Positions 1-64,000 of a stretch of 64,000 bases of DNA are shown one piece after another. The notes beneath the pieces are model-generated. The model worked only from the letters and a program-made list of their open reading frames with translations. It was not told the origin of the DNA and did not search any database. How positions within the stretch are numbered: position 1 is the first letter of the stretch; every line of letters starts with the position of its first letter. The stretch covers positions 39,549,860 through 39,613,859 of the forward strand of contig OZ023274.1 in NCBI GenBank assembly GCA_964007475.1. The letters are read 5' to 3'. The stretch comes from Hybos culiciformis. Lineage: Eukaryota > Arthropoda > Insecta > Diptera > Hybotidae. Made by a program: the position numbers and the translations under genes.

Positions 1-297
1 TTTTATTCAAAAAAACAAAATGAATAAAAATAGAACAATGGTTACCCTGAAAATATCTTTGTTGTCATTATAAAGTTTGCTGTGAATTGTCAAATGTCAA
101 GTAAGAATTTTTTTTTCTTTTATCAACAAACGAGGAAAATGGCAGCAACAAGGAGATTATTTATTGTAAATATAAATTATAATTATATAATTATTATTTG
201 ATTTTATTTTTAATTATAAAAAAAATAATTATAAAATTATTATTATTTTTTTTAATAATTAAAAATAAAATTAAATAAATTTTAAGAAGACCATTAG
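1..297. other. AT-rich non-genic DNA
   Basis: Very AT-rich sequence with A and T runs. No reading frame, RNA gene or terminal-repeat element is recognisable. Confidence 0.6.
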
Positions 298-424
298 TTC
301 CTAAAATAATAAAAAAAAAATTAGTAATTTTTCTAAAAAAAATTATTCGATTTTTTTTTTTACAAAAAAGAAAATAATAATTTTTTTTGGAAAAATTACT
401 AATTTTTTGTTTAATATTTTAGGA
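298..424. repeat. AT-rich foldback hairpin, about 125 bp
   Basis: The left arm (TTCCTAAAATAAT... with TTAGTAATTTTTC) is the imperfect reverse complement of the right arm (GAAAAATTACTAA...ATTTTAGGAA). The arms are about 50 bp and the loop is short. This is a small foldback or MITE-like unit. No target duplication could be assigned. Confidence 0.5.
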
Positions 425-559
425 ATCTTCCGGTTTGAAATCATTTCGATAAATAAATAAACTTCCGTATTAATTAAATTTTATTTCCTTGCTTCATTTT
501 GAACTTTTTTTGTTTATTTTTTTCATTATAAATGTATTGTTTTCAACTCCCTCTCACAT

Positions 560-775
560 GCACATTAAAGCAGTATACAATACATGTTAATCAAATTTGT
601 TATACAGCTCGTTTTGTATACACACAAACATATAGACACTCGTCAATATTATATCACTCGACCTTCGGTCTCGTGATATAAACATGACTCGTGTCTATGT
701 GTTTGTGTGTATACACAACTCGCAAGAATAACAAATTTTCTTAACATGTATTGTAATCTACTATTATCACTTTAT
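560..775. mobile_element. Palindromic MITE, copy 1 (CCTTCGG-loop family)
   Basis: Two arms of about 85 bp fold around the centre TCGACCTTCGGTCTCG, flanked by TATATCAC and GTGATATA. The outer arms are ACAATACATGTTAA at 577 and its reverse complement at 741-754. A second copy lies at 53080-53290 in the opposite orientation, sharing the centre, the arms and the outer sequence beyond them. Two dispersed copies support a mobile, non-coding element. The exact ends and target duplication are unclear. Confidence 0.6.
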
Positions 776-1625
776 GTTTGAAAACTTTAAACTTATAGTT
801 ATTCTCGAAGCTATTATATTTGTGCAAATTTGTAATTTTTATCCTTCAAAAAAAAAACAACAAAATAGATATTACAAACTAAGTTCGTGGATCATTTTGT
901 GTACTTAATTTATATGTATAGATATAATTTGAATTTAAAGATAAATATCGTGGTAAATACCATATTTAAAGTTTTCTTAAATTGGCACATTTTTTTTGTT
1001 TTTTAATTTTTTAATATTATAAAATTATATATAAATATGAAATTTCCTCTTAAATTTGCCTCTATTTGCTTACAGCAATTCATAAAAAGTTGATGAATCA
1101 TTTATTTGCAATAAAAATTTTTTTAAGGGTAATTAAGAAATTATTAACGAATTTTACAATATTTTTTATTTACAATTAAAATAAAAAATTGAAGAAAATT
1201 TAAATATCTTTAATAAAAATATGAATACGCCGTAATATGCAAAAACGAATTAAAAAATTTTATTTTATTGTTTTTTCATAATAATATATAGTTTATGTGT
1301 ATTATATCATAAAGGAAGTATAAATAGAGGAACTAGTCCCATACAAAAAATTCGAATAAAAAAAGTTGAACAAAATTAGATCAGACCCCCGAGCTTTTAT
1401 TTTTTTTTAGAATATAACGCTATAACGAGAGAGCTTTATAGCTTTTAAAATATTTTTTTTATAAAGCTTCTAAAAATAAACAAAATATTTCCTTTATTAT
1501 AATTGTATTTTAATGTTTACTAGTATTTGTTCTCTATAAAAAAAAAAAATTAGGTTAGATAAATGTAAATAAAAAAATTATAAGCATTAATAAATTCATT
1601 TTATTTCATGTTTATTTACATATCG
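776..1625. other. AT-rich non-genic DNA
   Basis: No supported gene. Short reading frames are of the size expected by chance in AT-rich DNA. No structured repeat is evident. Confidence 0.5.
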
Positions 1626-1874
1626 TCGGTCTCGTGCATAAATCACGAAACTGTAATTTTGGCCGTTTTGACCTAATATTGTAGAAAAATCATAAAAAAC
1701 TAAAATTTTAATATGTTCAAAGTTAGAAGTTGAAAGCTGTCATAAATTATATATACGCAATGACTATTTCTATTTTCCCGAAAGTATCAAAATGTACTAA
1801 AAAAAAGAAATTTAAATCCAGTTTTCTCAAAACTATGTTTTTGCAGTTCCGTGATTTTTGCATGAGACCGACGA
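1626..1874. mobile_element. MITE with about 33-bp terminal inverted repeats
   Basis: ATCGTCGGTCTCGTGCATAA at the left end is mirrored by TTGCATGAGACCGACGAT at the right end. The match continues inward through a TCACG-type word and an AACTG/CAGTT word. The interior has no plausible protein. Flanks TTTACA and TTCACA are similar but not an exact duplication, so the ends are approximate. Confidence 0.5.
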
Positions 1875-3983
1875 TGTTCACATTATTTTATATCATTGGA
1901 ATAATGATTTTTTTGTTTTTTATTTTGGTTTGAAAATATACTTTAACTTTGTAATAATATCCCTTTTAAAAATTTTGAGCCTTTTATTATTAAAAGTGTT
2001 AATAACAACTCCAAAAATTTAAATCTATGTTCATAACATTCGTCTGTTTCGGTGAACCAGAAATCATATTTTTTTGATAATTTTATTGCGTCCAAACAAT
2101 TTGTATACAGTTTGTTAAAATTCTTTTTTTTATAAAAATGTTGAGCAAAATAGTTATCAAACATTTTTATATGAAATCTGGTAATTTCAAACAGATCAAA
2201 TAAAATATTTCCAAATCATTGTCATAATTTTTGCGATATAAAAATTGTTCTGATTTCAATTCAAGGACATCATTAGTTTTTTTTTTATTTTTTTTTATGA
2301 TTGGGGTCGATAGAAGATAACTTGTTTAGCCGACTACTTTTTATGGAGCTCTAACTTCATGAATTAGTAAAATATTTAAGTGAAGGTCGCGCATTCAAAA
2401 AAGTGCGTTTACCTACTTATTAATAAATAAAATAAATGAATAAATATTTACTTTATTTTATTCAAATTATTTATACTTATTTAAATTCCGTATCCAAATT
2501 GATAAATTTCCAATAATAATAAAATATTCCGATATAATTTTCTTAATGTCCTTATATTTCAAAATTTAAATAGTTAAAACAAAGTTCATGCAAAATATTT
2601 TAATATATATGTACATGTAAGTACCATTAAATGCAAAACACATTTATTTTAAAGAATGAACTAATTATACGTAAATTCACGATAAAAATAAAACAATGTC
2701 TCCCACTATCGTTTAAGAATATTTTATCCAAAGGAGATAATATATTATGACATATTATCTCTTTATTAATGTAAAAATTAAATTGCAATATATATATTTA
2801 TTGATTTGAAATAACTTATGATAAGGATTTTATAAATTTCAATAAAGACGAAGATGCTAGTTTAAAAAAAAAAAAAATCATAGATGTTATAAATTGATAT
2901 TAGCACATCATAACAATACATAATTTAGACACATATTTTTTCATTCATTCATTGGTTATGATTTTTCGCACAACTACATTCGAATTTTTAGAACTTTGTT
3001 GTAATAAAACTAAACATCCTCAAAATAGAAAAAAAATTAATGAGTATTAGAGAAAATAGAAAAGCTTTTTTGCTTATACATATGTTTGGGGGTCTGAAAA
3101 AATAGGAAAAAAAATAAAAACGTTATTTTTAAAAGTTGTTTGACATAGTTACTCTATATTATACTTCCTTTATGATTATATTCATAAAATTCTTGGTTGA
3201 ATGAATTTAAGTTTTTTTGTTGAATTTATATAAAAATCAATTCGTTTTTTTTTAGTGCAAGCAAAAAGCTGTTTTTTCTTTCAGGAGAATAGAATATTTT
3301 TTTGCACAATAAAAGAAAATTTTCAAATAAAGGACTTGCCAGAAATAAATTTTTTTTATATTTTGAAGAACATACTGCAAAAAGAGTTGTTAAAAATAAA
3401 AATTTTAGTAAACGGTGATAATTAAAGTTTTCTATATTTAATTAAATTTGATTTAGATAAAAATAAGTTTTGAATTTTGATTGCTAAAGTCAATGTGGAA
3501 AGCTTTCTAAAGAATGTCTTTATGTCACTTTTAAAACATTTGACTGGCAATTAAATATAGATAATTTTAGCATAATGAATATTTCCGGTTCGGAGAAGGA
3601 AAGTTTCAAACAGAGAAAAATTGTTAAAAAAAAGAAGCGGTTTGCATTTTGAGACTTTGAATGCACAAAATTTAAATTGCACCATATTAAAGTCATATTT
3701 CTGGATAATATATTGAAATGTTTACTCTTATACATAAAATTAATTTTGCGTGTATAGAACTTTATGTTGCATTGCGTTTACAAAACTTAAACATTTACAA
3801 ATGAAAAATAGCTTTTTACAAAACAAAAAAAAAACTAAAAATAAACTAAATTTGCTAAGTGCTTGCTTGTAAAGTTTTTTTTTTTTTAATTCTAGTTTAA
3901 AATATAAATATAACAAAAAATTGGGTTCATAATATTTATTTTCTAAAAAAAGAAGAATAAAATAATGCTTCGTATATTTTTAA
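1875..3983. other. AT-rich non-genic DNA
   Basis: Only short, low-complexity reading frames. No recognisable protein, tRNA or repeat family. Confidence 0.5.
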
Positions 3984-3991
3984 CATAACAA

Positions 3992-4710
3992 CAGGGCCGG
4001 CTCGAGCCAAATTTCGTGTGTGAAAAAAAAAATGAAATTTGAAAAATGAAATAAGACCGCGACCAAAAAAAGTTATCGCAACGCTAATTTCATTTTATAA
4101 ATGAAATAAGCAGGCGTGACCTCGATAAAAAAATCTTGTGAGGTGAGCACACAGGGACCTTGGCAGCAGGGCGGCGAGCGGGCGGCTGGTCAGTGGGCTG
4201 ACGCCGCAAATCCCACTAAACATCCGCCCGCACGCCGCCCTGCTGCCCCGGCCCCTGTGTGCTTATCTCACAAGATCACGCAACAAAAAACCTATCGCGG
4301 CCTTATTTCACGCGGTCTTATTTCATTGCTCCTCACTGATGTTGAACGCAGATATGTTTTTATAAGTTTTAACTTCTAAAAACTTCTTTCATCACGGTTA
4401 CTGGAATAGTCAGTAGAATTCGTAATGCAACAGAAATGTTCGGAAATAGTTCCTGGACTTGATTGTTGAAGATAAATTTTAAAGCCTTTTCTGGACATGT
4501 GTTTTCTGAGATTCTTATTGCAAAAGATTTTAAAGATTTGAAAGCTACCTGGTTTTAAAAAAAAAAAAAATGAAATAGAAATTGAATTGTAAGTTTTTCT
4601 TATGCAAAAAAAAATTTTTTCTTCCGAAATATGAAAATGCATTGCTTTTTTTTTAACTTTTTCTAGATTGAAATTATTGAATATTTTTCGTTTGCGCCTT
4701 AACGGCCCTG
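3992..4710. mobile_element. hAT-type non-autonomous transposon with GC-rich palindromic core
   Basis: The element begins CAGGGCCGG and ends CGGCCCTG. It is flanked by a perfect 8-bp direct repeat, CATAACAA (3984-3991 and 4711-4718), the signature of hAT-type insertion. No transposase is present. The middle (about 4138-4275) is a GC-rich inverted repeat: GGCAGCAGGGCGGCG answered by CGCCGCCCTGCTGCC, flanked by GAGCACACAGG and CTGTGTGCTTA. The same core occurs at 33411-33780 and 23190-23280. The GC-rich centre differs sharply from its surroundings and may be a nested insertion. Confidence 0.8.
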
Positions 4711-4718
4711 CATAACAA

Positions 4719-6060
4719 CATCCTATAATTGCAATGAACTTTTCATATGAATTGTTGATTTAACACTTTTCGTAGAGAAGAAAAAAAAAACAATTATAAA
4801 TACATTTTCCAAGTAATTAAAATGTTCTATTTTTATTTTATTTTTTTATTTTTATTATTTTTATTTATAAAAACGGAAATATCCATGGTACTAGAAAAAC
4901 ATAAATACATAGATATATAATGTCGCCGTTGTTCTGCGAAAGCTCACTAATTCAATATTTGGGTAAATTAGGGTATTGTCATGTATTATAAAATAATTTT
5001 GATCGTTGCAGATATATTAATCTAAGGAGAAACTGTTAAACCCTGTCTCCTATACTCGTTCAAACGCTATTGATTTAAAAAATTATATCTACTAATACTA
5101 TTATTCAATATCGATTCGATTTTGCAATTATTGTAAATTAAATATGCCAAAAATTTGACTTTTTTATGCAATTAGTCAGTTATCACAGAACAACGACGAT
5201 ATTTTTCATGTTTATAAAAAACAAAGCCTTTTTTGAAATTTTGGAATAATATCATTTTTTTTAATAGTGATAAGACAAGACAAAAAAAATTATTTTTTTC
5301 ATTTATTTTTGGGAAACATTAAATCCTATTTAATTTATGAATCATAAAATTGTTTTACGGAGCCTTGTTAAATTCTCTTTAGCATTCAAGAAGAAAAAAA
5401 CAGATCCACCCAAAAATTAGAAAAAAAAAAAAACTTGTTCTATTATTTCAATTTTATGTTTTTAAGTTCATTGGAAATATATGTACCTGTACGGAAAATT
5501 TTAATATATCCTTCTTTTGTTTTTCTTCCGAAAAGGATTTTTTTTTCAGAAATTCAATTTGACGTAAAGTATACATATGTCACATGCATAATACGGAAAT
5601 ATAAGGATTCAATTGAATTTTGTTTTTTTCAATGATAGATGTATTATTGTTAAGTTGTCAGTCATTGAGATACAAATTGCTATACTAATTATAATAAGAT
5701 TCGTACATGATACTGTCATTCGAATAGTACATATACGAAATAAAATTTGTAAATCTAGAGTATTTCTTTATTATTAAATTTTTCACAATATCCTAGCAAA
5801 TATTTGCCAATATTTTATTTATATTAAGCATTAAGTAATATATAATGATAATATTATTATTATTATTATGTAATAAACTATGTAATAAACTAACGAAAAT
5901 AATTAAAAACATAAAATAAAGTATATATTCATTTTAAATTTCAGATTATTCCGTTTTCAAACTTCAATTGACTCATCAAATCGTATAGCATTTTTATTAA
6001 AAAATAATAAAAAGTTTATCTCTACATATCGTTGAACGTAAGTACCTATTTTATAGAAAC
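4719..6060. other. AT-rich non-genic DNA with one MITE candidate
   Basis: No supported gene. It contains the inverted-repeat candidate listed at 4921-5203 and long A/T runs. Short reading frames here are not convincing. Confidence 0.5.
4921..5203. mobile_element. Candidate MITE, about 36-bp imperfect inverted repeats
   Basis: TCGCCGTTGTTCTGCGAAAG at the left end matches the reverse complement of the right end (TCGTCGTTGTTCTGTGATAA), continuing to a shared ACTAATT, at about 80% identity. The interior is AT-rich and non-coding. The target duplication cannot be told apart in this composition. Confidence 0.45.
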
Positions 6061-6079
6061 TTAAAACTCAATATATTCT

Positions 6080-6569
6080 ATATCTAATATATAAAATTTC
6101 AACTACTCCTCCGAAACGGCTTTACCAATTTTTACCAAATTTTATATGCGTATTCAGTAGGTCTGAGAATCGGCTACTATCTATTTTCCATACCCCAGGG
6201 ACCTCCCCCGGGGGCGGACTTCAAAAGTTCGTCCGATTTCATTCAAATTTTTTACGTAAAAAGAGGAAGTGATTACACACAAATTCCGTAACAAAAAATT
6301 TGTTGACCTCCTACCCAGGAACCTCCTACCCAGGGACTTCCCATTGGGGCGGTTTTCAAAAGTTCGTCCGATTTCATTCAAATTTGGTATGTAAAAAGAG
6401 AAACTGATTACACACAAATTTCGTAACAAAAAAATTGTTGACCTCCTACCCAGGAACCTCCTACCCAAAGAACGCCCTTGGGGGCGGACTTCAAAAGTTC
6501 GTCCGATTTCATTCAAATTTCGTATTTAAAAAGAGGAGCTGATTACACACAAATTTCGTAACAAAAAAT
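6080..6569. repeat. Three-copy 136-bp tandem repeat in a Helitron-like interspersed element
   Basis: Three consecutive units start at 6196, 6331 and 6467. The period is 135-136 bp and the last unit is shorter. Each carries CAAAAGTTCGTCCGATTTCA and TGATTACACACAAAT, and the first two end in CCAGGAACCTCCTACCC. The preceding sequence (TCCGAAACGGCTTTACC, then GTATTCAGTAGGTCTGAGAA) resembles words common in degenerate arthropod interspersed repeats, often annotated as Helitron-like. That class assignment is from memory and uncertain. An open minus-strand frame crosses all units, but it reflects the repeat rather than a gene. Confidence 0.6.
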
Positions 6570-7888
6570 GCTCAGAAATGAAACAACGTATGATATGAAA
6601 TGAAACAACGTATGATATTTATACATCGTTATTAGATAATAGCACCATTCGATTCCTCGTACTCGATTTTATGAGTACAACTATTTTGCAATATTCTTAA
6701 TGTTGATTAAAATGTGTTTTTTAGATGAAAATTTTACGTTACTTGATATTTTTGCATACGTTTTTAATTTTCAAATCTTTAAACTCAAATTACAAATTAC
6801 TCGAAACTATACTTTTCATTATATATTGTTTCATTTCTCAGCAGACGATTTATAATTTTAATTTAAATTTAATTATTTTTCTGGTACAAAATATTATCAA
6901 TTTAGTTTACAATTTTTTAGTGCATTTAATTTAAAATAATTTGATTAACATATGAATACAAACGTTATATCAATTTATTGTTTTTTTTACTAGAAACCTA
7001 TATTTAATTTTAATTTTGACTGTGAGAATTACCAATATTCGGAGCCTCCGCTACATTTATGATTGGTGATAGGTACTTAAACGAATTTTCAATAAATGTA
7101 TGATAATAGTACAATATAGTCATCAACATACGGAAGTTTGGAGACTTTATGTTTTCAATGTTTCGATACTCATTGATGGCGCAGTTTTTAAACTCCGCAT
7201 TGACAGCAACCTTAATAAACCAGTGTAAATTAGCTTGTGTACTTGTATTCTAGTTTAAAATTATTTTTATATTAAAATCGTAATCGTAATATTTTGTCTA
7301 ATCGTTTGGACAATAAATTTCCTTGTTAAAACAATAAAAGCAAATTTGGAAAAAAATAAATATTTCAGTCATTGTGAAGTTGAGCAAATAATAGAATTTC
7401 CATAAAACAAAAAAACATTATTTCAATAAATTCATGGATAACAGAAATATAAATTAGCATTATAAGGAAATTCACCATAATACTATTTTTATGATGGAAT
7501 AAATCATTTGATATTGTTGTCAAAACAAAATTGCATAATTTTTATTTAATTTGAATTTTAAAAAAATATAAAACAACATTTTAGAAAAGTTATGTGTATA
7601 ATCATAGAATGGACAAAAAAAATGAACAAGGTATAGGAAGAATAACCAATTTCATTCCTGCGAGGGTTAAAATAGTTTAATTTGCGTGTCACATTTTTTT
7701 TATCCTCTGAAATTGACAAACTTAAAATTTCAACAGTTATGGGCTTATAAGTATATGTAGCCAATTTTGGATTTACGCTCAATCAAAATTCTTCAAAATT
7801 GTCTATATAAAGTCTTCTTTACTTATTGTGGAAAGAAGTTATGACTTAAGTTTACTTCTTACTGTATCTAACTTCTTACTCATAATCT
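6570..7888. other. AT-rich non-genic DNA
   Basis: It begins with a 21-bp word in tandem (AAATGAAACAACGTATGATA, near 6577-6618). Otherwise no gene, RNA or terminal-repeat element is recognised. Confidence 0.5.
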
Positions 7889-8072
7889 CATAAAAACGTA
7901 AATGTCTGTTTGTTCTTAATTTTTCCGAAAGTTCTTCACCGATTACTTTGAAACTTTCACACAATGTATACCATTTGAAATTAGGTGTGTTGTTATATAT
8001 ATATTATATCATTGTGACAGGTTAAAATATGCTTTGTTGAACATTTTCTAGCCGAGCCAAAGCAATGCCACA
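7889..8072 (+). mobile_element. Degenerate Helitron-like or related interspersed repeat
   Basis: Contains AAATGTCTGTTTGTTC, then TTCACCGATTACTTTGAAAC and, after about 100 bp, GAGCCAAAGCAATGCCACAG. This order of words is familiar from decayed non-coding repeats of many arthropod genomes, often classed as Helitron-derived. No Rep/helicase coding or terminal hairpin is visible. Confidence 0.35.
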
Positions 8073-8608
8073 GCAACGAGTAATAATTATATTTTTTTTA
8101 ATTCCAACCACTGAGATATAGTAAATACAAACGAACAACGACGACGTGAAATCAAACGATACGAAAGATATTAAAATACAATATAAACGTCAATCTCGAC
8201 GTTAATATTGACAGTTTGAAAAGTTAACAATTTTAGAAAAATATTGTAATCATGCCAACTTTTTAACATACGTTTTGCGGTCTAGGTTAAATTCAATTGT
8301 CCACTTTTCGGTTAAGTATTTGAATGACTTTCAATTTGATTGCGATGTCATATAAATCACTTAATTTTTTCGTTTTTAATTCATTTAAAACAAAACGTGA
8401 AAATATAAAAAAAAGCATATTAAAACTTTATGGGAAATAACAAGTTTTTTTTTTTGTGATGAAAATAAAAAGAATAAAAAAAAATCATTCTATATGTACG
8501 AACAAGTATAAAAGGAACATACATATATAAAAGATACACAAAATAAACAAAAACTAAATGTAATGTTTTGATAATGCTTAAAACACATAATATTAAATTT
8601 TTTTTTTC
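8073..8608. other. AT-rich non-genic DNA
   Basis: Nothing recognisable beyond short local inverted words. Confidence 0.5.
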
Positions 8609-8804
8609 AATTTTTTACAAAAACGAAATACATACATTATTTCTTTGAAGGGCGATCATAGGAAAATAAGTCAATTTTTTACAAAAACCAAATATATACA
8701 TTATTAAATAATGTATATATTTGGTTTTTGTAAAAAATTGACTTATTTTCCTATGATCGCCCTTCAAAGAAATAATGTATGTATTTCTTTTTTGTAAAAA
8801 ATTG
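8609..8804. repeat. Near-perfect 196-bp palindrome
   Basis: Two arms of about 98 bp meet near 8706 with essentially no spacer. I see one mismatch across the arms (ACGAAATAC against GTATTTCTT). The unit TTTGTAAAAAATTGACTTAT followed by ATGATCGCCCTTCAAAGAAA then recurs in direct orientation to about 8834. The block is therefore an inverted duplication plus a tandem partial copy. Such a palindrome could extrude a cruciform. It may be a MITE dimer, but the ends are not clear. Confidence 0.75.
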
Positions 8805-8834
8805 ACTTATACTCCTTTGATCGCCCTTCAAAGA

Positions 8835-11800
8835 ATTATTCTCTCTTATATTGTAACTATGTAACTATAAATAATACATGACATTTATATATGAAAGCAA
8901 AATAATATCAATTCTCTATTGCGGCTTTCTACTTAAAAATACATTTGAATTTATGTTTTAAATGCATCTAGTGATCCATAAATTATTACTATTTTGTGGT
9001 TAATTGTAAAACATATAGAATTTAAATGTATTTTGTGGTCGAAATTATAATCAAAAATATGCTGTTGGATGTTCCATTACTTAATAAAATTAAATTCAAC
9101 ATCAAACAATAAATAACATTAACCTATTTCAACTCAAGGTTTTCTAGAATTAGAGTACTACATAAAATCTTGATTATGTATTAAAAAAACAGATTTAAGT
9201 TTATTTAATTATAGTTGATCTTTGTGATACCTATCTAAAAAGAATCTCTATCTAACAATTATGACATTCTTATTCTGTGTAAGATTAAGAAAGAAAAACT
9301 TAATATCCCTTCAAGAGTTACTCAATAGTTCACTTAAAAATTTTATTACATTTCCACAAACCTATTTTATCAACTTTTTCCTGAATTATTTAATTAATAT
9401 TTTCATGTATGATTTAATTTTAATTTTGATAAGTTTTCTCTTAATATGTGCTTTGTAGACATTTCAATAGCACCATATACCTTCACTTATGTAATTGTAT
9501 ATTATAATATAAAAATAATATAAAATAATATTATTTTAATATATATATTTATTTGGTTGCTACATACTGTGACCAATAAATAAAAAGGTTCATACAAAAA
9601 ATAATTATAACAAAAATTAAATTATAATTTTTTTTATATCTTTGTAAATCCTGATGTCCTTTTAATATCCGTTCATTAATAATTCAAAATTTCCATCATA
9701 ATTTCAGAATTCTAAATCAAATTATCACAATTTTGTAGTTAGTAATTTTCTGGTATTACATAGCATTAAATTTTTTTTAATTTTTTTTTTTTATTTATAT
9801 TTGTTTTTAATTTCAAAACATAATAATAAAATTTGTTGCCATCTGTTTCCCTTAACGATATTCAAATAGAGTATAAATTCATTTTAATAATATCAAACAT
9901 TAAAAAGTTTAAGATATACATAATGCTAACTTTTCAGGGATTAAACTTTATTTTATTGAAAATATTTAATGCATGTATGATTGTATCGATGTATTTAAGT
10001 TGAATGTATACGACGGAGTTAAAAAAAATAAGTTTACAAAAATATAATCTTCGATTCAATTTTTCTTATAATCTTCCAAGGAATTTCGGAATATTATATT
10101 ATATTTATTTGACGGAATTTTGAAGTATCTACTTGTATCCTTCATAATATATTTAATATAGTTATATATTATTTTATATCATTTTTCAAGCATAAAGATA
10201 TTAGATAAGGATTAGAATTAAACTGACTTTTTTATACATAAAACCATGACCTTAGTACAACGGGACAACAGGCCTAAGTGCGAGGGAATACAGGAATTCC
10301 CAACCCACAACAACCTAACCTAGTTTAATATAAATCCACTTATATTCTTAGTTATTTTTTGCCATATTAAATTGGAGATAATTTTTATATTTATTATTTT
10401 CTTTTTTTTATTCGTAAAATTTACATTTATATATTTTTCATCCATTTTGAGAGTTGTAAGATCTCAGAACTTATTAATCGAAAATTTATAATTCAAAATA
10501 AAATAAACCTTTATAACTTATTCCTAAAAATCCTAAATATCTATTATTGATATATTAAAATAACAGCCTGAACCTTATATAAATTTAGATTTGAAAAAAT
10601 AAAAAGAAATCTTTTTTTTTTTTAACTTATATTGCATTATATTTATACTCCAAAAAAAAATATTAGGGTTTTTTTTTAAATCTAATATAATTATTTATTC
10701 AATTTTAGAAATTTGCTTATTTGACTAATTTTTTCTTTCTGTTTGATTTTCCAGATGAAAAACATCTTTAATGGTATACATTAGTTAGAAGAGCAGCAAA
10801 TTAATCGAAACTTGATCACAAAAAAAAAAGAGAAATAAATTTTTTTAAAGTGAAAAGGGTCAATTTTAAACTAATTTAAAATTTGAAGATTAAGTAATAT
10901 TGGATTTAAATAAAACTGAAAAGCAAAACACTTTAACGCTCGCATATAGAATATTGGGACCAGTTTTTGGAAAAGGGAATTCAATATCCCTTTTATTATT
11001 ATTTTTATTAACAACAAAACTAGAAGCTAAACATTATAAAGGAGAAAAAAATATGTAATATAGGCCTCTAATTTAATTTTTTCGTAAGTATATATAATAA
11101 AAAACGAAGAGTAAGATTATTCAAAAATTACGTAATGCTATCAATTTACACAGTTTAATCTGACAAAAAATTAATACTTTTCAATTATTTTTTAACTTCG
11201 TATTGGAGTTATAGTTTCATATATAAAAATTTTAGTTGTTTTTAAAGTTTGAAATGAGCAAGAAACATGGCATAAATCTTTGAAAATATACATACTATTG
11301 ATACAAAAACGTATGCATGGGTTTTAAAATTATAGCAATGTTACGTAATTTCTTGAAATTTTACATTCAACAAATTTTTGTCATACATATATTTGTTTTT
11401 TTTCACTTTTACTTTTTATTTCATTAACAAAATTTCTTTTCATATATTTCTTTTATACCGCAAAGGATTTCCAAATTTTGTATAAATTTAATGTCAGCTG
11501 TAGAATTAAAGACTTCCCTAAATATAATGGATTTCAGAGAAAGACAGGTAAGTCGTATAATTTTATTATATTTATATTATATTTAATAATAAAATTTTTA
11601 TAATAAATAATATTATTTGAAATTAACTGTCAAAATGTTAAAAGGTTCATTAAACATTTTTTTTTGTATTCCTTATTTATGTTTTATGAAATAATTTGTT
11701 TTTAGAAGACCGAGTCATAGTCATAGTCTCACGTTTGCATTAAAATGGACTAAGTAAATGAAGATTTAATATTATATTATTCTAGAATGGAAGCACAGGA

Positions 11801-12111
11801 ACTTCTATATACACACAGATTGTGTTATTGTTTATAAAGGGCATTCTTCAGTTCAATAGAATCCTTTTGGCTTCCTTAGTTAATAGATAAGACGTTAAAT
11901 ACAGGGCTAGTAATCTTAACGAAAATGCAACAATATACCGTACTTAAATATTTATCATTCATTGAATAAAATACTTTGAATGGAATGCCATATTGTGAAA
12001 CATGTATCAATCAATCTAATGAAACCACAAACAAATCATGTTTTATTCTCTTAGTTTTAAAAAATTTTTATCATTATTTACATACATCAAAAATTTTATT
12101 AAAAGGATACT
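8835..12111. other. AT-rich non-genic DNA
   Basis: More than 3 kb with no supported gene. Reading frames are short and of low complexity. A GC-richer patch at 10250-10320 (AGTACAACGGGACAACAGGC) stands out from its surroundings but could not be assigned. Confidence 0.5.
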
Positions 12112-12119
12112 GCTGAGAC

Positions 12120-13171
12120 GGGTGTTACCTGAATCGCCGAAAGACATTTCGCAAAAAGACATTTTGCCTAATTCCATTTGGCAAAAAAGACACTTCGCAA
12201 AAGAATCATTTCGCAAAACGGATAGTTAACCAACGTTCGCTTTAGCCTAATGAGACAGTTAACAACTTTCCAGTTAGAATAAGGACATTTCGCAACTACT
12301 ACTTTTGGCAAAATATACATTTCGCAACTACCCTTTTTGGCGTAATTCACATTTCGCGCGCGCGCGCGAAATGTGAATTACGCCAAAAAGGTAGTTGCGA
12401 AATGTATATTTAGCATTCACTAAAATATGTTGCATTATCATAAATGCATATTAATAAATTAAACAATTCCAATTATATGCATTTTAATTTTAAGAAATTT
12501 TATTGAATTTTTAATATCTGTTTTTTTAAGTTAATACAAATCCAGTTTGTAAATATAAGAAATAATATTAAAAAATTAAAACTTAATATATATTTTTTTA
12601 ATATTCAATACGTACATAACCAGTATGGACATATTAGAAAATTAATATTTTTATTTAAAAAAATTATTTCAATTTTAAATTCTCGGCAATCAAAAATAAT
12701 AGTTTGACTTCCCTATAATCGTCTTTTCTTTTCAAAATATTTTAAATTTTTTTATCTTTTAAGTAATATTTTGTTTTTTTTTACTGCTGGTGGCCCACCC
12801 ATTTCAAATTTTTTTATTTCAGTCGTTACATATGTACAATATTTCTTTTCGGATTTCATCCATGAGCCTATAAAATCCTACAAGCTTTTTTTTTTTACAG
12901 TTAAAAAAAACCTTTAATATTCTATTCATCATATTTGTGCAGTAAAAAAAAATTTGTTAAACTATCTTTTTGCGAAGTGTCTCAATTAATATAATGTTGT
13001 GAATTGGTATTTTGAGAAATATCTTTTTGCGAAGTTTCGCATTAGGCCAAATAGAATTTTGTTAAAGAGTTTTTTTTGCGAAATGGAGATTTGCGAAACA
13101 TACAAATTTGATAAGTGGCTTTCGGCCAAATAGACTTTTGCAATATGGAATTTGCAAAGAGGCTCGCTCCC
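12120..13171. mobile_element. Non-autonomous DNA transposon built of TTTCGC words, 8-bp target duplication
   Basis: GCTGAGAC occurs at 12112-12119 and 13172-13179 as a perfect 8-bp duplication around a 1052-bp element. The termini are GGGTGTTACC and, on the opposite strand, GGGAGCGAGCC, so the terminal repeats are short and weak. The first 300 bp and last 200 bp are crowded with short words such as CATTTCGCAAA and TTTTTGCGAAG in both orientations. No transposase frame is present. An 8-bp duplication fits hAT- or P-like insertion, but the ends do not decide the superfamily. Confidence 0.7.
12310..12412. repeat. Palindrome with a (CG)n centre
   Basis: Arms of about 50 bp (AAATATACATTTCGCAACTA...AATTCACATTTCGCG) are mirrored around an alternating CG run at 12354-12368, with a single-base indel between the arms. 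Alternating CG in a palindrome is a potential Z-DNA and cruciform site. It lies inside the element at 12120-13171. Confidence 0.8.
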
Positions 13172-13179
13172 GCTGAGAC

Positions 13180-15484
13180 TGAGTTAAAAGAAAATATTTC
13201 ATATGAAATTATTTTCTCGACAAATAAATTGAAAAAAAAAAAATAGAAAAAATTTAATTGTCCGGGGATATAGAAATTTTCTTTATCATGATAATAATTT
13301 TATTTTTCTTTTGAAAATTGGGTTACAATAACAATTTTCTGTATACGACGAACCAGCAATAAAAAAATGCCGACTATAAAAATATTTCATTGAATAAAAA
13401 AATGAATAAATGAAAAAATTATCTGCCTTTTTTAATGGGTGAATATATTTCATTTTTTTTGTGTTAATAATATTGCTGACAACTTGATTAATTATTTTTC
13501 TTCTAAGAACTTATTTCGGAAGCGCCACTATATATAGTTACTTTCTATCTGTGTATGATTTTTTTTTTAAATAAAACAAAATATGGTTGAAAGTTTTCAT
13601 ATACAAGTTTAAATATATAAATTTTTAAAGATGAGATAATAAGAGGTGAAAAAACTTTTTTTTCGCCAGTTTTAAGAATTTTTTGCATTTTGTCTATCTA
13701 TATAGGTTATATTGGATATACTATATATATCCTTAAAATAAAACCTATACAGAAAAAAATATTTTTATTTCTCATTCAAAAATAAACATAATTAATTTTT
13801 CAATTGGGATCGATGGCATATGATAATAAAGATATTCCACCAAATTTTCAAGTTTAAAATTTTATTAATAATTTTAGAAATTTTCGGTGCATATGACTTG
13901 ATGGCGAGTGGTAAAATTACGGCATAACAACTAATTATAACTAAGTAGATATTCAAGAAAACTTTTTATATATAGAAAAATAGAATAGAAAGGTTGCCAC
14001 TAATTCTAATTTGGAGAATTATTTAATTTAAGACTTATTTTTACTAAGTACGTATGCAGTAGGATATTCAGAGGTAACGAAGGGGTAAGGCCATACTTTG
14101 TTAGAATTTTAAAAGTTTGCAGGTTGATAATACTTTTAGCCTTAATTAATTAATTAAAGTAGTAAAATCAACGCTTGAGACTTTTTGTAAATATACATAC
14201 CCGAAATTCTGTGAATAACTTATTTAATTAAAAAAAAAAATGTATTTTATAAACTTAAGCAAATTTAAAAAATGTGTTCTGCATGGTCGTTTCTTGATAC
14301 TGAATTTTGGATAAAAATAATTATTTAATATGCTATGGACTAAGGACCTATGTGAAACCGAGAAAATAGTATAATTCTAATATCTATAATTTATATAAAA
14401 AATTATATAAGAAATTTATCGTCACTTGAATCATCAGGAAACAATTTCAAATCCATTTGCCTACCACAAAATAAAAATCATAAGAATTTAGAAGCATAAT
14501 TCAATGGAAGGGAACTGCTTGCTATTAAGTTTCCAGAAACAATTCTATTGCTCTCATAAAACATACTAATCGAATTATTTCAGTTACAAGTCAAACTTAT
14601 AAATAAAAATATTGCTGCGGATGCTTCAATGTGGTAAAACGTAAAGGTGCTTTCAGACGGATTGAATCTTTATTCAACTTGAGTTGGCTAACTTAAAATT
14701 TACTCATCTATAGTGTTGTTGACAGTGTTTTTCAACAATTCTCAACAATTCATCAAATGGCCATCGAAGCCACTTTGTTAGAAGTTGGGCTTTACTCTAG
14801 CCCACACTTCCTCATCATTAAAATTTAAATGTCAGTTGAAAATTCTATAAAGTTCCCTTTTAATCCCAAATGCTGGATTGAAAAAAGGCTTTCTAATTTG
14901 TTGCTTGGCCGTCGCATTTAAGAATTAACTTTTTTGTTATTGTCTTCTTTAAATGACATTCCAATTTTCTTGTCAATTTGTTCGTTTATTTACATTTGAA
15001 AGAATTTAACGGAATGATTAATAATACCAGAGGAGTCAAAATAATTTTTTTTGTAACACTGATTAGCACCATAATATAATTTTCTTGGGGGTATTCTGGT
15101 CTAGAGGCACGAATTTAATGCAATTTTTGAAGTGCTGTAAAAAAAACCAATCAATATTTTTACTATACATTTTTTTAAAATTTTATTTATTAATGTTTTA
15201 AGAATACAGTAAAAAAAAAAAAAGTAAAAAATTCAAAATTCAATGAGTTCGCGGCTGATGAAGTGGGGGCTCTCAAAAATTTGGCACGTGACCATTGCCA
15301 CGATTCAGCCCTTCTGGCAATTCGAAAAAAAAAAGCATAACCGATTATTAATCTATACGAATGCCTCTATCGTTCGAACTAAAAGAGTTGAAAAAAAATT
15401 TTTTTTTACAAAATGACGACTACTTGAAAAAAAAATTTGTTTTTGGACCACTTTTTTTGAGTTTTTGGAAATTTTTAAAAATAG
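13180..15484. other. AT-rich non-genic DNA with a possible decayed coding relic
   Basis: No intact gene. At about 14640-14960 the base composition is more balanced. The minus strand there shows short open patches in one frame (for example NDEEVWARVKPNF and GFDGHLMNC) interrupted by stops, which suggests a decayed transposon or gene fragment that I cannot identify. The rest is AT-rich with long A/T runs. Confidence 0.4.
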
Positions 15485-15754
15485 TGTTACGCTGGTTTCT
15501 TCAATCCTCCAACCAAATAAAATATTATTTATTTTATTTACAAAAAAAATAGTTTTATTTCAAAAACGTTATAAAAAATTAAAAATTAAAAAATTAAATA
15601 TTTCAGGAAAAATAATCATTACGATGTTTGCTTCTTGCCATCTCAAAAAATAATAATCTCCCTCTCCGTTACACTCTATCTATAGGGACCTCCAAAAACC
15701 TCTCTGACATCTGGTGTTAAATTTTAAACTAATGTAGGTAAGTACACCACCACA
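15485..15754 (-). repeat. 3' LTR of the Ty3-type element
   Basis: 270 bp. On the minus strand it begins TGTGGTGGTG and ends GCGTAACA. It matches 20329-20598 with no difference that I could find. Confidence 0.93.
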
Positions 15755-15767
15755 ATCGGCCGTCCTG
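15755..15767 (-). promoter_or_regulatory. Polypurine-tract region of the Ty3-type element
   Basis: On the minus strand the 13 bases between the Gag-Pol stop and the 3' LTR end in CAGGACGGCCGAT. The AGGACGGCCGA-like word sits exactly where plus-strand priming occurs and resembles the tract of related insect elements as I recall them. Confidence 0.55.
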
Positions 15768-18700
15768 TTAAAGTGACGTCTCGACACTTGGGGAACACAT
15801 CTCATCATCATCATCAGTTGGTAAACTTAGCCATTTCTTCATTCGATCGGAAGCAAATACTGATCTGAACTTTCGTTGAGTTCGTTCAGCACCGGGCACA
15901 TCTTCTAACACATAGCGCTGATGGCCTAAATCTCTGACGACTAGATATGGACCCTTCCAAACTGGATCTAATTTTCTTGAAGTACCTGTTGATGGTTTGT
16001 CATTATATACTAACACCATATCACCAATACTATAATGGGTTGCTGGTTTACGTTGTGCATCGAATCTTTGTTTATCTTTCATTTGTGATTTAGAAATACG
16101 TTCAGATGCCAAATCATTCAATAATTTTAAAGACATTTCCTCTTCAATCTCATCCCAATTATGCATAGCATGCAGCAATCTGTTTTTCATCGGATTTCTA
16201 GGTGTATAACTAAATAATAATTTAAATGGACTTATTTTAGTTGTATTATTTTTCGTAGCATTTAAAGACCAACTGATAGTATTTAGATGCTGATCCCAAT
16301 CCGACCCATCTTCAACTTTTGTCATCGTACGAACTGCTTCTAAAACGGTACGATTATAACGCTCTACTTGACCATTGGCACGTGGAGTACCGGTAGCTAC
16401 TTTGATATGTTGTATAAAATTAGTAGAACAGAATTTCTCGAAACTAGCTGATGTAAATGCTGTGCCTCGATCTGTAATCACTCTTGAAGGTAAACCAAAA
16501 TAACCAAAAACTTCATTCAAAAACTTCAATACATATTTTGTTTCAGTTGTCTTCACTGCTTTCATTACTGAATATTTTGTGAAGGCATCAACGGCAACTA
16601 ACAAATGAACATTATTCGACCGACTTTTTACAAACGGACCCAAATGATCTAAATGCACCGTATTGAATGGAATAGCAACTTTCGGTATTGGATGTAATTC
16701 ACCTTCCTTCTTTCCATATCTTCCTTTAGAATAAGCACACTCTACACATGATGATATATATTTCTTAACGAAATCTCGCATTCTTGAAAACCAAACATTT
16801 TGTTGTAATAATTCTAATGTTTTCTCAACTCCGAAGTGACCAATTTCATCATGACATGATCGAGTTATGCGATACTTTAATGCATCAGGAACATACCATC
16901 GTAATTTCCCATCAACTCTACGATATAAACAGTGATTTTGAATTTTGTAGTCATTGTGAATTTGTTTTTCCATTGGACTTTTTGGTTCTACTTGAAGAAT
17001 ATCTCGAATTTTATTGCAACTGTCATCTAACCTTTGTAATGTTACTAACCAATCTTCTGTGTAAATGTTGACACTAAAAACGTCATATGTCATATCCTTG
17101 GATTGGTCATTAACCTCATATACATCTGGATTTCGACTAAGGCAATCTACATGATTCATAAGCTTACCAGCACGATGAACATAATTGATATCGTATTCTT
17201 GCAATCTTAAAATCCATCTACCGATTCTGGCATTTAAATCAGTTGATTTCTTCAAGGTAACAATTGCATTGCAATCTGTGACAACCGTAAATGATTTCCC
17301 TAAAAGATAAATTCTAAATCTGGCAACACTTTCCACAATCGCCAATAATTCCAATCCATAACTATGATACTTGCTTTCAACTTCTGATGTTTTTCTACTA
17401 AAATAGCTTACAGGTCTTAATTTTCCATCATCACCCTTTTGCATTAAAATACCACCCAAACCAATAGCGCTAGCATCCGTATGAAGTTCATGCTCTAATT
17501 CGGCTTCATATGCAGCTAAAACTGGTTTACTGCTTAATTTGGATTTCAAATTCTGAAATGATTGTTCTTGTTCAATTGACCATTCAAATTTATTTTCATC
17601 TTTCAATAATCTTGTAAGAGGTTCAGCAATATGTGCATATTTCGGAATAAATTTTCGGAAATAACCAGATAAACCTAAAAATTGTCTAACATTTTTGACT
17701 GATGTTGGTGTCACAAAATTTTCTATAGTTTCAATTTTCCCATTGCCAGGTTTAATTCCGTTACAACCAATTTGATGTCCCAAATATTCAACTTCCGTCA
17801 TCAAAAATTTACACTTTGACAACTTTAAAGTCAATCCGTGATCTCTTACAACCTGGAAAAATTTTTCTAATTTATCTAAGCCTTCATCAATAGTTTTGCT
17901 GGGTATAATTGTATCATCTAGAAAAACAAATGCGGTATTTGCATCTAAACAACTTATCATTTTATCCATCATTCGTTGAAATACCGATGGCGCATTTACC
18001 AACCCAAATGGCATTCTGATAAATTCTAGCTGTTGGTTGTGAGTTTGAAAAGCTGTCAAGTGACGAGATTCTTCAGCGACAGGAATCTGAAAATAACCAG
18101 CATTCATATCAAGTACCGAAAAATAATTAAAACCACCAAGCTGATTTAATTGTTCCTCCACTACAGGCATTGGATATTTTTCTTTCACTGTCAATGAATT
18201 CAACTTTCGAAAATCAATACACATTCTTGAGCTACCATCTTTTTTCGGAACTAACACTATAGGTGAAGTAAAATTGGATGTAGACTCTCGAACAATACCA
18301 TTTTCCTTCAATTCATCAACAATTTCGTCAACCTTATTACGCTGAGCAAATGGAATTCTGTAACTTCTTTTCCCTTCTGGTTTGTCACTATTAAGATTTA
18401 TTTTAATTTCTTCATTACAAGCTTGACCCAGTTCAACTAAATTTTTAGCAAAACAATCCCGATAATTATTAATCAAATCTACTAGGTTATTTTTCTGTTT
18501 GCAAGGTAATTTGTCTTCAATATTGATTTCATTTAAAATAATTTCATCCCTGATTTCATTAATTTGCAATACTTGCTTAGATACATATAAAATCTCAACC
18601 CTTCCATCGCAAAATTCCACCTTGATATGTGGTTGACCTAATAATTCTCGTCCAACAATAACACTAACATTTTGAGCATTATCTGGAACAATTAAAACAT

Positions 18701-19991
18701 CTATCATTGCCATTACTCCGTCGATTTCCGCCGCAGCTCTAAATCTACCAATTGTATAGCAAAAACCACCACCAAAGCCATTTAATTGAATTTTATAATT
18801 TTCAAATGGAAACCCTGACTTCACTGCATCTGATTGTCGTATTGTAACACACTGGCTACCCATATCAACAAAACAAGTTAACATTACACCATTAATCGAA
18901 ATCATTTTATAATAATTATTTTTATCATCAGTAAAACAACAATTCATTTCATTACCTTTACTTTCTTCAGATAATTTAGATTTTTTTAAAGGACATTCTC
19001 TTGCTTTATGGCCTAGCTGTTTGCAATTAAAACATAAAATCTTTGAAAAACTTTTATCTTGCCTTTTGCTTTCGACTTCATTTTCTGTTGATTTTGATTT
19101 ATCTGACAATACTTTATTATCATTCGAATGAGTATTTTCATTCGACATATTTGGTAAAATTTTCCTTTTCCGTAATTTCTCTTGCTCATATATGCTTTCA
19201 ATATATTTTATTCTTTCTAATAATTCTATTGTTGTTTCAAATTTTTGCCCAATTAATCGTTCTGATATTTTATCATCATTAAGGCCTGTGATAATATATT
19301 TAATTATAGCTGCTTCTGATAAATTTGCTCGTTTACCTAACATTCGCAACTCAAATAAATAATCTTCAATCTCTTCTCCTCGTTTCCTTTGTCTACTAAA
19401 TAATTTAACGTGAATGTCAATCTCACTTTCACCTCTTGAAAAAGTCGAAATAATTTCTTTTTTGAAAGTTTCCCAACACTTCAAATTTAAATGTTCAGAC
19501 TGAATCCAAAATTTAGCAGCACCTTTAAACTTGATCATAACAGCAGCCAAAATCAAACAATCATTCCACTTAAAAGCTTCACGAAGATTTTCAACTTGAG
19601 ATATCCACTGTTCAATCGTTAAAGACATTTTACTACTCGGGTTAAAATCAGGCATAGAATTCGCAACTTCAGCAACTGTCATTTTAATTTCACATTTTTC
19701 TACAACTTCGTCTTTCTTCTTATTTAAATTTTCATTCAGCTCAGCTAAGAGTTCATTTTGCGTTTGCAACATTTCTCGTTCTCGACGTATCAGCTCGATT
19801 TCGCGTTGTAAATCTTCTAGCCGTTTAGAACTGTCTTTATTTTCAGGATTATTGATTTCATTATTTTTTTCTTTATCATCTTCAATCAATTTTTCAACCA
19901 ATTCAGTTTTAGTTCCCGTAGAATCGATATTTCGGAGCTCTAATTCTTGAATTAATTTAGTTTTCGAAAAATTGGAATAGTTAGCCGCCAT
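15768..19991 (-). CDS. gag-pol: Gag-Pol polyprotein (protease, RT, RNase H, integrase), Ty3/mdg3-like
   Basis: A 1407-residue single-frame polyprotein that would package, reverse-transcribe and integrate the element. A SAP-like segment lies at about residues 6-38, a charged coiled coil at about 50-105 and Gag at about 105-275. The CCHC zinc knuckle (CFNCKQLGHKARECP) starts near 320 and the aspartic protease is near 371-460. RT spans about 540-720, with VLDMNAGY and catalytic FLDD at 690-693. RNase H begins at HTDAS (D839). Integrase has H1047, H1052, C1082 and C1085, then D1115, D1174 and E1210 in DD35E spacing, and a GPY module near 1347. Two oddities: the protease active site reads DMGS rather than the usual DTG or DSG, and the RT box is FLDD rather than Y-x-DD. 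No stop or frameshift is present. The start is the first ATG after the leader. Confidence 0.96.
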   Translation of the reverse strand: MAANYSNFSKTKLIQELELRNIDSTGTKTELVEKLIEDDKEKNNEINNPENKDSSKRLEDLQREIELIRREREMLQTQNELLAELNENLNKKKDEVVEKCEIKMTVAEVANSMPDFNPSSKMSLTIEQWISQVENLREAFKWNDCLILAAVMIKFKGAAKFWIQSEHLNLKCWETFKKEIISTFSRGESEIDIHVKLFSRQRKRGEEIEDYLFELRMLGKRANLSEAAIIKYIITGLNDDKISERLIGQKFETTIELLERIKYIESIYEQEKLRKRKILPNMSNENTHSNDNKVLSDKSKSTENEVESKRQDKSFSKILCFNCKQLGHKARECPLKKSKLSEESKGNEMNCCFTDDKNNYYKMISINGVMLTCFVDMGSQCVTIRQSDAVKSGFPFENYKIQLNGFGGGFCYTIGRFRAAAEIDGVMAMIDVLIVPDNAQNVSVIVGRELLGQPHIKVEFCDGRVEILYVSKQVLQINEIRDEIILNEINIEDKLPCKQKNNLVDLINNYRDCFAKNLVELGQACNEEIKINLNSDKPEGKRSYRIPFAQRNKVDEIVDELKENGIVRESTSNFTSPIVLVPKKDGSSRMCIDFRKLNSLTVKEKYPMPVVEEQLNQLGGFNYFSVLDMNAGYFQIPVAEESRHLTAFQTHNQQLEFIRMPFGLVNAPSVFQRMMDKMISCLDANTAFVFLDDTIIPSKTIDEGLDKLEKFFQVVRDHGLTLKLSKCKFLMTEVEYLGHQIGCNGIKPGNGKIETIENFVTPTSVKNVRQFLGLSGYFRKFIPKYAHIAEPLTRLLKDENKFEWSIEQEQSFQNLKSKLSSKPVLAAYEAELEHELHTDASAIGLGGILMQKGDDGKLRPVSYFSRKTSEVESKYHSYGLELLAIVESVARFRIYLLGKSFTVVTDCNAIVTLKKSTDLNARIGRWILRLQEYDINYVHRAGKLMNHVDCLSRNPDVYEVNDQSKDMTYDVFSVNIYTEDWLVTLQRLDDSCNKIRDILQVEPKSPMEKQIHNDYKIQNHCLYRRVDGKLRWYVPDALKYRITRSCHDEIGHFGVEKTLELLQQNVWFSRMRDFVKKYISSCVECAYSKGRYGKKEGELHPIPKVAIPFNTVHLDHLGPFVKSRSNNVHLLVAVDAFTKYSVMKAVKTTETKYVLKFLNEVFGYFGLPSRVITDRGTAFTSASFEKFCSTNFIQHIKVATGTPRANGQVERYNRTVLEAVRTMTKVEDGSDWDQHLNTISWSLNATKNNTTKISPFKLLFSYTPRNPMKNRLLHAMHNWDEIEEEMSLKLLNDLASERISKSQMKDKQRFDAQRKPATHYSIGDMVLVYNDKPSTGTSRKLDPVWKGPYLVVRDLGHQRYVLEDVPGAERTQRKFRSVFASDRMKKWLSLPTDDDDEMCSPSVETSL

Positions 19992-19999
19992 TTTTCTTC

Positions 20000-20328
20000 T
20001 TTTTTTTCTGTACTTATTTTTCTCGCCTACAACAATTAAAATTTTTAAGTCAATTCAAATAAAATAACAAGGACCAAAATTTCTCCACAAAATTTTTTTT
20101 TTAATTCAATTCAATTTTGCATAAAATTCCTTACCACCTTTATTTTAATTTATTTTAATTTTCCAACTTCCCTGTAATTTTAATTTCCGGTGAGTACAGT
20201 ACTGTTTCCTTTTTTTTTTTTTTCTTCCAAATTGCTACTATTCAAATCCGCATCACAATTTGGCAATCCCCTTTACTACAATAAGGTATCCGGCAGCTAA
20301 TCTGATTCTTTATATCCCACTTCTGAAT
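20000..20328 (-). other. Leader of the Ty3-type element
   Basis: About 330 bp between the 5' LTR and the Gag start. On the minus strand, TCAGAAGTGGGAT (20314-20326) lies 2 bp from the LTR. It matches the acceptor/T-arm part of common animal tRNA-Leu sequences, except that it lacks the terminal TGGTG expected if the primer annealed by its CCA end. A tRNA-Leu-type primer binding site is therefore likely but internal. Confidence 0.55.
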
Positions 20329-20598
20329 TGTTACGCTGGTTTCTTCAATCCTCCAACCAAATAAAATATTATTTATTTTATTTACAAAAAAAATAGTTTT
20401 ATTTCAAAAACGTTATAAAAAATTAAAAATTAAAAAATTAAATATTTCAGGAAAAATAATCATTACGATGTTTGCTTCTTGCCATCTCAAAAAATAATAA
20501 TCTCCCTCTCCGTTACACTCTATCTATAGGGACCTCCAAAAACCTCTCTGACATCTGGTGTTAAATTTTAAACTAATGTAGGTAAGTACACCACCACA
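20329..20598 (-). repeat. 5' LTR of the Ty3-type element
   Basis: 270-bp partner of 15485-15754, flanked on its outer side by the ATAG duplication. As the 5' LTR it would hold the promoter. No TATA box can be singled out in this AT-rich sequence. Confidence 0.93.
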
Positions 20599-20602
20599 AT
20601 AG

Positions 20603-21198
20603 TAAACATTAAAATTTTGGGATGAGGCTAGTTCATGCGATAGAGAAGCCTATGAAGAAGACCTCTACAAAATTTGAAGTAAATCGGTTCAGTAGGACTT
20701 GAGTTATCATGGCAATTGTTTTAAAAAATATAGTTTTGGGAAAAACGAGTTTAAAGTTTTAAAGTTTCACGTAAAGTTTCTCGCCAGTCTTATTCATGAA
20801 ATGTTATTTTAGTAAAACAGCCACATCTCCGAAAATAATTTGAATTTTCTTAAATTCTCTTAAAGACATGTTCTTAAAGGGTTAAACTTTGAAAATATGA
20901 AAAAAAAAAAAAAATGAACTAACATTAACTTTATAGAGTTGCATCTAAAAGAAAGAACATTAAATTCTTAACTGTATTAGAAAAAGTCGTGTCGTTTCTC
21001 TAAATACAACATAGGGACAAATTAAGCTGATGTGCTTTTTATGCACAACAATTAACTGATTTATTGCGGCATTGAAGTTTAGTCCTATCATCTGCCTAAC
21101 AAGACCCCCATTTAAACCGATTCATTAATTGAAATTCGTTATGAAAATATATGAATTTAAATGTATATTTTTTTATTTTTTTATTTTCATTTTTTTAT
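20603..21198. other. Flank of the retrotransposon with a decayed interspersed repeat
   Basis: At 20660-20730 the words TTTGAAGTAAATCGGTTCAG and TAGGACTTGAGTTATC appear. They are of a type often seen in degenerate insect repeats. A related patch occurs at 29780-29900. No gene is seen. Confidence 0.4.
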
Positions 21199-21203
21199 TT
21201 TCA

Positions 21204-22028
21204 GCCTTGCGTCATAAAAATGCATGAATTTTTGATGAACCTACATGATTTTAGAATTTATGAAAGGTGGTGATTTATTACGTAGAATAGTACCAAGAAA
21301 ATGTTTGCCTGAAAAACTTTTCAAGCTTTCATTGTTTCAAATGTGTCATGCCGCAAAATATTTTCACGATAATGAGATTACCCACCGTGATCTAAAGGTA
21401 ATTCAATATTTTAGTTTCGTATTTAAACTTTTTAAATTTTTTTTTTTTTTTTGGTAAACTTAAATTAACTTAAATATCTTTTTCTTAGTTGTATTGCATT
21501 GAATATATTATATATAATTAACCTTTTTTTTTAGACAATATTTTACTGGAAAATACTGGAAAGAATTCAGTAAGGAAACCCCTATGTGGAACTCCTAATT
21601 ATGTAGAACCTGAAGTTTTAATAACTGACGGCATTGGTTCATACACAAAATAAGTTGATATTTGGTCACTTGGAGTTGTATTATTCATCTGTCTGTCAGG
21701 TGTTATGTCATTCAGTGATAACTATGGCACTTCAACTGCTGAACAAATAATTAAAGCAAAATATATTTTTCAAGCACCAGCATGGAAAAATGTTTCGCAT
21801 TCAGCGAAACAATTAATACGTTACATATTAACACTTAAAAAAAAGACCAAGTATAGAAAAAGACCAAGTATAGATGATGTGCTAAGTCATCAATGGCTAA
21901 ATGATACAACAGTCATCCAAAAAGCAATAAATGCTATGAAGATAAAATCAGAAAATCCATTATTTCCTCAAACTGATGAAAATTTTAAGCAACTACAAGA
22001 TCCTCCTGAAAAACGGGTGCGAAAGTAA
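21204..22028 (+). pseudogene. Chk2/loki-like serine-threonine kinase pseudogene
   Basis: Fragments in order match a Chk2-type checkpoint kinase: PCVIKMHEF, then LEFMKGGDLLRRI, then the catalytic-loop HRDLK, an intron-like gap (21398-21534, GT...TTTTTTTTAG), CGTPNYVEPEVL, VDIWSLGVVLFICLSG, and a C-lobe ending RPSIDDVLSHQWL with a basic tail KRVRK. A splice acceptor (TTTTATTTTCAG) precedes the first fragment. It is broken in several ways. The frame shifts between the first two fragments near 21240. The DFG activation-loop start is missing after NILLENTGKNS. A TAA interrupts SYTK-VDIW near 21652. The visible intron junction does not restore frame. A 16-bp word is repeated at 21843-21876. Retention of an intron points to a genomic duplication or a decayed locus rather than a retrocopy. 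Confidence 0.85.
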
Positions 22029-22930
22029 TTATATATTAAAAATATTTATATTTTTACATTTTTCAGAGTGTTCATAATTAAAAAATATAAAATACTTAAT
22101 TTGTATAAGTATAAGTTTTTTTCTTTAAGAAATTAAAATTAAAATTATTTAAAATCTTAAAAAATAAGTAACTTTTTTTTTAATTTTATTTAATGCTATG
22201 ATTTATGTAATACCAGTTATATTTTTATAAATGTTTGTATTAAGTATTATTGTTTCTTATCTAAAAATAATTCATGTTCAGAAGATAATTTTTCGAATTC
22301 AAAGTTCCTATTTCTTTTTTGGTTAGAAAAAGGAAATTTATCTCAATACAAACTATAATAATAACACATTAATCGATATGAATGAAATTTTATTCGTTGA
22401 TTTTGCCTACTTATGAGTTTTGTAAGGAAAGTGTGTTTAAAAAGCAAAAGAACAAGATCATTTTAATTGTAAAATTTAAAGTGTAACAAATACTAAATAT
22501 AACGCCTAAGTTTAATAAGGACAATTATTATTTTATTATAATTGATGTATTAAAAAGAGAAATTATACTCATGACGACTTATAAAAAGTTTAATGATAAA
22601 GAATTAAGTTACCTAATAAAGAAGCTTGTATTAATATAAAATAAATATTATATGATGGAATAAAAACAATAAAATTTAATTAAAAAACAAAATATATCTT
22701 TTTTTGCAAGTAAAAAACTTATAAATTAGCGCTAGATTTCATGGCAATACGATTGCTGCTGTGTGTGCATTCAGTTTCTCTGTGCATATATTATTTTAAA
22801 TATTTAATCGTATCCGAAAAACTGAAATATTCAGATCACTTGACAACGAGAAGAACGTCTTGAAACTTGCCAAACCATACCAAACTCATAATCTGAATTT
22901 CTTTAAAATCAGAATTTAGAATATATATAT
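22029..22930. other. AT-rich non-genic DNA
   Basis: Region downstream of the kinase relic. No further exon, polyadenylation landmark or repeat that I can support. Confidence 0.5.
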
Positions 22931-22935
22931 ATTAA

Positions 22936-23624
22936 GGACGGCACTCCGAAATAATTTATACGGACATAATTTATACGATAAATAATGTCGTTTGAAAGCG
23001 ACATTATTTATACAAAAAAAACAATATTATTCATACGATAAATAATGTCGTTTTTTTTTGTGTAAATAATGTCGCTTTTAAAACAACATTATTTATCGTA
23101 TGAACAATGTCGTTTTTTTATCGTATGAATAATGTCATTTTTAAAACGACACTATTTATCGTATGTGAGTAAAAAAGATAAAATATTTGTGAGGTAGACA
23201 CACGGGAAGGGAGGCAGCAGTGCGGCGGCCGCCGCCCGCCGCCCGCCGCCCTGCTGCCCCTCCGTTTCCCTTTTGCTTAGAATTCAATATTCGCGGTTAT
23301 GTCAGTTCACCTACATTTTGTACGGCCAACATTCGTTTTTACTCACATACGATAAATAGTGTCGTTTTAAAAATGACATTATTCATACGACCAAAAAACG
23401 TCTTTATTCATGTAGAAATAATGTCGTTTAGAAGCGTAAACAAAACGACTTTATTCATATGATAAATAATGTCGTTTTAAAAGCGACATTATTTATACGA
23501 AAAAAAACTACTTTATTCATATATAAATTATGACGTGCCTGAAAGCAACATAATTCATTTGTATGGTAGGAATAATGTCGTTCTTTCGTATAAATTATGT
23601 CCGTATAAATTATTTCGGGACCCC
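22936..23624. mobile_element. Palindromic element built of AATAATGTCG words, GC-rich centre
   Basis: Both ends carry CCGAAATAATTTATACGGAC and continue ATAATTTATACGA, in inverted orientation. The inside is a series of alternating inverted copies of ATAATGTCGTTT and AAACGACATTAT separated by AT spacers. The symmetric arms close at CGTATGTGAGTAAAAA near 23160 and its mirror near 23340. The apex holds a GC-rich block (GGCAGCAGTGCGGCGG mirrored by CGCCGCCCTGCTGCC) and one end-piece of the TTCGCGGTTATGTCAGTTCA family. ATTAA flanks both sides (22931-22935 and 23625-23629). No protein is encoded. Confidence 0.7.
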
Positions 23625-23629
23625 ATTAA

Positions 23630-24734
23630 GGGCCTAATATTTATATCTAGAACGGATTTATATCTCCTATTTGTTATTTAATAGGAACCTCTCAGAAACT
23701 TATTTACCGTCCAAAAATGTGAAGCTAATAATAAATTTTCTACAATATTAAACTTGTAATCAAAATTTGTATTAGATATAGAAAAATTAATTAAAAACAT
23801 AAATAATGCCTGAGACTGCTTCTCTTAATAATAAATTCTATCACATATACTAAATTATATTATGTTGATAAACTAGAATTTCATAACAATTCTTCAGTTT
23901 CCATATTTAATGAAAAAAATTAGTAGTAGTTTTAATGCAGTTTAAAAAACTAAATTGTGGAAATTAATTCAATTTTAGAAAAAAAAATTAAAACAATTTC
24001 AGTTTAAACTTTTGAAAACGTGAAATACTACTAAGTACTAACCAAGTAGTAACTACTGCTTAATATACTCTTAGGTAATAATTTCAACTTAGTTTTTAAC
24101 TCAAAGCATAATAAATGAAATTATAATATTGACCAGTACGTAAAAGTGCGAAGTAAACTGTTTGGTCGATTTGAATAAAGTTGTTTGGAGGCCCCCAAAG
24201 ATAAGAGGCCCATGTCAAAAAACCCTCCTTAACCCCCTCTTCCGAGGCATGCCTACATACGTGTATTTATTGGTCCAAAAAAAATTATTATTTTACAATC
24301 GACATGCTAATTAATTGTTTTAGACTTGGACTAATTCAATAATTGCCTCAATGTTATGTTACAAATGTAAGTATATTGTATATTATATATACATATTTAT
24401 AACGTTAATTATATTTAAATTAACATTTTATGTTGTTATGCATCTGAACTTGTAAAGATACAAATTAAAAATGTTTGTAAAATTTTTATTTTTTTTGATT
24501 TTAAAAAGTAAATGGTGTTAGCTTACAACGACTGAAATTAATGATTTTTTCTTCAAATAATGTTTTTTTAATCAAAAAATTATTAAATACGTGTCTAATA
24601 TAATAAAATGATAAAGACGCGTAATTTCAAAGCTGATTTCAATTCGAACATGTTTAATTTAGTTGACAAAATTTTTAAAACTAATATTTTCATAATTTCG
24701 TAACGTTCATATCATATAACGTTAAAAAAAAGTT
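23630..24734. other. AT-rich non-genic DNA
   Basis: No gene supported. A GC-richer patch at 24185-24260 (GGAGGCCCCCAAAGATAAGA) was not recognised. Confidence 0.5.
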
Positions 24735-25283
24735 TTAAGAGCCCTCCATGTGAAATTCTGTTTTCTATTTCTGTTTTCTATTTTTGCAGTTTTTTTTGTT
24801 TTATTTTACAGAAAATAATCGGCCGTGAAAAATGCGACAAAAATTGTACGAAAAACACCTCTACCAGAAAATCACAAAACTATATTTGAATTTTATTTCT
24901 GTGCAGAAACTGTAATTTATCAAAAAAATCAAACAATTCTTAGAAATAAATGAAATTAATTAAAAATTGTTTAGGAAATAAAAGAAATTCAAAATTTCAC
25001 GTCACCAGCCCTTCAGAGTGGTATTTTAGCTTTATTTCTGCGATTGAGATTTTTTATTATCTTTTTCCTTTACTTCAGAATCCAAGCAAATATGTTCGAG
25101 TTTTTTAAAGGCTCATTTGGGCCAAGAAACTCAAAATTTAAATAATCCGCCTCACCTACCCTGGAGCCAGTTATATACTTTCTAACATATCAAAAAATCA
25201 CTTCAGTCTAGATTGTAGTAACCCTACAATCAAAGACAAACTAAGACCAATTTTTTGCAATTTTTCACATTGAGGGCTCTTAA
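24735..25283 (-). mobile_element. TTAA-flanked MITE, copy 1
   Basis: About 545 bp with ends TTAAGAGCCCTCCATGTGAA and its mirror, including the TTAA target duplication. It is homologous over its whole length to 27463-28006 and 57014-57535, here in the opposite orientation. Shared internal words include ACTGGCTCCAG and CTCGAACATAT on the other strand. TTAA duplication is typical of piggyBac- and Kolobok-type transposition. No transposase is present. Confidence 0.85.
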
Positions 25284-26352
25284 AGATCTTCTTTAATTTA
25301 AGTTTAATTAGATAAACGTTATAAAACCCTAAAAATGACTTTTCGGTTAAGACTTTTAAGTGGATACTGTAAATAATCTAAAAATTTATAATTAATTTTT
25401 TTCATAAACTATTAATTAATTTCTTTATCGAACCCTTTTTCGTGTTTTTATTTTAAATTAAAATTATCCAAATTTAAATTAATTTTGAAATTTTATTCTT
25501 ATGTAAAAATGCATCTAGTCATAAAAACAACAGAGTTATGACAAAAAACGCAATATTAGTAATATGACTTTGATGTTTGTCTATGATATGCAAAACCATT
25601 TAGTTTTTTATCTGTAAAAAGTAATTAACTTTATTTTTTTTATTCCCAAATGGGTTATAGAATTATAGAGTTCAAAAGAAAGGATATATTAAGGAAAATT
25701 TAGGTAATAAAACAAAAGTCGAACGTTTTTGGGTCGACTTTATATTGCATGGTGTTTTAGCCCACTTGGTATCTTAAACACATTTTTTACGTGCTTTGCC
25801 TTTAAGAACCAAAATTAAGAAGGAATAAACAATTTTCATATTTATAAATAAAATACAAAACTTCATTAAAAAATTACTTTTTTTGATAATAAGCCATTGC
25901 ACGGATATTACAAAACAAGTACTAATTTATCTAAATCCATAATATATTTATAATTAAATAAAATAATTTTCAAAAATTTACAAAATAACGATATAATGAA
26001 TTCATTTAAAATTACAATAATATTTAAAATTATAACATTTTAAAAAATTCAAATTTACAATTTTGTTAATATACTTATCTCATATAAGCTTAAAGAATAA
26101 AAATATAAAACTCTTTAAAAATTAAATGAATAAAAGTGAATTAATTTGATTACTGAAAATGGGAAAATGATTAAAAGCATGCGATTGAAAAAAAAATTAA
26201 TTTAAATTAAAAATTAATCAATTAAAAATTAATTTAAATTAAAAATTTATTTTCGGTTTCTATTTTATTATTAATCAGAATACGTATCTAATTTTTGTTG
26301 CTCAACAGGCCCTAAAAAATTTTTTTTTTAAAACTTATATTAAAATAATTAC
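25284..26352. other. AT-rich non-genic DNA
   Basis: Mostly A/T runs, with a local inverted run of TTAATTTAAATTAAAAATTA near 26195-26250. Nothing gene-like. Confidence 0.5.
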
Positions 26353-26436
26353 CTAATAATAATTGTAACAACGGTAACCACGGTAACCACGGAAACCACC
26401 TCCACGATATCCTCGTCCACGAAAATTTCGTCCAAA
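26353..26436 (-). pseudogene. RGG/RGY-rich protein remnant
   Basis: The minus strand reads FGRNFRGRGYRGGGF followed by RGYRGYRCYNYY and a stop, a glycine/arginine/tyrosine-rich tail as found in RNA-binding RGG proteins. It is about 27 codons. An in-frame TAA sits directly upstream, preceded by YSSFS. No start or splice acceptor is visible. The tandem CGGTAACCA word could alternatively be a simple repeat, but the codon pattern favours a decayed exon. Confidence 0.45.
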
Positions 26437-26564
26437 TTATGAAAAAGAGCTATATGATTAGATAATATTATTCTCCTATTAGTTACATAGCTAAAATTTT
26501 TATTCTAGATTTTCGAAAATTTATCAAATTTTAACGTCACTTCAAAATCACATACCATTAATAT

Positions 26565-27225
26565 GGTGAACTGACATAACCGCGAAAAATTTTTGTCATA
26601 ACCGCGAAACTAGAATTTGTATGAGCGAATTCGCGGTTATGACAAAAAAATTTAAGTTTTTCGCGGTTATAACAAAAATTTTTGTTATAACCGCGAAACA
26701 CAAAAATTCGATTTTTGTCATTTCGCGGTTATAACAATAATTTTTGTTATAACCGTGAAACACAAAAATTCGATATTTTTCATTTCGCGGTTATAACAAA
26801 AATTTTTGTTATAACCGCGAAATGATAAAAAAACGAATTTTTGTGTTTCGCGGTTGTAACAAAAATTTTTGTTATAACCGCGAAATGATAAAAATTGGTT
26901 TTTTGTGTTTCGCGGTTATAACAAAAATTTTTGTTATAACCGCGAAAAACAAAAATTCGTTTTTTGTCATTTCGCGGTTATAACAAAAATTTTTGTTATA
27001 ACCGCGAAATGATAAAAATCGAAATTTTTTGTTTCGCGGTTATAACAAAAATTTTTGTTATAACCGCGAAACGAAATTTTTTCAATTTTTTGCCATATTT
27101 TTTCGCGGTTATGACAAAAAAATATATAAGACATTTTTCGCGGTTATGACACTTTTATTTTTTATTTCGCGGTTATGACAAAAAAGTTTCGCGATTATGA
27201 CATTCGCGGTTATGTCATGTAGCCC
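26565..27225. mobile_element. Palindromic array element of TTCGCGGTTATAAC words, copy A
   Basis: 661 bp flanked by a perfect 8-bp duplication (ATTAATAT at 26557-26564 and 27226-27233). Ends are GGTGAACTGACATAACCGCG and, on the opposite strand, GGGCTACATGACATAACCGC. The interior is a run of perfect 38- to 40-bp palindromes (TTCGCGGTTATAACAAAAAT and its mirror) separated by short AT spacers such as ACACAAAAATTCG. Reading frames across it are repeat artefacts. A larger copy is at 33011-34316 in the opposite orientation. Confidence 0.85.
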
Positions 27226-27462
27226 ATTAATATTAGGCACAATTTTATCTTCAAAATAATTATTATTAGATGATTAAAATATAACAAACCCAAAAGCTTT
27301 ATTATTAAATAATGAAAAAACATAAGGACATTATTATGAGAAATAATAAAAATTGATAAGATCACGTAACTAATGTCCACAATATAAAAATAAACTAGAA
27401 ATCATTTTTTTTAAAATATGACATTTTACCTTTGAACCACAAGAGTAAATAAAATATAATGT

Positions 27463-28006
27463 TTAAGAGCCCTAAATGTGAAAAATTGCAAAAAATTGGT
27501 CTTAGTTTGTCTTTGTAGGGTTACTACAATCTAGACTGAAGTGATTTTTTGATATGTTAGAAAGTTTATAACTGGCTCCAGGTAGGTGAGGCGGATTTTT
27601 TAAATTTTGAGTTTTTTGGCCCAAATGAGCCTTTAAAAAACTCGAACATATATGCTTGGATTCTGAAGTAAAGGAAAAAGATAATAAAAAATCTCAATCG
27701 CAGAAATAAAGCTAAAATACCACTCTCCAGGGCTGGTGACGTGAAATTTTGAATTTCTTTTATTTCCTAAACAATTTTTAATTAATTTCATTTATTTCTA
27801 AGAATTGTTTGATTTTTTTGATAAATTACAGTTTCTGCACAGAAATAAAATTCAAATATAGTTTTGTGATTTTCTGGTAGAGGTGTTTTTCGTACAATTT
27901 TTGTCGCATTTTTCACGGCCGTTTATTTTCTGTAAAATAAAACAAAAAAAACTGCAAAAATAGAAAACTGAAATAGAAAACAGAATTTCACATGGAGGGC
28001 TCTTAA
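27463..28006 (+). mobile_element. TTAA-flanked MITE, copy 2
   Basis: Starts TTAAGAGCCCTAAATGTGAA and ends with the mirrored GGAGGGCTCTTAA. Same family as 24735-25283 and 57014-57535. It lies 237 bp from array element A. No coding capacity is seen. Confidence 0.85.
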
Positions 28007-28407
28007 ATATAATAAAAAATTCGAAAATAAACACAAACAATTTATTCTGATTTTTAAGTAAGTGAACCTTGGTTATAAGAAAAACGATATTTTAAATTTT
28101 ACAGGTAGATGATGCTGACAAAGCGAAAGAAAACTTCCTTATTTTCAACATTCATAAGAATGTTGGCTATCTCAAAAGCAAAAAAATTCATATATATAGA
28201 ATTCACTAGTTGAGATTTTATAATTCTTTGCAAGGCTCAAACATATTGATGACGGACAACTTTTTTAATAACGTAATATTTCTATGAGACAAAAAATATT
28301 AAAAATTAATAAAGTATTGAAATCAAAATAATTTGTTTTCAAAATAAATTTACATGTATATATTTTAAATAATTATATTATTATTATATTATTACATAAT
28401 ATTTTTT
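28007..28407. other. AT-rich non-genic DNA
   Basis: No gene seen between the MITE and the coiled-coil pseudogene. Confidence 0.5.
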
Positions 28408-28904
28408 TATTTATTCATTTTTTGAAAAACTGCAATATCTGAATTAGTTATAAGATGTGGTGGTAAATATCCTTCCAATTTGTCGACATGATTTTGAAGA
28501 ATTTTGATTCGTTTTTTTTTAATTAGATCCTTCTGGTTTTCATTATTTATTAATTCTGCCTCATTGTTTAATTGCAGAAGCCAAATCCTGAATATGTTGT
28601 TGTTTTCTCCTCCATATACATTCGTCGAGATCCTTTTTATATTCATCATCTTTTTTTTCTCGTTTCTCGTTTGCAAGCCTATCGGCATTTTCCTGTTGAG
28701 CCATGAATTTTGCCAATTCAGCATTCAGTTTGCACACCTTGTTGGAATTTTAATTCTCCCTCATGAAGAAATTTCATTTTTTTCACGCTCCAAGCGTTCT
28801 TGAATCAGAAGAAACTCTAACGATTCGATACGATTTTCTTTATCTTTTGTTATTTCAAGAGTTTGTTCGCCAATTCTTTGGCTAAATTCTTCACGGTTTT
28901 TCAT
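28408..28904 (-). pseudogene. Coiled-coil (TPH-domain-like, ciliary-type) protein pseudogene
   Basis: On the minus strand, three frames in succession encode a charged coiled coil. The first is MKNREEFSQRIGEQTLEI with LEFLLIQERLEREKNE. The second contains KLNAELAKFMAQQENADRLA and DDEYKKDLDECIWRRKQQ. The third ends ILQNHVDKLEGYLPPHLI and a stop. The order and composition recall trichohyalin/plectin-homology proteins of cilia and flagella (MNS1/CFAP group), whose C termini contain a similar H-x-x-K-L-x-GYLP motif. Two or more frameshifts and stops after EISS and AIKQ show decay. The family assignment is by eye and tentative. Confidence 0.55.
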
Positions 28905-29008
28905 TTTATATAGTCTTTTTATTTTCTTTATCTTTTGTTATTTCAAGAGTTTGTTCGCCAATTCTTTGGCTAAATTCTTCACAGTTTTTCATTTTATATA
29001 GTCTTTAT
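28834..29008. repeat. 88-bp tandem duplication at the 5' end of the coiled-coil pseudogene
   Basis: TTTTCTTTATCTTTTGTTAT through TTTTCATTTTATATAGTCTT occurs at 28834-28921 and again from 28922, with one visible substitution (TCACGG against TCACAG). It duplicates the first codons of the pseudogene and its upstream sequence. Confidence 0.85.
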
Positions 29009-30202
29009 CTGGTTTTTCATCTTGCTGTTTTTTAATCAAATTAATTCTTTTTCTTTTTCTTTATAAATTTCATAACATAAACATATAACTGCTCAAGTTA
29101 TATGTACATGCTCATAACTATACATATAGTTCAGGAACATACCCTGGTATCTCTGTAGTATGTGAAACGTCTAGTTACTACATATTGATTACATTTTGAA
29201 CATTTAAAAAAAAAACTTTAAATTCACTAACATGACTTAAGGTTTCTTGATCTTCAAATAAAAATTAAAAATCCTTTCAATGTCATTAGATAAATTTTGT
29301 TAAATTTTGTTTTGTTGTTATAACTGTATATTAACAAGTAAAATTTGTTCTGCATGACAATATGCAAGAAAAACATTTTATTGGGACAATAGTTTATCAT
29401 CCTGACATAGATTGATCGAAAGAATAATTATATGTTTCTTTGTGAACCCAAAAAAAAAAAATCTATAATATAAGTAGCAACCTGACATTTTTTTCATTTT
29501 TTCAAGTTAATCGTTAGACTTTCATTTTACATTTATTTTATAGGCTGATATTTGACCTAAGTTTTTGCATTTCAGATTTAAAAAAAAAAATTTTTTTTTG
29601 GGAGATATGACGATTCTTGTGGCAGAAGGCTTGGAAAATTTTGAAACTTTAAACTATCATCTCTCTGTTGTTAAATTTACAAGAATATTTTCAGATATCA
29701 TTTTAAGTAGGTATTCGTGCGGGCTTTCTTATTATAATTATAATTTTTAGCCATTTTCAAAAAAGTTGTACTCCATGATCTTACGTTCGATATTTTTCAA
29801 ACTTCGCAGTCAAAAAGTACATATTTATACCTCTCCAAAGCCGCTTTCGCAGGTGAAATCGGTCCAGTAATTTCGGATTGGCGGCATTTTATATAAAACC
29901 AGTTTTGAAGTTTTTTGGTACGATTTTTACTCAGTTTTAGTGTTGTCTTTACTGTATATATTTTCGAAAACTGTTTTAAACAGACTCCTCTACCATTTCA
30001 CTTTCATAGACATTGTCATACAAGCTTTGAAATTATTTTTTTTAATGTTTCTTCCACATCAATTTCATTTTCTTTCCAATTTTCTTTTCTAAACTTATAA
30101 CCTAAACTTTTTGCTATTGTAATTTGTTTTTTCAGTATGTAATCCTATCTGATTTTATAATAATTTCTAAAAAGCATATAGCAAGTTCAATAAAATAGAG
30201 TA
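29009..30202. other. AT-rich non-genic DNA
   Basis: No supported gene. The patch at 29780-29900 (GGTGAAATCGGTCCAGTAAT) resembles decayed interspersed repeats, as at 20660-20730. Confidence 0.45.
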
Positions 30203-30210
30203 TCTCCGAA

Positions 30211-30380
30211 CAGGGCTGGACTGGGAACGAATTTGGGACCGGAAAATTCAAATTTTCTTTTTAAAAAAATTTTGCCACGCTTAAAAAAAAATTAAAAGAA
30301 AACATTATAATTTTGGACAACGGATTTTAGTACCGCCCACCAGGAAACTCCTTCTAGCTTGTTCGGCCAGTCCAGCTCTG
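30211..30380. mobile_element. hAT-type MITE, 170 bp
   Basis: Begins CAGGGCTGGACTGGGAACGA and ends GGCCAGTCCAGCTCTG. It is bounded by a perfect 8-bp duplication, TCTCCGAA (30203-30210 and 30381-30388). Terminal inverted repeats of about 14 bp with CAG/CTG ends and an 8-bp duplication are diagnostic of hAT insertion. No coding capacity. Confidence 0.88.
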
Positions 30381-30388
30381 TCTCCGAA

Positions 30389-32397
30389 TCATTCAAAATC
30401 TAACTCACGATTTGTTTTGAGTCGCTTTTACGTTTTTTTAGTAGTAGATAATTGTTTTAAATTATTCGAACGTTTTATCGGTTCATTCACGTTCCAACAT
30501 GCATTTCCTAAAAACATGTCCTCATAAATTTTGGTTTTTCAGTCATTTTTGTTATGGATTCGTTCTTTAAAATTGAGTTTTTGAATAATGACGGACATTT
30601 TTTTTTTCGTAATTTTTTTAATTTGGCATACCTCTTTTATTTATTATTCGATTCTTAAAAATTTTTTTTGTTGGAAAGGTCTTGAAACGGTCTTTTTTTG
30701 GTTTCATTTCTGTAGTACAAATGTTGCCCAAAAGGTGGAGTAATTTTAGTTTAATACACAAAATTGGTTAAAACGCCATCTATACAATATTTTCAGGAAC
30801 TAAAACTTTCTAAAAAAATGAAGGTAAACTCCTCCTGAATCAAAGTCTAGAACATTATGAAAGGCTATTTCGAAGTTTTCTTACTCAAAAATGCTTAATT
30901 TCAAAGTAACCAAAAAGTAACGGTAAAACCTAAAAAAACCAAAATCGCAGCAAACTTGTTGAACAAACATAATTTCTAATACCACTTTCTACCACTTTCA
31001 AGAATAAAAATCCAATTTTTGCAAAAAACGCGTTTTTGTCAGGTTGCTAAATATAAGTCTTTCCAAATATAAGACTATACAAATGACGGACTAAACAAGT
31101 TTATAAGTTTAAATTAATTTTACATCAAAATAAGAGCAATAGATATTCTTTATAGCAATCAGTTAGCTCATAAATTTAACTATATATTTAACAGTCTGGT
31201 TGAAAATAGTATTATTGATTAACTTATATAACACATGTATATTATGTTTTCAATTAGATATTTTTAGATTTAATTAATATGAAGAAGTCAACTATTTGAA
31301 CAGCGTTCAAAATTAAATCAAAGAAAGAGTGAATAATTTTTAAATTTGAAGATTTCAAAAAGGTTCATGATTTTACAAATTAAGATTATTAACTTGAATT
31401 AATTAAATAAATTCTATTAATGGATTAGATTTATACTGTGAGTGAAATACTTCAATGTCAATAAAAATCTGTATGAAGTTGAATTGACTTCATTTGTAAC
31501 GTTTCACAGAATAAAGTTAATTATAATTTATATAATTAAAGTTATAAAAGTTTTCTTTCCCTTTTTTCTTCTATAAGTTCTATCATTTGTTTTTATTAAG
31601 TTAATTAATTTTTATATGTTATTTATATCGAATAATAAAACTAATTTAAAATAATTTCTTAACTTTAGAAAGGGAAATCTTTGTTTTTTTTTGGTTTAGA
31701 AAAACATGAAATTGACAGCTGAAAGTTTTTTTTTTTAATTTAAAAATAAACTTATACTATCAGTTAACATTTTTGTTATATTTTGTTTTGATATAATTTT
31801 AATGACAATAACATAAATTTTTTCAATGTAGAAATTTTTTCAATGTAGAATAAATAAATAATAAAATTTATTTTATTTCAGATTTGGTTTCGATAAACTT
31901 AAATACGCCTACAAAATATCGCTACAACGACATTATTATACATAGTTTGTTTTTATAAATCCAGAATGAAAACGCTTTTTTTTATGTAATAAATATTTTT
32001 TGTTCCGCATAAGTCTCTGATATAATATTAAGATTTTTCTCTCTAAAATTATATTTCCGTACATTTAGGGATATTAAAAATTAAAAAAAATTAAACCATT
32101 TATTCATAATTAAGAGAATTAATATCTTTTGATGTTGAAGGAAAAAGCTTTTAAAGGATTCTATTACTATATGTATATATTCCTTGCTAAAAAAAGATAT
32201 TTCAACCCTTTTTATTGTAGAAAATATATTATATAAGATAATATCTATATATATTATATATAAATAAAATGAAACAATTCTTCATAAAAAACTTACATTG
32301 TATTATACATTTATATACACTTTTAAGATATTTTACGAGAAATTTTAGCCGAATTCAAATTTTACATAACACATAAATATAATACTGTATACTAATT
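30389..32397. other. AT-rich non-genic DNA
   Basis: About 2 kb with no gene. A 17-bp word (ATTTTTTCAATGTAGAA) is repeated in tandem near 31815-31850. Confidence 0.5.
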
Positions 32398-32405
32398 ATA
32401 TATAT

Positions 32406-32885
32406 CATCCTTCGACAAACTGCGGCACACCAGCCGCATGCGGCTCTAGCAACGTTCGAAATCAAAATATACTCTTTTAAAGAATGCAGCGTGTAAATTG
32501 ACTTCGATATTCGGTACAACATACTGCTGTGAATCTTTGTATTCAACAATGAAATTTATTAAATCGAAGCACCGTTCTCAGCTAACAAATAAAGATTTAA
32601 CTGAGCTTATTCGTACGGCAATAACAAGTTATGAGCCAGATTTTCAACGATTCGCGGCCAAGATACAAAAACATAAAACAACAGCATCTACTAGTAAAGA
32701 ATGAAAATTTTCTGTAAGTATTTTTATTGTGTATACATGCGTATTTTTTTAAATAAATTATGAATGAAAATAAAGATAAATGAAAGTGACACTTTACATA
32801 TTTAAAACAATTTCTAATTGCGGCTCTCGACAATTCTGATTTTTATAATTTTGGCTCTTGTCCGGATAAAGTCTGGCAACCCCTG
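32406..32885 (+). mobile_element. Internally deleted hAT element keeping the transposase C terminus
   Basis: The right end GGCAACCCCTG (inverted CAGGGGTTGCCAGACTTTAT) and a left end resembling the hAT form (ACAAACTGCGGCACACC) bracket about 480 bp. ATATATAT flanks both ends, as an 8-bp duplication would, but this is weak in AT-rich DNA. The interior retains the end of a transposase frame (next entry). It is a non-autonomous derivative. Confidence 0.65.
32499..32704 (+). pseudogene. hAT transposase C-terminal dimerisation segment
   Basis: About 68 codons: FGTTYCCESLYSTMKF, then KHRSQLTNKDLTELIRTA, YEPDFQRFAAKIQ and a stop. The F-G-T/S-x-Y-x-C-E-x-x-F/Y-S motif and R-S-x-L-T-x-x-x-L are typical of the C-terminal dimerisation region of hAT transposases and of domesticated relatives of the GTF2IRD2/ZBED type. 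The DDE catalytic core and the BED finger are absent, so it cannot be an active transposase. Confidence 0.8.
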
Positions 32886-33010
32886 ATATATATATATACA
32901 TATATTTATTTTTTACCTACATAATCTATATTAGAAAAAAATAAAAAAAATTTCCTACGAAAATAAAATTTCCGTATGCTTTAATATTTTCTTCATGGTA
33001 TACATAATGT

Positions 33011-34316
33011 GGGCTACATGACATAACCGCGAATGTCATAACCGCGAAACTTTTTTGTCATAACCGCGAAATAAAAAATAAAAGTGTCATAACCGCGAAA
33101 AATTTCTTATATTTTTTTTTGTCATAACCGCGAAAAAATATGGCAAAAAATTTAAAAAATTTCGTTTCGCGGTTATAACAAAAATTTTTGTTATAACCGC
33201 GAAACACAAAATTTCGATTTTTATCATTTCGCGGTTATAACAAAAATTTTTGTTATAACCGCGAAATGACAAAAATCGAATTTTTGTGTTTCGCGGTTAT
33301 AACAAAAATTTTTGTTATAACCGCGAAACACAAAAAATCAATTTTTATCATTTCGCGGTTATAACAAAAATTTTTGTTATAACCGCGAAACACAAAAACT
33401 CGATCATTTTGAAAAATGAAATAAGACCTCGATAAAAAAATGTTGTGTGGTAAGCACACAGGAGGGGGGGGCAGCAGGGCGGCGGGCGGGCGGTTGGTCA
33501 GTGGGATTTGCGGCTGGCGCCGCAAATCCCACTGACCAACCGCCCGCCCGCCGCCCTGCTGCCCCCCCCTTCCGTGTGCTTACCAGACCTCGAAAGAAAA
33601 ATGTTGTGGGATAAGCACACGGAGGGGGGGCAGCAGGGCGGCGGGCGGGCGGTTGGTCAGTGGGATTTGCGGCTGCCGCCGCAATTCCCACTGATCAACC
33701 GCCCACCCGCCGCCCTGCTGCTCCCCCTCCGTGTGCTTACCTCACAACATTTTTTTATCGAGGTCTTATTACATTTTTCAAAATGATCGAGTTTTTGTGT
33801 TTCGCGGTTATAACAAAAATTTTTGTTATAACCGCGAAAATTCGATTTTTGTGTTTCGCGGTTACAACAAAAATTTTTGTTATAACCGCGAAATGAAAAA
33901 AATCGAATTTTTGTGTTTCGCGCTTATAACAAAAATTTTTGTTATAACCGCGAAATGAAAAAAATCGAATTTTTGTGTTTCGCGGTTATAACAAAAATTT
34001 TTGTTATAACCGCGAAATGACAAAAATCGAATTTTTGTGTTTCGCGGTTATAACAAAAATTTTTGTTATAACCGCGAAACACAAAAATTCGATTTTTATC
34101 ATTTCGCGGTTATAACAAAAATTTTTGTTATAACCGCGAAAAACTTAACATTTTTTTTGTCATAACCGCGAATTCGCGGTTATGACAAAAATAAAATTAG
34201 TTTCGCGGTTATAACAAAAATTTTTGTTATAACCGCGAAACTCATACAAATTCTAGTTTCGCGGTTATGACAAAAATTTTTCGCGGTTATGACATTCGCG
34301 GTTATGTCAGTTCACC
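33011..34316. mobile_element. Palindromic array element of TTCGCGGTTATAAC words, copy B, with GC-rich apex
   Basis: 1306 bp; ends GGGCTACATGACATAACCGC and GCGGTTATGTCAGTTCACC; flanked by a 7-bp repeat ATAATGT (33004-33010 and 34317-34323), which becomes 8 bp if the shared C is counted. It contains about a dozen perfect 38- to 40-bp palindromes on either side of a central 370-bp GC-rich insert (33411-33780). The flanks of that insert are themselves mirror images (CTCGATCATTTTGAAAAATG). The whole element is a palindrome made of palindromes. Frames crossing it are artefacts of the repeat. Confidence 0.85.
33411..33780. repeat. Double GC-rich palindrome (CAGCAGGGCGGCGGGCGG core)
   Basis: Two tandem inverted repeats, each with GGCAGCAGGGCGGCGGGCGG, GGTTGGTCAGTGGGATTTGC and their mirrors, bordered by TAAGCACACGGAGGGG and CCTCCGTGTGCTTA. 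The outer borders are ATGAAATAAGACCTCGATAA and the mirrored CGAGGTCTTATT. It is far richer in GC than the surrounding DNA. Related cores are at 4138-4275 and 23190-23280. Proline/arginine-rich frames read from it are not genes. Confidence 0.85.
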
Positions 34317-35114
34317 ATAATGTGTATATATGTATATCTTTACAACAGTATTATAAATGTGTATATTATATTAAAATTTATTCTAAAAGCTATGATAAAG
34401 TTAATAATTTATTAGAAAAAGGAAATCAGTAAGGTTGTGTATACAAAGTTCTCGAAAGATAAGTTATAAATTTTCATTCAAATGTATGTATAGAGGCATT
34501 GAGTTTTCTCATAATATTTTAAATAAAATTACTTAATTTGTAGAAATCCATCTACAAATTTCAATATAGATAAGGGAGAGGCTTCCAGGTTGCCACCCCA
34601 TAGCTTTTTTATCATAACTCGTCAAAAAATGAACGTATTGTACAAGAAGTATATGCGTTGGAAAGAGGAAGAAAAAAACTACAATCCTGGCCTAGAAATC
34701 ATTTGAAATCTCAAAAAATAAAAATTCTATAGGAAATTTTTAAAATTATCTAAAATCGAACTCTTCAAATTTAGGCTTACAGGTTGCCACCCTTTGGAAA
34801 ATTGCTGAAAATGCTGAAAAACTGAAACTGAAAAATGTCTCATTTAGAAATGTTTTCAAATTTATTGAATTTCACTTGCATCCAGTGGCTGTAAACATAA
34901 AGAAATGACTGAAAATTGACATAAAAAATAAAATTGCAATATAGTATGGAATCATTCCAAATCTTCATCGGACTCAGAATTCGGTCAAGTTTAAACACTG
35001 AAACACATTTTGCGTGAACGGCTCTTCTGAATTTGTGTCACATAATAGAGTTGTGTCTACTTCGGACATTTTCTTCAAAAAATCATACAGTCATTAGTGG
35101 TTTCATCAAGGTGG

Positions 35115-35118
35115 CAAC
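35115..35118. repeat. Target-site duplication of the giant LTR element (left)
   Basis: CAAC, repeated at 51752-51755 directly after the right LTR. A 4-bp duplication is usual for Ty3-type integration. Confidence 0.8.
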
Positions 35119-35444
35119 TGTTACGGTGAAAAATCTGTATAAATTTTTTGGTACACCTAATAAAAAATTAAAATAATTTTGACAAAAAAAATCTAAGTTT
35201 TTACTTTTGCGAAGCAAAGCAATTTTTTTTTATAGGTCAGAAATCAATTTTTTTTTACGCAGAATATTGAACTGCATTTACCTTTTTTGTATGAATTAAA
35301 AGAAAAAAAAAAAAAAAAAATGCATTGTAAAAATCATATATAAATCAATGCATTTTCAATAACATTTTCATGTTAAATTCAAACTTAAATCAAAAAAGGT
35401 AAATAAATGTTTAACGTTTATGCTTTTTACCCTTTTTCTTTAGG

Positions 35445-35847
35445 TGCTGGAATGGTCTTCTGAAGCCTAGCGGGATTAATCCCACTGGCTAAGGATAACC
35501 AGACCAGCAGAGATTTACTAGACAGAGAGTCAAAGAATGCCTCGTCTAGTAAAACTCACAAGCCAGCGCTTAGCTGAGGATTCTTGGGCCTATCCAGGAA
35601 TCCTAAGCTAAGACTTACCAGTCACCACATGGACTCCGAAAGGAAATCCATCCAACGTTGTGGTGCTACAATTGTCCCCCTTGTCCACCTCGTTTGAATT
35701 CAAAACTCATGAGAACGATAATTTGAATTCAAACCAGGTGAACAGGAGAGAACAATTGTAGAGGATGACCGTCACCAGGCGTTCCCTACCACAACCAATA
35801 CGCGCGGTACCCGGTTGAGATAGGAACGAGTAAAACAGCCCTGTGAC
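35445..35847 (+). ncRNA. Six consecutive stem-loops in the 5' LTR
   Basis: Stem 1: TGCTGG/CCAGCA with an inner hairpin GGGATTAATCCC (35445-35508). Stem 2: TTTACTAGAC/GTCTAGTAAA, 10 bp perfect (35514-35553). Stem 3: CTTAGCTGAGGATTCTTGG with CCAGGAATCCTAAGCTAAG (35569-35612). Stem 4: CACCACA/TGTGGTG with ATGGA/TCCAT (35623-35665). Stem 5: CTACAATTGT/ACAATTGTAG, then CACCT/AGGTG, then a 13-bp GTTTGAATTCAAA/TTTGAATTCAAAC stem (35666-35761). Stem 6: GTCACCAGG with CCCTGTGAC, and an inner GTTCC/GGAAC stem (35771-35847). The block is much less AT-rich than its flanks and encodes no protein. A structured RNA is the simplest reading. Its role (packaging, translation, cleavage) is unknown. Confidence 0.75.
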
Positions 35848-37310
35848 AGTACATCCGACTGGCCTTCTTCAAAATACTAAATTTCCAATTTAAAAAAAAA
35901 AAAAAAAAAATACTAACCACCCAAAATTAGCCAAAAACAAGCCATAAAAATTTTTTTTACAAAAGATAAAAAATAATAAAAAAATTGAAAAACCATAATT
36001 TTTCCCGTTTTTAAAAAAAAAAAAAAAAAACAGTCTGTTTCAAAAATAAATTCAAGGTGGAAAAATTAAAATTTCCCTTTTCAAAAGTTCACTACAGAAT
36101 TCAACACAAATTTTTTTAAACAAAAATCAAATGATTTTGTTTTCAAATTCAGAGAGAAGCTGACTTATCAGCTGAATAAAACTTAAACAATAAAAAAAAA
36201 AAAAAATCTTAAAAATAAAAAAAAAAAAAATAAAAAATAAAACCATTCACCGGTGATTCACCCTTCCTTTGGTTGGTCATCGCATCTTATTGTAAGGCAC
36301 TACTCCAAAGATGACAACCTAAAAAGAGAAAAATTCTTGTTGTTTCCGTGTTGACACCTTCACCTAAAAATATAAAAATTGCATTAGAAATAAAATAAAA
36401 TAAAAAAAAAAAAAAAATATCAATTAAAAGATAGTTAAAATTTTTATAAATTATCCCTCCTTTTTTTAAATTACGAAGATTTCAAAATTTTAACTCAATC
36501 TCTATCATAAAAATTTTTTGAGAAAAACTTCCAATACAACAAAAAAAAAAAAAATATTTTTTTCTGTAATGATTTCTTAAAATAAATAATTTCGCCAAGA
36601 ATTTTTTTTACACCCTAATAAATTCCAACCCAGATATTTTTTGGTATAAAATACTTACCTACTTTAAAGTTATGATGACTAGGTAAATATTATTAATAAA
36701 TCTGTGTTCAAAAGTCTAAACGTCTTAAGTAATGATAAGACAAAATTGAGATAATATTTTATTGTGCTTGTGGAAAATAATATTAAGTATACAAAAAAAA
36801 AAAAAAACGAAAAACGTCTTATTTGCTTCTTATTCAAATAACAGAAGTTTAAACTAATAATTTGATAATTTATAAACAAAAAAAAAAAAAACGGAAACCA
36901 AATTTGTTCTGAAAACTTTTCTAAACAAATTTCATTTTTTACAAACACATTTTTTGTAATTTAAAAATTTTATTTCGCTCTAACTCAAAACAAAGATTTT
37001 GCAGATAAAACGTTCTGCCTTTTGAACGCAGAAATAATATTTATTTTTCCTAAAAATTTAGTTAAAAGGCTTGAATATGCCGGTAAGATGTATAATGAAT
37101 ACAAATTACATAAATATTGAAAAAAAAAAAAAAAAAAAAAGAAAAACATAGAACATTTCGTTTTCCAAAACTTGAATCTGTTGAAGAATTCTGGACATTC
37201 ATTAAAATTGATTGAAATCCCTTTTTTTTTTAAAAAAATAAAAAAATTTTCAGCCTATAATATCAAAATAAACCCTTTACATGCCGGTAATAGGGCAGAC
37301 TACCTTATTT

Positions 37311-38222
37311 CATGGTGTCCACTTTTTTTAAAAAGATCGTTTTCCATGACTTTTCATGATTTTCCAGCCACAAAAAAAAAAAAAAAAATTGTTTCCAGAT
37401 AAGAATTGATATAATATATATTTTTATTTTGTTAAAATTATTTAAATTGTGAAATTAATTTTTTTACATTTTTGAAGTCTTGGCTTACATGGTAGAAATA
37501 ATCGTATAGCCAGGAGTTTTAATTTTAAATTAAATTATTAATTATATTTTTACATTTTTACAAGAAATTCGCCGAGAAATTTCAGTTTTAAGTTTAATTT
37601 TTCAGCTGCCATGGCTTCAAATTTAACTTTTTTTCTCTTCAATTATTTTTTTTATTTCCTCATCTTTTCGTCTTTTAAGCACTTTTCTTCATTTTTAATA
37701 CGCTGTGCCACTAATGAGTTCTTATATAAGTTTTCTACCAATAGTGATTTAATTACGAAAAATCCGATTTCTACTGACGCATTTCCATGAGAAAAAAATT
37801 AGACAAACCTTTAGAATTTTACATAGGTTTTTATATGATGAATGAATTCCAATTAAAGAAAAATAAAAACTGTCTAATCCAGAATCAGGTTCAAATTCTT
37901 TTAAATATTCACGGAAATCATCGTAAAAAACTATTTTTGACTCACAGCAAAGTTTGGAAAATTCCTTTTGTGCTGATCCGGCTTCAGACGTGCACGATTC
38001 TTTTCTAGTTTAATAATAAGCGCAGGTGCATATAGAATGGAACACATCGTAAAAATAGCATACTTTAAAAATGCGATAATTTTAGTTAAATAGTAGATGA
38101 GAAACAGAAATTAATAAGGATTTTTCCAGTTAAATTTCCAAATTCAATGACTTTCCCATGACCATATTTTTTCCCATGACTTTCAAGGTTTTACCATGAC
38201 TTTCCAGAGAGTGGCTACGCTG
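37311..38222 (-). mobile_element. hAT-like relic nested in the 5' LTR
   Basis: Begins CATGGTGTCCACTTTTT and, on the opposite strand, CAGCGTAGCCACTCTCT. It has inward copies of CCATGACTTTTCATGA-type words and is flanked by TATTT. The minus strand carries a decayed transposase-like C terminus: SHGNASVEIGFFVIK, then LLVENLYKNSLVAQR, near 37680-37790, with EFEPDSGLDSFYFSL upstream in another frame. The H-G-N-A-x-V-E-x-G-F motif recurs in hAT-like proteins of insects as I know them. An identical copy sits at 47008-47919 in the other LTR, so it was already in the element when the element last moved. Confidence 0.6.
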
Positions 38223-41049
38223 TATTTAGTTTAAAATACTGGTGTAACCAACCTAAAATTTTTAAAAACCAAACTATATTTTTAATATTGGCACACAAAA
38301 AAAAAAAAAATTACAAAATTTTTACCCTCCAATAATAAAGTTTACCTGAAACTATTCTGAATCAGGACATGGAAAAAGTGCTCCTGATGGTATTGGAAAC
38401 ACTATCAAACCAATGACTGATAAAAATAGTATCTCAAGGGTATGATCTACCTGATCTCAAATCGCAAAAGAAAAACAATTTTGCTCAGATATAAAAATAT
38501 TTGAAGTAACTTCTTCAAATATAGATAAAATAACTTCTGATATCTGGACAAAAAGACCAAGGTTCAAGAATTTTATATAAATTCTTAGACCAACTTGAAG
38601 CAAAAGAGCTTTAAAATAAAATTAAAATTTTTTACATTCATTCACCTGTATTTTCAAATTTTTAAAATGCAAAATTTTAAATAATAAAATAAACAATACT
38701 TACCAAAAAAAAAATAGATAATCCCAATGCACTTTCATTAAATTATATTTTTTTTCTTCCTTTTAGCCATAAAATTAATTAAATAAATTTTAAAAATTAA
38801 AAAAATAATTAAAAAAATTTTGGCTTACTTTTCACGATCACATTTTTTCTTTTTTGATAGCCATTTTCTTAATGTCAAATGACATTAACTGCGCGATCAA
38901 TAATTTTAGCCACCGGCGCACAACAAAAATTCACAATAGATAAAATATTGTGAAGGGGAATGTTTATACGAATTTTTTTAAAATAAAAATCATATTTAAA
39001 CCATGGATCGAATTTAAATGTTATATTTGTTTTGAAAAAATAAATATAAATATTTATATTTGTTTTCTGAAATATAAATATGTATTTGTCTATATATTTA
39101 TTTTTGTATTTTATTTTTAAAAATAAATATCACCAGAAAAATCTGTAAGAAATAGCAGAACTTTAATACAAACAATATTAAAAATCGTTTCAACCACCTT
39201 GTTATTAATATTGAGGACAGCATTAGTTAACATTAAAATTAATTATTTAACTTTAAAAAAAAAAATATATATATATTAATTTTGTTTTTAAATTTTAAAA
39301 ATTTATTGAATTTTCAAAATCAATTTCTACGATTATTATTGGATTAAATTTAATCAACTAAAATAAAATAATAAAAATATTGATGCCGGAACCAAAACTA
39401 AAATCAATATTTGTTGCGAAAACATGAATTACGATCTTAATTTTTATTTTTGACTTCGACACAACAAAAGGTTTCATTTTGTATTTTATAATAAAACTAC
39501 AGATTTCTGTTTTTCTGTTTGAATCTGCGAAAAATATTTATATTTTAACATTAGAAAATAAATATAAATTTATATTTTCAAGTTTGTTTCAAGAAATAGA
39601 TATACGTTTTTATAAATATCCGAAAATAAGAATTATTTTACAAAAAAAACATATAGATATTATGAAAAGACATAAAACTTAATTATGTAAACTTTTAAAA
39701 ATATTTTAGTGTATCTAAAAATAAAAAAAAAAAAAAAAAGATAATAAAAAATAAAAAGAATAAAGAATTAGAAAAAATTTACATTTCCTTACATGCCACC
39801 TTTCTTTCGATCTTTAACTTAAAACTGACAAACTACCTAGTTCATCATTGTGAATAAAATCGTGTTTACTATTTTATCTTAAGGTCCATTTATACCTTTT
39901 AAATTTTTTATCAAATCAAAAAAAAAAAAAATAAAATTGAAATCTTGTTGAACATGATGAAACTGTTGAATACCTTTATGATAATTCTTTTTCTTACAGT
40001 TAAATGAAATACGATTTTCTATGTTTAAATATTAATTTGCTATTCTTTTATTAATTAATTTATTTAATACTTTTATTAAATAAAATATTACTTCAATATG
40101 ATTGCGTGATTGAACTTGATAATTTGGATGATGAGATGATAATGAAAGAATGATAATAATGATAATACATAATAATTATTAATAAATAAGAATCAGTGAG
40201 TTAGATTAGAGTGACTCAAGTTGAATGATCACAGCTTCTTATACCTATAAAGCTTTGGATGCAATAAGATTATTTGTTTAACAGAAACAACTTTGTTACT
40301 TTCTACTTAGCGATAAACATTTTTTCCTTTTACTTACCTGTAAAATTCATAGGTGTTAGAAATTCAAATAAAATATAATAAATTAGATCTTCTTTTTATG
40401 TTTTAAGTAAACTTTTATTTCAAATTTTTATATTTTTTTAAAATTGGATAAATTATGAATGTAATTTTGTGAATTTAAATTACAATATAGTAAATGGATT
40501 CAAAAATAGTATAATATAAAATTACAAATTTGCAATTAATTTAATTTCAGTAATTTATAACTTGTGTATTTTGTAATTTGTAACTTAAATTACATTCACA
40601 TGTATTTTACCCGGCTATGATAAAAACTAATTCTAATTTTGACAATAGAAATAAACTATAACATAAAAAATTTTCCTATACGAATTAAAATTCAATTAAT
40701 GTGACTTATAACAAATCAATTAATAACAATAAGGACCAGAAATATTGGATGATCCCAATAAAAATCAAAAAAAAAAAAAAGAGTATATATATATCCGCAA
40801 AAACGCATAATATAATACTTTATACATATTTTTACACAACATTTTACACAACATAAATTTATCTTATAGAAAAATTAATTATTTTATAAGAAAATTAAAT
40901 TTTTTTAAACTATTATTATAAAATAAATAAAAAAATTGTCTAATAGTAATAAGAATTTTTTTTAAACACATAAATTTTTATGGCTTGTTAGGCAGATTTC
41001 TAAGTAGTTATAATTTGAAAATATAATCTATCACTAACATACAATTCTA

Positions 41050-41080
<31 letters not shown>

Positions 41081-41781
41081 AATAAAAAAAAAAAAAAAAC
41101 TTTTTTTTTCATGTTAAATTCAAACTTAAATCAAAAAAGATGTTACAAAATTGTTAACAAAACAAAAACAAGATACATCAAACCAGATTGGCAACTCAAA
41201 TAAAGTGCCCCGCTAGTGTTATTATCAACCAGAAATAACCAATCTAGCAGCCTTCAGATTACGCATCTGACACACCAAATAAGACCTCATTTAAGTAGGC
41301 ATAACCATTTAAGAAAAGCTTGTTTATATATATATATATGTATATAAAAATTATACACATAGTATTTAACAAAATTGTGGTTTTGTATAAAAAAAAAAAC
41401 AAAAACAAAAAACAAAAAGGATCATGTATGTTGAATCCTAAAACATAGTCTTTTACAAATTATAAGAAACGAATATTGTATTTAAATCGATGAGTAATAC
41501 ATCAATGAACATCAATTTTTATAATTTTATTATCTAAGTTTTTTTTAGTTTCTTTGTTAAATAAAATAATAATATTTGTAAAAATATAAACCATGTTTTA
41601 CTAAAATTATTCCCCTAGGTCCTAACAGGTATTAAGAAATGTAGATGTAAGATCCGGCTATAGGTGGCAGAAGCCACGTGCCGAAGAATGACTCCATAGT
41701 CATTTAATCTTTAATCTATTTGGTTTGGTCGGGGTTTCTAAAGTATTTTTTTTTATTTTTTGATCTCTCTTTTTTTTTAAA

Positions 41782-41898
41782 GACATCCTATAAATTTTGT
41801 TACACTACCACTGGTGTTCACTGTCGCTTACCCACCCAACGACGAGCTCAGACCCGGCCTATGAACAGGATGTCATAAGACAGTGGACTCGACACCAG
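41782..41898 (+). ncRNA. Crossing stems (pseudoknot-capable) near the LTR 3' end
   Basis: Stem A pairs GACATCCT (41782-41789) with AGGATGTC (41867-41874). Stem B pairs CTGGTGT (41811-41817) with ACACCAG (41892-41898), and CACTGTC (41819-41825) with GACAGTG (41879-41885). The stems interleave, so they form either a pseudoknot or a switch. Downstream hairpins GAAAGTAGAA/TTCTACTTTC (41910-41940) and GAGTTCA-TCT-TGAACTC (41981-41997) flank the AATAAA. CCTATAAATTTTG (41787-41799) could be a TATA element. The same structure is at 51479-51595. Confidence 0.6.
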
Positions 41899-41965
41899 CT
41901 TAAAATTTAGAAAGTAGAACTTTTCTTTGCTTCTACTTTCACTAATTTCTCTTATCATAAGATAT

Positions 41966-41971
41966 AATAAA
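41966..41971 (+). terminator. Candidate polyadenylation signal in the LTR
   Basis: AATAAA about 85 bp before the LTR end, between two hairpins, where the R/U5 end of a retroelement transcript is expected. Chance occurrence is common in this composition. Confidence 0.35.
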
Positions 41972-42056
41972 CTTTTTCATGAGTTCATCTTGAACTCAGA
42001 ATTTCTGTATTTATATACACCCCCCGTTCTACTCAAAATAATTAATCAGTAACAAA

Positions 42057-42071
42057 TGGCGCCCAACGTGG
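42057..42071 (+). other. tRNA-Lys primer binding site
   Basis: TGGCGCCCAACGTGG, 15 nt, starting 2 bp after the LTR, is complementary to the 3' end of animal tRNA-Lys including CCA. The position and the TGG start are those of a minus-strand primer site. The match stops after 15 nt. Confidence 0.93.
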
Positions 42072-42321
42072 TAAGACATTGAGTCCTACCCTACCAAAGG
42101 AGTAGCAAGACTTTCGAGTCTCTACTCTTTGAAAAATTGTAAGGCAAAACTCCTTACACGACCATAAATTTTTTTTTAAAGAACGTAAGTTTTTATAAAA
42201 AAAAAAAAAAAAAAAAAATAAATAGTTTAAGTATATATATTTTTTTTTAACCTACATGTTTTAGGAACCCCAAAACCAAAGTAAATAGCTCTATTAAAAC
42301 TAACATTTCATACATATTAGA

Positions 42322-43088
42322 AGAAACTTTTCACCTTGCAGTGTGAGTGCAGTCTAAAAAGTAGGCACGGTCTACACTGTACATGCTGGGGTGAAATGTT
42401 TCTAAAAATATTATCTGTTTTCTAACCTATAAAACTTTTTATTACTTCTAACACGGTTCTCTTTTGACTTTTCTTACAGTGTGAGTGCAGTTTGAAAGGT
42501 AGTCACGGGCTACCCTGTACATGCTGAGAATAAGTCTTAAGATAACCGTAACATCTTTTCCTTCAAAAAAACGAACAAAATCAACATCGTTCAGTGTGAG
42601 TGCAGTCTAAAATGTAGGCACAGTCTACACTGTACATGCTGCGATTTTGATTTTCAGTACCTGCAAAACAGGCACAGTTTCGTTTCGATGGTTTACCTTG
42701 CAGTGTGAGTTCAGCACAGTCCACACTGTTGATGCTGGGGTAACCAGTCGAAATTGAAACTAAAACCACAAGTACAGTTTTCAGTTATCTTGTTACCTAT
42801 TCTTGCAGTGTGAGTGCAGTATAAAATGTGGGCTCAGTCCACACTGTACATGCTGGGAATAGATAATAGTAGATACTATTAACATCTTTTTCTTCAAAAA
42901 CAAAAAAAAAAATCGTACAGTGCGAGTTCAGTATAAAATGTGGGCACAGTCCACACTGAACGTGCTGCGATTTTGATTTTCAGTACTAGTAAAACAGGTA
43001 CAAAATTTCGTTTCGATGGTTTACCTTGCAGTGTGAGTTCAGCACAGTCCACACTGTTGATGCTGGGGTAACCAGTCGAAATTGAAAC
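42322..43088 (+). repeat. Seven-hairpin array with conserved core and variable complementary stems
   Basis: Seven units at 42322-42403, 42461-42541, 42577-42654, 42676-42761, 42794-42865, 42905-42980 and 43006-43088. Each has the core CAGTGTGAGT-(G/T)-CAG ... ACACTG-N-AC/GA-TGCTG. Outside the core the flanks differ between units yet are self-complementary. Examples are AGAAAC-TTTCACC with GGTGAAA-GTTTCT (unit 1), GACTT-TTCT with AGAA-AAGTC (2), AAAATCAACATCG with CGATTTTGATTTT (3 and, shorter, 6), TTTCGA-GGTT-ACC with GGTAACC-TCGAAA (4, 7) and ACCTATTC with GAATAGAT (5). The inner hairpin also varies in step: GTAG/CTAC becomes GTGG/CCAC. Units 3-4 and 6-7 are a duplicated pair. Position right after the primer site suggests packaging or dimerisation; hairpin-derived small RNAs are another option. 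Confidence 0.8.
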
Positions 43089-43099
43089 TAAAACCACTT

Positions 43100-44417
43100 T
43101 CTATATTTCAATCTATCCCTTCTTTTTTCTAATAAATAGAGCTAACTATACATTCTCTTTTCTCTATCTAAAATTTTTCTTTACTAATAAACTTACATCA
43201 AGCATTTCTTATATCTAATTAAGGACCTTAATAAAAACAAAAAAAAAAAGAAACAAATAATGTAGTTTTAAATTTTATTTTGTAATAATAAACCAATTTT
43301 TTTTATTTGTAACTGTAAAAAAAAAAAAAAAATATTTTTTATAAAAAGTGGACCTCTAAAGACGGTTTACTAGTTACAACAATCAAGAAAAATTTAAATT
43401 TGTATTTTTATTAAAAAAAAAAAAATATATATATATACATAAAAAATAACAAATTAGAAAAAATATATGTATATATATTATATAATGTATACATATTATA
43501 TAATGTATACATAAATAAAACAAAAGATTATAAACCTAAACAAAAAAATTGAAAAATTTTGTTTAGCAAAAACGAAAATTTAGTCAAAAGACCACTATTG
43601 CAAATTTTTAAATTTAAAAGAGAAAATTTGAAAAATAATAATTGTAATAGAAAAATTAAAATAAATAAATAAATTTTTCATTAGAACATAAGAATCAAAC
43701 ATGATTTTATTTTTCTTGAGAAAAAAAAAATCCTAATAGTTTTTTAAAAAAATTTAAAAAAAAAAAAAGAGAAAAATTTTTAAAATCATTAATGTTTTTT
43801 TTTACATAAAAATGTCCCAAATAAACATGTGAACCTAGTACTAGTACAATCGAATTCTGAGTATGACAAACTACAGATTTCATTGACAAATTGATTGAAA
43901 TAATTAGTGAAACGGCCGACCCGATTTCACAATTTAAATTGACACTCCAGAGATAATTCTCTCCGGATGAAACAATACTTAGTTAGTTCCACTCTTTACG
44001 AATGAAAGAAGTTATAGAACTAACTATTTAAGCAATCTTCAGCAGATGAAGAAAGGCACTCTTAAAAAAGTCAATGCACCATAAAAATAATTTATGGAAA
44101 AATCTAAGATTTCTCATACTAGATTCGATTTGTATAAATGACCATTTTAAAATTTGAGACATTCTATAAGAAAAAAAATGAAGTTAATTTAAAATTAATA
44201 ATAATTTCAAATTAGATTTTATTAATTTTTTTACTATATTAAAAAAAAAAAAAAAAAAAATTATAAGGAAATAATAATCTTATATAAGAAAATAAAAATC
44301 TTATAGTAGATGTAATAACGTTTACAATAACAGATTATAAAATCGAAAAATTTAATTTATCAAAAACAAAAAAATATTGAAATAAATAAATAATGAAAAA
44401 AAAATATCTTTGTAAAA

Positions 44418-44449
<32 letters not shown>

Positions 44450-44671
44450 ATATAAAAAAATATATATATATATATTATATAAATATATATTATGTAGTTT
44501 TAAGTTTATAAAAATTGTAAAAACCATTATAAAAATTGATCAAAACAAGTAAAATTTTAAAATAAAACAATACATAACATACATATAATTACGTATACAC
44601 ACATAACATACATATTATATAAGAAGAGAAATAAAATTTAATTCGTTTTTTTAAATAAATACATTTTTTTT
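43100..44671 (+). other. Non-coding interior of the giant element
   Basis: A-rich sequence with runs of A and AT dinucleotides (for example 43421-43510 and 44420-44490). It holds no frame longer than about 60 codons on the sense strand and nothing resembling Gag or Pol. Short TATATAATGTATACATATTA-type palindromes are present. Confidence 0.6.
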
Positions 44672-44734
44672 GCCCGGCTAGCTCAGTCGGAAGAGCATGA
44701 GACTCTTATCTCAGGGTCGGTTTCAAGCCCCACT
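44672..44734 (+). pseudogene. tRNA-Lys(CUU)-derived sequence before the 3' LTR
   Basis: GCCCGGCTAGCTCAGTCGG followed by AAGAGCATGAGACTCTTATC matches the first half of animal tRNA-Lys(CUU) almost base for base. It lacks one A in the anticodon loop, has lost three bases before the T arm, has a damaged B box (GGTTTCAAGCC) and lacks the acceptor 3' strand. The A box (TAGCTCAGTCGG) is intact. It lies about 80 bp before the 3' LTR of an element primed by tRNA-Lys. It could be a captured primer, a Pol III relic or chance. Confidence 0.85.
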
Positions 44735-44816
44735 TTCTTTCTCAATCAAAATTTTTTCTTTCACCAGTTTTCTAGCTTCAATCCACTATTTGTAATGAGT
44801 GCGATTGAACCTAATT
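44735..44816 (+). other. 3' end of the interior, no evident polypurine tract
   Basis: The bases before the 3' LTR read GAGTGCGATTGAACCTAATT. No run of purines is present where plus-strand priming normally starts. Either the tract is atypical or this end was rearranged. Confidence 0.6.
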
Positions 44817-45142
44817 TGTTACGGTGAAAAATCTGTATAAATTTTTTGGTACACCTAATAAAAAATTAAAATAATTTTGACAAAAAAAATCTAAGTTTTT
44901 ACTTTTGCGAAGCAAAGCAATTTTTTTTTATGGGTCAGAAATCAATTTTTTTTTACGCAGAATATTGAACTGCATTTACCTTTTTTGTATGAATTAAAAG
45001 AAAAAAAAAAAAAAAAAATGCATTGTAAAAATCATATATAAATCAATGCATTTTCAATAACATTTTCATGTTAAATTCAAACTTAAATCAAAAAAGGTAA
45101 ATAAATGTTTAACGTTTATGCTTTTTACCCTTTTTCTTTAGG

Positions 45143-45545
45143 TGCTGGAATGGTCTTCTGAAGCCTAGCGGGATTAATCCCACTGGCTAAGGATAACCAG
45201 ACCAGCAGAGATTTACTAGACAGAGAGTCAAAGAATGCCTCGTCTAGTAAAACTCACAAGCCAGCGCTTAGCTGAGGATTCTTGGGCCTATCCAGGAATC
45301 CTAAGCTAAGACTTACCAGTCACCACATGGACTCCGAAAGGAAATCCATCCAACGTTGTGGTGCTACAATTGTCCCCCTTGTCCACCTCGTTTGAATTCA
45401 AAACTCATGAGAACGATAATTTGAATTCAAACCAGGTGAACAGGAGAGAACAATTGTAGAGGATGACCGTCACCAGGCGTTCCCTACCACAACCAATACG
45501 CGCGGTACCCGGTTGAGATAGGAACGAGTAAAACAGCCCTGTGAC
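45143..45545 (+). ncRNA. Six consecutive stem-loops in the 3' LTR
   Basis: Second copy of the block at 35445-35847. I saw no difference within the stems. Confidence 0.75.
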
Positions 45546-47007
45546 AGTACATCCGACTGGCCTTCTTCAAAATACTAAATTTCCAATTTAAAAAAAAAAA
45601 AAAAAAAATACTAACCACCCAAAATTAGCCAAAAACAAGCCATAAAAATTTTTTTTACAAAAGATAAAAAATAATAAAAAAATTGAAAAACCATAATTTT
45701 TCCCGTTTTTAAAAAAAAAAAAAAAAACAGTCTGTTTCAAAAATAAATTCAAGGTGGAAAAATTAAAATTTCCCTTTTCAAAAGTTCACTACAGAATTCA
45801 ACACAAATTTTTTTAAACAAAAATCAAATGATTTTGTTTTCAAATTCAGAGAGAAGCTGACTTATCAGCTGAATAAAACTTAAACAATAAAAAAAAAAAA
45901 AAATCTTAAAAATAAAAAAAAAAAAAATAAAAAATAAAACCATTCACCGGTGATTCACCCTTCCTTTGGTTGGTCATCGCATCTTATTGTAAGGCACTAC
46001 TCCAAAGATGACAACCTAAAAAGAGAAAAATTCTTGTTGTTTCCGTGTTGACACCTTCACCTAAAAATATAAAAATTGCATTAGAAATAAAATAAAATAA
46101 AAAAAAAAAAAAAATATCAATTAAAAGATAGTTAAAATTTTTATAAATTATCCCTCCTTTTTTTAAATTACGAAGATTTCAAAATTTTAACTCAATCTCT
46201 ATCATAAAAATTTTTTGAGAAAAACTTCCAATACAACAAAAAAAAAAAAAATATTTTTTTCTGTAATGATTTCTTAAAATAAATAATTTCGCCAAGAATT
46301 TTTTTTACACCCTAATAAATTCCAACCCAGATATTTTTTGGTATAAAATACTTACCTACTTTAAAGTTATGATGACTAGGTAAATATTATTAATAAATCT
46401 GTGTTCAAAAGTCTAAACGTCTTAAGTAATGATAAGACAAAATTGAGATAATATTTTATTGTGCTTGTGGAAAATAATATTAAGTATACAAAAAAAAAAA
46501 AAAACGAAAAACGTCTTATTTGCTTCTTATTCAAATAACAGAAGTTTAAACTAATAATTTGATAATTTATAAACAAAAAAAAAAAAAACGGAAACCAAAT
46601 TTGTTCTGAAAACTTTTCTAAACAAATTTCATTTTTTACAAACACATTTTTTGTAATTTAAAAATTTTATTTCGCTCTAACTCAAAACAAAGATTTTGCA
46701 GATAAAACGTTCTGCCTTTTGAACGCAGAAATAATATTTATTTTTCCTAAAAATTTAGTTAAAAGGCTTGAATATGCCGGTAAGATGTATAATGAATACA
46801 AATTACATAAATATTGAAAAAAAAAAAAAAAAAAAAAAAAAAACATAGAACATTTCGTTTTCCAAAACTTGAATCTGTTGAAGAATTCTGGACATTCATT
46901 AAAATTGATTGAAATCCCTTTTTTTTTTAAAAAAATAAAAAAATTTTCAGCCTATAATATCAAAATAAACCCTTTACATGCCGGTAATAGGGCAGACTAC
47001 CTTATTT

Positions 47008-47919
47008 CATGGTGTCCACTTTTTTTAAAAAGATCGTTTTCCATGACTTTTCATGATTTTCCAGCCACAAAAAAAAAAAAAAAAATTGTTTCCAGATAAG
47101 AATTGATATAATATATATTTTTATTTTGTTAAAATTATTTAAATTGTGAAATTAATTTTTTTACATTTTTGAAGTCTTGGCTTACATGGTAGAAATAATC
47201 GTATAGCCAGGAGTTTTAATTTTAAATTAAATTATTAATTATATTTTTACATTTTTACAAGAAATTCGCCGAGAAATTTCAGTTTTAAGTTTAATTTTTC
47301 AGCTGCCATGGCTTCAAATTTAACTTTTTTTCTCTTCAATTATTTTTTTTATTTCCTCATCTTTTCGTCTTTTAAGCACTTTTCTTCATTTTTAATACGC
47401 TGTGCCACTAATGAGTTCTTATATAAGTTTTCTACCAATAGTGATTTAATTACGAAAAATCCGATTTCTACTGACGCATTTCCATGAGAAAAAAATTAGA
47501 CAAACCTTTAGAATTTTACATAGGTTTTTATATGATGAATGAATTCCAATTAAAGAAAAATAAAAACTGTCTAATCCAGAATCAGGTTCAAATTCTTTTA
47601 AATATTCACGGAAATCATCGTAAAAAACTATTTTTGACTCACAGCAAAGTTTGGAAAATTCCTTTTGTGCTGATCCGGCTTCAGACGTGCACGATTCTTT
47701 TCTAGTTTAATAATAAGCGCAGGTGCATATAGAATGGAACACATCGTAAAAATAGCATACTTTAAAAATGCGATAATTTTAGTTAAATAGTAGATGAGAA
47801 ACAGAAATTAATAAGGATTTTTCCAGTTAAATTTCCAAATTCAATGACTTTCCCATGACCATATTTTTTCCCATGACTTTCAAGGTTTTACCATGACTTT
47901 CCAGAGAGTGGCTACGCTG
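47008..47919 (-). mobile_element. hAT-like relic nested in the 3' LTR
   Basis: LTR-mate of the relic at 37311-38222, with the same ends, flanking TATTT and decayed transposase words. Confidence 0.6.
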
Positions 47920-50746
47920 TATTTAGTTTAAAATACTGGTGTAACCAACCTAAAATTTTTAAAAACCAAACTATATTTTTAATATTGGCACACAAAAAAA
48001 AAAAAAATTACAAAATTTTTACCCTCCAATAATAAAGTTTACCTGAAACTATTCTGAATCAGGACATGGAAAAAGTGCTCCTGATGGTATTGGAAACACT
48101 ATCAAACCAATGACTGATAAAAATAGTATCTCAAGGGTATGATCTACCTGATCTCAAATCGCAAAAGAAAAACAATTTTGCTCAGATATAAAAATATTTG
48201 AAGTAACTTCTTCAAATATAGATAAAATAACTTCTGATATCTGGACAAAAAGACCAAGGTTCAAGAATTTTATATAAATTCTTAGACCAACTTGAAGCAA
48301 AAGAGCTTTAAAATAAAATTAAAATTTTTTACATTCATTCACCTGTATTTTCAAATTTTTAAAATGCAAAATTTTAAATAATAAAATAAACAATACTTAC
48401 CAAAAAAAAAATAGATAATCCCAATGCACTTTCATTAAATTATATTTTTTTTCTTCCTTTTAGCCATAAAATTAATTAAATAAATTTTAAAAATTAAAAA
48501 AATAATTAAAAAAATTTTGGCTTACTTTTCACGATCACATTTTTTCTTTTTTGATAGCCATTTTCTTAATGTCAAATGACATTAACTGCGCGATCAATAA
48601 TTTTAGCCACCGGCGCACAACAAAAATTCACAATAGATAAAATATTGTGAAGGGGAATGTTTATACGAATTTTTTTAAAATAAAAATCATATTTAAACCA
48701 TGGATCGAATTTAAATGTTATATTTGTTTTGAAAAAATAAATATAAATATTTATATTTGTTTTCTGAAATATAAATATGTATTTGTCTATATATTTATTT
48801 TTGTATTTTATTTTTAAAAATAAATATCACCAGAAAAATCTGTAAGAAATAGCAGAACTTTAATACAAACAATATTAAAAATCGTTTCAACCACCTTGTT
48901 ATTAATATTGAGGACAGCATTAGTTAACATTAAAATTAATTATTTAACTTTAAAAAAAAAAATATATATATATTAATTTTGTTTTTAAATTTTAAAAATT
49001 TATTGAATTTTCAAAATCAATTTCTACGATTATTATTGGATTAAATTTAATCAACTAAAATAAAATAATAAAAATATTGATGCCGGAACCAAAACTAAAA
49101 TCAATATTTGTTGCGAAAACATGAATTACGATCTTAATTTTTATTTTTGACTTCGACACAACAAAAGGTTTCATTTTGTATTTTATAATAAAACTACAGA
49201 TTTCTGTTTTTCTGTTTGAATCTGCGAAAAATATTTATATTTTAACATTAGAAAATAAATATAAATTTATATTTTCAAGTTTGTTTCAAGAAATAGATAT
49301 ACGTTTTTATAAATATCCGAAAATAAGAATTATTTTACAAAAAAAACATATAGATATTATGAAAAGACATAAAACTTAATTATGTAAACTTTTAAAAATA
49401 TTTTAGTGTATCTAAAAATAAAAAAAAAAAAAAAAAGATAATAAAAAATAAAAAGAATAAAGAATTAGAAAAAATTTACATTTCCTTACATGCCACCTTT
49501 CTTTCGATCTTTAACTTAAAACTGACAAACTACCTAGTTCATCATTGTGAATAAAATCGTGTTTACTATTTTATCTTAAGGTCCATTTATACCTTTTAAA
49601 TTTTTTATCAAATCAAAAAAAAAATAAATAAAATTGAAATCTTGTTGAACATGATGAAACTGTTGAATACCTTTATGATAATTCTTTTTCTTACAGTTAA
49701 ATGAAATACGATTTTCTATGTTTAAATATTAATTTGCTATTCTTTTATTAATTAATTTATTTAATACTTTTATTAAATAAAATATTACTTCAATATGATT
49801 GCGTGATTGAACTTGATAATTTGGATGATGAGATGATAATGAAAGAATGATAATAATGATAATACATAATAATTATTAATAAATAAGAATCAGTGAGTTA
49901 GATTAGAGTGACTCAAGTTGAATGATCACAGCTTCTTATACCTATAAAGCTTTGGATGCAATAAGATTATTTGTTTAACAGAAACAACTTTGTTACTTTC
50001 TACTTAGCGATAAACATTTTTTCCTTTTACTTACCTGTAAAATTCATAGGTGTTAGAAATTCAAATAAAATATAATAAATTAGATCTTCTTTTTATGTTT
50101 TAAGTAAACTTTTATTTCAAATTTTTATATTTTTTTAAAATTGGATAAATTATGAATGTAATTTTGTGAATTTAAATTACAATATAGTAAATGGATTCAA
50201 AAATAGTATAATATAAAATTACAAATTTGCAATTAATTTAATTTCAGTAATTTATAACTTGTGTATTTTGTAATTTGTAACTTAAATTACATTCACATGT
50301 ATTTTACCCGGCTATGATAAAAACTAATTCTAATTTTGACAATAGAAATAAACTATAACATAAAAAATTTTCCTATACGAATTAAAATTCAATTAATGTG
50401 ACTTATAACAAATCAATTAATAACAATAAGGACCAGAAATATTGGATGATCCCAATAAAAATCAAAAAAAAAAAAAAGAGTATATATATATCCGCAAAAA
50501 CGCATAATATAATACTTTATACATATTTTTACACAACATTTTACACAACATAAATTTATCTTATAGAAAAATTAATTATTTTATAAGAAAATTAAATTTT
50601 TTTAAACTATTATTATAAAATAAATAAAAAAATTGTCTAATAGTAATAAGAATTTTTTTTAAACACATAAATTTTTATGGCTTGTTAGGCAGATTTCTAA
50701 GTAGTTATAATTTGAAAATATAATCTATCACTAACATACAATTCTA

Positions 50747-50777
<31 letters not shown>

Positions 50778-51478
50778 AATAAAAAAAAAAAAAAAACTTT
50801 TTTTTTCATGTTAAATTCAAACTTAAATCAAAAAAGATGTTACAAAATTGTTAACAAAACAAAAACAAGATACATCAAACCAGATTGGCAACTCAAATAA
50901 AGTGCCCCGCTAGTGTTATTATCAACCAGAAATAACCAATCTAGCAGCCTTCAGATTACGCATCTGACACACCAAATAAGACCTCATTTAAGTAGGCATA
51001 ACCATTTAAGAAAAGCTTGTTTATATATATATATATGTATATAAAAATTATACACATAGTATTTAACAAAATTGTGGTTTTGTATAAAAAAAAAAACAAA
51101 AACAAAAAACAAAAAGGATCATGTATGTTGAATCCTAAAACATAGTCTTTTACAAATTATAAGAAACGAATATTGTATTTAAATCGATGAGTAATACATC
51201 AATGAACATCAATTTTTATAATGTTATTATCTAAGTTTTTTTTAGTTTCTTTGTTAAATAAAATAATAATATTTGTAAAAATATAAACCATGTTTTACTA
51301 AAATTATTCCCCTAGGTCCTAACAGGTATTAAGAAATGTAGATGTAAGATCCGGCTATAGGTGGCAGAAGCCACGTGCCGAAGAATGACTCCATAGTCAT
51401 TTAATCTTTAATCTATTTGGTTTGGTCGGGGTTTCTAAAGTATTTTTTTTTATTTTTTGATCTCTCTTTTTTTTTAAA

Positions 51479-51595
51479 GACATCCTATAAATTTTGTTAC
51501 ACTACCACTGGTGTTCACTGTCGCTTACCCACCCAACGACGAGCTCAGACCCGGCCTATGAACAGGATGTCATAAGACAGTGGACTCGACACCAG
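51479..51595 (+). ncRNA. Crossing stems near the 3' LTR end
   Basis: Second copy of 41782-41898, with both interleaved stems unchanged. In this LTR it would lie at the 3' end of a full-length transcript. Confidence 0.6.
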
Positions 51596-52163
51596 CTTAA
51601 AATTTAGAAAGTAGAACTTTTCTTTGCTTCTACTTTCACTAATTTCTCTTATCATAAGATATAATAAACTTTTTCATGAGTTCATCTTGAACTCAGAATT
51701 TCTGTATTTATATACACCCCCCGTTCTACTCAAAATAATTAATCAGTAACACAACCTGCAAGCCAATAAAGGTGGCAACCTGCATTCTGACGCAATTTTG
51801 TATAATCCATTTAAAAAAATTGCATATTCATAATATATTTTTAATTCTTTTTGGAATATGTTAATTGAATGAAAAAGCAACACAACCCAATTATTTATAT
51901 TGATTTGCTAATAAAAAAGTTCACTTTACGAGCACAGGACAAAAACACAATTTTTAATTTTTAAATTTTTTGAAAATAATAATTCACACTTTGCTCAGTA
52001 TACACTGTGTTATTGCGTCCGTCCGCTGCAAAAGTAGATTAAAAGTGACAACTGTTCTTTTGACGAAGATGTCACTTGGAGTTTAGTTTGTGAGACTGCT
52101 AGAATGTCAAAATACATTAGTGGTGGCAACCTACAAGCAGTGGCAACCGGCAGCCTCTCACCT

Positions 52164-53079
52164 ACATATAATAATAATTTTCAAACACTTTTAATAATTT
52201 TCCGATATTAAGTTTATAACAATTTATGTTTACCAATGTGATAATCCAGTGATTTCTTCTATCTTCGCAAATTTTATGAATAAAATATATCTTAAATGGC
52301 AAAACATAAAAATTCGTATAAATAAGACGAAAAAGATTAATTAAATAATATTTGCCCAAACCCCATTCCTAATTGTTAATTTTAAATATTTAAATTCAAT
52401 TAAAAACAATATCAGTTAAAAATATTAACGAAAGAAAATATTGACAGGCAATGGGCTCCGCGTTCTGATTTCATCGATACACAACATGAAAATAATTCCC
52501 AACTCATGTGAAATAGTTTAGAGATTAATGAATGAAATCCATTGCTTCACTTATAGAAAATTAATATAGTTCAGAGAAACTAAATAAACTTTTCTATTTT
52601 TACTAATTATATTACTAAAATATACATTAAAAATATTATTACTGTGGAGGTCATAAATTTGGAAAAACAATATAGATAGAACTATGAATGTTTCAAACAA
52701 TATAGATAGAACTATGAATGTTTCAATTCTATAAATTTTTGAAAAATATTTTTTCTTAATTTTCATGCTAAATCTGTTTAAGTAATAAAACAGATTAAAA
52801 AATCATTAATTTTCTCAAGATTTTGCTTTTCATTATCTTTTGTTTTTAATATATATATTACTATATATAAGTAAGTATTATATAATATCCTTTTTTTGCG
52901 TAAATCATTACTTAAAAAGAAAAAAAATTTTTTCTGTTGTGCTTCTTTTTTTTTCCAATGAACTTAAATTCTTCTTTTTTTTTCCTTTTTCTACGATAAA
53001 TTATTCAAAGCGTTAATAAAATAATAATTAATTTTAAGAGACCATTTGTTACAAAAATAAAATATTCTCATTCATTAAT
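52164..53079. other. AT-rich non-genic DNA with a short tandem repeat
   Basis: A 30-bp word (CAATATAGATAGAACTATGA followed by ATGTTTCAA) is repeated in tandem at about 52668-52727. No gene is supported. Confidence 0.55.
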
Positions 53080-53290
53080 AGTAGATTATTGTATATGTAA
53101 ACTAAATTTGTTATTAATTAAGAGTTCTGTATACACAAAAATACATTGACACGAGTCAATACTTATATCACGAGACCGAAGGTCGAGTGATATAAATTGA
53201 CAAGTGTCAATGTATTTTTGTGTAAATACAGAACGAGTTGTATAACAAATTTTGTTTACATATCCAATATACTGTTTTAATGCGTAGGGG
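53080..53290. mobile_element. Palindromic MITE, copy 2 (CCTTCGG-loop family)
   Basis: Inverted relative of 560-775. The centre is CGAGACCGAAGGTCG within TATATCAC/GTGATATA; inner arms CATTGACACGAGTCAAT and TTGACAAGTGTCAATG; outer arms with AAATTTGTTAT and ATAACAAATTTT; ends GTAGATTATTGTATATGTAA and CATATCCAATATACTG. Non-coding. Confidence 0.6.
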
Positions 53291-53417
53291 AGAGGTAGTT
53301 GCAAAGAGAGAATATTTTTTCTTCTCATTTTTTCTCTTTTTTTTTTTTGTATTTGGCTGTATTGAAATATTGTGAGAGATAATATTATGTTTGTTTAGGT
53401 ATTACGTAATACGAAAC

Positions 53418-53528
53418 ATCTAAATGATTTCATTATTTACGCTGATGCATCTAAATTTTTTCATTATATACGCTGATGCATCTAAATTTTTTCATTTTTT
53501 ACGCAGATGCTTCTAAATGATTGCATGT
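53418..53528. repeat. 36-bp tandem repeat, three copies
   Basis: Units of the form CATCTAAATTTTTTCATTAT followed by ATACGCTGATG, with small differences between copies (CTGATGC or CAGATGC; ATTTT or ATGATT). Confidence 0.75.
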
Positions 53529-53529
53529 G

Positions 53530-55910
53530 TATTGACACGTATAATACTCCATTTAGTGATCTAAATTCTATAGCACTAAATACAACATAACGATCCCCAA
53601 CGCATTAAAAATTATTTGATGGTTGTGTTAGAAAGTACTATAAGAAAAATAAATTACTGACATTCATGTACTTATGTCCCTCACGCTGAAACTATATACT
53701 ATTGTCTGTCATGAAGTATATAATAATGCTGAAAGCAAAAACAGAAAACAATTAGTTATGTCATGAAGTTTTTTATTTAAACTTCCATTATCACTAATCG
53801 AATAAATTGATAGTACAGTACTCTGAAATTGTTCCCACTAAGAAAATTTTGGAATTGGCATATATCGGAGTGAAGTAAAAAATTTATCAAATTTTTGAAT
53901 TATTATTGTTGTGAAAAACATTTGAACCACATTTGCGCTTGCGGGTCGTTGATTCTTTTTATATGAAACCATGCACCCAATTTTATTTTATTTTTATTCT
54001 TTAATGCATATCATTCATATTCCATCAACTTCTAAATTTTTTTTTTATACAAAACATTTAATATTCTCAACTTACTTATAGAAGGATCAGCATTACTTTT
54101 ATTGCAACGAATTTTCATTAAAATATATACATTTTCCAAATTAATGAATTTTGTTATTTGATGGATGAATAAAATTTTTAATGATCATGTGTGTGCGGTT
54201 TATATTTACACATTTAAATTGAAGGTGAAAATTGGAAAAAATGTATCATTAGGTGGTATATATACTAATGGGAATTTATTTATTTTTTTTAATATGCTTC
54301 ATAAATCAATTTACATATTTTTATATAATGTAATTTGATTAATTTCAGGGAAATGCATGACGTATTTTATAATTTTGTTTAACACTGTTTACTACAATAT
54401 TTTATTAAAGATTATATCCTTCAAAGCTTTTGGGATTTGTTGAACTCAGGAATTCAGAAATTAATACGTACTTCCCAAAAAAAAAATGTGTTAAATGCCA
54501 TTTATGCATCATGTACTATGTTATATTAGGTTAAGGAAACCGTTATGAATCCTAACTCTGTACTCAAATTTAAATAAAAATTATAGAAACTAAACTTAAA
54601 TCGTACGAACCACAGAGAATAGTAATTAAAATAAAAACAGTATTAAGCAGTTCTTCTGGAAAAAAAAATTACATAAATTTTAATTTAAAAACTTGAGTCA
54701 TAAAAAGGGTTCAGTAATATTTAACACAATCCAAATTTAAGAAAGTTATATTATTTTTAATATTATTATTATAATGTTTTTTTTTTTGGGAACTTTCTTA
54801 AGAAATATTAAAACTTAATTGCTTATAATGGGATCAATGCAAAACTATGAATCCCTTAAGAAATATAAAAAGTTTCAAACAAACAATAAGTTTAAGAGTT
54901 CATCAATATAATAATCATAAAACTTTATATATACATAAAACTATTAGATATATAATTAAACTCAATTCAGAAAAAATTAACATAGGAAAAGTAGGTATCT
55001 TAAGATTATTACAATTATTCCAAAAAAAAAGAAGAAAATTATTACAATCGAATGTAAATATCATTTTCTAATTAAAGAATAATGTTTAAATAATATTTTA
55101 AATTTTAAGAGCACTTTCGTAAATCTTATGAAATTTCTATATGTATATTGTATATAGAATACTCAATCCAATTAACCTAAAATTCAATGAGTAAATGCCT
55201 AAAATTTCATTTTAAAAATACATAAAATTTTCCCTATACTTCCTGGTTTTCATTTTTCTTCATTTTGTAATTTATTTTTATTTATTTTTTTTTTTTTTAA
55301 TGAAAGAAATTAAAAACTTTTGTGCCGGAAAATTTTCTTTTATCTTGCTAAGCTTTTGTTTAAAAAAAACTTTAAGTGAAGAAATCTTTTCTGTTATTGA
55401 AAGATTAAAAAAGCAACCTATATATAATATACTTATGCAGATGAAAGCGTTGAAAATTTTCCTACATGCAAGGATTTGTAAATAAACATAAGCAAATAAT
55501 ATTATAATTTTTTTTTTTTTAATAATCTTTTCGTGCATTTTTTTCACAAACATATTTATGATTACAGAATAATATGCATGTAAAGATTATTATTTTTAAA
55601 ATCTTTATAAACTTAAAAAATATTAAAGTATCTTAAATTCGAAAATGATTCCTTAGAATATAATTTAACCCCGTATTAAAAATCTTATTTGTAAGAAAAA
55701 TGAATTTTAACGAACAACGAAATCTTTTTTTGTAACTAACTTTTTTTTAAAAAAATTTCAACATAATGTTACATAGAATATATGTATATTATTTTAAAGC
55801 TTCTCAACATTAAGACAGCAATATTCTCAAAATCTAATATTTGTAGATTCATTTAAAATAAAAGACCAGTAAAATTTTTTTTTTTTTGCAATAATTTTTA
55901 AATGTTTTTA
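53530..55910. other. AT-rich non-genic DNA
   Basis: About 2.4 kb with no supported gene. The longest frames (74 and 91 codons) are rich in K, I, F and N and look like chance frames. Confidence 0.5.
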
Positions 55911-56091
55911 TTTATTTGAGCCGTTTATTTTGAAAGTGGTTTAAGTCCATTTGTTTTTGAATTGAGATATTTAAGGGTTTGTGTTTGAATTGATTTAAAA
56001 ATATTAAACATGTTAGATTATAAAATGTAATACCTTTAATAAACATTATTTGCAAAAGAAGCTATTTTTGAGAGCTTAAAATGGACTTAAA

Positions 56092-56846
56092 CACAGAAAA
56101 AAATTTGCTCGTACTAATAACTAAATAATTCGTTAAAATCAACGAAAAATTCGTTATTTTGGCTACAACGAACATTTCGTTGAAAAAAGCTCGTAGTTCG
56201 TTAAAAAAGTTCGTTATACCCCAAAACCAAAAACCTTTCAAATTCTTCAGCAAAAACACCGCAAATACGAAAGAAAAATTTTACTAGACTAAATTTTTTT
56301 TTTTTTTTATTTAATTTTTTTTTTATTTCTTTTTTGTTTTTTATTTTAATTTTTTTTTTATTTTTTTTTTTTTTTTTTTTTCTTTTTAATTTTTTTTTTT
56401 TTTGGATTTTTTTTTTTTAATTTTTTTTTTATTTATTTTTTTTATTTATTAATTTTTTTTATTTATGTTTCTTTTTTTATTATTTATTTTTTAAATTTTT
56501 TTATTTAATTTTTTTTTAATAATTTTTTTTATGCCCGCTTGTGGCTTCGAACCACTGTCCTAAACATTGCAATCCATCAACTCTGCCACTGAGCTATGAA
56601 CTAAATTTACGGCAATGTGTAAAATGGAAAATATAAGTTCTGTATGGATTGAAATTTTTGTTTCCCGTATTTAACGATAACGAACTTTTTTAACGAGTAC
56701 TAAAAATGAAAAAAAAGGTTCGTAATAGAAAATAAACGAAATTTACGTTACAAAAACGTATTTATTCATTATTTTTCGTTATCTTAACGAGAATGTCATT
56801 AACGAACTTTTTTGACGTAATGAGTACGAGCAAATTTTTTTCTGTG
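56092..56846. mobile_element. Nested MITE with CACAG ends and ACGAA/TTCGT words
   Basis: 755 bp with terminal repeats CACAGAAAAAAATTTGCTCG, continuing TACT, perfectly mirrored at the right end. The interior repeats AACGAA and TTCGTT in both orientations. The empty-site form GGACTTAAACCACTTT is present at 58497-58512 in the opposite arm of the host element. This shows precise insertion with a 2-bp AA duplication. No transposase is seen. Confidence 0.8.
56285..56605 (-). mobile_element. tRNA-derived SINE with long A-rich tail
   Basis: On the minus strand, TAGCTCAGTGGCAGAG (A box) is followed about 45 nt later by GGTTCGAAGCC (perfect B box) with a GTGG/CCAC T stem, then GCGGGCA and about 240 nt of A-rich sequence. 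Both Pol III boxes are intact, but acceptor and anticodon stems do not pair, so it is not a functional tRNA gene. It lies inside the CACAG MITE. It may instead be part of that MITE. Confidence 0.55.
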
Positions 56847-57013
56847 AACCACTTTCAAAATCAGTAAAATTACTTTTTTGTTTTTAAAAGTGCATAAGTC
56901 CACTTTGTGTTATTTGTTTAATATTATTATAATTTAATTTTTCTTTTTAATTAAGTTTATATAACTCCAATATATTTGTTTAGTGATTCTTCTAATCTTT
57001 AAATAATTCTTTT

Positions 57014-57535
57014 TTAAGAGCCCTCAATTTGAAAAATTGCAAAAAATTGGTCTTAGTTTGGCTTTTATTGTAGGGTTACTACAATCTAGAAGTGATTTTT
57101 TGATATGTAAGAGAGTATATAACTGGCTCCAGGGTAGGTGAGGCGGATTTTTTTAATTTTGAGTTTTTTGGTCCAAATGAGCCTTTAAAAAACTTGAACA
57201 TATTTGCTTGGATTCTGAAGTAAAGGAAAAAGATAATAAAAAATCTCAAACGCAGAAATAAAGCTAAAATACCACTCTCCAGGGCGGGTGACTTGGAATT
57301 TTGAATTTCTTTAATTTCTTAAACAATTTTTAATTAATTTCATTTATTTCCAAGAATTTTTTAATTTTTTTGATAAATTACAGTTTCTGCACAGAAATAA
57401 AATTCAAATATAGTTTTGTGATTTTCTAGTAGAGGTGTTTTTCGTACAATTTTTATCGCATTTTTCACGGCCGTTTATTTTCTGTAAAATAAAACAAAAA
57501 AATAGAAAAGAGAATTTCAAATGGAGGGCTCTTAA
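57014..57535 (+). mobile_element. TTAA-flanked MITE, copy 3 (nested)
   Basis: Same family as 24735-25283 and 27463-28006. It starts TTAAGAGCCCTCAATTTGAA and ends GGAGGGCTCTTAA. The flanks CTTTTTTAA and TTAAGGTAATTT rejoin to a sequence mirrored uninterrupted in the other arm (AAATTATCTTAAAAAAG near 57863-57879). This empty site confirms the TTAA duplication. Confidence 0.9.
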
Positions 57536-57984
57536 GGTAATTTGTTGAAATTATTATTATAAAATTAAATAGTAGTAGAAATTTTAAATATTTTATTTTT
57601 GATGTATGTAGAGTAGTTAGATGAATGTATTAACTCTATTTTTAATAAAACGAACAGCTTCATAACTAGATACAGATTTTTATTTATTTAAAACGAAAAA
57701 AAGTGATTTTTAAACACATTTTTTTCGGTTTAAATAAATAAAAATCTGTATCTAGTTATAAAGCTGTTCGTTTTCTTAAAAATAGAGTTAATACATACAT
57801 CAAAAATAAAATATTTAAAATTTCTATTACTATTTCATTTTTTCAAAAATAATAATTTCAAGAAATTATCTTAAAAAAGAATTATTTAAAGATTAGAAGA
57901 ATCACAAATATGTATTAATTCATTTATTACAAAATTAAAATAACATTCATTTAAATAATTAAAATAATTAAATTATTTTATATT

Positions 57985-58320
57985 ATTCTTTCTCCTCATT
58001 TACACTCTATGTGATGTATAGGAGGAATATACATACATTAATAACTCCATCATGTCCTTGTACTTAAGAGTTGAAATGGGGCGTAAATTTTTATATAAAG
58101 GTGTTAATTTGATATTATTAAAGTTTCTTGGTCTTCCCCGACGAGGTAATAAATTAAGAACTCTGTATCCACGTCCATAGTTGTTTTATAGAACATTTTA
58201 TAGGATTCAATTTTTAAAAATTGCATACAACATATTTTTAACCAATTTATAGGTTCACCACGAGCGTTTTTTAATCTTTTATAAATCGGTTCTTCCAGAG
58301 GTTTAGTTGAAAAGATATAA
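57985..58320 (-). pseudogene. Unidentified decayed coding patch in the foldback element
   Basis: On the minus strand one frame reads EEPIYKRLKNARGEPINWLK and continues into KMFYKTTM. A second, overlapping frame reads GYRVLNLLPRRGRPRNFNNI, then LTPLYKNLRPISTLKYKD and MMELLMYV before a stop. Together they look like one protein split by a frameshift, with a basic R-R-G-R-P-R stretch. I do not recognise the family. Its position suggests a transposon-encoded protein. Confidence 0.4.
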
Positions 58321-58533
58321 CAAAGTGGACTTAAACCACTATCAAAATTATTTTTTTTCCGTTTTGTTAACTAGCTAATTTTCAAGTGTCAAAATCAAAG
58401 CGATTTTAATTATATTAGACTAAAATTGTTTATAAATAAAAAGAATATATAGGATTGTGTTTATTGTTATCATTAACTTTTTTTTTTTTGAAAATGGACT
58501 TAAACCACTTTCAAAATAAACGGCTCATTTATT

Positions 58534-61060
58534 TTTTTAAGAAAAAAATTTTTAAACCTGTGTGGAAATTCTTCATTAATGTTCAAAGCCCTAAAACATA
58601 ATATTTTCTACCTTTTTTTTTTGCAAGCAAATATCCTCAAGAAAAAAATTTGAAAAAAAAACTTTTCTGTTCTAATTAATAAAAGGTATAAAATTTAATA
58701 TAAACATGTGGTTATTAGAAAGTTTTTTTAAGTAAATAAAATTAAGTATGTATGTATATTTATTTCACAGAAAATTTACGTAAAAGTTGAAGATTTCCAT
58801 AAAATCAAGAAAAAAAAAAATTATCAGAAAAGTAAACAGAAAAGAAAAGTAAACAGAAATTGATTTTGCGGTGATTTTTCTCGTTCAAGATTATAATATC
58901 GTTTTAAACATATCAAATAAAGTTTAAAGTAATTATTTCAAAAAGGCTGCTCCAGTTGACTTTAAGTAATGAATTGATTAAAGAGATGTGTGTGGATGCT
59001 AAGAAAAGCATCTTTATATTTAAAAAAGCGTAAAAGAAAACTCTTAAATTATTTTATTGATCCTTAATGAAAATTTTGGTTTGAAAAACAAAAAAAATAA
59101 ATCTAAATCAAAGCTTCAGTAAGATTAAAAATTTTTAAAAAACCAACATAAAAGATATATACAAATGTACACCAGATGCACAAAAAAATATTTCCTTTAT
59201 TATTTAGAACACAATCATTATTATAAGTCCCGGTCCCAAATGAGAAATTGGATAACATTTTTAAATTATAATTATGAGAACGTGAATAATGTTTTAATTC
59301 CTTCTGATGTACGAACAATAATTTCTGAATTCTAAAATAATAAATTTCATTATAGAAAAATGAAAAATTAAAGCTTTATCATAGAATGTGATAAAATGTA
59401 AACATTATAATAAATTATTAGTTTTATATTTACTACATTATTTTCTATTATTGCATTATAGTTATGTAAACATGTTTATATAATAATAACATTGTTAACA
59501 TAATATATGTGTGGTTTATTTATAACCCACAAGCTAAGGAAGTGCAATTTTTGTAATTAACATTAAATGTTTTAGCGTGTACAACACAGTACACATGAAA
59601 TATGTAACTTTAAAATAAAAACAATATACATATGTAATTAAAGAATTGAAATAATATATGTAATGTAAATATTTAAGAATTATAATAAATAAAAAAAAAA
59701 TAGAATAGAAAAGTTATTATTTTTATAGTGCTTATTATGAAAATAAAAAACATTTTCTTTTTAATATTTTTAAATCAAATTTTATGTTTTGTATAGTATA
59801 TATATAAGATATAATGTTTGTACAATGTACATATACATAAGAAGACACACTATTGTGAAATTGTTTTATTTCAATTATCTAGAAATTATTAGAAATTATT
59901 CTCTCTTAAATTTTTTAAGTTTAAGCATTATTTTATGTGGTTTAAAATAAACCTTAGAAAAATAAAATAAAAAAAAGTTTTTTCTGCACAAAGATTTTTT
60001 TAAGAACATTTTTATCTAAAAATTTCTTAAACCAGACCCATTATGTTATTCATGCAATAATTTCAAAATACTATACGGATGCAGAATTTTCATTTGAGGT
60101 TTTGCTTTTGGAATTCTAATTTATTTCTGCGCTCTTTCTCGGTATCCTCAAAAACATTTAAAATACCACACTTAACTCTGGCTCAAAATTAGATTTAAGG
60201 AAATCTATAATGAAATTTTATGTAAGAAATCATACCGTTATACATAAAAAGTGGTAAACAAAAGTCGGCAAGAGTACCAAGCCAAGACATAATAAGATAT
60301 TATTGTTCAATGTAAAATCTTTATGTAAGAAAGAAAAATAAATATTTTTGAGATTGAAAAAATGTTCACAATTAAAACAAAATTAACTACTTGTTCTAAT
60401 TTTGACTTAGTGTCTAAGTAGGGTACATGAAGTTATATAGTTGTTTATTTAACACAAATTGAAATGAGAAATTAAATTAAAGTATTACGTTAGCTAAATA
60501 AAAATTATTTCGAAAATATAATGAAGCTTGTTTCAGAGAACTGCGTAATACTATTCATAAACAAAAACAAATCACTCGAAATATTTCAATACAGAATAAT
60601 ACCAATTACAGAAAAAAAAATGAGCTATTCATATTCTACTTGCACATAAGAAACACTTATATTACATTGACTTGCAAAACAACAATATCTACTCAATACC
60701 ACTTGATGTTGATTTGTTTTTGTTATGAATGCTATGAATGCAGCAAGTGCCTAATATAAAAACAATACGTATGAATGAAAAAAATATCATCTAATTAAGT
60801 ATAGGTACATTTTTAACAATTTTTTTAGGAAATTTTTAGGAAATATTTAATTTTTTTTTAGGAAATTAAATTTCCTTAGAAGATTACCCAATGCATTCAA
60901 TATACGCAATACATATTTCACTATTCACTATACTTGCGAATAGAAATTTGACTTGATACAAAAAACTCAATACAATTCTAATGTATTGAAAAAATATTAT
61001 GAATCATATATTCACACTTGTTTCTATTTTGAGTTGAACTATTCATATATTGAATAAATG
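58534..61060. other. AT-rich non-genic DNA
   Basis: About 2.5 kb with no supported gene. It has a short direct duplication of AGAAAAGTAAACAGAAA (58827-58860) and otherwise low-complexity AT sequence. Confidence 0.5.
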
Positions 61061-61062
61061 CG

Positions 61063-61170
61063 TGTTCGGTCGTGGGTTCGATTCCCACCTCGGACTGGAA
61101 TTTGTGTAATTTTTCAAATTTGTCTCACTTGAATTAAGTGTGTGTGTTGTTTTTTTTTTTTTTTTTAAAT
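61063..61170 (+). mobile_element. 5'-truncated tRNA-derived SINE
   Basis: GGTCGTGGGTTCGATTCCCA followed by CCTCGGACTGGAATTTGTGT is the T-arm half of a tRNA with a perfect B box (GGTTCGATTCC) and a GTGGG/CCCAC stem. It is followed by a short body and a T run. The A box and 5' half are missing. This junction of tRNA 3' half and GGACTGGAATTTGTGT body is typical of insect tRNA-SINEs. Confidence 0.6.
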
Positions 61171-62263
61171 CAAGTGTATTCACGAGTGATTTGTAATACA
61201 AGTGTACTCATGCATTTCTCTGGCTTGTTTTTTGCAAAGTAATATCCATAGGAACAAATTAATGACCAGAGTTTCATATAGCTTTATTTATCCCATAGAT
61301 GTTTATAGCACAATGAACTTCATTTTTTTTTGTTTTTGATGAAAATCATAAAAATCATCAAATATTTTTTGGTTTATTAAAAAAAATATTTGATATCAAA
61401 AAGACAGAAATTATCTTGCATATTATATTATGCTCATTTTCGCAGTGATATCATATTAATTTTATGCGATAAACGAACATCAAGGAATAGAGTATATTAT
61501 TATGTTTAGTTTAGATTCAAAATTTTATGCTGTGTTTTTTTTGAAGTGAAACTTCTTTAGAGGCATTGTGATTGAGAGTGAAAAAAATGTAAGTGTCAAA
61601 AATGTAACGCCGAGTGTCAAAAATGTAACGCCGAATGTCAAAAAAAAAAGGCAAAAATAAGAAAAAAGAAAAAATTTATGTGTCAGCTGATGATAAAACC
61701 GACAGCCGCTAGCAACTTAATGAAGCTTATCAGCGCAATAACCTACCCTATATTGGCTCAGAATTAAAGTCGAAAATACAATTTTTTTTTTTTTCGATTG
61801 AAAGGGAAATTTATTTTAAACAATAATAAAAAAAATATTTCATTTATTAATTATTAGTGCTAATTTTCAAAAAGTTTTTGGAATACAAATATGTATTCTG
61901 AATAAAAATGTTCCAATGCACCTATTTTGTAGATAATTTATTTTTGATATTAATTTTTCTTAATGTAATTTTTAGTTTGTTAGTGTAATTTATTTTTGAC
62001 ATTAAATTACACTAATAAAATGCAGGAGGAATATTTTTATTACAAATACTTTTCGGAAGAAATACTAATGTCAAATTTTGCAGGCATATTTGAAAATGCT
62101 CTTTTAACTAAAACAGATTTTTTTTGAAGTAATTTATAATTGAGTTGTTAGTATAAATTATTTTTGCCATTAAATTCCATTAATGCAATGCATGTAGAAT
62201 ATTTTTATTCGAATTCATTTTTAGAAGAAGTACTAATACTTAAACATGAAATTTTACAGGCAT
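61171..62263. other. AT-rich non-genic DNA with a 23-bp tandem repeat
   Basis: AAGTGTCAAAAATGTAACGC with CGAG/CGAA follows in two and a half copies at about 61590-61640. No gene is seen. Confidence 0.5.
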
Positions 62264-62389
62264 GGTTGGTTGGTTGGTTGGTTAAGATGGCGAAAACCCT
62301 GCTGAACCAACAGGGGTTTCCAATTAGCGCTTTCGCACCGTTTTGCTACCATTAACACTCATAACCAAGGCCTAGCGGCGATAATAGAG
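62264..62389 (-). repeat. 3' UTR and (CCAA)n tail of the non-LTR retrotransposon
   Basis: On the minus strand the 3' UTR ends in AACCAACCAACCAACC (62264-62284) instead of poly(A). A hairpin CCCCTGTTGG-TTCAG-CAGGG lies about 25 nt before it. A tetranucleotide tail marks the likely 3' terminus of the element. Confidence 0.7.
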
Positions 62390-64000
62390 CTAAATCCACC
62401 CCGTGGTGTTCAAAAATTTGATCACCTCCCTGGGTTTTGCTAAGGCTAACACATCTACGTCCTCGAGAAGGTAGTTTCCTAATGTGTTTTTTCTAGATCT
62501 TGCAAGCGCCGGGCATTTGCAAATAAAATGGACTAAAGTCTCTTTTTCGTTCTCAAGACCGCAACTGCGGCACTTCTGGTTATAAGGAATACCCAGTCTT
62601 GCAGCATGTTCACCAACTGCCCAGTGACCCGTGTAAATTGCAGTGATTCTAGAGATGTCTTTTCGAGACATTTTAAGAATCTCTTTTGTTCTTTTCTTGT
62701 CGTATAACGGCCAAGTTTTCCTAGTCGTTCTACATGTAGATAGCGCCCTCCATCTACTGTTAGCTAGAGATAAGAAGTACTGACTTATATCCCTTTTTAT
62801 CGTGTTTAGTGGTGGATGGACCTTCTCCGAGCGGGAGACATCCAGCGCTGAACCTGCCCTAGCCAGTTCATCAGCCCGTTCATTTCCTTGGACGTCCCTA
62901 TGTCCCGGGACCCAGTACAGGTGGACGACGTATCTCTCAGCCAGTTGGGAAAGCTGTTCTAAGCATCTCTCGACCAGCTTAGAGGATACGACCGGTGATT
63001 TAAGAGCCATAATGGCCGCTTGACTGTCAGAAGCTATTACCACCCTGTGAACAGCCGGAGCCGAGTCACACAACAGACAGCACGCCTTCCAGATCGCAAG
63101 TACTTCTGCCTGAAAAATACTGGATCTGTCTGGAAGTCTATAACTTCTAGCTATATTCATTTCTTCCGAGTACACCCCAGCACCAACACCACAGTCCATT
63201 TTTGAACCGTCTGTGTAGATAGCTAGGTCGACTCCCTCTAGAATATTATTAACCTCCCAATCCCTTCTAGTCGGTATTACGATCTGAAAATTCTTTTTCA
63301 GTTCTAACCTGGGAATGGTATAGTCAGTTTCAGTGCAGGTCACATTCTTAGATATATCCCTAAGGATTCTACTGTGACCATATGGTTTAGTCAGCCAGTT
63401 TCCACTTTCTTGGAGCCTGACTGCACTGCAAGCAGCGAGATTTTTGACATGTAAGTCAAGGGGTAAAAGATGCAGCAGAACATTGAGAGCATCAGTAGGT
63501 GCCGTTCTTAGCGCCCCCGTGATGCTCACACATGCACTTCGCTGTATTCTACCCAGCTTGGTTCGAACATAGGCCTTCTCTACAGCTGGCCACCAAATTA
63601 CCGCTCCGTACGTGAGGATTGGGCGTACAATTGCTGTGTACATCCAGAGAATCATATGCGGCCTCAGTCCCCACCTTTTCCCTACCATTCGCTTACAAGA
63701 ATAAAAAGCTACACATGCTTTTTTAATTCTCTCATCGACACTATATTTCCAGTTAAGCTTAGGATCTAGTACTACACCCAAATACTTAACCCTCGAAGCT
63801 AAACCCAGCGTCACCCCTCCCAACTTGGGTAGGGCGAAGCAGGGTATTTTTGTCCTCGTTGTGAACAACATAAGCTCTGTCTTGCTTGGATTCACATTGA
63901 GGCCACACTCCTTTGCCCAACTCGTCACTACAAGTAGAGCACTTTCCATTAATTCTGTTAGTGTAGGTAGGAATTTCCCAGAGACAAGAATCGCTAGGTC
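62390..64000 (-). CDS. Non-LTR retrotransposon ORF2, C-terminal part (RT end, RNase H, zinc motif)
   Basis: The frame stays open to the window edge. The first visible residues DLAILVSGKF directly follow the RT catalytic box, so the 5' part lies outside; the Met at 63949 is internal, not a start. Numbering from that Met, the RT thumb region includes NPSKTELMLF and VKYLGVVLD at about 20-65. RNase H spans about 240-370 with D247 (YTDGS), E282, D308 (ASDSQ), H350 and D360, so the active site is complete. A C-x2-C...H-x4-C motif (CRSCG...HFICKCP) follows near 455-475. No stop or frameshift is seen over 1.6 kb. RT plus RNase H plus a C-terminal zinc motif fits the I/R1/LOA-like groups; the clade is not decided here. 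Composition is far more balanced than the flanks. Confidence 0.92.
   Translation of the reverse strand, partial: DLAILVSGKFLPTLTELMESALLVVTSWAKECGLNVNPSKTELMLFTTRTKIPCFALPKLGGVTLGLASRVKYLGVVLDPKLNWKYSVDERIKKACVAFYSCKRMVGKRWGLRPHMILWMYTAIVRPILTYGAVIWWPAVEKAYVRTKLGRIQRSACVSITGALRTAPTDALNVLLHLLPLDLHVKNLAACSAVRLQESGNWLTKPYGHSRILRDISKNVTCTETDYTIPRLELKKNFQIVIPTRRDWEVNNILEGVDLAIYTDGSKMDCGVGAGVYSEEMNIARSYRLPDRSSIFQAEVLAIWKACCLLCDSAPAVHRVVIASDSQAAIMALKSPVVSSKLVERCLEQLSQLAERYVVHLYWVPGHRDVQGNERADELARAGSALDVSRSEKVHPPLNTIKRDISQYFLSLANSRWRALSTCRTTRKTWPLYDKKRTKEILKMSRKDISRITAIYTGHWAVGEHAARLGIPYNQKCRSCGLENEKETLVHFICKCPALARSRKNTLGNYLLEDVDVLALAKPREVIKFLNTTGWI

What the first reader, a model, noticed from the sequence alone, without database searches (positions are those of the whole stretch)
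35119..51751. Giant non-coding LTR retrotransposon with 6.9-kb LTRs in an animal genome
The LTRs are about 6935 bp each and nearly identical. They carry TG...CA ends, a tRNA-Lys primer site 2 bp inside and a 4-bp CAAC target duplication, yet the element encodes no Gag, Pol or Env. Large non-coding LTR elements (LARDs) are known mainly from plants. Few LTRs of this size come to mind in insects. The near identity of the LTRs says it moved recently, so a helper must exist.
Basis: partly seen in the sequence, partly recalled or inferred. Interest (0 to 1): 0.88.

Follow-up and report, generated by a model that had tools for sequence, protein, structure and literature searches.

The report
Non-coding giant-LTR retroelement with likely helper
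A 16.6-kb jumping DNA element that encodes no proteins and has exceptionally long end repeats sits in an animal genome, and the same genome holds protein-coding relatives with nearly identical end repeats that probably move it.

Summary
At 35119-51751 two 6.9-kb LTRs differ by 4 substitutions and 1 gap, with TG..CA ends, a CAAC duplication, a tRNA-Lys primer site 2 nt inside and no coding trace. The predicted helper exists: a copy at C1:136.07-136.09 Mb carries the same 6.9-kb LTR (35 of 6850 sites differ) around gag-, pol- and env-like frames. Seven paired copies share LTR 3' ends at 91-100%, and all four combinations of long/short LTR with coding/non-coding interior occur. Parts have been exchanged between copies, as expected of co-packaged RNAs. 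The non-coding copies keep a likely cis-signal set: PBS, a leader of 7 hairpins (4 in the C1:136 copy), a tRNA-Lys-like stretch and a terminal hairpin. The long LTR also carries a ~430-nt RNA-like module, shared with sister families, with covariation support. It works like mouse ETn/MusD and resembles plant LARDs, but with 6.9-kb LTRs in what is probably an insect: a new variant of a known kind.

The parts
35115..35118 (.). target-site duplication CAAC, left
35119..42054 (+). 5' LTR, 6936 bp
35365..35398 (+). 34-bp direct repeat, left border of the 5.7-kb segment missing from short LTRs (copy in the 3' LTR at 45063-45096)
35433..35864 (+). conserved structured module in the LTR (copy in the 3' LTR at 45131-45562)
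   Evidence: alignment and covariation; folding z -11.9; coordinates
41106..41139 (+). 34-bp direct repeat, right border of the same segment (copy in the 3' LTR at 50803-50836)
42055..44816 (+). non-coding interior, 2762 bp
42057..42071 (+). primer binding site for tRNA-Lys
   Evidence: tRNA identity from recalled tRNA-Lys 3' end
42309..43095 (+). leader array of 7 hairpins (cores start at 42339, 42477, 42592, 42701, 42806, 42918, 43029)
44672..44733 (+). tRNA-Lys-like stretch without the tRNA 3' end
44772..44813 (+). conserved terminal hairpin just before the 3' LTR, where a polypurine tract would be expected
44817..51751 (+). 3' LTR, 6935 bp
51752..51755 (.). target-site duplication CAAC, right

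Best explanation
A non-autonomous LTR retrotransposon that depends on coding, env-bearing Ty3-type siblings in the same genome. Its RNA (about 9.7 kb: interior plus one LTR) would start in the LTR, be packaged by the siblings' Gag through the leader hairpins, be primed by tRNA-Lys, be copied by their Pol and be inserted by their integrase with a 4-bp duplication. Shown: architecture, coding siblings with the same LTR and PBS, target duplications, recent insertion, mosaic exchange of parts, pairing-preserving leader hairpins and LTR module. Inferred: transcription, packaging role of the hairpins, use of the siblings' proteins, roles of the tRNA-Lys-like stretch and terminal hairpin. The long LTR is probably the older state; 1.2-kb LTRs arose by loss of 5.7 kb between 34-bp direct repeats.
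For: Coding copy with a 6.9-kb LTR differing from the window's at 35 of 6850 sites and frames with RVP, RVT_1, RNase H, H2C2 and rve domains. PBS identical at the 5' LTR ends read apart from the diverged C269 copy beyond the first 18 nt. 4-bp duplications at all 8 copies for which both outer junctions were read. All four LTR/interior combinations among 7 pairs. Mosaics. Leader identical in the three non-coding copies (0 of 1146 and 0 of 1143) while the rest of the interior differs at 9 of 1574 between two of them (chance 0.0014).
Against: No transcript, particle or mobilisation data. Only three recent non-coding copies were seen (counts are lower bounds, 40 candidates scored per search). The gag frame is below Pfam cut-offs, the env-like frame has no homologue. 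The last frame differs between coding copies (226 to 256 aa), so not every coding copy need be functional; none was tested. Leader identity could also come from recent recombination rather than constraint.
Confidence: 0.8

Rival explanations
1. The non-coding copies are chance internal-deletion derivatives, each moved by ordinary helper proteins, with no cis features beyond LTR and PBS; the hairpins and other modules are passengers.
For: Few copies. Shared leader and 3' stretch are what simple internal replacement would leave.
Against: The interior between leader and 3' end (about 1.5 kb) matches no part of the coding copies by blastn or tblastn, so it is not a plain deletion. The leader array is larger than in coding copies (7 against 4). 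Leader arms keep pairing despite different sequence.
Confidence: 0.25
2. The tRNA-Lys-like stretch is a relic of an old tRNA-derived insertion without function.
For: In coding copies it is followed by a run of A, its 5' half is missing and its anticodon loop is changed (CCCTAA), which is unlike a functional tRNA mimic. No tRNA is recognised by ARAGORN in the window nor by Rfam at gathering score in 8 loci.
Against: It is present at 14 of 14 3' junctions examined (12, one each). All 10 copies aligned share one 2-nt deletion relative to the recalled tRNA, so it is one old event, yet it is still recognisable, with a CTT loop, in a sister family.
Confidence: 0.55
3. Assembly artefact or segmental duplication of one 6.9-kb copy.
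For: The two LTRs are 99.93% identical.
Against: Four substitutions and a gap between the LTRs, CAAC on both outer sides, PBS at the inner end, and the same arrangement at other sites with other duplications.
Confidence: 0.03

Closest known systems
ETn/MusD of mouse
   Same: Non-coding LTR element mobilised by a coding relative that shares its ends (PMC6466679, passages).
   Different: Here a Ty3-type, env-bearing partner; LTRs of 6.9 kb; helper relation inferred, not tested.
LARDs (large retrotransposon derivatives)
   Same: Long LTRs, PBS, long non-coding interior with structured RNA (definition recalled; plant LARD LTRs of about 4.5 kb and interiors of about 3.5 kb are recalled from the 2004 barley work, not read here).
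   Different: Probably insect; LTR longer; likely helper identified; both LTR lengths occur with both interiors.
Osvaldo-lineage elements
   Same: tRNA-Lys PBS, mostly 4-bp duplications and long LTRs (997-2137 bp in the Culex table, PMC3286476, passages, section 13 read). One Culex member carries two tRNA-like units, tRNA-Lys and tRNA-Glu, at its PBS.
   Different: Here the tRNA-Lys-like stretch lies before the 3' LTR and lacks the tRNA 3' end; LTRs reach 6.9 kb. Lineage not tested by a tree.
Ogre (plants) and Burro (planarian)
   Same: Giant Ty3-type elements; Ogre LTRs 1.9-6.5 kb (PMC6431247, passages).
   Different: Those are coding elements; the present LTR is slightly longer than the Ogre range given there.

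Membership tests
Non-autonomous LTR retrotransposon (LARD/ETn type) | paired LTRs with TG..CA, PBS and target duplication | tested here: met
Non-autonomous LTR retrotransposon (LARD/ETn type) | no coding capacity | tested here: met
Non-autonomous LTR retrotransposon (LARD/ETn type) | coding relative sharing LTR and PBS | tested here: met
Non-autonomous LTR retrotransposon (LARD/ETn type) | moved in trans by the relative's proteins | not testable with these tools
   needs a mobilisation experiment
Non-autonomous LTR retrotransposon (LARD/ETn type) | polypurine tract before the 3' LTR | tested here: not met
   longest purine run 3 in 60 nt; a conserved hairpin stands there instead. A second LTR element in the window also lacks a clear tract (run of 4), so this is not taken as excluding membership
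Ty3-type (Metaviridae), coding partner | gag, then protease-RT-RNase H-integrase in that order | tested here: met
   pol domains above cut-off in order; gag weak, below cut-off
Ty3-type (Metaviridae), coding partner | envelope gene homologous to a known envelope | tested here: inconclusive
   envelope-like layout, no homologue
Osvaldo lineage | tRNA-Lys PBS and 4-bp duplication | tested here: met
   criteria from PMC3286476
Osvaldo lineage | LTR about 1-2.1 kb | tested here: inconclusive
   1.2 kb in short forms, 6.9 kb in the window
Osvaldo lineage | position in an RT/integrase tree with named members | not tested
   no named reference sequences held; of the 120 hits listed only 3 carry organism names

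The most novel reading that the evidence does not exclude
A retroelement lineage with its own set of cis RNA signals: a tRNA-Lys mimic that helps recruit the primer, a terminal hairpin in place of the polypurine tract for plus-strand start, and a ~430-nt structured element in the LTR that acts on the RNA. The non-coding form enlarged its packaging array from 4 to 7 hairpins and so competes with its coding hosts.
Probability: 0.2. Interest if true: 0.85.

Novelty: new variant of a known kind. Interest (0 to 1): 0.6.

Why it matters
It puts a non-coding giant-LTR element and its likely helpers side by side in one animal genome, so that questions usually asked of plant LARDs (which signals suffice, how parasite and helper exchange parts) can be asked by comparison. 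The covarying LTR module, the tRNA-Lys-like stretch and the terminal hairpin are concrete structures to probe. LTRs of 6.9 kb bring a coding copy to about 24 kb and matter for repeat annotation, since a 5.7-kb non-coding block could be taken for host sequence.

Tried and rejected
MicroRNA reading of the LTR hairpins: the 4 Rfam matches at E<=1 in 34900-52000 (one place, twice) were MIR5380 (34.2 bits, cut-off 150) and mir-3146 (24.6, cut-off 96), far below threshold; 8 loci gave none at gathering score. A true tRNA gene: ARAGORN found none in the window. Degraded coding sequence in the interior: none found. Folding energy alone as evidence for the leader: rejected, because an AT-rich interior control scored z -6.6 against the leader's -6.7; other controls were -0.3 and -2.7, the LTR 3' block -1.3, the LTR module -11.9. 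Absence of a polypurine tract as unique: weakened by the second element in the window. Covariation of the terminal hairpin: 2 pairs, reached by 33 of 500 shuffles, inconclusive. HA2 similarity of the env-like frame (E 0.07-0.84): not counted as homology. The last frame: no homologue among 647 candidates. Not done: the empty-site search, searches with the unique interior and the tRNA-like stretch, naming the host.

This version gives the intended fields and odds; in the draft the confidence of a rival had landed under the best explanation. In checking I also mended the description of conservation around the LTR module, the origin of letters typed, and several counts.
Full report
What is there. 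The element spans 35119-51751 (16,633 bp): LTRs of 6936 and 6935 bp around a 2762-bp interior. The LTRs differ at 4 sites and one gap. Ends are TG..CA, the duplication is CAAC and the tRNA-Lys primer site follows a 2-nt spacer. No coding trace was found. At a recalled rate of 3e-9 per site per generation the LTR difference corresponds to about 1e5 generations; the host's rate is unknown.

Other copies. The window lies in an assembly of 342 Mb in 509 contigs. Three searches of it were answered, each scoring 40 of 433, 209 and 590 candidates, so counts are lower bounds. With the LTR 3' end, the best 14 of 49 match rows (91-100%) are the LTR pairs of seven elements, none unpaired. Non-coding: the window and C2:92.487-92.505 Mb (long LTRs), and C1:56.014-56.019 Mb (1.2-kb LTRs; interior 97.7% like the window's, gaps counted). 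Coding: C1:136.070-136.095 Mb (long LTRs), and C2:62.904-62.917 Mb, C41:267-279 kb and C3:42.677-42.694 Mb (1.2-kb LTRs). More distant copies lie at C1:89.43, C169, C1:95.02 (an LTR-interior-LTR-interior-LTR array) and elsewhere, and a solo LTR at C1:77.52. Duplications, at the 8 copies with both outer junctions read: CAAC, ATTA, AATT, TTTT, AACT, GAAT, TTTT, AAAT. With the leader, 3 of 50 rows are full length at 100% (the three non-coding copies) and about 20 rows at 77-80% mark a larger sister family.

The likely helper. In the C1:136 copy a 731-aa frame, gag-like but below Pfam cut-offs, overlaps by 34 nt a 1155-aa frame with protease, RT, RNase H and integrase. A third frame crosses two fetched loci, 769 aa by coordinates; pieces were read apart. 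Its counterpart in C41 (769 aa) has a hydrophobic segment near the N-terminus (windows starting at 25-41), 11 N-glycosylation motifs, a KGKR site at 279, by eye a heptad-rich stretch after it, and a weaker hydrophobic segment at 661. That is an envelope-like layout, but none of 7998 scored candidates matched. A last frame (226-256 aa) is also an orphan. The best pol matches are about 50% identical; of the 120 listed (2059 found) only three bear organism names, all flies: Ceratitis, Episyrphus and Scaptodrosophila. The host is therefore probably an insect, but it was not identified.

LTR length. The short LTR equals the long one without 5741 bp between two 34-bp direct repeats. Five more distant LTRs of 2.6-5.9 kb contain the first 490-580 bp of that segment, so the long form is probably older; whether they carry both repeats was not tested. 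From LTR spacing, RNA lengths would be about 9.7 and 10.5 kb (long LTR, non-coding), 3.9 kb (short, non-coding), 11.6 kb (two of the short coding copies) and 17.5 kb (long, coding). RNA size alone therefore does not decide mobility.

Exchange of parts. In the first 178 bp the window equals C1:56, and C1:136 equals C2:62.9 and C3. C2:92.5 is 8.0% from the window but 2.3% from the solo LTR at C1:77.5, although its last 900 bp equal the window's. Such mosaics are the usual trace of template switching between co-packaged RNAs (established for retroviruses, inferred here).

Leader hairpins. The three non-coding leaders have 7 hairpin cores; six of the seven coding leaders scanned have 4 and C169 has 2. 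Outer arms differ between hairpins yet pair within each: mean -15.7 kcal/mol for own arms and -6.0 for swapped in the window (4 of 5040 arrangements reach the true one; two pairs of units have near-equal 3' arms), and -19.7 against -6.1 in C1:136 (1 of 24). I tested 11 of the 21 units listed. Hairpins 2-4 and 5-7 form a 328-bp tandem duplication, 85% matching. The leader is identical in the three non-coding copies, while the rest of the interior differs at 9 of 1574 sites between the window and C1:56. A packaging role is inferred.

LTR module. A stretch of about 430 nt near the LTR start is absent from short LTRs. Against four more distant LTRs, LTR positions 400-600 are 94-95% identical, the neighbouring 200-bp bins 87-89%, and the bin 800-1000 66-73% in three (28 aligned sites in the fourth). 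It recurs in sister families at 72-90%. On 13 copies chosen from a larger number, the RNAalifold structure of 107 pairs has 96.4% of cells paired (shuffled 93.4, 0 of 500) and 43 cells changed on both sides (15.1 +- 3.1, 0 of 500). Twelve pairs change on both sides (8.8 +- 1.5; 21 of 500 reach it), and pair types are not raised (403 of 500). Slid partners give at most 7 such cells. The tool warns that relatedness can beat the shuffles and that a structure derived from the same alignment favours itself over slid versions. The folding z-score is -11.9. Rfam has no match at gathering score in the loci searched. It begins with a splice-acceptor-like TTTTTCTTTAG; a role in export or splicing is speculation.

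Before the 3' LTR. There is no polypurine tract; a second LTR element in the window also lacks a clear one. A tRNA-Lys-like stretch of up to 62 nt, without the 3' end that would pair with the PBS, is present at 14 of 14 junctions examined. It is nearly complete in the non-coding copies and one sister-family copy, and reduced to its later part in the other ten. The 10 copies aligned share one 2-nt deletion relative to a recalled tRNA-Lys (four of them were cut at their 5' side by my coordinates). In HIV-1 an element mimicking the tRNA-Lys3 anticodon arm binds lysyl-tRNA synthetase (PMC11181671, passages). By analogy this stretch might too, but the coding copies have a changed loop. The last ~40 nt fold into a hairpin in the four sequences folded; covariation there is inconclusive.

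Literature. Listings were seen; passages of PMC3286476 (and its section 13), PMC4028053, PMC12992720, PMC6431247, PMC11181671 and PMC6466679. The listings showed me no animal element with LTRs this long, but I opened few of those papers and the library lacks most subscription journals.

Verdict. Real, recently moved, non-coding, with a likely coding helper: it works like ETn/MusD and looks like a LARD. A new variant of a known kind, interest 0.6.

Noticed in passing
window 15485-20600 (-): A second LTR element with 272-bp repeats at 100% identity and one open 1428-aa frame with SAP, CCHC, RT, RNase H and integrase domains; a SAP domain there is unusual to my knowledge.
   Followed up: partly
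window 24734-28007, 33010-34297, 57013-57502: Inverted and dispersed repeats, e.g. a 567-bp inverted pair at 96.6%, and tandem-like units shared between 26.6-27.1 kb and 33.0-34.3 kb.
   Followed up: no
window 21654-22028 (+): Exon-like frame matching the protein kinase domain; resembles Chk2 from memory only.
   Followed up: no
L027-L029 (C1:95.021-95.050 Mb): LTR-interior-LTR-interior-LTR tandem arrangement of a diverged coding relative.
   Followed up: no
L014:2064-4529 (+): Inside the C3 coding copy a frame with zinc knuckle, protease and part of an RT suggests a nested second retroelement.
   Followed up: no
L042:402-527: A lineage with another LTR start has the same tRNA-Lys-like stretch and the same terminal hairpin type as the C2:92.5 copy, a further sign of part exchange.
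   Followed up: partly
L011:698-1375 (-), L014:7372-8139 (+), L018:8131-8808 (-): Orphan last frame of coding copies, differing in length between copies.
   Followed up: partly
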